Translations under genes and position numbers: made by a program
DNA from: a bacterium
Lineage (GTDB): Bacteria > Latescibacterota > Latescibacteria > Latescibacterales > Latescibacteraceae
NCBI GenBank assembly: GCA_021372535.1
Contig: JAJFUH010000009.1
Location: 1-43,176 of the forward strand
Length of the DNA stretch: 43,176 bases
Direction: 5' to 3'
The notes under the pieces: generated by a model
Seen by the model: the letters and a program-made list of their open reading frames with translations, nothing else
The model's database searches: none
Told to the model about the DNA's origin: nothing
Part shown: positions 1 to 43,176 of the stretch, one piece after another
Layout: each line of letters opens with the position of its first letter
How positions within the stretch are numbered: position 1 is the stretch's first letter

Positions 1-1497
1 ATATACTGTGCCATCTGCACCAATTGCCGGTGAGGATTTGATTATACCTCCTGACTGGAATTTCCATTTTACCGTGCTTGACGCAGCTACGGTGGCAATC
101 CCTCTTCCCGTGTGCTGGAGGTTCTGGCCTCTCATCGGCCAGGGTGTGTCAGCGAGTGTCACCGGAGGAGCGTTTTCAGCCTTTTTAACTTCATAGTTGT
201 AACTATAACTATCACCCGAGGTGTTCGTACAGGAAGTTACGAGGACAGCCTTATCCCATGTTCTATGTAAGGCGATATTCTCCTGTTCCGAAGAGAGCGT
301 ATGTATCTCATAATCGTAGGGATCGTTGTACAACACGACGGAGCTTTTAAATGTACCTGTTCCGTTCGGCGTGACACGAACATCGAGCGCATCGCCTTCA
401 CCCAGCTCACCGGTGACCGAAAGCTCGATATACCTGCTGGTCAGATACGGTGTCGAAAGCGAATCCGCTGCCGGCAACGTATCGTACTGGGCTGCCATGC
501 CGACAGTCGAAGAAAAGAGGTCGCCTTCACGGTAGAAATCCCTGGTGTTCGCACGGTCGCCGGTGAAGTAATTCCAGACCGCGAACTCATGATACGCCGA
601 AGCGAGACCGATGGGAATGACATCATCGAATGTATCGATTGAAATCTCGCCGGTATTCCCTATTTTTTCCCACAGTTCCCTGAGAATGGAATCCCCGAAC
701 CGTTTCGAAAGGTACATCGGCCATACGACAGCGCCGAACATGAATATGCCATCGGAGTTATCGAGGGATTTATTCTGTTCATCGAAAAAGAAGTGTATGT
801 AACCGAGGTAGTCGTTAACATCATCCCAGACTCTGTTTTCCATCCAGACCGCCGACTGCTGCATCCACCACATCATATCAAAAGTATCGAGATATCCATA
901 TTCAATGGCCAGGGATAACACGTTGGCCGTGGTGACACGTAATGCGTTATAACCTTTGGTATAGTATTGGCTCTCGGAAAAATCGTTATCTATTACCATA
1001 TAGCATGTATAGTTTTTTTCAACCTTCTCAGGATATGCCGCCCCATACGCCCCTGTGCCAAAATTCTTTATATACACATCGATCTCATTTCCTCCGCCGG
1101 TGCCTCCATCGGAAGGAGGGAGAGCAAAACCAAATTCATTGATCTCAATATTCCATGCGTATTCGAGGTAAACGAGCACCGAGTCGATATAATCAGGAAT
1201 ACTGTTCGAATTCTTATCGGACAGTTCCGGCATATTGGTGCCGGTCGTATCATAATGAACGCGGAAATGTCCGCCGGAGGACAAAACCGATGTACCCAGG
1301 GTTGTGCCGATCGTCGGACGGGCAGCCGGTTTCGCCAGATTCAGCATGAGGTCAATGCGCGGGTGTTCGGCGGACAAGGCAGATAGATCCCCGGACATGG
1401 GGGATATTTTGCTTGTTCCGAAATCCTGAGCAGATAAACCCGGAGATAAGAAAAGCAGAAACAGGATTATAAAGAATGTCGTAATCGTTCTTATCAT
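1..1497 (-). CDS. MXAN_6640-family protein with lost zinc motif, running into a PQQ-like beta-propeller (partial)
   Basis: This frame is open from an ATG at 1497 to the window edge (499 residues, no stop), so the C-terminus is missing. Residues 1-23 form a signal peptide ending near LSAQD, so the product is exported. Residues about 75-330 resemble the MXAN_6640 family of putative metalloproteases: HFRVHYDTTG, then IPDYID, then WMENRVWDDVNDY at 218-230. In that family an HExxH motif is expected before the second half; here the aligned stretch (residues 188-202) reads VTTANVLSLAIEYGY, with no histidine or glutamate ligand, and the following E-x-A-x-W-M-E motif has Gln at 213-214. From about residue 455 the sequence becomes PQQ/pyrrolo-quinoline-type propeller repeat (WPMRGQNLQHTGR, then SSPAIGADGTVY). 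It lies 61 bases behind the mosaic gene ending at 1559 and probably shares its transcript. Family assignment is from memory of motifs; catalytic loss is read directly. Confidence 0.8.
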   Translation of the reverse strand, partial: MIRTITTFFIILFLLFLSPGLSAQDFGTSKISPMSGDLSALSAEHPRIDLMLNLAKPAARPTIGTTLGTSVLSSGGHFRVHYDTTGTNMPELSDKNSNSIPDYIDSVLVYLEYAWNIEINEFGFALPPSDGGTGGGNEIDVYIKNFGTGAYGAAYPEKVEKNYTCYMVIDNDFSESQYYTKGYNALRVTTANVLSLAIEYGYLDTFDMMWWMQQSAVWMENRVWDDVNDYLGYIHFFFDEQNKSLDNSDGIFMFGAVVWPMYLSKRFGDSILRELWEKIGNTGEISIDTFDDVIPIGLASAYHEFAVWNYFTGDRANTRDFYREGDLFSSTVGMAAQYDTLPAADSLSTPYLTSRYIELSVTGELGEGDALDVRVTPNGTGTFKSSVVLYNDPYDYEIHTLSSEQENIALHRTWDKAVLVTSCTNTSGDSYSYNYEVKKAENAPPVTLADTPWPMRGQNLQHTGRGIATVAASSTVKWKFQSGGIIKSSPAIGADGTVY

Positions 1498-1558
1498 ATA
1501 AACCTCAACATCCATTGCATGTGAGGATACATGTCATTAATGCTTACTTCAAATAAGT

Positions 1559-4500
1559 TTACCGGAGCAGCAGCATCTGTTTTTCCTCTTTACCCGCAGA
1601 TGTCAGTAACCGGTAAATGTAAACTCCCGAACTGACACGGTATCCGCTTTCGTCGGTACCGTCCCATGTTACCGTATGCAATCCCGGTTGTTCATTACTG
1701 CTGATGAGCGTTTTTACTTTCTGGCCGTTGATGTTGTAAACAGTCAGAAGTATGTTTGACGGTTTTTCAATGGCATAGCTGATCGATGTTGCAGGATTGA
1801 ACGGATTCGGAACATTCTGATGCAGTTTTACGGGAACAGGGAAAACAATGGTATTCGTATCGAAAGGATTGATAGCTTCGATTGAAGGTGTCATCTTTGC
1901 GAACGTTTCGGCTTCGACAGCTTCGAGTACTTCAACCGATATTGGAAAGTCCCCTTTATCGCTGACCGGTCGCATTCTCATTCCCGGAAACGATACCGTT
2001 TCAAGGCCAGCAGGTTCCATTCTCAACATGCGCAGTTCTCCCGAGGATACGGAACGATCGTTAATCAGGGCATTTTCCGGCGGTCCGGTAATACCCGCAT
2101 ACCGGTAAGCATCAGAATTCCACCTGACAACGACTGATGCCGCGCCGATAAGAACTCGTGATTCTCCCGATTCTATCGAGACTGTGAGAATTATGTCATC
2201 TGCTTCCCCCGGATGAACCTGAATATGAGGAAAAGCTGTAGCGCGTGAGAATATCGGAGGCGTCAGAACCAATTTAGCGACCGCGCTCCTCTGCTGTCCG
2301 ACCCGGGCGGGAAGGCTTGGATAATCCGGCTGGATACCATACCGGGCGCAGATCAATCCGTCGGCAAGATCCGGTTTGCCGTCCGCGTTTACATCTCCAT
2401 AGTTCAGCACATTGTTTTCATAAGAACCGACCGGTATATCGATGCCATAACTCCCGATGATGAGCCCGTCCGCGCTGTTCACTGTGCCGTTGCCGTTCAC
2501 TTCTCCCCATATTCCCGATGGCACGATGGAGAACGACTGGTCGCTGACATCGTATATGGCGGCATCTGCGGTCGAGCTTATTCTTATCCTGCAGTTCGAG
2601 GATGTTATATCGGGAACCGTCCAAGTATATGATTTGTTCGAGGCACTGACACTCGCGGTTACAACAGACCATGTACTCCCGCCGTTCTGGGAATATTCGA
2701 TTTTTACTCTGTCGACATTCTGGGATGTCCATGTAATCGCATACTGTGATCCCGCAACCAATGTCTCCCCGCCATTCGGCAACCCCACAAGAATCGAGGT
2801 TTGCCCCGTTACGATATAATCATAATTGTCCGTACTGGTCAAAGGTATGAGATCGGTATATGTTCTGGCAGCGGAAAGACTCAATACATCCAGATGAATC
2901 ACACCGGTTGTATTCGCGTTTCCGATAACATCGAGAACAACATTGAACACATTCACTTTCCCGGTCGAACCCTGCGAATAGATATTCGAACTTTTCAGAA
3001 TCCCCTGGCCTGTGTTCGTTTCGTTCAACAGCGGATCGCTCCATCCGGTTGTCGAACCGCCGTTCGTTCTGATATATCTCAGCGAAGCGGCAGACCATGA
3101 CAATGCAATCGAATATTCGCCGAGCGAATAGGAACTGCCCGTCATGTCGATCACTACGGGTACAACGACCTGCTGACCCGATATCACGGGATTCTTTTCG
3201 GGATATATCTTTACTTCCTCATTTGCCCACACGTCCGCGGAAATCACCCCTTTGAAGGAGTCCTCTCCGACCCAGAACCATCCGGTGCGTTCGTCAGTAT
3301 TCTCAGCAGACTGGTTTGTCACCAGAAGACCATCATAAGGCGATTCATATGAAATGACAGCGGTATCATATTTCTGACCGGTTGTCTCTCCGGCGAGGGC
3401 CAGATAACCGACTCCGGTACCGTCCGGAGCAAACATGCCGAATGACACGGCGCCCAAATCATAACAGGGGAAAAAGGAAAATCCGTTGTTATCGAAAACA
3501 AAATTATATTTATAAGGACCGACATTATAATCATTGCATACCCACGGCTTGGGTGAATCAATCTCGAAATTGTGATCGCCGATATAATCGCCGTTCTGGT
3601 TTACCCAGAGAACGGCTTCATTTTCAGAAATGTAGAGAACGTCAAAGAGCATATTGACACACGATGCAAGCGATCCGAGAGCAGCGGCATCACCCCACAT
3701 GGAAATAAGCGCCGGCCCGTTGTTTGCCTGGGCACCGGCTTCCGCGTCACCCATATTAACCCACCAGGATGACAGATCGTACCGTTTAACCTCTGCTCCC
3801 GTATCGACATCCACATAGATCAACTCGGGTTTGGTAGTATTTCCAGACATATCACCCTGTGTTACGAGAAGGTAATCTCCGCCGTTACTGACCACACCGG
3901 GTCCATATTCCCATCCGGCCAGGTTAGGTACCGCAAATATATATTCGCCGTCCTCACCCCAGTCCATCTGTTTCTCTGCCTGACCGTTGGGGATCCATTT
4001 CCATGCATACAGGACCTTATTTCCATTATTATTGAGACTGCATTTGAAAAATTCCCGGTGATCATCGGGATGCCACGCCAGCCCACCGGGATCGCAGACT
4101 TCCCACGATGCGCATGTTTCCAGAAGGGTCGCGTCATAAGGATCATACCCGACAATCCATTTTTTATTGCTGTGTTCCCTGAGAGCCGTATTCGAGGCAC
4201 TTCCTCCGCCCCGGTCACCGCTGCCTGCCCAGATCACAGGGTGGACAAGAGGAGAACCCTGCTCATCGTGTGTTTCGAGCGTTATGCGGTTCCATGGATT
4301 GGGAGTAATCTGCTTTGTCAGCAGTGTCTTGGCACTGAAAGAATCATAACCCCATATGTAGTATGTATATTCTCCTGGAGGAACAATATTTCCATCATTA
4401 TCCTTGCCGTTCCAGTAAAGAACATTCGTCCCGGTCGCAAGATTGGTCAGAGCCGACATGTAGATACAGGTATCGATCTTGTTGACATAATGCCAGCCCA

Positions 4501-4735
4501 GATACCCGTTTCGTATATTCCTGATTGACGATGCCTTGTCTTTCGTAAAAACACAAAACAAGGTTGTAGCCGTAGTGCCACTGACATTCAGAGGTATCGT
4601 CAGGGTGGAACCATCAAAATTATACTGAATGTTGCCCGGTGCCGATATTTTAAGCTGAGTAGGGACAAAACTTGCGGCGTATGCACAGTGTGAAAGAAGA
4701 ATGACTGCGATCTGGGCACATATGAGCCTGTACAT
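1559..4735 (-). CDS. Secreted mosaic protein: FlgD-like Ig, cohesin-like, Ig, dockerin-like, C-terminal sorting domain
   Basis: The 1058-residue product starts at an ATG 7 bases behind GGAGG. Order of parts: signal peptide 1-20; FlgD-like Ig domain about 24-145 (WNGKDNDGNIVPPGEYTYY); an unassigned 146-505 region; cohesin-like beta-sandwich about 508-640 (SYSLGEYSIALSW); Kre9/Knh1-type Ig about 648-738 (PNGGETLVAGSQYAITW); dockerin-like pair of calcium loops about 741-806 (EVNGNGTVNSADG, DVNADGKPDLADG; the first loop begins with Glu instead of Asp); second cohesin-like segment about 840-945; C-terminal domain 970-1058 with NVPNPFNPATSISY and SSGVYIYRL, typical of type IX/FlgD-like sorting tails. 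It probably acts outside the cell, possibly as a scaffold or carbohydrate-binding surface protein. Its upstream neighbour at 4862 is a close paralogue. No catalytic motif was recognised, so the enzymatic role is unknown. Confidence 0.85.
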   Translation of the reverse strand: MYRLICAQIAVILLSHCAYAASFVPTQLKISAPGNIQYNFDGSTLTIPLNVSGTTATTLFCVFTKDKASSIRNIRNGYLGWHYVNKIDTCIYMSALTNLATGTNVLYWNGKDNDGNIVPPGEYTYYIWGYDSFSAKTLLTKQITPNPWNRITLETHDEQGSPLVHPVIWAGSGDRGGGSASNTALREHSNKKWIVGYDPYDATLLETCASWEVCDPGGLAWHPDDHREFFKCSLNNNGNKVLYAWKWIPNGQAEKQMDWGEDGEYIFAVPNLAGWEYGPGVVSNGGDYLLVTQGDMSGNTTKPELIYVDVDTGAEVKRYDLSSWWVNMGDAEAGAQANNGPALISMWGDAAALGSLASCVNMLFDVLYISENEAVLWVNQNGDYIGDHNFEIDSPKPWVCNDYNVGPYKYNFVFDNNGFSFFPCYDLGAVSFGMFAPDGTGVGYLALAGETTGQKYDTAVISYESPYDGLLVTNQSAENTDERTGWFWVGEDSFKGVISADVWANEEVKIYPEKNPVISGQQVVVPVVIDMTGSSYSLGEYSIALSWSAASLRYIRTNGGSTTGWSDPLLNETNTGQGILKSSNIYSQGSTGKVNVFNVVLDVIGNANTTGVIHLDVLSLSAARTYTDLIPLTSTDNYDYIVTGQTSILVGLPNGGETLVAGSQYAITWTSQNVDRVKIEYSQNGGSTWSVVTASVSASNKSYTWTVPDITSSNCRIRISSTADAAIYDVSDQSFSIVPSGIWGEVNGNGTVNSADGLIIGSYGIDIPVGSYENNVLNYGDVNADGKPDLADGLICARYGIQPDYPSLPARVGQQRSAVAKLVLTPPIFSRATAFPHIQVHPGEADDIILTVSIESGESRVLIGAASVVVRWNSDAYRYAGITGPPENALINDRSVSSGELRMLRMEPAGLETVSFPGMRMRPVSDKGDFPISVEVLEAVEAETFAKMTPSIEAINPFDTNTIVFPVPVKLHQNVPNPFNPATSISYAIEKPSNILLTVYNINGQKVKTLISSNEQPGLHTVTWDGTDESGYRVSSGVYIYRLLTSAGKEEKQMLLLR

Positions 4736-4861
4736 GGTCAGCCTCCGATATATAAATGGGCTCTTTATATTATTCTATGTTGGTTCAAAAAAAGAATACG
4801 ATATCAGAAAGCCAAACAAGATAATCATCACTTTATATAAGCCCGTGGATCACACCCCGGA

Positions 4862-7800
4862 TTACCGGAGCAACAGCATCTGTTTCCGGTCACTCCACCC
4901 GCTTGTGACAAGCTGATAGATATACACTCCGGAACTGACAATCCTCCCGTCATCATCGGTACCGTCCCAGATAACTTCATGGGTTCCGGAAGATTCGTAT
5001 CTGTCGGCGAGGATTCTCACTTTCTGTCCATAAACGTTATATAACGTGAGCACTACATGTGCAGGCGCGGATACCGTATATGATATCGATGTGACAGGAT
5101 TGAACGGATTCGGTACATTCTGTCTGAGTTTAAAAGATACGGGTGACATGCCGGTTAACCCGTCATCGGGATATACCCGCCGGTGATCGGTCTCAAGATA
5201 TGCAAACATTTCGGCATCAACGGCATCGAGTACTTCCAGACTCACGGAACCTGCATGATTTTCATGGAGAGACTGCAGCCTCACACCGGGAAACCCGAAC
5301 GCGGTTTCGCCATTAACTCTTATACGTGCTATCCGAAGCTCGCCTTCGCCGGTAAGGGAATCGTTGATAATTATACTTCCCGTAGAATTCTCGTCGATAC
5401 CGTTATAACGGAATACGTTCGGATCCCATCGGAGTATGACGGAAGCCGCTCCGATAAGAGTTCGCCGTCCCGCCGTACTGACCGATGAGTCGATAATGAT
5501 ATCGTTTGTCTCGGAAACATGCGCTTCTATGGTTGGAATCGCCCGTTCATGCAACACGCGGGCCTGTTCGGGGACCATTTTAGCTACGGTGCCCAGACGT
5601 CGTCCGATCCTCGCGGGAAGACCGGAGTAATCCGGCTGAATACCATACCGTGCGCAGATCAGCCCGTCCGCCAGGTCTTTTTTCCCATCGGCGTTGACAT
5701 CCCCGCATTTGAGAACACCGGATTCGAATGAACCGGCCGGTATATTGATACCGTAGCTTGCAATTATCAGCCCGTCCGCGCTGTTCACCGTTTCGTTGCC
5801 GTTCACATCACCCCAGATTCCCTCTTCGGCTGCTCCGGCAATAGTGTATGTATATTCGCCTATCGTCGTTATGGATAAAAGATTGTCATACGACTTCGCA
5901 GCCGACAGGCTGATGAGTTTCAGATCAAGCGTTCCGCCGGACCCGGCGCTTCCGATGACATCGAAAACGATATTGAATACATTTACGTTCCCCGAAGAAC
6001 CCTGAGCGTAGATGCCGGAACATTTCAGCTCTCCCTGCCCCGTTCCGGAATCGTTTACGAGGGGATTGCTCCATCCCGATGTTGCGCCGCCGGATGTACT
6101 CACATAGCGGAGCCGTGATGTCGACCATAACACCGACACCGAATATTCTCCGAGGCTGTATGAGCTTTTTGACATATCGATATACACAGGAATGGTGATA
6201 CGGCTGCTGGCGGCGAATGAAGACTCTCCGAAATATGCTGATATTTCTTCATCGGAAGACGGCACTTCCGCCGACGTGACAACCGATGAGGTGATCGTTC
6301 CCTTGATCGAATCCCAGCCTGAATACCAGGTTCCGTCTTCGGTTTTAAGAGTGCCGTCACTCGTTGTTTTAGCGACTGTCGAATAGATGCCGTCAAAAGC
6401 AGAGCCGTTGTCACATATGTCAATCCCGTACTTGTAGGCGGCGGTTTCTCCTGCGAATGCATAATAACCCATGCCGGTTCCATCGGGCGCCAAAAGACCG
6501 AACGAAACTGCTCCGAGATCGAAAGACGGACTCAGAGCAAAATAATTGGCGTCGGAAACGAAAGTATAGGTATACGGCCCGACATTGTAGTCATTACATA
6601 CCCATGGCATAGTTGCATCCGGCGCAAAATTATGATCCAGAATGTAATCGCCGTTGCCGTTGACGTAAACGACCAGATCGTTAAAATCATCCAATCCCCT
6701 CATCGGATCGATCACCTGTTTGAGACATGAACAGTGACAGCCGAGGAAAAGGAGGTTATTTCTGATGGACATCGTTCCGGGCCCGCCATGCATCTGTCCA
6801 CCCCTGTCATAATCTTCAATACTTGCCCAGAATTCCGTTATATCGAAAAGTTCCATCAGCATTCCGGAATCGATGTCCACTATCCAGAGTTCATCATGGA
6901 AATAGTTTTCCTGGTATGGATTGGCTGTAACATAGAGGAAGATACCATCGGTAACCGCGTTCATTTGCCTGTTCTGTGTCTGATCCCATAGAACAACGCC
7001 GCCGTCTCCCCAATCCTTCTCTACCACTGCCTCACCGTTCGGGACCCATCTGTATTTCCAGATGCCTCCTGTATTCCAATCCGGGTTATGCATAGGAAAG
7101 AATACATAGTTCCAGTCATCCGGTTGAATGACATACCGTTGCTTCTGAACCCATCCCGATTCGCTGTAAACAGTCATGGTTTCCAGTAACTGTGCATCCA
7201 CAGGATCGTTACCGATTTTCCATTTGTAATATTTCCCGGCAAAAACAGGATTGGCGAGCGGAATACCATTTTCATCCTTTTCGAGTATCTGAGTATCATA
7301 AAACGGGCGAATATTGACTGCATTCGAATTACCGGCCGTGATATTGATTGCCGCAACTCTCGCATTGACAGCGTCATAACCCCACAGATAGTAGGTATAA
7401 TCTCCGGAGGCACATATTTTCCCGTCGTTGTCACGGCCATCCCAGGTTATTGTATTATTTCCTTCCGACATCATGACGGGAGCCGCGACATATACACAGG
7501 TATCGATCTTGTTGACATAATGCCATCCGAGAAAACCGTTTCGTGTACTTATAATTTCCGAAGCCTTGTCCTTCGTGAACACGCACAGGGTCACCAGCGC
7601 CGGAGTGCCGGAAACCGTTACCGGTATCGATAGCTGCGTATGATCAAAAGCATAATGAATGGTTTCAGGAGACGATAATGTGAGAGCAGACGGAGTGAAA
7701 GAACCTGATGGAGTTGAAATTATCGAGAATGTGCCGTTACTCTTGTCGAAAACGGAGGAATTGTTGCTGTCGGTGATGCGAACAAGACATTTTGATGCGT

Positions 7801-8581
7801 TATTATTGGGAACCGACCAGGGATAATATCCCTTCGAAGCATCAACATGCGATCCTATTGTTGCCCATGAACTCCCGTTATCGGCAGAGTATTCGATATT
7901 GACGGAATTTACCGATACAGTCTGCCATGTTATTACCTTGCGCGTATTCCCCTGCCAATGTTCGCCGCCATTGGGGGAAAGAACGTTTATCGGGTAAACC
8001 GTCTGATTGACCGAAAAAACTCGCGATCCTAAATCACGTAATATTCCACTATCATTAGTAATTTTGATATGGACATTTATATTTAAAATATCCTGCGCCG
8101 TAAAAGAGGCGCCCGTTTTGAACACACACATGTGAAGAAGCCCGTAATTGCCGGTATTAATACTGCTTCCCTGCCGTACAAAATCTCTTGAATATTTTCC
8201 GGTCTGGTTTATTTCCCCTGCCGTTAACAGGTTTCCCCCCAGTACATTCGTCTCACTGGCGAACGTCACGGTCGATCCGTTGAAAACCATGGTGTTTTCC
8301 TGCACATCGGTCCCGGAAGATGTCGTTCTATACTCTGCTTTTGAGCCATCCCATGTACATTCAATCGAGAAACCTCTCAGGCTGTCCACATTTTTTACAT
8401 ACACAGCAAATCCGATATAGCTGTTCGGGCCTATACCGGTCGGATTATTCTGTCCCTGATATCCCGCGGATGAAATAACCGTATCAAGCGCAAAAAAAGC
8501 CTCGCTGTTATTCTGAGCGACTGCAACATTATGGAAACAGAAGAAGAAAATCAAACCGAGAAATACTCTGATATTGTTCAT
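4862..8581 (-). CDS. Secreted mosaic protein, paralogue of the 1559-4735 gene with an extra N-terminal cohesin-like domain
   Basis: The 1239-residue product starts at an ATG preceded by AGAGGAAAT. Signal peptide 1-22, then a cohesin-like domain about 25-195, a Kre9/Knh1-type Ig about 198-288 (PNGGEHWQGNTRKVITW), a FlgD-like Ig about 296-420 (WDGRDNDGKICASGDYTYY), an unassigned middle about 420-775, a cohesin-like domain about 785-915 (SYSLGEYSVSVLW), a dockerin-like pair about 920-985 (DVNGNETVNSADG, DVNADGKKDLADG), another cohesin-like segment, and a C-terminal sorting domain from about 1150 (NVPNPFNPVTSISY, SSGVYIYQL). Compared with the neighbour at 1559, the Ig module sits at the N-terminal side, so modules have been shuffled. 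Both share PWVCNDYNVGPY in the unassigned region. It lies between the PEGA gene (147 bases upstream) and its paralogue (126 bases downstream), suggesting one transcript. Likely an extracellular structural or binding protein; function is inferred. Confidence 0.85.
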   Translation of the reverse strand: MNNIRVFLGLIFFFCFHNVAVAQNNSEAFFALDTVISSAGYQGQNNPTGIGPNSYIGFAVYVKNVDSLRGFSIECTWDGSKAEYRTTSSGTDVQENTMVFNGSTVTFASETNVLGGNLLTAGEINQTGKYSRDFVRQGSSINTGNYGLLHMCVFKTGASFTAQDILNINVHIKITNDSGILRDLGSRVFSVNQTVYPINVLSPNGGEHWQGNTRKVITWQTVSVNSVNIEYSADNGSSWATIGSHVDASKGYYPWSVPNNNASKCLVRITDSNNSSVFDKSNGTFSIISTPSGSFTPSALTLSSPETIHYAFDHTQLSIPVTVSGTPALVTLCVFTKDKASEIISTRNGFLGWHYVNKIDTCVYVAAPVMMSEGNNTITWDGRDNDGKICASGDYTYYLWGYDAVNARVAAINITAGNSNAVNIRPFYDTQILEKDENGIPLANPVFAGKYYKWKIGNDPVDAQLLETMTVYSESGWVQKQRYVIQPDDWNYVFFPMHNPDWNTGGIWKYRWVPNGEAVVEKDWGDGGVVLWDQTQNRQMNAVTDGIFLYVTANPYQENYFHDELWIVDIDSGMLMELFDITEFWASIEDYDRGGQMHGGPGTMSIRNNLLFLGCHCSCLKQVIDPMRGLDDFNDLVVYVNGNGDYILDHNFAPDATMPWVCNDYNVGPYTYTFVSDANYFALSPSFDLGAVSFGLLAPDGTGMGYYAFAGETAAYKYGIDICDNGSAFDGIYSTVAKTTSDGTLKTEDGTWYSGWDSIKGTITSSVVTSAEVPSSDEEISAYFGESSFAASSRITIPVYIDMSKSSYSLGEYSVSVLWSTSRLRYVSTSGGATSGWSNPLVNDSGTGQGELKCSGIYAQGSSGNVNVFNIVFDVIGSAGSGGTLDLKLISLSAAKSYDNLLSITTIGEYTYTIAGAAEEGIWGDVNGNETVNSADGLIIASYGINIPAGSFESGVLKCGDVNADGKKDLADGLICARYGIQPDYSGLPARIGRRLGTVAKMVPEQARVLHERAIPTIEAHVSETNDIIIDSSVSTAGRRTLIGAASVILRWDPNVFRYNGIDENSTGSIIINDSLTGEGELRIARIRVNGETAFGFPGVRLQSLHENHAGSVSLEVLDAVDAEMFAYLETDHRRVYPDDGLTGMSPVSFKLRQNVPNPFNPVTSISYTVSAPAHVVLTLYNVYGQKVRILADRYESSGTHEVIWDGTDDDGRIVSSGVYIYQLVTSGWSDRKQMLLLR

Positions 8582-8728
8582 ATATTTCCTCTCGAATAAA
8601 CGAAGACAGCCGGTTGATCAGAGGAAAAAAATAACTATAATGACATGTTCATGTACCCGCACCTGAACTGAATAATCCCGAAACAACACCAGGAGTGATA
8701 TTATACAGCCCGAACCGTTATACCATCA

Positions 8729-9868
8729 TCAATCCGGAAGATCCGGGCCCGGGCCGATCGGGGGCAATACCGGTGTTTCTTCCTTGCCGGGCTGTAAAAA
8801 ATATCCGGCACCTGCAAGACCGACACCCCCGAGAAGAACCTGATACTTTTTCTGGCGGTACCATGGGCTTCGCTTAATGAGCTCATAGGTCATTTCGTTC
8901 GTGTTATCAGGTTCTGCCGAAAACGTTGTCATATAATCCTTGTGGCCGGGATTTTTAACCGTGAGAGTATGCATCCCGAGAGGAATTCTGACAAGTTCGA
9001 GCGGCGCCCTTCCCAATTCTTTATCATCCAGGAAGACAATCGACTGTTCCGGCGTTCCACGGATCGACAAGAAACTGTAATTGATAACCTTAAGATCGTA
9101 TGTCAGGGAAGTGAGTATACCGGGGGTTATTTCAGTATTGGTTGTATATTCCTCAAATTTATCCTTCCGGATTTTAACTTCGTAATATCCGGCCTTGATC
9201 CTTCTATTCTGTATTGGAGTATTTCCGACGGGCTGCCCGTTGATAAAAACAGAGGCATCACCCGGGTATCCTTCGATATTGAGAGTACCGAAGGTCGGTT
9301 TCAAGGAATATATTATTTCATTTGTTTTGCGGCCTTCGATTATGATGATTTTGGCGTATTCTTCATATTCATCTTTTAAAATACGTAACTGATATTCACC
9401 GGTTGGAATTTCTCTGAAACGAATCGGTGAAAAACCGAGGTCTTTTTTATCGAGATATACCCGGGCTTCAGTGGGAAGGCCGATAACATTCAGGCTTCCG
9501 ATTTCATTTGAACCCAGCCGTCTTGATGCCATTTCAAAACGTGCTTCTGCAGAAAGCTGTTTGTTCAAATCTGCCCGCGAAGCCCAATGGATATATTTCT
9601 CTTTCCCGGGAGATATACCCTTACCATAATCACCGGTAACCGTTTTGGGGGTATAGTATGATGAACCCCCGTCCTCGGTAACCTTGAACGTAACCTCAAA
9701 AAAAGCGTTTGTATCATTATCCAGGAGATCATATTTAATTTCATACCCGTTGTTGTTGCTTTCGGGAATTATCATAATATTTGTAATTTCTTCACAATGG
9801 AGTATGGAAAAAGATGTCTGCATCATCATTAAAACAACGGACAAACACCATAGTGATTTCCCGCCCAT
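8729..9868 (-). CDS. PEGA-repeat protein with C-terminal membrane segment
   Basis: The 379-residue product starts at an ATG 7 bases behind GGAG. Residues 1-25 look like a signal peptide. An N-terminal beta-rich domain (about 28-115) precedes three PEGA repeats at about 123-190, 193-260 and 264-331, each with a V-Y/F-L/I-D/N-x2-x-G-x-x-P core (ARVYLDKKDLGFSP, ASVFINGQPVGNTP, SIVFLDDKELGRAP) and a following G-x-H/Y-x-L/V stretch. A hydrophobic segment at about 341-359 (LLGGVGLAGAGYFL) is followed by a Pro/Gly/Asp-rich tail of 20 residues. PEGA domains are small beta-domains in surface proteins of many bacteria; they are thought to bind cell-surface or envelope components, but no ligand is proven. 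It is the first gene of the minus-strand run that continues into the two mosaic proteins, so a shared role at the cell surface is likely. Confidence 0.85.
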   Translation of the reverse strand: MGGKSLWCLSVVLMMMQTSFSILHCEEITNIMIIPESNNNGYEIKYDLLDNDTNAFFEVTFKVTEDGGSSYYTPKTVTGDYGKGISPGKEKYIHWASRADLNKQLSAEARFEMASRRLGSNEIGSLNVIGLPTEARVYLDKKDLGFSPIRFREIPTGEYQLRILKDEYEEYAKIIIIEGRKTNEIIYSLKPTFGTLNIEGYPGDASVFINGQPVGNTPIQNRRIKAGYYEVKIRKDKFEEYTTNTEITPGILTSLTYDLKVINYSFLSIRGTPEQSIVFLDDKELGRAPLELVRIPLGMHTLTVKNPGHKDYMTTFSAEPDNTNEMTYELIKRSPWYRQKKYQVLLGGVGLAGAGYFLQPGKEETPVLPPIGPGPDLPD

Positions 9869-10179
9869 GGCAATCTCCAGTTATATCGGTATATTATAAT
9901 ATATCACATAGACCGACTTTGCGAAAAAAAACACCCAAACTGGTTATCGCGTTGTAAACATGATTTCAGGAACAAGAATAAACAACAACCAATAACTCTA
10001 AGGGTGTATTAAAATAATGAAAAGAAAACAGATGAATTGCAAGGAAAAATTGCTCATAATCTGTATACAGAAAATATTTTTCATACTCTCGTAAAATTAA
10101 GTAGAGATATAATCCGGGTTAAGTATACTATACCAAACGATTCTCGAATCAAATCCGAAGCAGGGAGGGATGGCAAGCG
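9869..10179. other. Divergent intergenic region, no gene seen
   Basis: The AT-rich 311 bases separate the minus-strand PEGA gene from the plus-strand beta-helix gene and must hold promoters for both. A TATAAT hexamer occurs at 10108-10113, but no good -35 partner lies 16-18 bases before it, so the promoter is only tentative. I see no RNA gene or clear palindrome. Confidence 0.4.
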
Positions 10180-11817
10180 ATGCAAAACCGACCCATGTGG
10201 CATTTCTCAGCGATTCGAATCATCATCGCATCCGCACTTCTGTTTTTTCTTGCACATACAGTCTTTACGCAAAACTATTGCAGTCTCGTGTACCCGGGCG
10301 TCGATGGAAAGCTTGTATACATTCCGGATGAGCGGGGCAACATCATTCCCGATTTCTCCCATGCCGGCTATATGGGCGGAGGAGTCGCGCTTCCTTATGT
10401 ACCGGTCAGGGAAACCGTATGGCCTGTGGAAGGGGACAACACACCTGTTATCCAGGATGCCATCAACCGTGTCTCGAATATTCCATTGGACAAAAACGGC
10501 TTTCGTGGAGCGGTACTGCTGAAACAGGGATACTATACGCTCGCATCACCGCTCCGTATCACGGCGAGCGGAGTGGTTTTACGGGGCGAGAGCCAGGGCG
10601 ACACGGGGACGATTCTGATCGGTCTCGGAACATTCGAGGGCGGATACCGAAACCGGGAAACGGCCAGCCTGATCGTAGTCGGCGGCGAGACCTGCCGGGA
10701 CGAGGCCGCGGGCTCATCACGCCGCATTACGGATGATTATGTTCCCGTGGGTGCGAAGAGCTTCACAGTGGAAAACACGAAAGATTACAAGATCGGGGAT
10801 ACGGTACTGGTGTGCCGTCATGGTAATCAGGACTGGATCAACGAGCTCGGTATGAATCTTGAAAACAAGGATTGGCGATGGGAACCATTCACCATAAAAT
10901 TCGATCGTGTAATCACTGAAATCAGGGGTAATACGGTAACAGTCGATGCTCCCCTTGTCTGTGCTGTCGAAACGAAATGGGGCGGCGGCGAGCTGGTGAA
11001 ATATACCGACAGGGGACGAATCTTCAATGCAGGAATTGAGCATCTTCGCAGAATGTCGGATTTCGATATTACGGTACGTTCCAATTCCTATGGCAACATC
11101 GACCGTCAGCCGTACATCGGGGAAGAGTACTATGCCGACGAGAACCATTACTGGAATTTCATCACGCTCGACAATATAAAAAACGCCTGGGTCAGGAATG
11201 TCACCGCCCTTCATTTCGCCGGAAGCATGATCAGTGTCGGACAGGGCGCCAAATGGGTGACGGTACAGGACTGCGTTTCACTGGAGCCGGTGTCTGTCCG
11301 TGCCGGAGGACGGCGGTTCACGTACCAGATTCAGGGACAGCTCACCCTAGTCCAGAGGTGTATTTCCGACAAGGGACGTCACTCGTTTGTGCTGAGCGGT
11401 TATCAGGCGTGCGGACCAAACGTATTCCTCGACTGTAAAGCAATCATACCCTATTCGAGCAGCGAACCTCATTTTAAATATGTGACAGGGGCTCTTTACG
11501 ACAACGTTCTTGCTCCGCTGACCGCGCGGTTCTGGAAAGGAATTTCCATCGGCTGGGCAGGTGCAGACTGCGTCTTCTGGAACTGCGAGGGACAATACCT
11601 CATCCAGAAACCTCCGACTGCGCAGAATTACGCATTCGGACATATCGGAATCCATGCGACTGTGTTCAACACCTATTATCAGGACCTGACCCTGAAGGAT
11701 GGTTACATCGAATCATGGGATAAACACGTGGATCCTCCGAGCCTTTACCTGAAACAACTCGAGGACAGGCTGGGATCGCAGGGATTGGTTAACATCGGCC
11801 AGAATGGTAACCATTGA
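10180..11817 (+). CDS. Secreted right-handed beta-helix (pectate-lyase-superfamily-like) protein
   Basis: The 545-residue product has an N-terminal signal peptide (hydrophobic IIIASALLFFLAHTVFTQ, cleavage near residue 31). The start ATG follows AGGGAGG at 10162-10168, with a spacer of about 11 bases; the internal ATG at codon 6 is a possible alternative. The following region has the D-x-P-V-I-Q-D-A-I-N pattern seen at the start of pectate-lyase-type parallel beta-helices (NTPVIQDAINRVSN), then GAVLLKQGYYTL and VVLRGESQGDTGT, which are the first helix turns. Later parts contain repeating short strands with Asn and Cys (WVRNVTALHF, VTVQDCVSLEP, NVFLDCKAI, VFWNCEGQYL). No catalytic residues can be assigned from the sequence alone, so it may be a polysaccharide lyase, hydrolase or binder. 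It heads the plus-strand block but is followed by an unrelated cold-shock gene. Confidence 0.8.
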   Translation: MQNRPMWHFSAIRIIIASALLFFLAHTVFTQNYCSLVYPGVDGKLVYIPDERGNIIPDFSHAGYMGGGVALPYVPVRETVWPVEGDNTPVIQDAINRVSNIPLDKNGFRGAVLLKQGYYTLASPLRITASGVVLRGESQGDTGTILIGLGTFEGGYRNRETASLIVVGGETCRDEAAGSSRRITDDYVPVGAKSFTVENTKDYKIGDTVLVCRHGNQDWINELGMNLENKDWRWEPFTIKFDRVITEIRGNTVTVDAPLVCAVETKWGGGELVKYTDRGRIFNAGIEHLRRMSDFDITVRSNSYGNIDRQPYIGEEYYADENHYWNFITLDNIKNAWVRNVTALHFAGSMISVGQGAKWVTVQDCVSLEPVSVRAGGRRFTYQIQGQLTLVQRCISDKGRHSFVLSGYQACGPNVFLDCKAIIPYSSSEPHFKYVTGALYDNVLAPLTARFWKGISIGWAGADCVFWNCEGQYLIQKPPTAQNYAFGHIGIHATVFNTYYQDLTLKDGYIESWDKHVDPPSLYLKQLEDRLGSQGLVNIGQNGNH

Positions 11818-12073
11818 GTAAGGATGTATGCCGGGAATAAAAATAATAGTTGACTTTATCTATTAAAATGATTATCATATAAGGATAAGGTATATACTTC
11901 AAAAAATGTTTTCCCTTTTCCTGCGTTCATTTTCTGCAATGAATCCGAACAATTCGATCAGGGTAATAATCATTGAAGATGGGGAATCTGGCTATAACCC
12001 TCGGCTTTGTTCCTCGAAGAAAAATGAGGGTGTATTTGAGGCTTATGGCCTCGTAAAACAAGGAGTGGCGTTA

Positions 12074-12277
12074 ATGCCCACAGGTAGAGTCAAATGGTTC
12101 AACGATCACAAGGGTTTCGGCTTCATTACAAACGATGACGGCGGCGAAGACCTCTTTGTCCATCACACGAGTATTGCAGCTGAAGGATTTCGTACCCTTC
12201 ACGAAGATCAGGCGGTAGAGTTTGAAATTGGCCAGGGACAGAAAGGTCCCCAGGCTATTAAAGTGAAACCTATCTAA
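12074..12277 (+). CDS. csp: Cold-shock domain protein (CspA family)
   Basis: The 67-residue product starts at an ATG 8 bases behind AGGAG (12061-12065); the open frame extends upstream to 11906 but that part lacks cold-shock similarity. It has both RNA-binding motifs: [12 protein letters not shown] (RNP1, residues 7-18) and DLFVHHTSI (RNP2), and a C-terminal QKGPQAIKV. Length is the family's usual 65-70 residues. Cold-shock proteins bind single-stranded RNA or DNA as OB-fold chaperones in the cytoplasm. The gene stands alone between the beta-helix gene and a strong terminator; the 256 untranslated bases before it could include a structured leader as in other csp genes, though no known cold-box sequence was identified. 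Confidence 0.95.
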
Positions 12278-12302
12278 CCTATTTGTTAGACTATATACTC
12301 AG

Positions 12303-12328
12303 AAGCCCCTGAAAACAGGGGCTTTTTT
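12303..12328 (+). terminator. Rho-independent terminator after the cold-shock gene
   Basis: A perfect 9-base stem AAGCCCCTG/CAGGGGCTT with an AAAA loop is followed by a T tract, 25 bases after the cold-shock stop codon. Confidence 0.92.
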
Positions 12329-12540
12329 ATTCCCGATCAATTTTTTTCGATTGTTTTTTTATTCTTCATGTGGATTTTGGAAAAAAAATGTTTCTTGGAG
12401 ACAAATCTCTATATATAATAATGAAGATTTTGCGCACATTATGATAATAATCCGGGAGTACTGTGAAGTAAATGAAAGACCGAAGACAACACAACACATT
12501 TATAATATAAATAGTTATATCATAGCCAGGAGAAATGGTC

Positions 12541-12729
12541 ATGTCAAAAGAGATGCGCCGAATGAAAAACGACAGGCGTCAAAAACTGGTCGATGTTGCC
12601 CAGGATAAGCGTTCGGGTACTGAACGTCGCTCACCGACCGATCGCCGGTCAGGGAACGACAGACGCTCGAAATGGATTGGTGTCGCACGTGATTCTCGTG
12701 ATTGCAGAGACCGACGGGCTTTTGTTTGA
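12541..12729 (+). CDS. Small Arg-rich repeat protein
   Basis: The 62-residue product is very basic, with many Arg and Asp residues. I chose the ATG at 12541 because the AGGAG at 12528-12532 is 8 bases before it; the ATG at 12535 would have a spacer of only 2. Two similar halves can be seen: LVDVAQDKRSGTERRS (about 17-32) and WIGVARDSRDCRDRRA (about 45-60), joined by PTDRRSGNDRRSK. Runs of D/E-R-R-S of this type occur in small uncharacterised proteins and next to PilZ-type domains, but no defined domain can be named. The charge pattern would suit binding to nucleic acid or an acidic partner; this is inference. It stands alone, downstream of the cold-shock terminator. Confidence 0.6.
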   Translation: MSKEMRRMKNDRRQKLVDVAQDKRSGTERRSPTDRRSGNDRRSKWIGVARDSRDCRDRRAFV

Positions 12730-12912
12730 TCAGTATTTATAAATCATGATTATCACATACGCGATACTTCATGACATGGTCTTATTAACGAAAAATACTC
12801 CATTTATCATTTATTTGCATTTTACCATTGAGCATTATTATTACGTGTGCCAGTGGTATTTTATTAGTATGATGATCTAATATCTATATACTATGGCGTA
12901 CTATCCCCCGCC

Positions 12913-14082
12913 TCATTTCAGACCGCACCCGATAAACCGCACAGCTATCTCAGACATGATTCTGATACCGACCGGGAGCGCCCGATCATCGAAATCATAC
13001 GATGTGTTATGAATCGGTATACTCCCTCCAACACCGAGCATGAAGAAGCTTCCGGGTACCTTCCTGAGAAAGAACGAAAAATCTTCACCACCCATGGCAG
13101 AGGTTTTTATTTCGACCGCGTTCTCCGGCCCCAATGTATCACTTATAACATCACGGACAAGTGCTGTTGACCGGTCTTCATTGATTGTGGGCGGAAAATC
13201 GTCGAGAATCGCGAATTCAGCCTCTCCTCCCGATGCCCGTGCCGTTCCTTCGGCCATACGTGCGAGCATGCCGTGGACCGCACGTTGTGTCGCGGGGTCG
13301 AGCGTTCGTATGGTTCCGCCGAGGGTAACTTCGTCGGGAATGATGTTAACCGCCGTGCCGCCGTGAACGGTACCCACCGTGACAACAAAAGGTGAGAGCG
13401 GATCGGTCATCCGCGACCGAACAAGCTGGATACCCCCGATGATGCGCGCGGCGATGGTAACGGGATCGACTCCGGCATGCGGCATGGCGCCGTGGGTGCC
13501 CTTTCCCCTGACAATGATTCTGAAGCTGTTGACGGACGCCATGGCGGGCCCGAACCGGTATCCGACCTTTCCGAGCGGAATATCCGGCCACCCGTGGAGG
13601 GCAAAAATCGCTTCCGGTGCAGGATCGCCGAGCACTCTTTGCCGTATCATGGTATCCGCTCCGGTGCCTCCCTCTTCGTCAGGCTGGAAAATGAGCTTCA
13701 CCGTTCCGGCGAGCTCGTGCTCGAGCTTCCTGAGCACCCACGCCGTACCTAACAGCACCGCAGTATGGCCGTCATGTCCGCACGCATGGCACAGGCCTTC
13801 GTGAACCGAGGCATACGGGAGACCTGAAAGGTCAGGCATCTCGAGGGCATCGATATCCGCTCTCAGGGCGACAACATGGCCATTACCGCGGCCTATTTCC
13901 GCAACGACGCCTGTTTCGGTACATCGCCGGTGAGTCACACCGATATCGTCGAGAAACGTTTCGATCACCGCGGCGGTCCTGTATTCCTTCAGGCCGATTT
14001 CCGGATGCTTGTGCAGATCGTGACGGATTACGATAATCCCTGGGCATATTTCTTCCACAAGCCGTGATATACGTGTATCCAT
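12913..14082 (-). CDS. M20D-family amidohydrolase (N-acyl amino acid / hippurate hydrolase-like)
   Basis: The 389-residue product is of the usual length for the HipO/IAA-amino-acid hydrolase group. It hydrolyses N-acyl bonds on amino acids or related compounds in the cytoplasm, using two metal ions. Motifs: RRDLHKHPE-type start at about 21-28 (HDLHKHPE), ALRADIDALEMPD at 72-84, the metal site HACGHDGH (Cys101, His103), the catalytic FQPDEEGGTGA (Glu136/Glu137) and GGEDFSFF near residue 350. It is transcribed alone, divergently from the flavoprotein gene, sharing a 239-base regulatory gap. The exact acyl substrate cannot be read from sequence. In this neighbourhood deacylation of N-acetyl amino sugars or amino acids is plausible. 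The start has a GGGGA ribosome site. Confidence 0.9.
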   Translation of the reverse strand: MDTRISRLVEEICPGIIVIRHDLHKHPEIGLKEYRTAAVIETFLDDIGVTHRRCTETGVVAEIGRGNGHVVALRADIDALEMPDLSGLPYASVHEGLCHACGHDGHTAVLLGTAWVLRKLEHELAGTVKLIFQPDEEGGTGADTMIRQRVLGDPAPEAIFALHGWPDIPLGKVGYRFGPAMASVNSFRIIVRGKGTHGAMPHAGVDPVTIAARIIGGIQLVRSRMTDPLSPFVVTVGTVHGGTAVNIIPDEVTLGGTIRTLDPATQRAVHGMLARMAEGTARASGGEAEFAILDDFPPTINEDRSTALVRDVISDTLGPENAVEIKTSAMGGEDFSFFLRKVPGSFFMLGVGGSIPIHNTSYDFDDRALPVGIRIMSEIAVRFIGCGLK

Positions 14083-14180
14083 TCAAATCCCCGAAAAAAA
14101 GTGAAAAAAACGTATATTTATCTTTGTATTTTTCAAATGTGGGCAGTATATACAATACATTCGTGAAAGTCAACAGTAAT

Positions 14181-14210
14181 GGCAGAAGGCATATGGCACA
14201 AGGCATAAGG
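14181..14210. repeat. Seven-base tandem repeat, about four units
   Basis: The sequence reads as four successive heptamers GGCAGAA, GGCATAT, GGCACAA, GGCATAA followed by GG, in the gap between the divergent amidohydrolase and flavoprotein genes. The isolated motif GGCATAAGG also occurs near 28949. Confidence 0.75.
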
Positions 14211-14233
14211 TAAAACACAAAGGAATATTATTT

Positions 14234-14250
14234 CTGTTGACAGACAACAG
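14234..14250. promoter_or_regulatory. Inverted repeat overlapping a -35-like TTGACA, possible operator
   Basis: CTGTTG-ACAGA-CAACAG is a perfect 6-base dyad. It contains TTGACA (14237-14242), a consensus -35; TTCTAT at 14261-14266 lies 18 bases later and could be a weak -10 for the flavoprotein gene at 14322. A dyad overlapping a -35 would fit a repressor site, but no regulator can be named. Confidence 0.35.
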
Positions 14251-14321
14251 TATCGGAACTTTCTATATAGTAAAACTACAGTCCAAAACCATGATTTAAT
14301 ACATTTTTCAAGGAGAGATAA

Positions 14322-16277
14322 ATGGCTCTACAACACATCTTCAGCCCGATACGGCTCGGGAAAGTAACCGTAGCCAACCGTACCGTGCTCGCGCCGATGG
14401 GAATCGGTATCAGCAGCCTCGACGAACCGTATCCGCTCAACAGTATCCGTTATTTCGAGGAGCGTGCCATCGGGGAAATCGGCATGATAATCACACCGTT
14501 CACCCCGGTGCATAACAAATTGTCCACGCTCCCTGTCGCCGGGATTACCCATGACCGTTTCATCCCCCATCACAAGCGGTTTGTGGACTGCATTCATCAG
14601 TACGACACCAGGGTATTCCTCCAGATTGCCCTTGCGGGAGGGCAGCTGAGCGGCGAGGCTCCCTCGGCGATATACAGCCCCATCTATACCGAAAAGCCGC
14701 GCGCCCTTACCACCGGTGAGCTCGATGAGCTTGTCGAGGCATTCGTAATCGCCGCGGGCAGGGCGATCGAGTCGGGTTACGATGGCGTCGAGGTGCACGG
14801 TGCACATTCCTATCTGATCGGGTCGATGATGTCTCCGGCACTCAATAAACGAACCGACAAATACGGCGGTTCATTCGAAGGAAGGATGAAATTCCCCCGT
14901 GACATAATCTCCGGGATCAGGGGGAAATACCCCGATTTCCCGGTCGGTTTCAAGTTCAGCGCCCACGAGCACCTCGAAGGCGGTGTCGATATCGAACTGG
15001 GAAAGCAGATCGCCAGCCACATAGCGCAGCTCGGCGTTGCCTACCTCCACCCTTCCACAACCGCGGTAACATTCGAATACATGGACGATTATTCCGCCGT
15101 TCCCGTGCTCTATATGCCCCGGAACAACCTGATTCCGCTTGCCGTGGAGACCAGAAAAGCAGCGCCCGGTGTTCCGATCATCGGGGCCGGGGGAATAACT
15201 GTGCCCGAGGAAGCGGAGGAGCTCATCGCATCGGGGAAATGCGACATGGTCGCCCTCGGCCGTCCATCGCTCGCCGACCCCCACTGGGCAAAAAAAGCGA
15301 AGGCGGGAAAAAAGGTGGTTCCGTGTATCCGGTGCAACGTCTGCTACCGTCAGCTCTGGGCCGGAGAACCGCTGTGGTGCTCGGTGAATCCGTATCTCGG
15401 TCACGAGGCCGAACAGTATCTTTCAACACCCTCGAAAAAGAAAAAAGTCATGATTATCGGCGCCGGCCCGGCTGGTATACGGTGTGCGCTGACAGCATCG
15501 AAACGGGGGCATGATGTCACGCTCTTCGAAAAGCGGCCTTACATCGGCGGGATGGTGTATCCCGGCAGCAGGCCGGACTGCAAGAAGGATGTGGCACGCC
15601 TTCTCGACTGGTACAACACCGAGCTCGGCGAAAGCACGGTCAGACTCAGGCTCAATACCGAAGTCACACCTGAGCTCGTCGAGCAGGAAGCCCCCGATGC
15701 GCTCGTTATCGCGGTTGGCGCCGAGCCTTCGGTGCCCGGTGTTCCCGGTATCGACATGCCTCATGTCGCATCGGCGGTCGATGTTCTCCGCGATGTGTCA
15801 CGTTATAAAGGCAAAAAAGCCGTGGTTGTCGGGGGCGGCGATGTGGGCTGCGAAACCGCATGTCATCTGGCTGACAACGGCTGGAAGGTTACCATCGTCG
15901 AAATGCTCCCGCGCCTCATGGAGGAGAATGTGGTCATGGATGTGAAATTCCCCATGCTCGCGCTCCTCGAAAAGAAACATGTCACCGTAAGAACAGGGAC
16001 AAAGCTCAGCAAAGTCACCGATGAAGGTATCGAAGCGATTCTCCCGAGCGGTAAAAAGGGAGGTATCGAGGCCGATATCGTGGTCATTGCGACCGGATTC
16101 AAAAAACCGCTGACATTCAATCCGGAAGACGTGTCCATGCATATCGCGCCGATGAGCGGAACACTGGGCAAACTCGCCATCAAAGCGGCGGAGTTTCATA
16201 TCATCGGCGACTGCGCCAGACTCGGCCGCATCCGTGAAGCCACGGAAGCCGGAGAACGTATCGGCCGCTGGCTGTGA
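14322..16277 (+). CDS. Old Yellow Enzyme-type NADH:flavin oxidoreductase (2,4-dienoyl-CoA reductase-like)
   Basis: The 651-residue product starts at an ATG behind AAGGAGA. It has the three parts of the FadH/trimethylamine-dehydrogenase-like family: an FMN TIM barrel (about 1-330) with GVEVHGAHSYLIG and DKYGGSFEGRMKFPRD, a cysteine cluster CIRCNVC near residues 335-341 plus a further Cys about 12 residues later (4Fe-4S cluster), an FAD-binding segment IGAGPAGIRCALTA (about 376), and an NAD-binding segment VVVGGGDVGCETACH (about 502). It likely reduces an activated C=C bond or oxidises a small substrate using NAD(P)H in the cytoplasm. In an OYE/FadH enzyme this would be an enoyl or enal intermediate; unsaturated products of polysaccharide lyases are one possibility. 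It is followed by a terminator, so it is likely monocistronic. Confidence 0.92.
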   Translation: MALQHIFSPIRLGKVTVANRTVLAPMGIGISSLDEPYPLNSIRYFEERAIGEIGMIITPFTPVHNKLSTLPVAGITHDRFIPHHKRFVDCIHQYDTRVFLQIALAGGQLSGEAPSAIYSPIYTEKPRALTTGELDELVEAFVIAAGRAIESGYDGVEVHGAHSYLIGSMMSPALNKRTDKYGGSFEGRMKFPRDIISGIRGKYPDFPVGFKFSAHEHLEGGVDIELGKQIASHIAQLGVAYLHPSTTAVTFEYMDDYSAVPVLYMPRNNLIPLAVETRKAAPGVPIIGAGGITVPEEAEELIASGKCDMVALGRPSLADPHWAKKAKAGKKVVPCIRCNVCYRQLWAGEPLWCSVNPYLGHEAEQYLSTPSKKKKVMIIGAGPAGIRCALTASKRGHDVTLFEKRPYIGGMVYPGSRPDCKKDVARLLDWYNTELGESTVRLRLNTEVTPELVEQEAPDALVIAVGAEPSVPGVPGIDMPHVASAVDVLRDVSRYKGKKAVVVGGGDVGCETACHLADNGWKVTIVEMLPRLMEENVVMDVKFPMLALLEKKHVTVRTGTKLSKVTDEGIEAILPSGKKGGIEADIVVIATGFKKPLTFNPEDVSMHIAPMSGTLGKLAIKAAEFHIIGDCARLGRIREATEAGERIGRWL

Positions 16278-16323
16278 CAATATCTGCGATCCGACAGGAT
16301 GCGGAATAGCGCCACATGCAGAA

Positions 16324-16349
16324 AAGCCCCCGATTAAGGGGGCTTTTTT
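16324..16349 (+). terminator. Rho-independent terminator after the flavoprotein gene
   Basis: An 8-base stem AAGCCCCC/GGGGGCTT with a GATTAA loop is followed by a T tract, 46 bases after the stop codon. Confidence 0.92.
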
Positions 16350-16491
16350 ATTTTGATCTCGTTATGCACCAAAAAAACATGGTATATCATAGGTTATATG
16401 ACGCTTTGAGGAAAATGATTTTATTGCACCATTAAAAGATGTATATTATTTTTTCGATATCACTTCGAATAATTTGCTTTTCCATAGGTAT

Positions 16492-16510
16492 ATAAACCTG
16501 CAGGGTTTAT
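16492..16510. promoter_or_regulatory. 19-base palindrome upstream of the aminotransferase gene
   Basis: ATAAACC-TGCAG-GGTTTAT is a perfect dyad with a 5-base centre, about 90 bases before the aminotransferase start and followed by TATTTTT. It could be an operator or a weak terminator. The remainder of the 319-base gap 16278-16596 holds the flavoprotein terminator and AT-rich sequence with no gene. Confidence 0.35.
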
Positions 16511-16596
16511 TATTTTTGCCCATTTACAGAGCACTAACAGAAATAGATGAAATTGATATTGAATGTGACAGTATCTACTTATAAGGAGGCTTTTTA

Positions 16597-17871
16597 ATGA
16601 GTGAACTTGCAATTTTCGGCGGACAGCCGACCATAACCGGTTCCTGGCCCAAATGGCCCTTTGCCGGAAAACGCGAACGTGAGCTCCTCGATGAGGTTCT
16701 TTCAAGCGATCTCTGGGGAGGCACCGGATTAGGCCCCAAGATACGTGAACTCAACGACAAATTTGCCCGGTACTGCGATTGCAAATACGGCGCAGCGGTG
16801 GCAAACGGGACGGTATCGATGGAGCTTGCCCTCAAAGCATGGGACATCGGCCCCGGAGACGAGGTCATCTGCCCGGCGGTCACCTTCATGGCGACAGCGA
16901 CCGCACCTCACCATGTCGGAGCCACCGTCGTGTACGTGGACATAGACCCGAAGACGCTCAATATCGACCCGGCAAGGATCGAGGAGGCAGTGACTCCGAA
17001 AACACGGGCAATCATTCCCGTTCACATCGGCGGACACCCCTGCGACATGGACCCCATCATGGAAATAGCCCGGAAGCATGGAATTAAAGTGCTCGAAGAT
17101 GCCGCTCAGGCGCACGGTTCCATCTATAAGGGCCGTAAATCCGGCTCACTGGGCGATGCGGGTTCTTTCAGCTTCCAGCAGTCGAAAAACATGCAGAGCG
17201 GTGAAGGCGGAATCGTTGTCAGCAACGACCGTGATTTTATCGATCTCATTCACTACAGCATCGGCAAATTCGGCCGGGGAGTCCGTGAAAAATATGCGGG
17301 CCATATTCACTACCGGTTCGGCTGGAATGCTTGCTATACCGAACTGCAGGCAGCCCTTGCCCTTGCCCAGCTCGAACGTCTCGAGGAACACACGGAAAAA
17401 CGCGCAGCAAACGCAAAACTGCTCTACAGACTGCTCGATGGCATCGAGGGTATCGAACCGCTCGTCTGGCAGCCCTACTGCGATCGTCACGGCCACCATC
17501 TTGTCAACCTCCGCTTCATAAGCGAAGAATTCGATGGTGCCAGCAGGGCACAGTTTCTGGCGGCTCTCAACAAAGAAGGTGTCGTGTGTTCGTCATTCTA
17601 TCCCATGCCGCTCTATGAGCAGCCCTTATACAAAACGGACAAAACCCTGTCCATGCGGTATCTCCCGAGCCCCGTTTCGGAACGGACATGCAGGGAAATC
17701 GTTTTCCTCGAACAGAACCTGTTCCTCGCCGAAAGCGGACGAATCGAAAAAATCGCCGAAGCAATCAGGAAGGTGCGTAAAAATGCTTCCGAGCTTCACG
17801 ATATCGATGTGACTGAAAACGATTTCATGGGTTCCGCCGTGCTCAAGAAAGCCCGTGAAAACGCGGCATGA
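16597..17871 (+). CDS. DegT/DnrJ/EryC1/StrS-family PLP aminotransferase
   Basis: The 424-residue product starts at an ATG behind AAGGAGG. It belongs to the fold-type I sugar aminotransferases (also including AHBA synthase). Seen: GTGLGP at 42-47, LEDAAQAHG (Asp168, Gln171, His173 contact the cofactor) at 166-174, and GDAGSFSFQQSKNMQSGEGG with the expected PLP lysine at 197. Such enzymes transfer the amino group from glutamate or glutamine to a keto-sugar or a keto-cyclitol in the cytoplasm, or run in reverse. The SKNM-EGG signature resembles the branch with AHBA synthase and 3-amino-sugar makers, but substrate is unknown. It is followed by Gfo/Idh/MocA and SDR genes, which together could interconvert keto, amino and hydroxy groups on one sugar; 199 bases separate it from the next gene. 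Confidence 0.92.
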   Translation: MSELAIFGGQPTITGSWPKWPFAGKRERELLDEVLSSDLWGGTGLGPKIRELNDKFARYCDCKYGAAVANGTVSMELALKAWDIGPGDEVICPAVTFMATATAPHHVGATVVYVDIDPKTLNIDPARIEEAVTPKTRAIIPVHIGGHPCDMDPIMEIARKHGIKVLEDAAQAHGSIYKGRKSGSLGDAGSFSFQQSKNMQSGEGGIVVSNDRDFIDLIHYSIGKFGRGVREKYAGHIHYRFGWNACYTELQAALALAQLERLEEHTEKRAANAKLLYRLLDGIEGIEPLVWQPYCDRHGHHLVNLRFISEEFDGASRAQFLAALNKEGVVCSSFYPMPLYEQPLYKTDKTLSMRYLPSPVSERTCREIVFLEQNLFLAESGRIEKIAEAIRKVRKNASELHDIDVTENDFMGSAVLKKARENAA

Positions 17872-18070
17872 CCCGTACGGGCAGCTGGCAGGGCGGATGA
17901 CTATAAAAACGATTTTTGAGAATCATATACGATTTATTGCTCAGGTGATTAAACAGTGACATCGGTTGACGTCATGCCGGACTTGTTTCGGTATCTATTC
18001 CGAATGTCAGTATAATTATTTATTCGCCGGAGCAATAAAATGTTAACGTGATTAATTCCGGAGGAAAGTA

Positions 18071-19141
18071 ATGTCAGAGAAATTCGGTTTCGGGATAATA
18101 GGCGCCGGGGTTATAAGCACCTATCATGCAAAGGCAATCGAAGCACACCCGGACGGGAAAATCGTGGCTGTTGCCGATGTCGTCAAGGCAAACGCCGAAA
18201 AATTCGCCGCAGAACATCACTGCGATGTCTATACCGACTGGCGTGAAATGCTCAAACGCCCCGATATCGACGCCATCAATGTCTGCTCCCCCTCCGGACT
18301 CCATGCCGAACATACAATAGGCGCCGCCCAGGCTGGCAAGCATATCATCGTCGAAAAGAGCATGGCAATCAATGTGAAGGACGCAACCCGCATGATCCGG
18401 GCTGCAAGAGACAGCGGAGTCAAGCTCGCTGTCATCTTCCAGAAAAGGACGGAAGAAGCACCGAACAGGATAAAGAAAGCTATTGCGGACGGCGTATTCG
18501 GTAAAATGGTGTTCGGCGATGCTTCGATCAAGTACTGGCGGAACCAGGCCTACTACGACAGCGCAGACTGGCGCGGGACATGGGCGCAGGAAGGCGGCGG
18601 CTCCACAATGACCCAGGGGATTCACGGCATCGATCTTCTCCTCTACATGATGGGTGACGTCGAAAAGATTTATGCAATGATGGATACAGTCGCCCATGTC
18701 AGAATCGAGGTGGAAGACATCGCCCTCGCCCTGCTCACTTTCAAGAACGGCGCGTACGGTCGTCTCCAGACAGCGACTGCATGCAATCCCGGCCAGGGAA
18801 ATGTGTTCGATATCAACGGCACCCTCGGAACGGCGATCCTTGTCGAGGACACCATTACAAGCTGGGCGGTCTCCGATTCCAAGGAAACCGTGGCGCAGGA
18901 AACGATTACCGGTGTCGCCGGTAAAGCGGGCACCGCTGCCTCGTCCTATAAAACATTCCCCGTCGAGGGCCACATCATGCAGATGGCGAATTTCATCTCT
19001 GCGGTCAGGACAGGCGAAGAGCTCATATGCAGCGGCGAGGAAGGGCGACGGTCACTCGTGCTCATCGAGGCCCTCTATACATCGGCCCGCCGTGGCCAGG
19101 AAGTGTATCTCGAGGAAATCCTCGAAGGCAACGAAATCTGA
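18071..19141 (+). CDS. Gfo/Idh/MocA-family NAD(P)-dependent oxidoreductase
   Basis: The 356-residue product starts at an ATG behind GGAGGAA. The N-terminal Rossmann fold begins with GIIGAGVISTYHAKAI (GxGxxS at 11-16 in the family's glycine motif) and the family hinge EK is at Glu95-Lys96, followed by Ser where many members have Pro (EKP). Later the active-site-type HGIDLLLYMMGDV follows TMTQG. Such enzymes oxidise or reduce sugars or inositols at one carbon. It is 65 bases ahead of the SDR gene and shares a strand with the aminotransferase, suggesting a small sugar-modification cassette. The substrate cannot be told. A TATAAT hexamer at 18011-18016 could be a -10 for this gene, but its -35 is not convincing. 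Confidence 0.92.
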   Translation: MSEKFGFGIIGAGVISTYHAKAIEAHPDGKIVAVADVVKANAEKFAAEHHCDVYTDWREMLKRPDIDAINVCSPSGLHAEHTIGAAQAGKHIIVEKSMAINVKDATRMIRAARDSGVKLAVIFQKRTEEAPNRIKKAIADGVFGKMVFGDASIKYWRNQAYYDSADWRGTWAQEGGGSTMTQGIHGIDLLLYMMGDVEKIYAMMDTVAHVRIEVEDIALALLTFKNGAYGRLQTATACNPGQGNVFDINGTLGTAILVEDTITSWAVSDSKETVAQETITGVAGKAGTAASSYKTFPVEGHIMQMANFISAVRTGEELICSGEEGRRSLVLIEALYTSARRGQEVYLEEILEGNEI

Positions 19142-19206
19142 TTGGTGAAACGTTGACAGAAAATGCTGAATACATCATGGTGGTATACCAGGAAGGATAA
19201 CGGGGC

Positions 19207-20004
19207 ATGAGCGAGAATCTCTTTGACCTGACCGGGAAAACGGCGATTGTAACGGGATCGAGCCGTGGACTCGGACTCTACTTTGCACGGGCGCTTGCAC
19301 GCGCCGGCGCCGATCTTGTGGTCACGAGCCGTTCTATCGCCTCTCTTGCGCCCGTCAGGGAAGAAATCGAAGCTCTCGGCGTCCGCGTATTCCCCGTCGA
19401 GCTCGATGTCCGTGAGTACGGGAGCATCCGGAAGGCGGTGGATGCGGCGTACGACCATTACGGCAAAATCGACATCCTCGTGAACAACGCGGGGTGCAAT
19501 GTCCGCAAACCGGCGGTGGATGTAACATGGGATGACTGGAACCTCGTGGTCGACACGAACCTCCGGGGGCCGTTTTTCATGGCGCAGGCCGTTGCGCAGA
19601 AGATGATTCCGAGAAAATACGGAAGAATCGTCAATATCGGGTCGGTCACCTCCGTGTTCGGGTATGCCGCGCTCGGGCCGTACTGTGCAAGCCGCGGCGG
19701 AATCAAGCAGCTTACCATGAGCCTTGCGGATGACTGGGGATTATACGGGATAACGGTCAACTGTCTCGCTCCGGGCTGGTTCAAGACCGCACAGACCGCG
19801 GTGCTCTACGAAAACAAGGAATGGGTCGATTACCTCGTCGACCGTATCCCGCTCAAACGCCCGGGACATCCGAACGACCTCGACGGCACCATTGTCTTCC
19901 TGTCTTCCGATGCAAGCGCGTACATGACCGGCCAGACAATCCTCGTGGACGGCGGCATTTCAACCGGAGCAACCCGCGCCACAGCGCAGAAAAGAAGCGT
20001 CTGA
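19207..20004 (+). CDS. SDR-family oxidoreductase with Arg in place of the catalytic Lys
   Basis: The 265-residue product is a classical short-chain dehydrogenase by length and motifs: TGSSRGLG at 16-23, NNAG at 93-96, Ser146 and Tyr159 spaced 13 apart as usual, and the C-terminal PG segment APGWFKT. The catalytic YxxxK reads Tyr159-Cys-Ala-Ser-Arg163, so the conserved lysine is arginine. The codon is CGC, so it is not a single-base change from AAA or AAG. NAD(P)-dependent oxidation of a sugar or polyol hydroxyl is the likely family role (closest in pattern to gluconate or deoxygluconate dehydrogenases), but activity with Arg would need testing. It follows the Gfo/Idh/MocA gene by 65 bases and ends before a bidirectional terminator. 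Confidence 0.92.
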   Translation: MSENLFDLTGKTAIVTGSSRGLGLYFARALARAGADLVVTSRSIASLAPVREEIEALGVRVFPVELDVREYGSIRKAVDAAYDHYGKIDILVNNAGCNVRKPAVDVTWDDWNLVVDTNLRGPFFMAQAVAQKMIPRKYGRIVNIGSVTSVFGYAALGPYCASRGGIKQLTMSLADDWGLYGITVNCLAPGWFKTAQTAVLYENKEWVDYLVDRIPLKRPGHPNDLDGTIVFLSSDASAYMTGQTILVDGGISTGATRATAQKRSV

Positions 20005-20099
20005 GCACATGGAGTGATACATAACGGCATGCTTCGATGGATAAAGAGCAGAAGCTGATCTGTTACCGATACAGAACACTATCATTGCATAATAATAAA

Positions 20100-20137
20100 A
20101 AAAGCGCATGACCGGATTTTCCCGGTTATGCGCTTTT
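20100..20137. terminator. Bidirectional terminator between the SDR and RraA-like genes
   Basis: A 14-base stem AAGCGCATGACCGG/CCGGTTATGCGCTT with one G-T mismatch has A tracts before and T tracts after, so it can stop transcription from both converging genes. Confidence 0.85.
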
Positions 20138-20181
20138 CGTGTATTACGGCTATCGTACAGTTTTATTCTCTCCGGTTGCGC

Positions 20182-20853
20182 TCAAAGTACATGGTATTTA
20201 TCCCACATCTCGCGCATTGAGGCTCCACTCTCGAGCCTTGACCGTATTTCATTCTCGACCTTGACCCGTTTTGCCGCCTCCTGGATCACATCCATCTCAA
20301 CAACCTGAGGAATGAACACCATCCCGTCGAGATCGGCAAACACAATCTGGCCCGGTTTAACGCGACGGCCGCCGATAATGACGGGGGAATCGTATTCAAC
20401 AACGGCCGAGCGGTCGGTGGAATCGATGGGCGAAATTCCTCTTACAAACGTCGGAAATTTCAGATTGATCAGTTTACGGGCATCACGGGTATAGCCGTCC
20501 ACGATGACACCTCTCCCGCCGCGTTTCATCATGGCAGCAGCCGACAGCTCACCCATGATCCCGGTTTCGATGGGCTTGTCGGACGAAGCGACAGCCACCT
20601 CTCCGGGTATAAGGCTGTCGAGCAGCTCGATGGCGAGCTTGTACGGATCGGATGTCCCCGTCTTCATGGGAGCGTTCAGCAGCGTACGGACACGTCCGGC
20701 GCATACTGCCTCCGAGAAAAGGGGACGAATCATCGCGGCAGGACTCACCGCGCATTCCGGGTAACCCATTTCATCGAGAATATCCGAAAGCGCTCCCGCA
20801 TAAAAGAACTGTTCCATGAACTCAAACATCTTTATTTCATTTTCAAACTCCAT
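20182..20853 (-). CDS. RraA-family aldolase-like protein
   Basis: The 223-residue product starts at an ATG behind AGGAGGAA. It has the family's signature GELSAAAMMKRG at 101-112 and GVIVDGYTRD at 115-124 with Asp119, Gly120, Arg123 and Asp124, which in 4-hydroxy-4-methyl-2-oxoglutarate aldolases bind the metal and the substrate. The C-terminal half has the FADLDGMVFIP segment. Members are either HMG/oxaloacetate-type aldolases that release pyruvate or regulators of RNase E; a catabolic role fits the neighbours here, such as the dehydrogenases and symporter. The upstream region 20854-21080 has no gene. It is transcribed alone, ending at the bidirectional terminator. Confidence 0.9.
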   Translation of the reverse strand: MEFENEIKMFEFMEQFFYAGALSDILDEMGYPECAVSPAAMIRPLFSEAVCAGRVRTLLNAPMKTGTSDPYKLAIELLDSLIPGEVAVASSDKPIETGIMGELSAAAMMKRGGRGVIVDGYTRDARKLINLKFPTFVRGISPIDSTDRSAVVEYDSPVIIGGRRVKPGQIVFADLDGMVFIPQVVEMDVIQEAAKRVKVENEIRSRLESGASMREMWDKYHVL

Positions 20854-20901
20854 ACCGAGTTCCTCCTATAGTATCTCAGCCCGGATTATTTATGAGAATA
20901 T

Positions 20902-21050
20902 TTAACCACAAAGACACAAATAGATATAATATATTATTTATACTATATGTTAGCAATTATTATTCGTTAACTTCCTGAAAGATATAAATAAAAGACAAAT
21001 CCGTGAAAATCCGCCTGATCCGCGAGAATCCGCGTTCCATTAAATTTTTT
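20902..21050. repeat. Degenerate dispersed repeats in a 227-base gap
   Basis: The gap holds AACCACAAAGACACAAA (about 20904-20920) and a second segment with ACAAATCCGTGAAAATCC, then CGCGTTCCATTAAATTTTTT (about 20994-21050). Related degenerate copies occur at 33471-33503, 33611-33624 and 33674-33715. Confidence 0.5.
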
Positions 21051-21080
21051 ATGATAGGTCGGATCAGATACGTTGTCTTC

Positions 21081-22334
21081 CTATGAAACGGTAAAACCGC
21101 ACCACTTTTTTATAAAGAGGATCATGACGGCCGATTCGACCGGGATTTCATCGAGCCTGACACGTTCATATGCGGTATGAGCAGTTCCGATCCCGCCGCA
21201 GCCGGTCAGAACCCCGGGAATCCCCGCGATATTGGTATAAAACCACGTATCCGCCGAGGCCGGAAGAGCGGCGATTTCCGAATGAATTCCCATTTCCTCG
21301 AAGCACTGCCCAAGAAGCTTGACAAACGGGAGCTCCGGATCGATCCTGCTCGTGTCGTGACGGTAATCGAACGTGATTTCGAAATTCCCGCTCAGCCATT
21401 CCGATCCACGGGTTTTCAGCCGGTCGATCATCTCAGCCATAACTTTTTCTTTCGGCGTTGTCAGAATGCCGAATACACCCTTGAATACCGCCATCTGCGG
21501 CGCCATGGCAGGCCAGTCGCCCGCCTTCATCTGCCCGAATGTCACCGGCATGGGATTTTCGATCTCCGAGAAGAGAGGGTCGTCGCGGTGTGTCCCGGCC
21601 AGCAGGTCGTCATGGTATTCCTCGATGATACTCATCGCCTCGAAAGCCGTTTTAAGTGCGCTTACCGTCATCTGAGCCGACCCGGAATGACCAGCTCTGC
21701 CGTAACAGGTGCAGGTGAACCACAGCGCGCCCCGGACTGAGGTATGCAATTTCCCTATCCCGCATCCCTCGAGATTGATGCAGCAGTCGGCTTTTTCACC
21801 GTGTCTGATGAGCGCGAGCGTGCCGTTGCCGCCGGTCTCTTCCTCGATGACTATGTGGAGTATCACATCGCCGTGGGGCCTTAAGCTCAGCTTTTTCATG
21901 GCTTTGAGCATCATCCACATGACCGCGACAAGCCCCTTGTCGTCTATGGCGCCGCGACCGTACATCTCACCGTCCCGGATGAACGGGTCAAACGGCCGTT
22001 CGTGGCCGGCAGACGGCGGGACGACATCCACATGGGCGTTGAAGACAACGCTTTTCCCGGCGCCGTCTCCCTTGAGAACAACGCGGAGATTCGGCCTTCC
22101 CTCGTACGGACGCTCGTCAATTCTGAAGGCATAATCGGGATCGTGTATGATGTCTTCGGGCACGGGAACCTTTTCGCACACATCGGCGAGGTCCTTGAAC
22201 TGCCCGTACAGACATTCCATCGCGGGGCCTTCGTATCCGGGCGTCGATTCGAACCGCACGAGCCTGTCGAGAAACGCTGTCGTTTCATCGAGGAGACCTT
22301 CGCAGGTCTTCCTTATTGTGTCGTTATCGATCAT
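21081..22334 (-). CDS. M20 family peptidase/deacylase (ArgE/DapE/ACY1/CPG2-like)
   Basis: The 417-residue product starts at an ATG behind AGGAG. Motifs: NAHVDVVPP with metal ligand His101 and catalytic-type Asp103, YGRGAIDDKGL with bridging Asp131, and IEEETGGNGT with Glu165/Glu166 as the catalytic base and metal ligand. A GCGGIGTAHTAYE segment near the C-terminus supplies a further metal-ligand histidine. Such enzymes hydrolyse N-acyl or peptide bonds in the cytoplasm. The substrate cannot be assigned; this is the second M20 enzyme in the window, but it belongs to a different subgroup from the one at 12913. It is monocistronic as far as seen, ending 227 bases upstream of the RraA-like start. 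Confidence 0.9.
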   Translation of the reverse strand: MIDNDTIRKTCEGLLDETTAFLDRLVRFESTPGYEGPAMECLYGQFKDLADVCEKVPVPEDIIHDPDYAFRIDERPYEGRPNLRVVLKGDGAGKSVVFNAHVDVVPPSAGHERPFDPFIRDGEMYGRGAIDDKGLVAVMWMMLKAMKKLSLRPHGDVILHIVIEEETGGNGTLALIRHGEKADCCINLEGCGIGKLHTSVRGALWFTCTCYGRAGHSGSAQMTVSALKTAFEAMSIIEEYHDDLLAGTHRDDPLFSEIENPMPVTFGQMKAGDWPAMAPQMAVFKGVFGILTTPKEKVMAEMIDRLKTRGSEWLSGNFEITFDYRHDTSRIDPELPFVKLLGQCFEEMGIHSEIAALPASADTWFYTNIAGIPGVLTGCGGIGTAHTAYERVRLDEIPVESAVMILFIKKWCGFTVS

Positions 22335-22822
22335 GTAACACTCCTGTTCTTGTGGTAACTGCGTATAAGCGAAAAAACAAAATCCGGATATTCAATCGAT
22401 GACTCCCGGGGATGAATCCCTGGGCTATTACCGAAAAGTGCCTCCGGCACTCACCTGAACATATCGGTGGTTCAAGGAGTCCCGTCAGGGACTTATCGAC
22501 AATAGACCGGCATTTGAATGCCGGGCATGAAGAGATGTCTTCTCGATCTTATTTCAGGGTTAGTGCATAAAACTTACGCATGAGATGTTTTGCACATCAA
22601 AGTGTCATTTCCTTGAAAGACGCCACTTTCGAGTCTTTAATCAGGGGCGGGAATCCATTTTTATTTTTCATCACAGAGCGAAGTTACAACTGGATACCCG
22701 ATTCACTCCGTTTCCGGGAATAACAATCCTCGTTCGATAAAGCAGCTAATATAAGCTAATTTACTAACCAGAAAACGAAATATACTCATACTGTATTTTT
22801 GGAGACTCCAATCCCCGCACTT
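22335..22822. other. Intergenic region with hairpin array and repeat fragment, no gene
   Basis: These 488 bases hold the four-hairpin array at 22405-22524 and, at 22691-22724, an inverted relative of the repeat at 30075-30107 (TTATTCCCGGAAACGGAGTG on the minus strand). No open frame of note or RNA gene is visible. Confidence 0.6.
22405..22524. repeat. Array of four short palindromic hairpins
   Basis: Four different palindromes follow each other: 22405-22424 (CCCGGGGAT/ATCCCTGGG, one wobble), 22437-22451 (AGTGCC/GGCACT), 22478-22493 (AGTCCC/GGGACT) and 22507-22524 (CCGGCATT/AATGCCGG). All have loops of 2-4 bases. They resemble the multi-hairpin intergenic repeat elements known from several Bacteroidetes and other FCB-type genomes. 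Confidence 0.7.
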
Positions 22823-25800
22823 TCACTTCTTCAATTCGATCGATCCCTGTCCCGCAGGTACTCCGAGCGAAACAAATCCTGTCTCGCGGTCGTATTTCCA
22901 GCCTTTTATCTTCTCGCCGTTCACCATAACAGCGTGTACCCGCTCCGGGGAGAGGATTTCGAGCGCAGCGGGTTCAACAGTACTGTAGGAGACGGCATCC
23001 TGCTCAATGAGAACCGTTATCGGCCTGTCGGAATTCACCACGGTTTTCCCTTTAATCGAGCCGAATGTCGCACCGGCAAGCAGAAAGCCGCCATCGCGGG
23101 ACAGCGCCGCACACAGGCCGTCCGTGCCGATCGATCCGTTATCCGCAGCGGTGCCCGACCGGTTGATGAGCACATCAACGTCGTCAAACTCGATGACCAT
23201 ATATTCCCCGAAGCTCTGCGATTTCCTTACATGAAGCTCGGTTGACAGGATTACGGCGGAGACCGCTTTCCCGCCTGATGTTGCAAGGTTCACGGTCACA
23301 CGGCCGAGCGGTTCGATTGGATTATCTGTGAGCATACCGAGCTTGACCGGATCGGCATCGAGGGTCAGAGAGGGTCTGGCATCCTGACCGAGCGCGATTC
23401 CCGCAAGTCTGGTAATACCGGAACTGACGGTGAAAACATCCTCATCGGCGAGCACCATGTCAGACAGCTTCGGGCCATGAAACAGCACATCCATCGATGC
23501 TTCCCCCTGCTGGGTCTCAAGCCTGTCGATAACGACAGCCGTACGGGGAGCTATATAGAGGATACCGCGTTCGAGCCTTTTTACGTTGCCCAGATAGAGC
23601 GGGGTGAGATCGCCCAGAGCGAACGCCATGTCACGGCCGTTGACGAAGGATGTTATCCGCGCATGATCGTTCATTCCGGCCGCATAGTCGCCGTGATCGC
23701 CCGTTCTCTGGCTCTGCGGGTTATGATCGACGAGAACGCAGTTGTGCCCGATGGGCTGGATTATATGACTCTGGTAAAAAGGATCGTTATAATAGTCGCT
23801 GTATTCCTGCTCGGTTATAAGGAGTCTGCCGCGGTCGGAGAGAAAAAACGTTCCCTGGTCGAGGTGCTGATGATTGCCGAAAGGACCGCACCTGAAGGTC
23901 AGGACAAATGGCTCCGGGCCGGGTCCCGAGCGGAACACCACCGTGCCGGTTTTCCTGAACCACTTTGCGCCCGTGAGATTTCCCGGCTGTTTGCGCGGGA
24001 TATCGTCGATATCGTACAGAACGGTATGAAACGTGTAGTAGGACGGCGTCGGCGGATTGAGATCGTAGAACCAGGCAAGCTCGGGATCGCGGAATTTTTC
24101 GAGCAGCCAGGGGAAAGCCGACATATCCGGCGGCGTAATCCGGGCATCGCCGAAGGTGAAATAGAGCCCGGCGTCATGGTCGGCTGCCCAGAATCCCTCG
24201 GTATACTGACGGTCGAGCATTGGCGACATGTCGATATTGAGGCATTTCTCGAAAAAGGGCAGTATCTCGGTATAGATACGCATGGTCCCGTACCCGTAGC
24301 CGTACCCTTCGAGGCAGCCGCTGTCGCCGTCATACACGGTATTCATGTGCGCTCTCAGTTTGTACAGGCACCCGCTCAGCATGGGTTCGAGACCGGTCGT
24401 GTCACCCGTTTCCCCGAGGATCGCAGTCGCGCCCGCAAGAGCCCCGCCGACAATCGCGGGTATCCAGTTCGACTCGTTGCACGTGCACTGGTCGGCAACA
24501 ACATACGTCCTGTAAGCCGGTTCGAGACCGTTACGGATCATCGCCTGCCGGACTGTGTCGCGTTCCTCTTCGGTCAGGCGGTCGTAGAGAATATCGTAGG
24601 TCAATGCCAGATTGCAGGTCGTATAGTATTGGTAGAGGTAGATATGATGCCCCCGGTTGACCATCCACGGGTGTGTCCATGTCGGCCAGCGGCAGAGCGC
24701 AATGAGCGCCTGTTTCGCCCATTCCGCCGCTTCCTCGTCGCCATCGACAACCGAGACGATGGCATTTGCCTCGGCCCGCTGGGGTATGGTCGCTATCCGC
24801 GTACGGTACGGCTCGAACGATGAGAGCCACCCCTTTTCGGGGAAATAATCGAGATCATAGGGAAGCTCTGTGGAGTATTTTTCACGGCCTTCGCGGGCAT
24901 CGGACCTGATTTTTTCGAGAAAGGCGGCGTTTTTCGGTTGTTTGAGACGCGCGACGAACGCTTCCCTGCCCTCACTGTCGAACCAGAGCCGTGGATGGGA
25001 AGCGAAACGCCGGTCATCCATTACCATGAAGGTAAATATCGACCGTGCGACAATCTCTTTTTTCCGTTCGCCGGTCAGCGTTACTTCGTACATTCCCGCC
25101 GGAAACCGTTTCCCGTCGAGGGCAGGCGGCTTATGGAGAGTCCATGAATCGCCATCCTTGTCGAGTTTTTCGGTGTATACCGTTTTCTCCGGCCTGTCGA
25201 ACCGGGTTATACTTACGGTGACGTTGTCCGGGGATGAGGAGGCGCATGTCCCCCTGATAGACAGCGTATCGCCCTCACGGTAATGATTGAGGGCAATCGC
25301 GGAATCCCACTCGTCGAGCGATTCCGTTCGCGGCTCCACGAAGGTAAACTGCGCTTCACGGTATCCCGAGACGGAGAAATCGTCGAAACCGGCTGCTATG
25401 GGTATGTCGGGATCGGCGCTCTCAAAGCGCACGGTGACGGCCAGGGCGGTTATATCGAGCTCTCCTGCAGGGGCACGGCCCGCCGCTTTCAGAATGTCGG
25501 CGATACCGAGGTCGAGGAGCACCCACCGGTTCGTTTCGGGATTCATGAACCGCGACCGCACCCTGTCGCCGTTCGCCATGGGAAGATCGATGCCGAGCCA
25601 TGATGGTTTGACCGTACTCTTGATATAGTACCTGAACCGTACGCGGCTCCGGTCATCGAGCCTCATGCTGAGCCGTTTGACCACGCCGGTAAGCTGCGGG
25701 GCGTTCCACTGCGGGTAGATAATCTTGCACAGAACTGTTCCCTGCTCGCCGGGCTGAATGGTTCCCGGATAGATGTACGGCGCTTCATAGGCGGCGTCCT

Positions 25801-25936
25801 GTATGGGCGGATAGCTCGACCATCCCATTGTCTCACGGGTCTCGAAATCCTGGCGGCAGGTCCACGGCTCGTAATCTATCGCTGAAACAGGCGTGACAGT
25901 GAAAATCAGCCCCGCAATACACCACAGTATTTTCAT
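22823..25936 (-). CDS. Heparinase II/III-like polysaccharide lyase, paralogue 1
   Basis: The 1037-residue product starts at an ATG behind GGAGATAGTC; a TTG 18 bases earlier extends the frame but lacks a suitable ribosome site. Parts: signal peptide 1-19; CBM-like beta-sandwich (about 25-195, QDFETRETMGWSSYPP); Ig-like linker to about 305; alpha/alpha-toroid about 310-640 with CNESNW (Asn490); C-terminal beta-sandwich with NHQHLDQG (His689, His691) and QPIGHNCVLVD. In related lyases the Asn, His and Tyr side chains bind the uronate and abstract the proton. It likely cleaves an acidic polysaccharide outside the cytoplasm by beta-elimination. It is the last gene of the run with the hydroxyacid dehydrogenase, symporter and cyclodeaminase-like genes, lying 54 bases behind the dehydrogenase. 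Two similar genes are at 30213 and 34917. Confidence 0.9.
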   Translation of the reverse strand: MKILWCIAGLIFTVTPVSAIDYEPWTCRQDFETRETMGWSSYPPIQDAAYEAPYIYPGTIQPGEQGTVLCKIIYPQWNAPQLTGVVKRLSMRLDDRSRVRFRYYIKSTVKPSWLGIDLPMANGDRVRSRFMNPETNRWVLLDLGIADILKAAGRAPAGELDITALAVTVRFESADPDIPIAAGFDDFSVSGYREAQFTFVEPRTESLDEWDSAIALNHYREGDTLSIRGTCASSSPDNVTVSITRFDRPEKTVYTEKLDKDGDSWTLHKPPALDGKRFPAGMYEVTLTGERKKEIVARSIFTFMVMDDRRFASHPRLWFDSEGREAFVARLKQPKNAAFLEKIRSDAREGREKYSTELPYDLDYFPEKGWLSSFEPYRTRIATIPQRAEANAIVSVVDGDEEAAEWAKQALIALCRWPTWTHPWMVNRGHHIYLYQYYTTCNLALTYDILYDRLTEEERDTVRQAMIRNGLEPAYRTYVVADQCTCNESNWIPAIVGGALAGATAILGETGDTTGLEPMLSGCLYKLRAHMNTVYDGDSGCLEGYGYGYGTMRIYTEILPFFEKCLNIDMSPMLDRQYTEGFWAADHDAGLYFTFGDARITPPDMSAFPWLLEKFRDPELAWFYDLNPPTPSYYTFHTVLYDIDDIPRKQPGNLTGAKWFRKTGTVVFRSGPGPEPFVLTFRCGPFGNHQHLDQGTFFLSDRGRLLITEQEYSDYYNDPFYQSHIIQPIGHNCVLVDHNPQSQRTGDHGDYAAGMNDHARITSFVNGRDMAFALGDLTPLYLGNVKRLERGILYIAPRTAVVIDRLETQQGEASMDVLFHGPKLSDMVLADEDVFTVSSGITRLAGIALGQDARPSLTLDADPVKLGMLTDNPIEPLGRVTVNLATSGGKAVSAVILSTELHVRKSQSFGEYMVIEFDDVDVLINRSGTAADNGSIGTDGLCAALSRDGGFLLAGATFGSIKGKTVVNSDRPITVLIEQDAVSYSTVEPAALEILSPERVHAVMVNGEKIKGWKYDRETGFVSLGVPAGQGSIELKK

Positions 25937-25990
25937 GACTATCTCCATCTCCAATGAAAAAAGTTGTCTTACGGGAAATTGAAGAAAGGC

Positions 25991-27064
25991 TCATTCCTGA
26001 ATATTCATTCTCAGCAGGGGGCTTTGATACACCTCTGGATTGACCACATACCTCGGCGGTTTCCCCGCGAGAAACGCCCGGACATCATCCATGATCATAT
26101 AACGGATATCCCAGCCGCCTTCTTCGCTGTACCATGCGATATGCGGGCTCATCACCACGGTATCGAGCGAAAACAGATCGCTGTCCGGCGGAGGCGGCTC
26201 AGGTTCGCAGACATCGAGCCCGGCGCCGGCGATTGTACCGTTTTTGAGCGCCGCGATGAGATCGTCGGTCCTGATGACCGGCCCGCGGGATGTATTGACA
26301 AGGACTGCGGTCTTTTTCATGAGTGAGAGCGTGCGGGCATCGATCATACCCCGTGTTTCGCCGGTTACCGGAACATGGATGGTGACTATGTCCGACCGTT
26401 CGAGGAGTTCCCCGAGCGGAGTATGTATGATACCCAGTTCATTAAGCCGTTCCTGAGAAAGATAGGGATCGCAGACCAGAATATGCATGCCCATGGCGCT
26501 CATTTTTCTGAGCACCTTGCTCCCGATGTTGCCGCACCCGATGATACCGAGCGTTTTCCCGGCCATGCGGTACAGCGGCGCTATCGGCTCGGAGCTCCAT
26601 TTCCCCGTTTCCGTCCATGTCCGGAGCATCCTGTTCTGGATATTCTTCTTGCGGTACGCCTCGAACATGAGCATGATCGCCTGCTCCGCGACATCCTCGC
26701 TCGAAGCGGTCGCCTCGTTGGCGAATAAGATACCGTTCCTCGTTGCGGCGGCGACATCGACATTGTCATATCCAATCCCGTGCCTGAGGATTACCCTGAC
26801 ATTTTTCAGGGCATCGATAACCTCGGCGGGAAATTTCGCCATATTGACCAGCAGAATATCGGCGTCATGCACATGCCGGACGATCTCATCGGGCGGCGCC
26901 GTTTTGAGCCGGTAATAATCGAAATCGATACCGAGCTTCGAACACTCGGACTCTTCCCATGCGAGGTCGCGCTCGATGTAATCGGTTATTTTAAAGACAA
27001 TTCGCTTTTTCATGGCAGGATCATTTCCTTCGTTATAGTCCGTTTCCCGGTACAAAGTGTTCAT
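25991..27064 (-). CDS. D-isomer-specific 2-hydroxyacid dehydrogenase
   Basis: The 357-residue product has the family's NAD-binding GIIGCGNIGSKVL (about 173-185), the catalytic Arg260 in LVNTSRGPVI, the Glu in DVCEPEP (287) and His308 in SPHIAWYS. It reduces or oxidises 2-hydroxy/2-keto acids with NAD(H) in the cytoplasm. It resembles phosphoglycerate dehydrogenase-type enzymes, but substrates differ widely in this family. The chosen ATG at 27064 has GAAGGGA before it; an internal ATG at 27013 (MKKRIVFK) has AAGGAA and is an equally possible start that would match typical family N-termini. It is 43 bases after the symporter gene and 54 before heparinase 1, so it is likely cotranscribed. A role in processing keto acids from uronate breakdown is inferred. 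Confidence 0.92.
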   Translation of the reverse strand: MNTLYRETDYNEGNDPAMKKRIVFKITDYIERDLAWEESECSKLGIDFDYYRLKTAPPDEIVRHVHDADILLVNMAKFPAEVIDALKNVRVILRHGIGYDNVDVAAATRNGILFANEATASSEDVAEQAIMLMFEAYRKKNIQNRMLRTWTETGKWSSEPIAPLYRMAGKTLGIIGCGNIGSKVLRKMSAMGMHILVCDPYLSQERLNELGIIHTPLGELLERSDIVTIHVPVTGETRGMIDARTLSLMKKTAVLVNTSRGPVIRTDDLIAALKNGTIAGAGLDVCEPEPPPPDSDLFSLDTVVMSPHIAWYSEEGGWDIRYMIMDDVRAFLAGKPPRYVVNPEVYQSPLLRMNIQE

Positions 27065-27107
27065 AGTTCCCTTCTCCCATGAATGGGAAAGGTATACGGA
27101 ATGTCTT

Positions 27108-28871
27108 TCACATACCTGCCTGCATACCCCGTTTTTCTCTCGATAAGAGACGGAGCGCGCCGCCCAGGAGAATGATAAAGAGCCCGACGATCAAATCGAG
27201 CCTGAAAGCCCTGCTGTCATGGTAAAAGATAAGCACAACCGCCGAAATCAGAACTACCGAACAGCCGAACATGAACAGGGTAAGTCCGATAATTCCGAAC
27301 GGCGACTTCCTCGCTTTCCCTTCCTTTTCGATTTCAAACGGCGTTTCGAGATCGACGAAGAATTCCTTCACCCGCTCCTGCTCGTCACGGGGCGTTTCTT
27401 TTGAGATTGTACCAATCCACATTCCGAGAATCGTCATCATGATATTGAGCATGGTCGCGGCGGAATTCCAGCCGCTTCTCAGCCAGAAATCGACGCGGGG
27501 ACTGGAAGCCATGAGAGCGGTATATTTCTGGACGAGAACGATATTGAAGATGATAAGAAACACCCCGGTAAGCGTACCGGCGATAATTCCCCAGATGACG
27601 CCGCGCGAGTTGCATTTCCTCCACAGAAGCCCCGCAATGAGCGGTATCATGATGGGCGGTCCGAACGCGCTGAAGAACCTGAACATGATGTCCATGAGCG
27701 TGAATCCCTTGAGAGAATTAAGCAGAATCGCCAGCAGCATGGTCACCGTGCCGATGATGAGCGTTGCGAGACGGCCGAAGAGTATCTCGCGCTGTTCAGT
27801 GGCTTTCGGATTGACGATCTTCGTATAGAAATCGCGTGTCAGAACTCCCGAAAGGGTGTTGTATTCAGAGCCGAGTGTCGACATTGTCGCGCTGAGCATC
27901 GCGGATATGATGACACCCATTAGGCCGATGGGAAGTATCTTCAGACTGATTGCCGCATAGACATACCGCGAATTCTCAAGGTTGGGAAGAATTACCCGCG
28001 CAGCCATACCGGGAAAGAAAAATATCGGCGGGAATATGAACATGAGAAGGGCGATATAATACACCATCTTGCGGGCGTCCTGTTCGCTTCTCACACAATT
28101 GTATTTCTGCACAAGAGACCAGCTCGCACTGTAGGTGAGCAGGGTCAGTGCAAAAACGGTGAACACGAGATACGACCAGTCGTACGGTTTCCGCAGGGGA
28201 CTCAGGAATCCCTGGGGGAATTGTGTGATAAATCCGCCGAAATCTCCGATATAATGGAAAGTAAGTATAAAAAGCACGATCACTCCGATGGCAAGAATCA
28301 CCGCCTGTACAAAATCGGTGATCATGACCGCGAGCTGGCCGCCCAGATAGGTATAGGCGATCATCATAATCCCGACAAAAATCACGAACCGGTTGAACGT
28401 TACACTCTGGTTCTGGAGGGCAACCATAAGAACAAGCGCCGTCGAGTATATTTTCAGGGCATTATCGAACAGGCGAAGCGGAAAGCCTGTCCACACGAAT
28501 ATCTGGTGAACCGTTTTATTATAGCGTTTCTCCATGAAACCTATCGGCGTCAGGATACGTGCCCGGCGCCAGCGGTGAGCGATAAAATACCCTCCGAGCA
28601 GGACACAGACAGGACTGATCCAGCATATGGTAACCGCCACGAATCCGTATTTATACGAAATCTCATTGTAGATCACGAGCAGGAGCGTGCTGAAGGAGGC
28701 CATGTAAAACGATGTTCCCGCCAGCCACCACGGCATGATATTTCCGGCGGCGAAAAAATCCTTTGCCATCTTTATATGCCGCGAGAAATATATCCCGGCA
28801 AATATCATGAGGGCAAAATATGAAAAAATAACAAGATAATCCGGAAGTTGTATGCCGGTCAGATTGTCCAT
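27108..28871 (-). CDS. Sodium:solute symporter (SSS family)
   Basis: The 587-residue product is an integral membrane protein with about 13-14 hydrophobic segments, the usual size for SSS transporters. Seen: N-terminal DYLVIFSYFALMIFAGIYFS, the family pattern FFAAGNIMPWWLAGTSFYMA with S-F-S-T following, YTYLGGQLAVMITDFVQ (the GGxxAVxxTDxxQ signature) and a C-terminal charged tail. It imports a substrate using the sodium gradient; candidates here are sugar acids or oligosaccharide products, but SSS sequences do not tell the substrate. The start ATG is 8 bases behind AAAAGGA. It lies between the cyclodeaminase-like gene (151 bases) and the hydroxyacid dehydrogenase (43 bases), in the same direction. 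Confidence 0.92.
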   Translation of the reverse strand: MDNLTGIQLPDYLVIFSYFALMIFAGIYFSRHIKMAKDFFAAGNIMPWWLAGTSFYMASFSTLLLVIYNEISYKYGFVAVTICWISPVCVLLGGYFIAHRWRRARILTPIGFMEKRYNKTVHQIFVWTGFPLRLFDNALKIYSTALVLMVALQNQSVTFNRFVIFVGIMMIAYTYLGGQLAVMITDFVQAVILAIGVIVLFILTFHYIGDFGGFITQFPQGFLSPLRKPYDWSYLVFTVFALTLLTYSASWSLVQKYNCVRSEQDARKMVYYIALLMFIFPPIFFFPGMAARVILPNLENSRYVYAAISLKILPIGLMGVIISAMLSATMSTLGSEYNTLSGVLTRDFYTKIVNPKATEQREILFGRLATLIIGTVTMLLAILLNSLKGFTLMDIMFRFFSAFGPPIMIPLIAGLLWRKCNSRGVIWGIIAGTLTGVFLIIFNIVLVQKYTALMASSPRVDFWLRSGWNSAATMLNIMMTILGMWIGTISKETPRDEQERVKEFFVDLETPFEIEKEGKARKSPFGIIGLTLFMFGCSVVLISAVVLIFYHDSRAFRLDLIVGLFIILLGGALRLLSREKRGMQAGM

Positions 28872-29022
28872 GTGCGATTCCTTTTCAGTGAGTTAAATAT
28901 ATCCATAATCGTTTCAGTGCGCGGGCAATGTGTCCCGAAAAGTACCTGGCATAAGGTGTTTTCGGCTGCCTCTGTCCCTCTGTCCATTTGTCCCTTTACC
29001 ACTTTGTCCCGTCTTAACACTC

Positions 29023-29991
29023 TTACAGAGGCAGTAGGGTACCGATACCCGAAGAGCGGGCTTTCGAATAGACAGTTATCGCCACAGCCATATCATCGAG
29101 CGCGATACCGAGATTGATGCATATATTCCGTTCATGTTCCGATTCCCTGGCAGGTTTTTTTCCGGCCACGATTTCACCGAGGTCGGCATATGCATGGGGA
29201 GTCTCGCTGAAATATCCTTCCTTACGGTAGTATTCCATCTGACGGATATCATCGGTGGCGAGCTTGTCTGCTTCACCGAGCGCGGCTCCCTGCCAGTACG
29301 AATCGAAGTCGACCGGACTTGCAAATCCGCCCTGTTTGAGCCAGCCCGGCTCGATGACAGGCGTGGGTTTCCTGAGAATCGGTCCGCTCGTCACCACGAT
29401 ATCGAGACCCTTTACCGCTTCCTCAGGCGTACTGACAACCTCGATTTCGATACCGAGCCGTTTCTCCATATCACGGACGAATGAACGTGCAACCTCCGGG
29501 TAGAGATCAAATGCCTTGACTTGTTTAAGGTCGAAAACACAGCTCACCGCTTCGAGATTCGCCCTGCCCTGGACACCGCAGGCAAGAATGCCCAAGGTCG
29601 TACTGTCTTTCCGGGCAAGGTATTTTGCCGCGACAGCCGAAGCCGCTCCTGTACGCATCGCGGTGATCCATGTGCAGTCCATGACCGCAATCGGGAATCC
29701 TGTTTCCGGGTCGTTCAGAATGAGAAGACCGCTGATATAGGGAAGCCCCTTTTTCTGGTTCTGCGGGTAGCCGGACACCCATTTCATTCCAGCCGAACCG
29801 AGACTCGGTATATACGCGGGCATCGCATGGATAAATGCATCGGGCAGCGGATGTATCCCCGGTTTCGGGGGCATTTCGACCTTACCTTCGCCCTTTTCCC
29901 GGAACATCCTCTCCAGCGCGTCGATGATCTCACCCATGGAGAGATTGACCGTTTCCACATCCTCCCGTGACAGATACAGAATATCAGACAT
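29023..29991 (-). CDS. Ornithine cyclodeaminase / mu-crystallin family protein
   Basis: The 322-residue product starts at an ATG with GAGGTG 5 bases before it; a TTG at 30054 would add 21 residues with no ribosome site. Motifs: AGMKWVSGYP, MDCTWITAMRTGAAS and the NAD-binding ILACGVQGRANLEA, all typical of the family. A conserved Asp lies in SPVDFDSYW. Members deaminate ornithine or act on other L-amino acids, imines or ketimines with NAD(P)H; the exact substrate is unknown. It is the first gene of the SSS-dehydrogenase-heparinase run and could act on an amino or imino product of the imported compound. It is about 220 bases downstream of the heparinase 2 stop codon. Confidence 0.9.
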   Translation of the reverse strand: MSDILYLSREDVETVNLSMGEIIDALERMFREKGEGKVEMPPKPGIHPLPDAFIHAMPAYIPSLGSAGMKWVSGYPQNQKKGLPYISGLLILNDPETGFPIAVMDCTWITAMRTGAASAVAAKYLARKDSTTLGILACGVQGRANLEAVSCVFDLKQVKAFDLYPEVARSFVRDMEKRLGIEIEVVSTPEEAVKGLDIVVTSGPILRKPTPVIEPGWLKQGGFASPVDFDSYWQGAALGEADKLATDDIRQMEYYRKEGYFSETPHAYADLGEIVAGKKPARESEHERNICINLGIALDDMAVAITVYSKARSSGIGTLLPL

Positions 29992-30074
29992 TTTCACCTC
30001 ATCATTTATTATAAAAGTAAAGGTAATCCGGTTATTCAATTTACTTATAATCAATGAGTTATTATACGAATATC

Positions 30075-30168
30075 GTCATTCCCGGAAACGAAGTGAACAG
30101 GGATTCCGGTGTTAAGATATCTATACAATGAGCATTATATATTGGATTCCCGTTTTCACGGGAATGAC
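30075..30168. repeat. Imperfect inverted-repeat element (about 94 bases)
   Basis: Outer arms GTCATTCCCG (about 30076-30085) and CGGGAATGAC (about 30159-30168) are perfect complements, and inner parts (GAAACG, GGGATTCC against TGGATTCCCG) are related. It lies between heparinase 2 and the cyclodeaminase-like gene and has a degenerate partner at 22691-22724. It looks like a small noncoding palindromic element. Confidence 0.6.
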
Positions 30169-30212
30169 ATTATTCATAACCGGTAACACCGTATCATAAC
30201 CGAATCCCAACG

Positions 30213-33200
30213 TTACTTTCCGACTGTCACTTCCCCCTCTCCGGCGGGAAGCTTCATGCGTACAATTTTTCGCTCGGCATCGTAGCTGAAATCTTTCACC
30301 GGTTTCCCGTTAACGGTTACAGCAGATGGCCGGGCGGCAGCTCCGAAAGCGACACTGCTTTCACATGAGAGACAGTATGTATAACCGTTTCCCCCTGTCT
30401 CGCACGTTATCGGCGCGGATGATTCGATCAACACCGTTCCATTCCTGAGAAGCGATGTACAGAGCGCGGCGAAGACACTCGAATCGTCCCATGTCACTGC
30501 CAGTGCATCGGTTGCAATATCCCCGGCAGTATAGATACAACCAGGCCGGGTTGCAAACGCGAATTTCGCTCCCCGGATCGTGCCGGATATGCAACCGTCG
30601 CCTTTAACGGTAACAACGTCCGGCTCAACCACGTCATCGGTGGACAGGAGATTCGCCATGACAAGCGGCACCCGGTCGGTACGGGCGGTTACCGTGAGCA
30701 TACCCTCTCTTCTCAGGGGTTTCTCGTTCTGGAGAGTATAGAGATAGTGCGGTGTTTCGACCGCTCTCACATCGAGGTGATCCGGATACAGGTGCCTGAT
30801 GTTGAGTGTCTTTTCGCTTGTTGGCGTTTTTGTGGTTTTAACCACTTCGCCGCGCATTTTCTCCGGGTCTTCGATGAGCTTGAGCTTGTCGTGGAGGGTG
30901 ATGGCCGAAACCGTGTCACCGGCCGTTATATCGTCAAGATAGTTCGTCTGGAAAAGAAGCGTCACATCGACATCACGGTCGCCGGGGACCGCAGTATCGA
31001 GCATGAGCAGTGTCCGGGGCTTGAGATACAGGACATTCCGTCTCAGGCACTTAACCTTCCCCCAGTAGAGACGTCCGATATCTCCCGAGGTGAAAGCGGC
31101 GTTCTTTCCGTCAAGAAACTGGTTGATGAAGGCATAGTCATCGAATCCGTCCACATGCCAGAGGAGGTCACCCACACGCTGGCTCTGGTGATTTCCGTTG
31201 ATAAGGATGGTCGAATGACCGACCGGCTGGGTATACCATGGCTGATAGAGGGGATCCTCGTAATAGGTGCTGCCGTGACGCTCCTCGATGAATATCCCGC
31301 CGCGGTCGGCGAGCCAGAACGATCCCTGGTCGATATGCTGGTGGTTGACAAAAGGTCCGGTACGCAGAACAAATACGAAATCATCGGGATTCCAGCCGCT
31401 CTTGAACACCGTGGTGCCCACATCCCTGAACACCATGACTGGATTCTCGTCGAACGGATCGTCCTGAGACACATCCTTTGTTTCGTAGAGCACATCCATG
31501 AAGGTTTCGCCTTCCTTCATGAAGTTATAAAACCACCCGAGCAGCGGATCCTTGTATTTGGGCAGCATCCACGCAAAGTTGGTTAGAGGTCGCAGGTTTT
31601 CTCCCGAATCGCCGAAATAGAAGGCCTTTTTGTCCTTGACGATTCCCGCCCAGACAGTTTCTTTATATGACCCGTTAAGCTTCCCCGACATATCGACCCT
31701 GAACACATTTCCCACTGCCGGAAGACTCTTCGACCACGAGAGCATCGAGAAATTGTAGTACCCGTATCCTTCGCCGTAAGCACCGTCACGGTCGGTGACT
31801 TTCTGGATGAGATCGTAATCTTTCAATATGGCGCCCGTAAAGTACGGTTCGAGCTGTGCGACATCGGGGCCGTCGCCGTACATCGCGGCCTGGCACATGA
31901 GCGACCCGCCGGTGATATGGGCAACCCAGTTCGAGGTGTTCGAGGTAACGAGGTCGTCCTCCACATATCCCTGGTGGCAACCGAGAACGATGAACCGCAT
32001 CATGCCGTCGCGGACAGCCTTACGCTCGGTGTCGCTCATAAGATCGTACGTCAGGTCATAGGCCATAGCCATGTCCATGCCGAATTCACCGACCGGATAG
32101 TAGATATGCCTCCCCCGCTTGACCATCCAGGGATGAAGGATATAGGGAAACGAGCTGATTTTCACCATCATGTCTTTTGCATATATACCCGCCTCACGGT
32201 CGCCGGCGAAGGCGTATGCGAGCGCATTGCTATAGAATGCAGAACGCCATGTGTGAATTCTCGCGCTCGACCAGCCCCGGAGGGTCGGAATCCAGTCTTC
32301 ATCGGGGAACTGGTCGATATCGAACACGACCTTGTCGAGCGGGGTTTCGCTGCGGGATGATTGAGCCTGTTTGACAATAGAATCGTATACCGATTTGAAA
32401 CGGTCTGTCTTGAGGCGGGCATCGACCCAATTCTTCTTCTTTTCGGCATCGAACCAGAGGCGCGGATGGCTGCCCCCGATGTTTTTCGGGGCTATGTAGA
32501 TCGTAAATTCGGTGTCGGAAAGCCGTTCGCCGCCCTTGAAGGCTTCGAGCACTGCATGATACAGCCCTTCCGGGAAAGACAGCCGAAACGAAGTGCCCCA
32601 TTCGTCGCCTTTTTTCTTCAGCTCGCCGGAATACACCGTTTTCGTGCTGTCGGTAAACAACTTTACGGTCAGGGAAACGCGGTTCACATCGAGTGGCCAG
32701 TTCCCCCGGAGCGTGAACGTGTCGCCGGCATTATAGTGCCTGTCGGGTATGTATGGCTTCCATTCGGAGAGCTTGAACACCTTCGGCTCGGCGAACTGGA
32801 ATGCCAGTGCTCTCGCGCCCTTGACCGTAATATCGTCAAGGCCGAAAAATATGGGCATCGCGGGATCGGCATCCGGAAATTTCGCAAGCACCGCGAGAGC
32901 ATTCACCTTTATCCTGTCACGGCCTGCGAGACGGGGATTCTCACGGATAAAATCATTGTACGAGAGCGCAACCGGCACCCAGCGGTTGGTCGGAGGGTCG
33001 GGTATGGTAACATCCACCTTTTTATCCGGTCCGGCGGCAAGCCTCACCTTGATGTATTCAGGGCGGAGCTCCGTTTTCAGATAGTACCTCAGGGAAACGG
33101 TCGAACCGGGCACGAAATACATATCGAGCTCTTTCTGTGCGCCCGCGTAATTGTCCACATTCGTATAGGGAGTGACTTTCTGGACGAGCGCTATGTTGGG

Positions 33201-33404
33201 ATCGCCGGGCACCATGGTATTCACCCGTATGTTGGGATCGTATGCAGTATCCTGCCAGAGGGGATACGAAGCCCATGCCGACAGCTCCCTGGTCTCGAAA
33301 TCCTGACGGTAGGAAAACGGCTCGAGCGCGGTATCGGCGGAAATATCCCGTGCAGCCGCGAATACAAGCATGCATGACATAATCAGAACAGCGAATACTT
33401 TCAT
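30213..33404 (-). CDS. Heparinase II/III-like polysaccharide lyase, paralogue 2
   Basis: The 1063-residue product starts at an ATG behind AGGAAGG. Signal peptide 1-24; N-terminal beta-sandwich about 30-200 (QDFETRELSAWASYPLWQD); linker to about 305; alpha/alpha-toroid with NTSNWVAHITGG (Asn492, Trp493) and EGYGYYNFS (about 545-553); C-terminal beta-sandwich with NHQHIDQGSFW (His688, His690) and QPVGHSTILING (about 726-737). The same catalytic-type Asn, Tyr and His are found in the paralogues, so it is probably an active lyase acting on an acidic polysaccharide at the cell surface or outside. It is very close in pattern to paralogue 3 (34917), from which the FliG-like gene separates it. Its substrate is unknown; heparinase-type, alginate and other uronate-containing glycans are possible. 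Confidence 0.9.
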   Translation of the reverse strand: MKVFAVLIMSCMLVFAAARDISADTALEPFSYRQDFETRELSAWASYPLWQDTAYDPNIRVNTMVPGDPNIALVQKVTPYTNVDNYAGAQKELDMYFVPGSTVSLRYYLKTELRPEYIKVRLAAGPDKKVDVTIPDPPTNRWVPVALSYNDFIRENPRLAGRDRIKVNALAVLAKFPDADPAMPIFFGLDDITVKGARALAFQFAEPKVFKLSEWKPYIPDRHYNAGDTFTLRGNWPLDVNRVSLTVKLFTDSTKTVYSGELKKKGDEWGTSFRLSFPEGLYHAVLEAFKGGERLSDTEFTIYIAPKNIGGSHPRLWFDAEKKKNWVDARLKTDRFKSVYDSIVKQAQSSRSETPLDKVVFDIDQFPDEDWIPTLRGWSSARIHTWRSAFYSNALAYAFAGDREAGIYAKDMMVKISSFPYILHPWMVKRGRHIYYPVGEFGMDMAMAYDLTYDLMSDTERKAVRDGMMRFIVLGCHQGYVEDDLVTSNTSNWVAHITGGSLMCQAAMYGDGPDVAQLEPYFTGAILKDYDLIQKVTDRDGAYGEGYGYYNFSMLSWSKSLPAVGNVFRVDMSGKLNGSYKETVWAGIVKDKKAFYFGDSGENLRPLTNFAWMLPKYKDPLLGWFYNFMKEGETFMDVLYETKDVSQDDPFDENPVMVFRDVGTTVFKSGWNPDDFVFVLRTGPFVNHQHIDQGSFWLADRGGIFIEERHGSTYYEDPLYQPWYTQPVGHSTILINGNHQSQRVGDLLWHVDGFDDYAFINQFLDGKNAAFTSGDIGRLYWGKVKCLRRNVLYLKPRTLLMLDTAVPGDRDVDVTLLFQTNYLDDITAGDTVSAITLHDKLKLIEDPEKMRGEVVKTTKTPTSEKTLNIRHLYPDHLDVRAVETPHYLYTLQNEKPLRREGMLTVTARTDRVPLVMANLLSTDDVVEPDVVTVKGDGCISGTIRGAKFAFATRPGCIYTAGDIATDALAVTWDDSSVFAALCTSLLRNGTVLIESSAPITCETGGNGYTYCLSCESSVAFGAAARPSAVTVNGKPVKDFSYDAERKIVRMKLPAGEGEVTVGK

Positions 33405-33772
33405 GACACCTTCCTTTGTTGTATGGGTACCATTTTAAACCGATTTTATCTGAAAATATACATAAAATATTTCACCACGGAGACACGGAGATCACGGAGA
33501 AAGAAAAACTTTGTAATGACATGTTTTATTGGATATTATCTGAAAATACATTTTCATCCTTCGTTGTGACCATGTATGGTCATGATGGTTATTCATGAAA
33601 AAAATTCAACGCAAAGACACGGAGTAGGGGAAATTCATGAAGTACCCCTACAATGTTACATCGGTCAGTTACGAAAAAACAAATCCGCAAAAATCCTCGT
33701 TCTACTGAATTTTTTGAACAGATCGGGCTGAGTACGGACGCTTGATATTCAGAAAAAGAATATTCTCTATCA
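33405..33772. other. Intergenic region with degenerate repeats, no gene
   Basis: The 368 bases before heparinase 2 include TTCACCACGGAGACACGGAG (33471-33490), ACGCAAAGACACGGAG (33609-33624), two copies of TTATCTGAAAATA (about 33447 and 33536) and ACAAATCCGCAAAAATCC (about 33678), relatives of repeats in the 20902-21050 gap. No gene is visible. Confidence 0.55.
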
Positions 33773-34654
33773 TCACACAAAGATATCATTGTCACCGCCC
33801 TTTTTTCCCCGCCTGATAACTATCTGCTGCTCTCGTTCAAGACAACGGACAACCTCGATGATACGCGCCTGCGATTCTTTAACCACAGACAATCTCATCG
33901 GCCCCATGTACTCAATTTCATCATTGATCATCGTTTTGACACGGTTTGAAACATTCCCGAAGATCAGGTCCTTCAATTTCTGTGAAGCGCCTTTCAGGGC
34001 AACCGCCAACTCCTTTATATCGACTTCCTTGAGAACGAGTTGAATGGCTCGGTCATCGAAACCCAGAAGGTCCTCGAAAAAGAAGAGTCTTTCGTGTATC
34101 TTATCCACGAGGGCTTCGCTCTCCTCGTTCATCCTGGCAAAAATGTCGTTACGAATGTCGCTGTCGAGGGATTCGAATATCGGCGCGAGAAAGACAATGC
34201 CAGCTTCGGGCTCGGGAAAGCCATGGGGAATATCCGCCAGCATCTGCTGGATCGAACCGATCTGGTCCGGAGACATTTTCTCCATGGCGGCGACAGACAG
34301 AATAATGTCCGTCGGCGAAATAGCGTCGAGCTGCGCGATGCGCATAATCAAATCGACCTGAAGGTCCCCGGGCATGGTACTCAGCAGCCGCGCCGCTTCG
34401 ACCGGATCAATCTGTGAGAGCATGACCGCGACAAGCTGAGGAAACTCCTGCTCGCTTCGCCGGAAGTCGCCGTTGAGCACCTTGCTGGTAAAGTTCATAT
34501 CATGCGCGGACTGGTACACAAGCTTGATGGCTTCCTCTTCCGTCAGGGCAGTGACCTCCCTGGTATTCTTGTCGAAGGAAATCCAGAGGTCCGAGGTCGT
34601 CCGGTAGAGCATGACAGCCTCGTTTTCGTACATAAGCTCAATGCGGTAGTCCAT
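33773..34654 (-). CDS. FliG-like protein with FliG middle and C-terminal domains and a new N-terminus
   Basis: The 293-residue product has a FliG-type middle domain about 66-145 (EFPQLVAVMLSQIDPVEAA, compare the EHPQ motif) and C-terminal domain about 190-290 (FEDLLGFDDRAIQLVLKEVD, ALKGAS, GPMRLSVV). In flagellar motors FliG sits on the MS ring and its C-terminal charged ridge interacts with stators; the Asp-Arg and Lys-Glu-Val-Asp positions of that ridge are kept. The usual FliG N-terminal domain, which binds FliF, is absent: the first 65 residues (MDYRIELMYENEAVMLYR onward) are unfamiliar. No flagellar, chemotaxis or gliding gene lies nearby; its neighbours are two heparinase-like genes. 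A stop in frame limits upstream extension. It could be a motor paralogue, part of another ring system, or an orphan of a lost flagellum. Confidence 0.8.
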   Translation of the reverse strand: MDYRIELMYENEAVMLYRTTSDLWISFDKNTREVTALTEEEAIKLVYQSAHDMNFTSKVLNGDFRRSEQEFPQLVAVMLSQIDPVEAARLLSTMPGDLQVDLIMRIAQLDAISPTDIILSVAAMEKMSPDQIGSIQQMLADIPHGFPEPEAGIVFLAPIFESLDSDIRNDIFARMNEESEALVDKIHERLFFFEDLLGFDDRAIQLVLKEVDIKELAVALKGASQKLKDLIFGNVSNRVKTMINDEIEYMGPMRLSVVKESQARIIEVVRCLEREQQIVIRRGKKGGDNDIFV

Positions 34655-34855
34655 GTTGTTTGCCCCGGCGGTTATATATCAACCTGAATTTACCTGAAAA
34701 TACATTTGGAATAAAATCCTCCTGTCCTTCGGACATCCCCCCGAAAAAGGGGGACACGGTACAGCTGAGGGGGGCCTGCGGTCGACAGGGAACTCAGCCC
34801 CCAGTACATCGGTATCACGTACCGAAATTCAAGATTCAAGTTCTCAACTACACAT

Positions 34856-34902
34856 CACGGGGGACGAACGACGCGAAAGCCGCGAAAAAGGATTCCCCCG
34901 TG
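34856..34902. terminator. Inverted repeat downstream of heparinase 3
   Basis: CACGGGGG and CCCCCGTG form a perfect 8-base stem around a 31-base loop in the gap just after the heparinase 3 stop codon. There is no T tract, so a terminator role is tentative. The rest of 34655-34855 holds fragments such as CCCCCCGAAAAAGGGGG and no gene. Confidence 0.3.
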
Positions 34903-34916
34903 CTTCCTGTAGATGC

Positions 34917-37900
34917 CTATTGAAACACCACCGTTCCTTCACCGGCGGGCAGTTCGATGATACACGCCTTTCTTTCAAGATCATATGTCCATTCCGTCAC
35001 CCGTTTGCCATTCAGGATAACCTGCGATGGCCGCGATCCCGCACCCAGCGCGACTGTACCGGTGGTGCGGTGATAGTACTTCACAGTTCTTTCACCGATT
35101 TCGCAGGTTACCGGTTTCTTCGCATCGAGCAGGAGGCCGCTGTCACGGGAAAGCGTCGTACACACAGCCGCGAAAACTGTCGCGCCTTGTTCGGTAATCG
35201 CACAGGCATCGGTATCGAGCGAACCGAAATGGTAAACCGCGCCGGGCCGCGTTGAAAAAGCGAACGGAACACCGTCGATCGAACCGTACATGCAGTTTCC
35301 TCCTTTCACTGCCTGTATGTCGGGTTTACCGCCGTCCGTCGTTTTCAGAATATTGGCCAGAACGAGGGGAACGCCTGTTGTTCTCGATGTCACGGTCAGC
35401 ATGCCCTCGCGTTCGAGGGGCTTTTCATTCATGAGCGTTTCGGTGTAATGAGGAGTTTCCACCGCGGCAATCTCACGCTGTTCGGGACAGAGGTGCGCAA
35501 TATTGAGTGTTTTGCCGTCAATGGTGATTCCCGACAAATCATTTCCTGCGGCAATATTTTTCAGGAACGGCGTCTGGTACAGGAGGGTGACATCGACATC
35601 ATTATCCTCCGGTATGACCGTATCGATCATCAGGAGCGTGCGGGGTTTGAGATAGAGGACATTACGCCTCATTTCCTTCACCTTCCCCCAGTAGAGCCGT
35701 CCGATGTCGCCGGACGAAAAGGCAGCCGATTTCCCATCGAGAAAATGATACAGAAACGCATAATCATCGAACCCTTTCGCCATTTCGAGCGGATCACCCA
35801 CGCGCTGGCTCTGGTGGTTATGGTCGATGAGAATGGTGGAATGGCCGATGGGCTGCGTATACCATGATTGATAGAGCGGATCGGTATAGTAGGAGGCGCC
35901 GTGACGTTCCTCGATAAAACTGCTGCCACGGTCGGAGAGCCAGAACGATCCCTGGTCAAGGTGCTGGTGGTTGTAGAATGCCCCGGTATGCATGACGAAC
36001 ACAAAATCGTCCGGTTCCCATCCGCTCTTGAACACGGTGATCCCCACATCGCGGAATACCCTGACGGGAGGCTCGTCGAACGGAGGTTTCTTCGGAACAT
36101 CCCATGTCTCGTAGAGGGCATCCATGAAAGTTTCTCTGGCGTTCTTCGCGGAGGGTGCATCGGCAGTTTTTGTTTCAGGCCCGTATGATACATCGTATTT
36201 CAGGAAATTGTACAGCCATCCGAGCTGCGGGTCCTTGTATTTGTCAAGCAGCCACGCCCAGTTGGTCAGCTCCGTGATTTCGCTGTCGGAATCGCCGAAA
36301 AAGAAGGCTTTTTTCTTCTTCACGATTCCCGCCCAGATGAGTTCCGCATATGAACGGTCGATCTTCCCGGACATATCGATTTTGAAAACATTCTCGACAG
36401 CCGGCAGCGAATACGACCAGGAATACATGGAAAAATCGTAATACCCGTACCCCTCTCCTTGCGAGCCGTCACTGTCAAATACTTTCTGGATAAGATCGTA
36501 ATCTTTCAGTATGGCGCCGGTGAAATACGGTTCGAGGTCGCCGAGTCCCGTATCGTCACCGTATATGGCTGCCTGGCACATGAGCGAGCCGCCGGTGATA
36601 TGAGCCACCCAGTTCGAGGTGTTGTTCGTGACGAGATTGTCCTCCACATATCCTTTGTGGCAGCCGACAACGACATTCTTCATCATGGCGTCCCGGATAA
36701 TTTTCCGCTCGTTTTCACTCATGAGATCATAGAGGAGGTCGTATCCAACGGCGAGCTCCATGCCAAACTCACCGATGGGATAGTATATGTGACGGCCCCG
36801 CTCGATGAACCAGGGGTGGAGCCAGTATGGGAACGCACCCAGTTTGATCATGAGATTTTTCCCGTACTCTCCCGCCTCGTTGTCGCCGAGGAGACCGTAC
36901 GCAAACGCACTGTAATAGACTCCCTGTCTCCAGACTCTGAGACGGTCGAACCAGGGATAAATCGAGGGCAGTTGATTACCCGTGTGAAGGACCGTATTGA
37001 ACTGGTCGATCTCGAAGATGATTGAATCGAGGGGATTATTCTCACGGGTGTCACGGGCCTGTTTGAGGATATTATCGGCGACCTGTTTGAAACGCTCGCT
37101 TTTAAGACGGGCTTCGACGCGTTTCTTTCCCTCGGAATCAAACCATACACGGGGATGGTTCCGGCCGAGATTCTCCGGAGCTATGTAGAACGTACATTCG
37201 GTCCCGGAAAGTATTTTCTTACCGTCATATGCCCGGAGATCCGCATGGTAGAGACCCTCGGGAAATGACAGCGTAAAAGCCGCTGACCATTCATTTCCCT
37301 TCTTTCGCAGTTCCGCAGTGTACACTTCCTTCGTGCGTTCGGTAAACGGCGTCACCGTAATGGTCGCTCTGTCCGCATCGAGCGGCCACTGTCCCCTTAC
37401 CGTAAAGGTTTCCCCTTTCCGATAATGTCTGTCGGGAATATACGGCGCCCACTCCGAAAGCTTGTGCATGACAGGTTCGGCAAACTTGAAATGCACGGCC
37501 CGGGCGCCTTTGAACGTTATATCGTCAAGACCGAGATAGAACGGCATTTCCGGGTCCGCATCGGGGATTTTCACCAGTACCGCGAGGGCATATACCGGAA
37601 CAGCTTTCTTCCCGGCAAGCCGTGGATTCTCAAGAATGAGGTCATTATATGAAACGGTTATCCATTCCCATCGGTTTGTTGCGGGATCGGTGATTGTATA
37701 GTCTACTTTGCCGTCGTCACCCGCGGCGAGGCGTATTTTCAGAAACTCCACGGGAAGATTTGACTTGAGATAGAATCTGAGTGAAATGGTCACCCCCGGA
37801 GTCATATACATGTCGAGTTTTTTCTGAGCGCCGGCATAGGTATCGACATTGGTATAAGGGGTAACCTTCTGAACGATGGAAATGTTCGGATCGCCGGGGA

Positions 37901-38096
37901 CGATCATCCCGACCCTGAAATTGGGATCATACGCCGTATCCTGCCAGAGAGGATATGACGCCCAGGCCTGAAGCTCCTGCGTTTCAAAGTTTTCCGCATA
38001 CGTAAAAGATTCCAGAGATTCATCGGCATGAACCGTAATAATTGACATCGCTCCTAATAGTACGAGCACAACAGCGGCACACAGGCAGGTTTTCAT
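34917..38096 (-). CDS. Heparinase II/III-like polysaccharide lyase, paralogue 3
   Basis: The 1059-residue product starts at an ATG behind AAAAGGA. Signal peptide 1-24; beta-sandwich about 30-200 (NFETQELQAWASYPLWQD); linker to about 305; alpha/alpha-toroid about 310-640 with NNTSNWVAHITGG (Asn495, Trp496) and EGYGYYDFS; C-terminal beta-sandwich with NHQHLDQGSFWLSDRG (His710, His712) and QPIGHSTILID. A short insertion around residues 634-655 sets it apart from paralogue 2, otherwise the pair is the closest of the three. It likely cleaves an acidic polysaccharide by beta-elimination outside the cytoplasm. It is the first heparinase on this strand; paralogue 2 lies past the FliG-like gene, so the three may form one regulon but not one transcript. 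Confidence 0.9.
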   Translation of the reverse strand: MKTCLCAAVVLVLLGAMSIITVHADESLESFTYAENFETQELQAWASYPLWQDTAYDPNFRVGMIVPGDPNISIVQKVTPYTNVDTYAGAQKKLDMYMTPGVTISLRFYLKSNLPVEFLKIRLAAGDDGKVDYTITDPATNRWEWITVSYNDLILENPRLAGKKAVPVYALAVLVKIPDADPEMPFYLGLDDITFKGARAVHFKFAEPVMHKLSEWAPYIPDRHYRKGETFTVRGQWPLDADRATITVTPFTERTKEVYTAELRKKGNEWSAAFTLSFPEGLYHADLRAYDGKKILSGTECTFYIAPENLGRNHPRVWFDSEGKKRVEARLKSERFKQVADNILKQARDTRENNPLDSIIFEIDQFNTVLHTGNQLPSIYPWFDRLRVWRQGVYYSAFAYGLLGDNEAGEYGKNLMIKLGAFPYWLHPWFIERGRHIYYPIGEFGMELAVGYDLLYDLMSENERKIIRDAMMKNVVVGCHKGYVEDNLVTNNTSNWVAHITGGSLMCQAAIYGDDTGLGDLEPYFTGAILKDYDLIQKVFDSDGSQGEGYGYYDFSMYSWSYSLPAVENVFKIDMSGKIDRSYAELIWAGIVKKKKAFFFGDSDSEITELTNWAWLLDKYKDPQLGWLYNFLKYDVSYGPETKTADAPSAKNARETFMDALYETWDVPKKPPFDEPPVRVFRDVGITVFKSGWEPDDFVFVMHTGAFYNHQHLDQGSFWLSDRGSSFIEERHGASYYTDPLYQSWYTQPIGHSTILIDHNHQSQRVGDPLEMAKGFDDYAFLYHFLDGKSAAFSSGDIGRLYWGKVKEMRRNVLYLKPRTLLMIDTVIPEDNDVDVTLLYQTPFLKNIAAGNDLSGITIDGKTLNIAHLCPEQREIAAVETPHYTETLMNEKPLEREGMLTVTSRTTGVPLVLANILKTTDGGKPDIQAVKGGNCMYGSIDGVPFAFSTRPGAVYHFGSLDTDACAITEQGATVFAAVCTTLSRDSGLLLDAKKPVTCEIGERTVKYYHRTTGTVALGAGSRPSQVILNGKRVTEWTYDLERKACIIELPAGEGTVVFQ

Positions 38097-38928
38097 ATAC
38101 TAAATCCTTTTCTACAGGGATTCCCCGCTTTTGTGAGGCGCAATCCGAACACAACCGGTAATCCGGCCCGTCCGGATGGTCATTACACATTCAACAGCAA
38201 GCCGGGTAATATTGATAAAGAATATTCATAATCGATACGCTAATCAAGACATATTACATAAAATTTGGATAAGCAAAGATTTTTTCACTACGATATGGAG
38301 AGAACATTTATACCTACAATCTATATTCCCCATATTGAACCAATAAAATGCCTGATGATACTTTCGTATGATGTTATAATACAACAATTAACAATCGTAT
38401 ACGACCGATAAATCATGATCACCCGGAGGGTGAAAGCATGAAAATGGGTTTTTGATGGAGTAGTGAATTACCAAGACAATTGGTGCTCCAAGAAAAAACA
38501 AACATTAGTCGCTTCGCAGCCTTCTCGTAAAACTGATTAAGATTGGAGCCAAGATTGTCAGGAACAGCAGATATGACACATTTCAAATGGCTGAAGATGC
38601 AATAGGAAAAAGGTTGTTTGCCAAGATATTATACCGGATAGAACGATTGCGCTACCATTCTCTCTATCCAGAATGTTATTAGAATTGATTTAATGGATAC
38701 ATGTCTTTGAAACGTAGTATTTCAATGCATAACACACATGTACATAATAAAATTTGTCGGTAGTATGAAAAAAATAATTGCAAATGCATTATTTGAAAGT
38801 ATTATTCGGTTATCAATAAGTTTCCAAGGTATTTTTTACTGCTCGAAATATTGGTATGGGAAATCCCGGATAATGATTTTTATGCACTGATGATGCCCTT
38901 GATTTTCAAGTGGAAGGCAAACAGGAAA
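38097..38928. other. AT-rich intergenic region with transposase remnant, no intact gene
   Basis: The 832 bases between heparinase 3 and the broken propeller gene are AT-rich and include only the transposase tail at 38509-38682. No RNA gene, promoter or intact open frame is clear. Confidence 0.5.
38509..38682 (+). pseudogene. C-terminal remnant of an IS1380/IS4-type transposase
   Basis: One frame reads SLRSLLVKLIKIGAKIVRNS, then YDTFQMAEDAIGKRLFAKIL, then RIERLR and a stop at 38680-38682. The pattern SL-x-x-L-x-x-KLIKIGAK-x-V-x-x-x-RY-x-x-FQMAE-x-A and the following LFA-x-IL-x-RI is typical of the C-terminal end of IS1380-like transposases. Upstream codons in the same frame contain stops (TAG, TGA) and no catalytic D/E segment, so it is a dead fragment. 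No inverted terminal repeat or target duplication was identified. Confidence 0.65.
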
Positions 38929-39558
38929 ATGATTAATAACACTACCCACTTCAACTTACTGAGTAATAAGAAGTCCGTCATGATACTGTTAATCCATAGC
39001 GTCTCGGTTGTACTTCTCATATTTTTTATACTGCCGCTACAAGTTCACGCTGAAAGGATTTATACTCACTACTACTCAGAACCCTCAATAAGCGAAATCG
39101 GCGATATTGCGATTGATTCAAACTGTGTCTGGCTCGCATCCGTAAAAGGTATTGCCCGATATGACAAAAAAACCGGTATGATCACGAAATACTCTATTTT
39201 CTATTCGGCGTATGACTGGCCTTATCAATGGGCGACGTCTATTATTGTCGATGCAAGCGGGACTGTTTGGGCGGGCACCTATGGGGCCGGACTCATGCAA
39301 TTCGATGGTGATGGTTTTTCATTCTATGACGCTGCTGATGAGCCGGAAGATAAGGAGATCCGTGATATTGAAATGGATAAGGACGGCACCCTCTGGATGG
39401 TTACGGAAAAAGGTGTAATCGCCTATGATGGGACTGAATGGCATATATATGATGGAACCAATGGCCTGCCTTCAGCAACAATATTCTACGACGTCTCTAT
39501 CGGTGATGACAATACGGTCTGGGTTGCTTCAAGCAGGGGGGCTTTGCCGGAATCGTGA
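38929..39558 (+). pseudogene. Beta-propeller (two-component-regulator-like) protein, 5' part, broken by frameshift
   Basis: This fragment encodes a signal-anchor (ILLIHSVSVVLLIFFILPLQ) followed by Reg_prop-type repeats with W-x-A/G-x-x-x-G-I/L-x-x-YD (VWLASVKGIARYD, VWAGTYGAGLMQFDG, LWMVTEKGVIAYDG). The chosen ATG has GGAAGG 11 bases before it; the TTG at 38851 has no clear ribosome site. A run of six G at 39536-39541 shifts the frame, and reading ends 17 bases later at 39558. With five G the text continues as S-R-G-L-C-R-N-R-D-G-R-W-T-L-F, which restores a normal propeller repeat in the second part. Such propellers are sensory or carbohydrate-binding in secreted proteins of Bacteroidetes-type bacteria. 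Confidence 0.8.
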
Positions 39559-41116
39559 TGGAAGATGGACATTATTTCGAGCGGTTGAGGAAAGCTCTCC
39601 GAACAATTATTTCATACATGTGGCTATGGATAAAAACGATACTGCCTGGATAAAAACGCTTCAGCGGGGAATGGTGCGTTTCGATGGTTCCGGATTTACA
39701 TTTCTATCGGGAGATGAAAACTTTCCGGAAAATTCAACAACCAATATTGAAATCGGGCCCGACGGAAATGCATGGGTGGGGACGTTAAACGGATTGTATA
39801 AGTATAGTGGTGAATCGTGGGAAGCGGTCATACCAGCAGAAATTGAAACTTCAGCCGACACTTTTAAGAAACTGGCGTTCGATATCAACGGCGATATTTA
39901 TATTGGTCTGGGATTTGGACTGGCAGTGTATAATGATGAAGGATTTACACAAATCAATCTGGAAACGGCTCCTCCAACAAATACAATCATGTCTATGGCG
40001 TCCGGGAATTCAACGGTTTGGATTGGGTATAATATGGGTGACGGTGTCGGATGCTATGACGGTTCCTCTTGGCGACGGTTCACCATGGACCACGGACTTC
40101 CCGGTGATTACGCTCGGGATATTGCCGTCACCGATGACGGTGTTCCCTGGTTCGCGATCCATGATGCTATCGCATATTACCAAAATGGTTCATTTTTCAG
40201 TAAAAAAGTATTCCATGATCTTTCGGGTGACGAGCAATACGTTGAAGAAATCGCTATAGCTCCCGATGGAAAGGTATGGTTCAGGAATGGGTATAACCAT
40301 ATAGGTTTTTATGATGGTGAAACATGGAATTATGAGAATTTGAACGGTCTGATTCCATATTCCTACGGCCTCAGCGCAGTTTACATCGACAGTAACAACG
40401 ATGTCTGGGTCGGAACTGACAACGGGGTTTCAAAATACGATGGGAATTCCTGGCATACTTTCAGCGTTGCTGAAGGATTCCTCCCGGGAGGTGTCAACAG
40501 AATCGCGGAAGACCATGCCGGTGTCATGTGGTTTACATCACCTCGCGGAATCGCACGGTTTGACGGTCGCTCATGGACAACATTTGACACTATATTGGGT
40601 GAGCGTCTTGAGTATGTCCTGTCTATAGCAATTGACAACGATAACGTTAAATGGTTTGGAACACAATATCGAGGAATTTTCTGGTTCGACGATAAGGTCT
40701 GGTATAATAAAGAAATGAAAAATGGATCGAAGTATATCAATACGTCCGATATTACTGTCACGGAAGACAATACGATATGGTTTGCCACAGCTGAAGGTCT
40801 TTTGAGCAGCAAAGATAAAGATGAGAGCAGTGTTTCAGAGCAGACAGCATTTCCCCGCGTACAACTTTCTTTTCCCTCCCCAAACCCATTCAACCCCTCG
40901 ACCACCATCGGATTCACCCTACCGGAGCGGATGAACGCCACGGTCGCAGTTTACAATGTCGCCGGGCAACGGGTCACAGTGCTTCACGACGGTTTCCTTG
41001 ACGCAGGCAGCCATTCACTCGTGTGGAACGCCACCGGGCAAGCCGCAGGAGTGTATTTCTGCCGTCTCACCGCAGGGGAATATACAGCGACGCAGAAAAT
41101 GCTTTTCGTGAAATAG
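39539..41116 (+). pseudogene. Beta-propeller protein, 3' part with C-terminal sorting domain
   Basis: This is the continuation of the 38929 gene in the next frame. It has about ten further Reg_prop-type repeats (AWVGTLNGLYKYSGESW, VWVGTDNGVSKYDGNSW, VMWFTSPRGIARFDGRSW, IWFATAEGLLSS) and ends with a type IX/FlgD-like C-terminal domain (FPSPNPFNPSTTIGFTL, then AAGVYFCRLTAGEYT, MLFVK), as in the mosaic proteins of this window. A separate start in this frame lies only at 39425 or after 39620, so a second independent gene is unlikely. If the G run is an assembly or sequencing slip, 38929-41116 is one intact secreted protein. Confidence 0.85.
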
Positions 41117-41144
41117 GGTGCGACTGACGCGGGGAAAGAAAAAA

Positions 41145-41184
41145 CCGGGCCTCACGAGTGGGATTGTCGTGTCAGGTTCCCCGG
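41145..41184 (+). terminator. Imperfect hairpin after the propeller gene
   Basis: CCGGGCCTCACGA pairs with TCGTGTCAGGTTCCCCGG with small bulges, 29 bases after the stop codon at 41116. It lacks a T tract, so it may be a repeat instead of a terminator. Confidence 0.3.
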
Positions 41185-41582
41185 AGCATGACGAATGCGA
41201 GACAAAATTAAAGGAAAGAGAAATCATATATTTCTGATGAAAGTTTCTATGCATATCAAAAAGGATAGCCAGTTTAATTTTTCATAATATATACGTGTAT
41301 ATCATTGTTCCCGATAATTTTTTTACCTCTATTATTTATGGTAGTTATAGATAGTATATAAATCCCGATCTGTTCACAAGATTTTGATAGAACACGATTT
41401 GCGCGGATCGTACGGATTTATTGCTATTTTACTGTCAACAAATCCTCAACATATTGCAATTATGTATGTTATACTTTTTAGTGCCAGCGAAATTATTTTT
41501 ACGAATTATCGGGGATAGATACGATGCATTCGACAAATAAATCTGCGCTTCGTGGTAATTCTTCAAATCCCGTTGTATTTTC

Positions 41583-41611
41583 TTGACATTTGTTCAAATA
41601 AAAGATATTTT
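41583..41611 (+). promoter_or_regulatory. Sigma-70-type promoter of Lrp gene 1
   Basis: TTGACA (41583-41588), a 17-base spacer and TATTTT (41606-41611) lie 19 bases before the Lrp start. Within and after it TTGTT and AACAA form a short inverted repeat (41590-41617). The same layout and much of the spacer recur at 42363-42391. Confidence 0.75.
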
Positions 41612-41630
41612 TTAACAATCGGAGATATAG

Positions 41631-42167
41631 ATGAAACCACTGGATGATCTCGATATTAAAATAGCCACATTCCTTGGCAATAATGTCCGGGCCTCAAACC
41701 GTGAGATAGCCCGCCAGCTTGGCATTGCTCAGACCACAGTCCGCGACAGACTCAAAAACTTGTTTGAAAGCAGAAAACTCAAGATTTCTGCACTTTTCGA
41801 TATAGAAAAAATTCCGGAAATGCCGGCCATCGATCTTGCGATAATAGGAATTAAACAGACCGGCCCCCCGGATTATACTATTCAAAAACTTTCCAGAATT
41901 CCTTCCGTTTTATTCGTTGCTTCGGTTACCGGCTCATATGATATCGTTGTCGGTGTCGCTACTAATTCACGGAAAATGCTGTTACATATCATTGCCAATG
42001 AAATAGAGAGCATTGATTCGGTGTTCGATTCGGAAACATTCGTTGTGCTTTACAATACCGGATTGTATGTTCCCGCCGAGACTATGAATTATTTGAAAAG
42101 ATACGATGAGATATCAAAAAACCCACAGGCGACTTTCCCAGATGCGGATACCGATAATAAGCAATAA
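41631..42167 (+). CDS. Lrp/AsnC-family transcriptional regulator 1
   Basis: The 178-residue product starts at an ATG behind GGAG. Residues 1-60 form an AsnC-type helix-turn-helix (DDLDIKIATFLGNN, then ASNREIARQLGIAQTTVRDR), and about 70-155 form the C-terminal ligand-binding/RAM-type domain (VASVTGSYDIVVGVATNS). Proteins of this family bind DNA as dimers or octamers and respond to small amino or other acids. It is a close paralogue of the next gene at 42409, which differs in about a third of positions. Target genes are unknown, but the mosaic gene at 43006 begins just behind gene 2. A 241-base gap separates the two regulators. Confidence 0.93.
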   Translation: MKPLDDLDIKIATFLGNNVRASNREIARQLGIAQTTVRDRLKNLFESRKLKISALFDIEKIPEMPAIDLAIIGIKQTGPPDYTIQKLSRIPSVLFVASVTGSYDIVVGVATNSRKMLLHIIANEIESIDSVFDSETFVVLYNTGLYVPAETMNYLKRYDEISKNPQATFPDADTDNKQ

Positions 42168-42362
42168 AATCCATATTATGAATTTCTGACATTTTTTATT
42201 ACTGTACCCGATGTCACATCCGATTTTCCGCTTTAATTTCCAAAATAGTGCACCCCACAAGAATCTACTGCGGTTATAGTGGAATAACCGTTCCCCTGCT
42301 CCCATAGGTAAATACAAATAAATATAAGTGTTATAATCGATGCGAATAACCGGTTTTTTTTC

Positions 42363-42391
42363 TTGACATTATATCAAATGAAAGATATTTT
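42363..42391 (+). promoter_or_regulatory. Sigma-70-type promoter of Lrp gene 2
   Basis: TTGACA (42363-42368), a 17-base spacer and TATTTT (42386-42391) lie 17 bases before the ATG at 42409. Spacer text TCAAATGAAAGA closely matches TCAAATAAAAGA of the first Lrp promoter. Confidence 0.75.
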
Positions 42392-42408
42392 TCTATATAG
42401 GGGTGCAT

Positions 42409-42945
42409 ATGAAGCATTTAGACGATTTGGATATTAAGATTGCAACATTTCTCGACCAAAACGGCCGCGCCTCAAACCGTGAAATCTCACGTCAGCTCGG
42501 TATCGCGCAGTCGACCGTAAAAGACAGACTCGCACATATGTTCGATAGCGGCAAGCTGAGAATATCCGCTCTTTTTGATATAGAAAAAATTACTGAACTT
42601 CCGGCGCTTGATCTTGCTATAATCGGTATTAAACAAACGGGTCCACCTGATTATACCACTCGAAAATTATCTCTGATACCGTCGGTCATTTTTGTAATGT
42701 CCGTAACCGGAACCTATGATATAATAGCAGGTATAGTTACAAATTCACGAAAAATGCTTTCGCATATCATTACTAATGAAATCGAGTGCATTGATTCGGT
42801 ATTCGATACCGAGACATTTATTGTTCTCAACAATATCGGTTTATATGTCCCAGCTACAGTAATGAGCAGCTTGATGGGATGTAACGAGGAAGCGAAAAAA
42901 TTTAACACACAAGAACAGGGGGTGATAGCGGAAAAAACAGTATGA
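42409..42945 (+). CDS. Lrp/AsnC-family transcriptional regulator 2
   Basis: The 178-residue product starts at an ATG 5 bases behind GGGG; a GTG at 42403 would add two residues, but the paralogue's start (MKPLDDLDIKIATFL against MKHLDDLDIKIATFL) fits this ATG. HTH residues include ASNREISRQLGIAQSTVKDR and the effector domain contains VMSVTGTYDIIAGIVTNS. It is a tandem duplicate of the first regulator with a duplicated promoter. Its stop lies 60 bases before the start of the third mosaic gene at 43006, so it may control or be cotranscribed with it. Ligand and targets are unknown. Confidence 0.93.
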   Translation: MKHLDDLDIKIATFLDQNGRASNREISRQLGIAQSTVKDRLAHMFDSGKLRISALFDIEKITELPALDLAIIGIKQTGPPDYTTRKLSLIPSVIFVMSVTGTYDIIAGIVTNSRKMLSHIITNEIECIDSVFDTETFIVLNNIGLYVPATVMSSLMGCNEEAKKFNTQEQGVIAEKTV

Positions 42946-43005
42946 ACTACTTTTTGGTAAAGTAACATGTTCACTATGTGGCATTAATCGATCAGGGGGA
43001 AATGT

Positions 43006-43176
43006 ATGAAGAAATTTGCAATTCTTATGTGTGTTCTTGTTTTTGTAGCGACGCAGGCATTTGCTGCGAATTTTGCGCCGACGCTGCTGAAAATTTCAGC
43101 TCCGTCCGTCGTGCAGTACGCTTTTGACGGGAAAGACGTGAAGATACCGGTGAAGGTAACGGGCACGCCTGCGAAC
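43006..43176 (+). CDS. Start of a third secreted mosaic protein (partial)
   Basis: The open frame from an ATG 6 bases behind AGGGGG runs to the window edge without a stop (57 residues). It has a signal peptide (MKKFAILMCVLVFVATQAFA) and then NFAPTLLKISAPSVVQYAFD, similar to residues 21-40 of the 1559-4735 product (SFVPTQLKISAPGNIQYNF) and to the start of the FlgD-like Ig module in the 4862-8581 product. The rest of the protein lies outside the window, so the module order is not known. It follows the second Lrp regulator by 60 bases. Confidence 0.85.
   Translation, partial: MKKFAILMCVLVFVATQAFAANFAPTLLKISAPSVVQYAFDGKDVKIPVKVTGTPAN

Follow-up and report, generated by a model that had tools for sequence, protein, structure and literature searches.

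Two adjoining minus-strand open reading frames encode secreted proteins, P1 (1058 aa) and P2 (1239 aa), in which a large head with a predicted beta-propeller fold precedes a cohesin-like, dockerin-like, cohesin-like (C-D-C) stalk and a C-terminal type IX secretion system (T9SS) sorting tail. On balance we think it probable that these are surface propeller proteins carried on a calcium-stiffened stalk, and that their C-terminal cassette has been reused by domain shuffling. The window analyzed, 43,176 nucleotides in length, is the entire contig (C9) of a 5.35-Mb assembly of Candidatus Latescibacterota that is 95.9% complete. The features are collected in Table 1, where the signal peptides were assigned by eye. 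The first-pass annotation had placed cohesin-like and dockerin-like modules, Ig modules and a type IX sorting domain within each of two adjoining T9SS-exported chains, and this is borne out by the open reading frames, by the Dockerin_1 and TIGR04183 matches, and by comparison with a cohesin profile. The Ig modules are Kre9/KNH-like, below the Pfam curated cut-off in P1 and P2 alike.

Table 1. Coordinates of P1, P2, their modules and the truncated head paralog
Feature	Position	Strand	Residues (aa)	Make-up or evidence
P1	1559..4735	-	1058 aa	signal peptide, head, cohesin-like 1, Ig, dockerin-like, cohesin-like 2, T9SS tail
P1 head	3218..4678	-	20-506	FlgD-like Ig (about first 125 aa), then beta-propeller (predicted); without its own Pfam family
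P1 cohesin-like 1	2798..3229	-	503-646	hhalign 92% to phylum cohesin profile; phylum cohesin HMM E 2e-3
P1 Ig-like (Kre9/KNH type)	2516..2800	-	646-740	PF10342 E 4.8e-4, under cut-off
P1 dockerin-like	2318..2512	-	742-806	Ca loops 2468-2503 (EVNGNGTVNSAD) and 2360-2395 (DVNADGKPDLAD)
P1 cohesin-like 2 (tentative)	1892..2236	-	834-948	67-88% to cohesin-like 1; direct cohesin profile 0.8-6.5%; cassette position
P1 T9SS type A / FlgD-type sorting tail	1562..1828	-	970-1058	TIGR04183 33.2 bits; PF13860
P2	4862..8581	-	1239 aa	signal peptide, weak N-terminal cohesin-like, Ig, head, cohesin-like 1, dockerin-like, cohesin-like 2, T9SS tail
P2 N-terminal beta module, weakly cohesin-like	7994..8518	-	22-196	24% to cohesin-like 1; 0.8% to phylum cohesin profile
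P2 Ig-like	7706..7996	-	196-292	weak PF10342; clusters with P1 Ig and relatives' Ig repeats
P2 head (FlgD-like Ig + propeller family)	6275..7705	-	293-769	head profile E 4e-199
P2 cohesin-like 1	5828..6262	-	774-918	dockerin directly after; profile comparison and Foldseek
P2 dockerin-like	5627..5818	-	922-985	Ca loops 5774-5809 (DVNGNETVNSAD) and 5666-5701 (DVNADGKKDLAD)
P2 cohesin-like 2 (tentative)	5180..5566	-	1006-1134	profile comparison; AlphaFold run of stalk
P2 T9SS type A / FlgD-type sorting tail	4865..5134	-	1150-1239	TIGR04183 23.5 bits; PF13860
Head paralog start	43006..43176	+		signal peptide plus about 37 aa of head; truncated where the contig stops

The dockerin-like modules are recognized by the PF00404 (Dockerin_1) profile. 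In a search of the genome it gave 28.9 bits for P2 and 26.3 bits for P1, both above the cut-off of 22.9, which places both modules in dockerin type I by this profile; hmmscan of the whole proteins gave 24.4 bits for P2, over the same cut-off, and 20.4 bits for P1. Each module can be read as a pair of 12-residue calcium loops with ligands at positions 1, 3, 5, 9 and 12, and all the ligand residues are D or N except for a Glu at position 1 of P1 loop 1. The two dockerins share 82% identity, and the C-D-C stalks as a whole 49%.

PF00963 (Cohesin) gave no match in P1 or P2 at E values up to 1, and neither protein is among its hits in the genome. We therefore term the modules cohesin-like, since the curated cut-off is not reached. 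The evidence for their homology comes from a cohesin profile of the phylum built from 32 PF00963 loci, 29 from other genomes and three from proteins of this genome outside the window, with P1 and P2 excluded. Cohesin-like 1 aligned to it with an hhalign probability of 92% and E = 8e-8, while four control profiles remained below 1%. This profile-profile comparison provides good grounds for assigning cohesin-like 1 as a cohesin homolog. Cohesin-like 2 is tentatively and weakly assigned as a cohesin through its likeness to module 1 (67-88%) and its position. An AlphaFold model of the stalk, calculated from two sequences, had a pLDDT of 48; with this low-confidence model the single-domain Foldseek matches were cohesins, with TMt up to 0.63 and including Archaeoglobus fulgidus 2xdh, which we regard as supporting the assignment and not as proof of it. 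Two-sequence profiles of cohesin-like 1 and 2 compared with PDB sequences found no cohesin match. An eight-row profile that did match cohesins was discounted, as three of its rows were known cohesins.

TIGR04183 scores in both tails exceed the cut-off of 23 bits, FlgD_ig is also over its cut-off, and genes for SprA and for a PorU sortase of full length occur in the genome, so P1 and P2 belong with T9SS type A cargo. The tails, SprA and the complete PorU provide a firm basis for export and for probable attachment to the surface. The FlgD-type T9SS sorting tail has over 100 matches in this genome (G000), which makes for a very large set of secreted proteins.

The largest module of both proteins, a head of about 480 aa, was absent from the first-pass description. 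Pfam recognizes FlgD_ig alone within it, in the short FlgD-like part, and no family for the rest. An AlphaFold model based on 21 sequences reached a pLDDT of 83.8 and a pTM of 0.87, and its best Foldseek matches were beta-propellers (NHL, YncE, WD40 and PorZ; TMt up to 0.62). On this model the predicted fold is a beta-propeller. A scan of the genome contigs with P1 alone returned no matches. At least 16 further copies of the head are present in the genome, one of them partial at a contig end, in addition to the start at 43006. The 16 paralogs that were read are proteins of about 600 aa consisting of signal peptide, head and T9SS tail only, with no cohesin or dockerin between head and tail. Three relatives of the same family gave 22, 16 and 8 head matches (fragments counted), such that three of four genomes of the family have 16-22 matches each; in other family members the head is instead joined to Ig repeats and Reg_prop-like propellers. 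These counts suggest a large secreted propeller family lacking a Pfam entry of its own, and it may decide what these bacteria bind. The gene beginning at 43006 had been taken for a third copy within a scaffold system. All that can be read before the contig stops is the signal peptide with roughly 37 aa of head and neither cohesin nor dockerin, which lends that idea no support. Two Lrp/AsnC-type regulators lie in tandem (41631-42167 and 42403-42945) directly upstream of this truncated gene, the second of them 60 bases from it.

The region that follows the head conforms to a wider pattern. Dockerin, short linker, cohesin-like module and T9SS tail form a recurrent C-terminal cassette, and all five dockerins detected in this genome (P1, P2, C6, C85 and C29) have a cohesin-like module behind them, with the T9SS tail next. 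We examined loci from 64 Latescibacterota genomes, taking the best cohesin or dockerin in each, which is a sample and not a census. In 34 dockerin-cohesin pairs the distance from dockerin start to cohesin start is 69-101 aa; the cohesin ends 14-33 aa before the tail, and the tail comprises the last 92-97 aa. In other families of the phylum it is common for a dockerin to occur with no cohesin. The first-pass annotation had suggested a search for the same architecture in related genomes, and cohesin-dockerin-cohesin-tail as in P1 and P2 was indeed found in G002, G011, G017 and G007; in the last, from the same genus, an FG-GAP propeller stands ahead of the stalk (L187). In several relatives the cassette proteins are also paired as neighbors, for example in G020:C71, G028:C91 and G033:C44, and the genome studied here has a second adjoining pair of large T9SS proteins (L037:196-4116 and 4376-8584).

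Clustering of the 36 regions upstream of the cassette, with those of P1 and P2 among them, gave nine clusters unrelated to one another. Two homologous groups hold 12 and 14 cassettes, i.e. 26 of the 36 upstream regions, and a few genes were fetched twice, so the 34 pairs are not all independent events. In a tree of 35 heads, P1 groups with L007, L008, L070 and L082 (100/99) and P2 with L022 and L081 (100/100). Heads that lie in separate clades yet stand on stalks and dockerins as similar as those of P1 and P2 indicate domain shuffling, and evolution would have reused the cassette behind many unrelated N-terminal regions in Latescibacterota. We found no paper in the open-access literature that describes a dockerin-cohesin-T9SS cassette, and at the level of sequence its recurrence across the phylum seems to be a pattern that is both new and open to test.

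In the reading that we favor, P1 and P2 would be exported by the T9SS and then either anchored at the surface or released. The propeller head, presumably the binding part, would sit atop a stalk made of beta-sandwich modules (cohesin-like, Ig, cohesin-like) together with a double calcium loop of dockerin type close to the C-terminal sorting tail. That loop would bind calcium, and a calcium-stiffened stalk beneath a binding head is the simplest reading of the arrangement. Dockerin and cohesin would act inside one chain, either packed against each other or as mere adjacent spacers, and would not recruit other proteins. The two may pair within the chain. Correlation of distances showed no special coupling of dockerin with cohesin, with a partial r of 0.27 (tail held) compared with 0.19 for dockerin and tail, and 0.85 for cohesin and tail.

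A special case of the stalk model would dispense with recognition altogether. The dockerin-like repeat would then simply be a calcium-binding linker of the EF-hand kind, and the cohesin-like modules would act as generic beta-sandwich spacers. The first loop is interrupted by insertions in many cassettes and has a Glu at position 1 in P1, the cohesin-like modules of P1 and P2 lie under the Pfam cut-off, and animal adhesion proteins have cohesins for which no dockerin partner is detected (PMC6030884). Yet the recurrent pairing of both module types in fixed order would then be a coincidence, and we judge this version improbable.

Alternatively, as the first-pass annotation had proposed, the dockerin of one chain might bind the cohesin of another, either between P1 and P2 or homotypically, to give chains or a surface lattice of propeller proteins. 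Dockerins are known to bind cohesins, the P1 and P2 genes adjoin and share a C-D-C arrangement, archaeal and bacterial proteins with both modules are on record (PMC9012536, PMC3413522), and some relatives have neighboring genes for cohesin-dockerin and double-cohesin proteins (G055:C67 and G017:C113). However, the dockerin and cohesin of one chain are separated by about 30 residues, and therefore pairing in cis would compete with pairing in trans. Moreover this genome yielded no cohesin-only array, cohesin 2 has diverged strongly, and the dockerin-cohesin distances lack any specific coupling. Cassettes or stalks may self-assemble; assembly between chains is in our estimate rather unlikely. We attach a similarly low likelihood to a broader proposal, that the cassette is a phylum-wide, calcium-controlled surface coupling unit. 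After export, dockerins would pair with cohesins in the same chain or in neighboring ones, and the propellers and other heads would thereby be fixed in an ordered outer layer that depends on calcium and needs no scaffoldin. Be it as a general stalk or as a self-coupling element, the cohesin-dockerin pair would in this candidate phylum belong to a secretion cassette and not serve to dock enzymes.

The two proteins might instead be scaffoldins of a cellulosome-like system that docks dockerin-bearing enzymes. A T9SS-anchored scaffoldin set is known from Cloacimonadota (PMC8542988), and three heparinase II/III-like proteins are encoded in the window. Against this, searches of the 95.9% complete genome with family and phylum profiles located every dockerin in a cohesin-bearing protein; they found neither a dockerin-only protein nor a multi-cohesin scaffoldin of the usual kind, and a catalytic domain is absent from all the dockerin proteins scanned (C29 left out). 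A further genome search used a profile (A9) that contained rows from P1 and P2, and serves as a census only and not as evidence. With no dockerin outside a cohesin-bearing chain, an enzyme docking system is unlikely. The cellulosome reading does not survive this census, and we consider it highly improbable; a scaffold on which other proteins dock is likewise unlikely here.

Other genes of the window are as follows. Directly downstream of P1, a minus-strand gene that runs off the contig (1-1515) encodes a putative metalloprotease of the MXAN_6640 family (193.8 bits, cut-off 140), after which a PQQ-like propeller begins. Contig C28 opens inside an ORF with PQQ-propeller, Ig, cohesin-like and T9SS parts, and comparison of the contig ends with C28 and C48 revealed no overlap. 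A protein with three PEGA domains is encoded directly upstream of P2 (8729-9868, minus strand) and may be cotranscribed with P2 and P1. The large heparinase II/III-like proteins (22823-25954, 30213-33404 and 34917-38096) are clustered with an SSF symporter, dehydrogenases and M20 peptidases, which looks like a polysaccharide-use locus. Between two of them lies a FliG-like gene (33773-34654; FliG_C 6.8e-33), and no other flagellar gene was recognized in the window. A Reg_prop propeller protein with a T9SS tail is encoded at 39425-41116.

The first-pass annotation had started from the premise that classical cohesins and dockerins reside on separate proteins. This is wrong, as single chains with both occur in Acetivibrio scaffoldins (PMC3413522) and in ANME archaea (PMC9012536); the combination in P1 and P2 is real and not unprecedented. 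The scaffoldins of Acetivibrio cellulolyticus resemble P1 and P2 in having cohesins and a dockerin in one secreted polypeptide (PMC3413522). Their cohesins are matched to dockerin-bearing enzymes, whereas P1 and P2 have one dockerin between two cohesin-like modules, a propeller head and a T9SS tail, and no docking enzymes were found. ANME proteins have one dockerin and up to five cohesins (PMC9012536). Such non-cellulosomal proteins, from ANME and from Archaeoglobus fulgidus (cited in that source), occur in organisms not known as cellulose degraders; they share with P1 and P2 the presence of both modules in one protein, and differ in export system and partner modules. Binding of archaeal cohesin-dockerin pairs has been measured, as cited in PMC9012536, whereas those of P1 and P2 are predicted from sequence. 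Candidatus Stygibacter (Cloacimonadota) has a cellulosome-like set in which enzymes carry the dockerins and a scaffoldin of 3,755 aa the cohesins (PMC8542988). It is likewise a member of a candidate phylum that combines cohesin and dockerin with a T9SS-type C-terminal domain; P1 and P2 differ from it in having both modules in the same chain, and in that dockerin enzymes were not found. The remaining parallel is with T9SS type A cargo (TIGR04183), with which P1 and P2 share a C-terminal sorting domain over the cut-off in a genome that has SprA and PorU, and to which they add the head module and the cohesin-dockerin stalk.

Follow-up and report, generated by a model that had tools for sequence, protein, structure and literature searches.

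What does a gene for a FliG-like protein do among heparinase genes, with no flagellar gene beside it? The question is raised by a 43,176-nucleotide stretch of DNA (the window), which is the entire contig C9 in a Latescibacteraceae genome of 5.35 Mb (95.9% complete). An intact reading frame of 293 codons, starting at an ATG, occupies positions 33773-34654 on the reverse strand and encodes a 293-residue protein with FliG_M and FliG_C domains and no FliG_N domain. The initial annotation had described an orphan FliG-like gene lacking the FliF-binding domain, and the reading frame, Pfam and NCBIfam all bear it out.

Domains and genomic setting of the fliG-like gene

The FliG_C match (PF01706; 113.6 bits) spans residues 174-280, and the FliG_M match (PF14841; ARM_M; 55.5 bits) spans residues 69-115 (34310-34450, reverse strand), covering positions 10-56 of the 76 in the profile. 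Pfam gave no FliG_N match before residue 73, and a FliG_N match below the cut-off (17.6 bits) falls on FliG_M, at residues 73-116. The NCBIfam fliG model (TIGR00207) aligns residues 68-292 with model positions 128-337 at 159.7 bits, below its cut-off of 226.7; since the alignment starts at model position 128, the first third of FliG is missing. Both DDRAIQ and KEVD are present, and the earlier claim that the middle and C-terminal domains are kept together with these motifs agrees with Pfam and with the sequence.

Based on the alignment, ARM_M is followed by a linker and ARM_C (residues 117-192; 34079-34306, reverse strand), with an insertion of approximately 11 residues in the linker, and then by the FliGC torque domain (residues 190-293; 33776-34087, reverse strand), which was delimited by alignment and structure match. 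Within ARM_M, EFPQ replaces EHPQ, whose histidine is shared by all 86 other FliG rows; this motif and R105 belong to the FliM-binding site. The first glycine of the GG hinge is an alanine, and LFFF replaces MFxF, a change that, judged from the alignments, may alter the hinge. Five of five stator-facing charges are kept, with K221, R238, D245, E246 and R254 aligning with E. coli K264, R281, D288, D289 and R297, the stator-facing charges of that protein. Relatives in the PDB are 1lkv, 3ajc and 4fhr, and the FliGC domain matches 1qc7_B (TM 0.97 over the target, rmsd 0.8) and 8ucs_H (TM 0.92 over the target, rmsd 1.3).

The gene lies between two heparinase II/III-like genes on the same strand, both with a Pfam Hepar_II_III_C match, one of 1059 aa upstream (34917-38096) and one of 1063 aa downstream (30213-33404), with flanking gaps of 262 and 368 bp. 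No flagellar gene was found among the 16 other window proteins scanned, so that this setting, too, is as first described. The FlgD_ig matches in two large proteins (1559-4735 and 4862-8581) are C-terminal Ig-like domains, and are read as sorting or surface domains, not as flagellar genes. Another heparinase-like paralogue is present at 22823-25954 (reverse strand), and a heparinase-like search from one window gene returned 19 matches in the host and 22 in the sister species. A heparinase array of the sister species (L098) has two such genes 124 bp apart with nothing between them; given this pair without an insert and the gaps in the window, the position of the fliG-like gene among lyase genes looks incidental. 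An operon link with the heparinase genes was rejected, as no promoter or terminator signal rose above shuffles; no sigma-70-like promoter was found on the strand of the gene, and promoter and terminator matches in the region are not in excess. Short, imperfect direct repeats in both flanking gaps (33432-33624 and 34676-34713) are possibly insertion traces.

The host genome has two PF01706 genes, the fliG-like gene and a canonical FliG. The latter is on contig C49, where a flagellar cluster contains FliF, FliG (all three domains), MotA, FliM, FliN (by Pfam) and FlhA. The canonical FliG lies beside fliF/fliH, and the fliG-like gene sits outside this cluster. FliF (PF08345), FliM (PF02154) and FlhA (PF00771) are each encoded by one gene in the host genome, all on C49, and FliMN_C (PF01052) is confined to the FliM and FliN genes, both on C49. 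No additional FliF, FliM or FliN for a second C-ring was found in this 95.9% complete genome, and with single copies of these proteins a second ring is unlikely. The suggestion that a motor component had been reused in another ring is therefore not supported here. MotA/TolQ/ExbB-type (MotA_ExbB) genes number seven, one of them within the flagellar cluster. Flagellar genes together with heparin-lyase-type enzymes, proposed to be ulvan lyases, are also described in passages of a report on Latescibacteria single-cell genomes (PMC4454575).

Origin and constraint

In a tree of 81 rows built on the FliG middle and C-terminal domains, the fliG-like protein falls in a clade with three FliGs of its family (support 100/100), and a tree of 23 rows, a chosen subset of the 81, recovered the same four-member clade (support 100/99.8). 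The motifs EQQIVI, RLSVV and ELA[VI]ALK are limited, among the 81 rows, to these four proteins. Judged from the trees and the shared motifs, the gene is a paralogue of the host FliG, descended from FliG; a place among the FliGs that other families carry in many copies was rejected on the 81-row tree. The sister species has one FliG, and no orthologue of the fliG-like gene was found in G001 (same genus) or in G007 and G008 (same family), which leaves it in one of four family genomes. The copy may have arisen before or after the split of the genera (p-AU 0.10 and 0.17).

The protein is approximately 48% identical to the host FliG over the middle and C-terminal domains, and its end branch in the 81-row tree measures 1.89, compared with 0.03 for the canonical copies. 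Over 213 codons, the two genes differ at 42, 27 and 62% of first, second and third positions, where third-position change includes the canonical branch and so is not a clean rate test; the canonical FliG pair of the host (G000) and G001 differs at 9, 2 and 52%. Neutral simulations to 48% identity, which modelled substitutions without indels, kept the frame free of stops in 3 of 300 runs. Columns conserved across FliGs are retained in the order of their conservation, with 31 of 45 invariant columns, 42 of 78 of middling conservation and 25 of 89 variable columns kept.

This constraint is uneven along the protein. Compared with the host FliG, ARM_M is 45% identical, the linker 21%, ARM_C 19% and the two FliGC halves 70% and 67%. 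The controls comprised 63 distinct FliGs of 38-60% overall identity, drawn from 69 distinct rows after six outside this band were dropped (77 of 85 rows with duplicates counted). None of the 63 was as low in the linker or ARM_C, none was as high in either FliGC half, and three were as low in ARM_M; since the controls share ancestry and the fliG-like copy is close to the reference, these counts are a contrast and not a p-value. The excess in FliGC is partly a matter of recency, as the host FliG and its duplicate separated recently, and FliGC is conserved in ordinary FliGs as well.

Presence in one of four family genomes, the long end branch and the lack of a sigma-70-like promoter or of any regional promoter or terminator excess could all be expected of a duplicate in transit, with little or no expression, weakened constraint and no settled role, heading for loss. 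We consider this rather unlikely, given a frame that stayed open where few simulated ones did, codon third positions changed most and second positions least, a FliGC better kept than in all 63 controls, and the preferential retention of invariant over variable columns. A decayed copy was rejected as the main reading on the open frame, the normal codon use and the domain-specific constraint. As far as alignment and codon patterns go, the gene is a real, constrained FliG variant, known from a single genome. The initial annotation had advised looking for flagellar genes elsewhere, and held that a new system would be ruled out by a complete flagellar operon with its own FliG combined with decay of this gene: a cluster with its own full FliG is indeed present on C49, but the fliG-like gene is a diverged, constrained paralogue and not a decayed copy.

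The N-terminal domain was said to have been replaced by unfamiliar residues, and this is upheld for residues 1-67 (34454-34654, reverse strand), a new domain delimited by coding score and an AF2 model, with no FliG_N homology by HMM and no family match. Codons 1-52 score 0.443 bits per codon in frame, where known genes range from 0.129 to 0.53 (5-95%) and out-of-frame scores from -0.72 to -0.093, and residues 1-67 are coding. Modelled alone from one sequence by AF2, they gave a mean pLDDT of 80.2 and a pTM of 0.64, with the order strand-strand-strand-strand-helix-strand. In a three-row AF2 job (whole-job mean pLDDT 58) they gave a pLDDT below 50 and a different secondary structure, probably due to false alignment in this region, the other rows being full FliGs. 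The head is thus predicted, from the standalone model, to be a small compact beta-alpha domain.

The idea that residues 1-67 retain part of FliG_N was rejected, as an HMM of 86 FliG N-termini gave 0.1 bit, a score matched by 228 of 2000 shuffles, and the pairwise scores with the host FliG and the G007 FliG were reached by 64 and 893 of 2000 shuffles, respectively. An extension from residue 34 in tblastn matches to E. coli and Salmonella was taken as chance. The proposed search for the head in other genomes returned no relatives: none in Pfam (sole match Ribosomal_L18A, E 0.067), none in 64 genomes of the phylum (two matches, at E 0.047 and E 0.089, were regarded as noise), none among 386 relatives and none in viral contigs. 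Fold searches of the PDB and BFVD gave nothing at E ≤ 0.001, and VIA-align gave Z up to 6.9, within the range that the tool calls common. Among the matches listed, whole-protein relatives in phages (5 records) and plasmids (20 of 77) start no earlier than residue 34. A scan of genome contigs gave two loci, both canonical FliGs; of two viral scans for further FliGs, one gave none and the other two partial loci.

Proposed role and alternatives

The reading that we prefer, tentatively, is that the protein could be a stator-directed motor modulator, a brake or decoy, derived from a duplicate of the host fliG. The host gene was duplicated within the lineage, and the copy, now in the heparinase-gene array, has dropped the FliF-binding FliG_N and helix NM and gained a 67-residue beta-alpha domain. 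Its linker and ARM_C, which face FliM and the ring, have drifted, and the stator-contacting FliGC has been retained nearly unchanged. The protein would be cytoplasmic and unable to enter the FliF-anchored ring. Its free torque domain might dock on MotA, or bind FliGC partners, and docking might slow, block, disengage or redirect the flagellar motor stators, with the new N-domain setting when and where the protein acts, e.g. during polysaccharide feeding.

The comparison with the host FliG frames this proposal: the two proteins have FliG_M (here a partial profile match with EFPQ), FliG_C and the five stator-facing charges in common, and the fliG-like protein differs in having no FliG_N or helix NM, an insertion in the linker, a diverged ARM_C and an N-domain of its own. 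According to sections of a review, FliGN binds FliF, FliGM binds FliM and FliGC contacts MotA, with FliGN-FliGN and FliGM-FliGC as the ring-forming contacts (PMC11673145). Relative to the roles given in those sections, the fliG-like protein has lost the part for FliF binding, altered those for FliM and ring contacts and kept that for MotA. Most simply read, it would meet stators while staying outside the ring.

Two kinds of known system are comparable. In the portions of PMC11302681 consulted, a FliGC piece joined to MotA is seen docked between the MotA subunits of MotA5B2, with up to three per stator (PDB 8ucs). This structure likewise presents FliGC without ring-building domains and with the same fold (TM 0.92); it is, however, an engineered MotA-FliGC fusion, whereas the protein described here is natural and free and has another head. 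Rotor or stator modulators are the second kind, and parts of the relevant papers describe EpsE as a clutch encoded in the eps polysaccharide operon of B. subtilis (PMC3000366) and YcgR as a motor brake responding to c-di-GMP (PMC10140304). EpsE likewise lies among polysaccharide genes, but it resembles a glycosyltransferase, and neither EpsE nor YcgR is, in those accounts, a FliG copy.

The alternative suggestion of the initial annotation, a regulator, fits insofar as FliGC is constrained beyond 63 of 63 controls and the ring-building parts are released, with the function itself being our inference. Its role may be that of a brake, not of a component in another machine. The fuller proposition is more doubtful: a natural free torque domain, i.e. 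a FliG duplicate without ring anchors and with a new sensory head, regulating the motor by occupying stators. A literature search of open-licence papers found no FliG paralogue with a swapped N-domain.

EFPQ and R105 preserve most of the FliM-binding site, and the protein could on that basis be an alternative C-ring subunit, mixing into the flagellar ring via its middle domain and altering how some motors switch, Borrelia being the parallel. Excerpts from PMC7225975 give B. burgdorferi fliG1 and fliG2 different roles, and describe, as here, a second FliG gene besides the one needed for flagellar synthesis; they mention neither loss of a domain nor a swapped head, and the copy in the window is known from one genome only. 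Such mixing seems improbable with FliG_N missing, the EHPQ histidine, common to all 86 others, changed, and a linker and ARM_C less conserved than in any control. The contacts that form the ring, according to the review sections cited above (PMC11673145), are FliGN-FliGN and FliGM-FliGC.

Nor do we give much credence to a non-flagellar module, in which FliGC would work with another MotA/TolQ/ExbB-type channel or in a signalling scaffold. Seven MotA_ExbB genes with only one in the flagellar cluster would accommodate it, as would the FliG, FliM and FliN parts found elsewhere in the phylum outside flagellar loci and in fusions, but the trees show the fliG-like protein to be unrelated to those expansions, the host genome has no second FliM, FliN or FliF, and the flagellar charge pattern is retained. 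Finally, translation from an in-frame ATG at codon 53, ahead of the FliG-like part, would place a 52-residue head outside the protein, a wrong start that is very improbable given that codons 1-52 score like known genes and residues 1-67 alone give a compact AF2 model.

C-ring domains elsewhere in the phylum

Among 64 genomes of the phylum, 28 match the fliG-like protein at 1e-5, 25 have FlhA and 29 have FliM. FliG_C matches number 19 in G059, 12 in G063, 11 in G045 and 10 in G058, with high copy numbers also in other genomes of families f7-f10, and most examined FliG genes of these families have no flagellar neighbour detectable by blastp with the host cluster. FliG and FliM matches occur with neither FlhA nor FliF_C in G017, G052, G060 and G062, which possibly have switch proteins without a flagellum or are incomplete bins.

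One 924-aa frame (L088:7423-10197, forward strand; G059:C15) combines FliM, two FliMN_C, FliG_N, FliG_M and FliG_C, and the 19 kb of L088 gave no further flagellar gene; no natural FliM-FliN-FliG fusion was found in the search of open-licence papers. Trios of FliN, FliG and FliM away from flagellar genes were observed at L112:5280-7481 (reverse strand; G053:C258; FliG of 303 aa) and L110:6814-9029 (reverse strand; G056:C68; FliG of 309 aa), their domains being confirmed by Pfam for L112 only. In both, a proline-rich head replaces FliG_N. The trios thus resemble the fliG-like gene in having FliG_M and FliG_C with the N-domain replaced, and differ from it in the nature of that head, in keeping EHPQ, in having FliM and FliN adjacent and in falling on a different tree branch.

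Further fusions include a receiver-FliM-FliMN_C protein (L164:1550-2977, forward strand), an FGE-sulfatase-FliG protein (L114:3518-5602, reverse strand), a FliMN_C-FGE-sulfatase protein (L161:951-2177, reverse strand) and a Reg_prop/Y_Y_Y/SpoIIE protein with an embedded FliG_C (L161:4044-8165, reverse strand); all these loci come from metagenome bins, where assembly errors are possible. Four proteins of 447-591 aa (L157:8234-9901 and L155:7745-9520, forward strand; L085:7290-8660 and L085:8887-10230, reverse strand) have FliG_C as their sole Pfam match, once or twice, and by this profile evidence are an unnamed FliG_C-like repeat family. These fusions and expansions, as far as domain matches and trees can tell, are not orthologous to the fliG-like gene, yet show frequent recruitment of C-ring domains within the phylum.

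FliG is usually treated as a fixed part of the rotor. A copy in which the stator face is kept and the ring-building faces are released would be a natural separation-of-function experiment, and would offer a simple route from a rotor gene to a motor regulator. If the reading as a natural free torque domain is true, the gene would be one of several independent departures of C-ring parts from the flagellum in this phylum. The phylum-wide spread and fusion of C-ring domains far from flagellar genes is more striking than the fliG-like gene itself, and raises the question of whether the switch complex is also a signalling scaffold.
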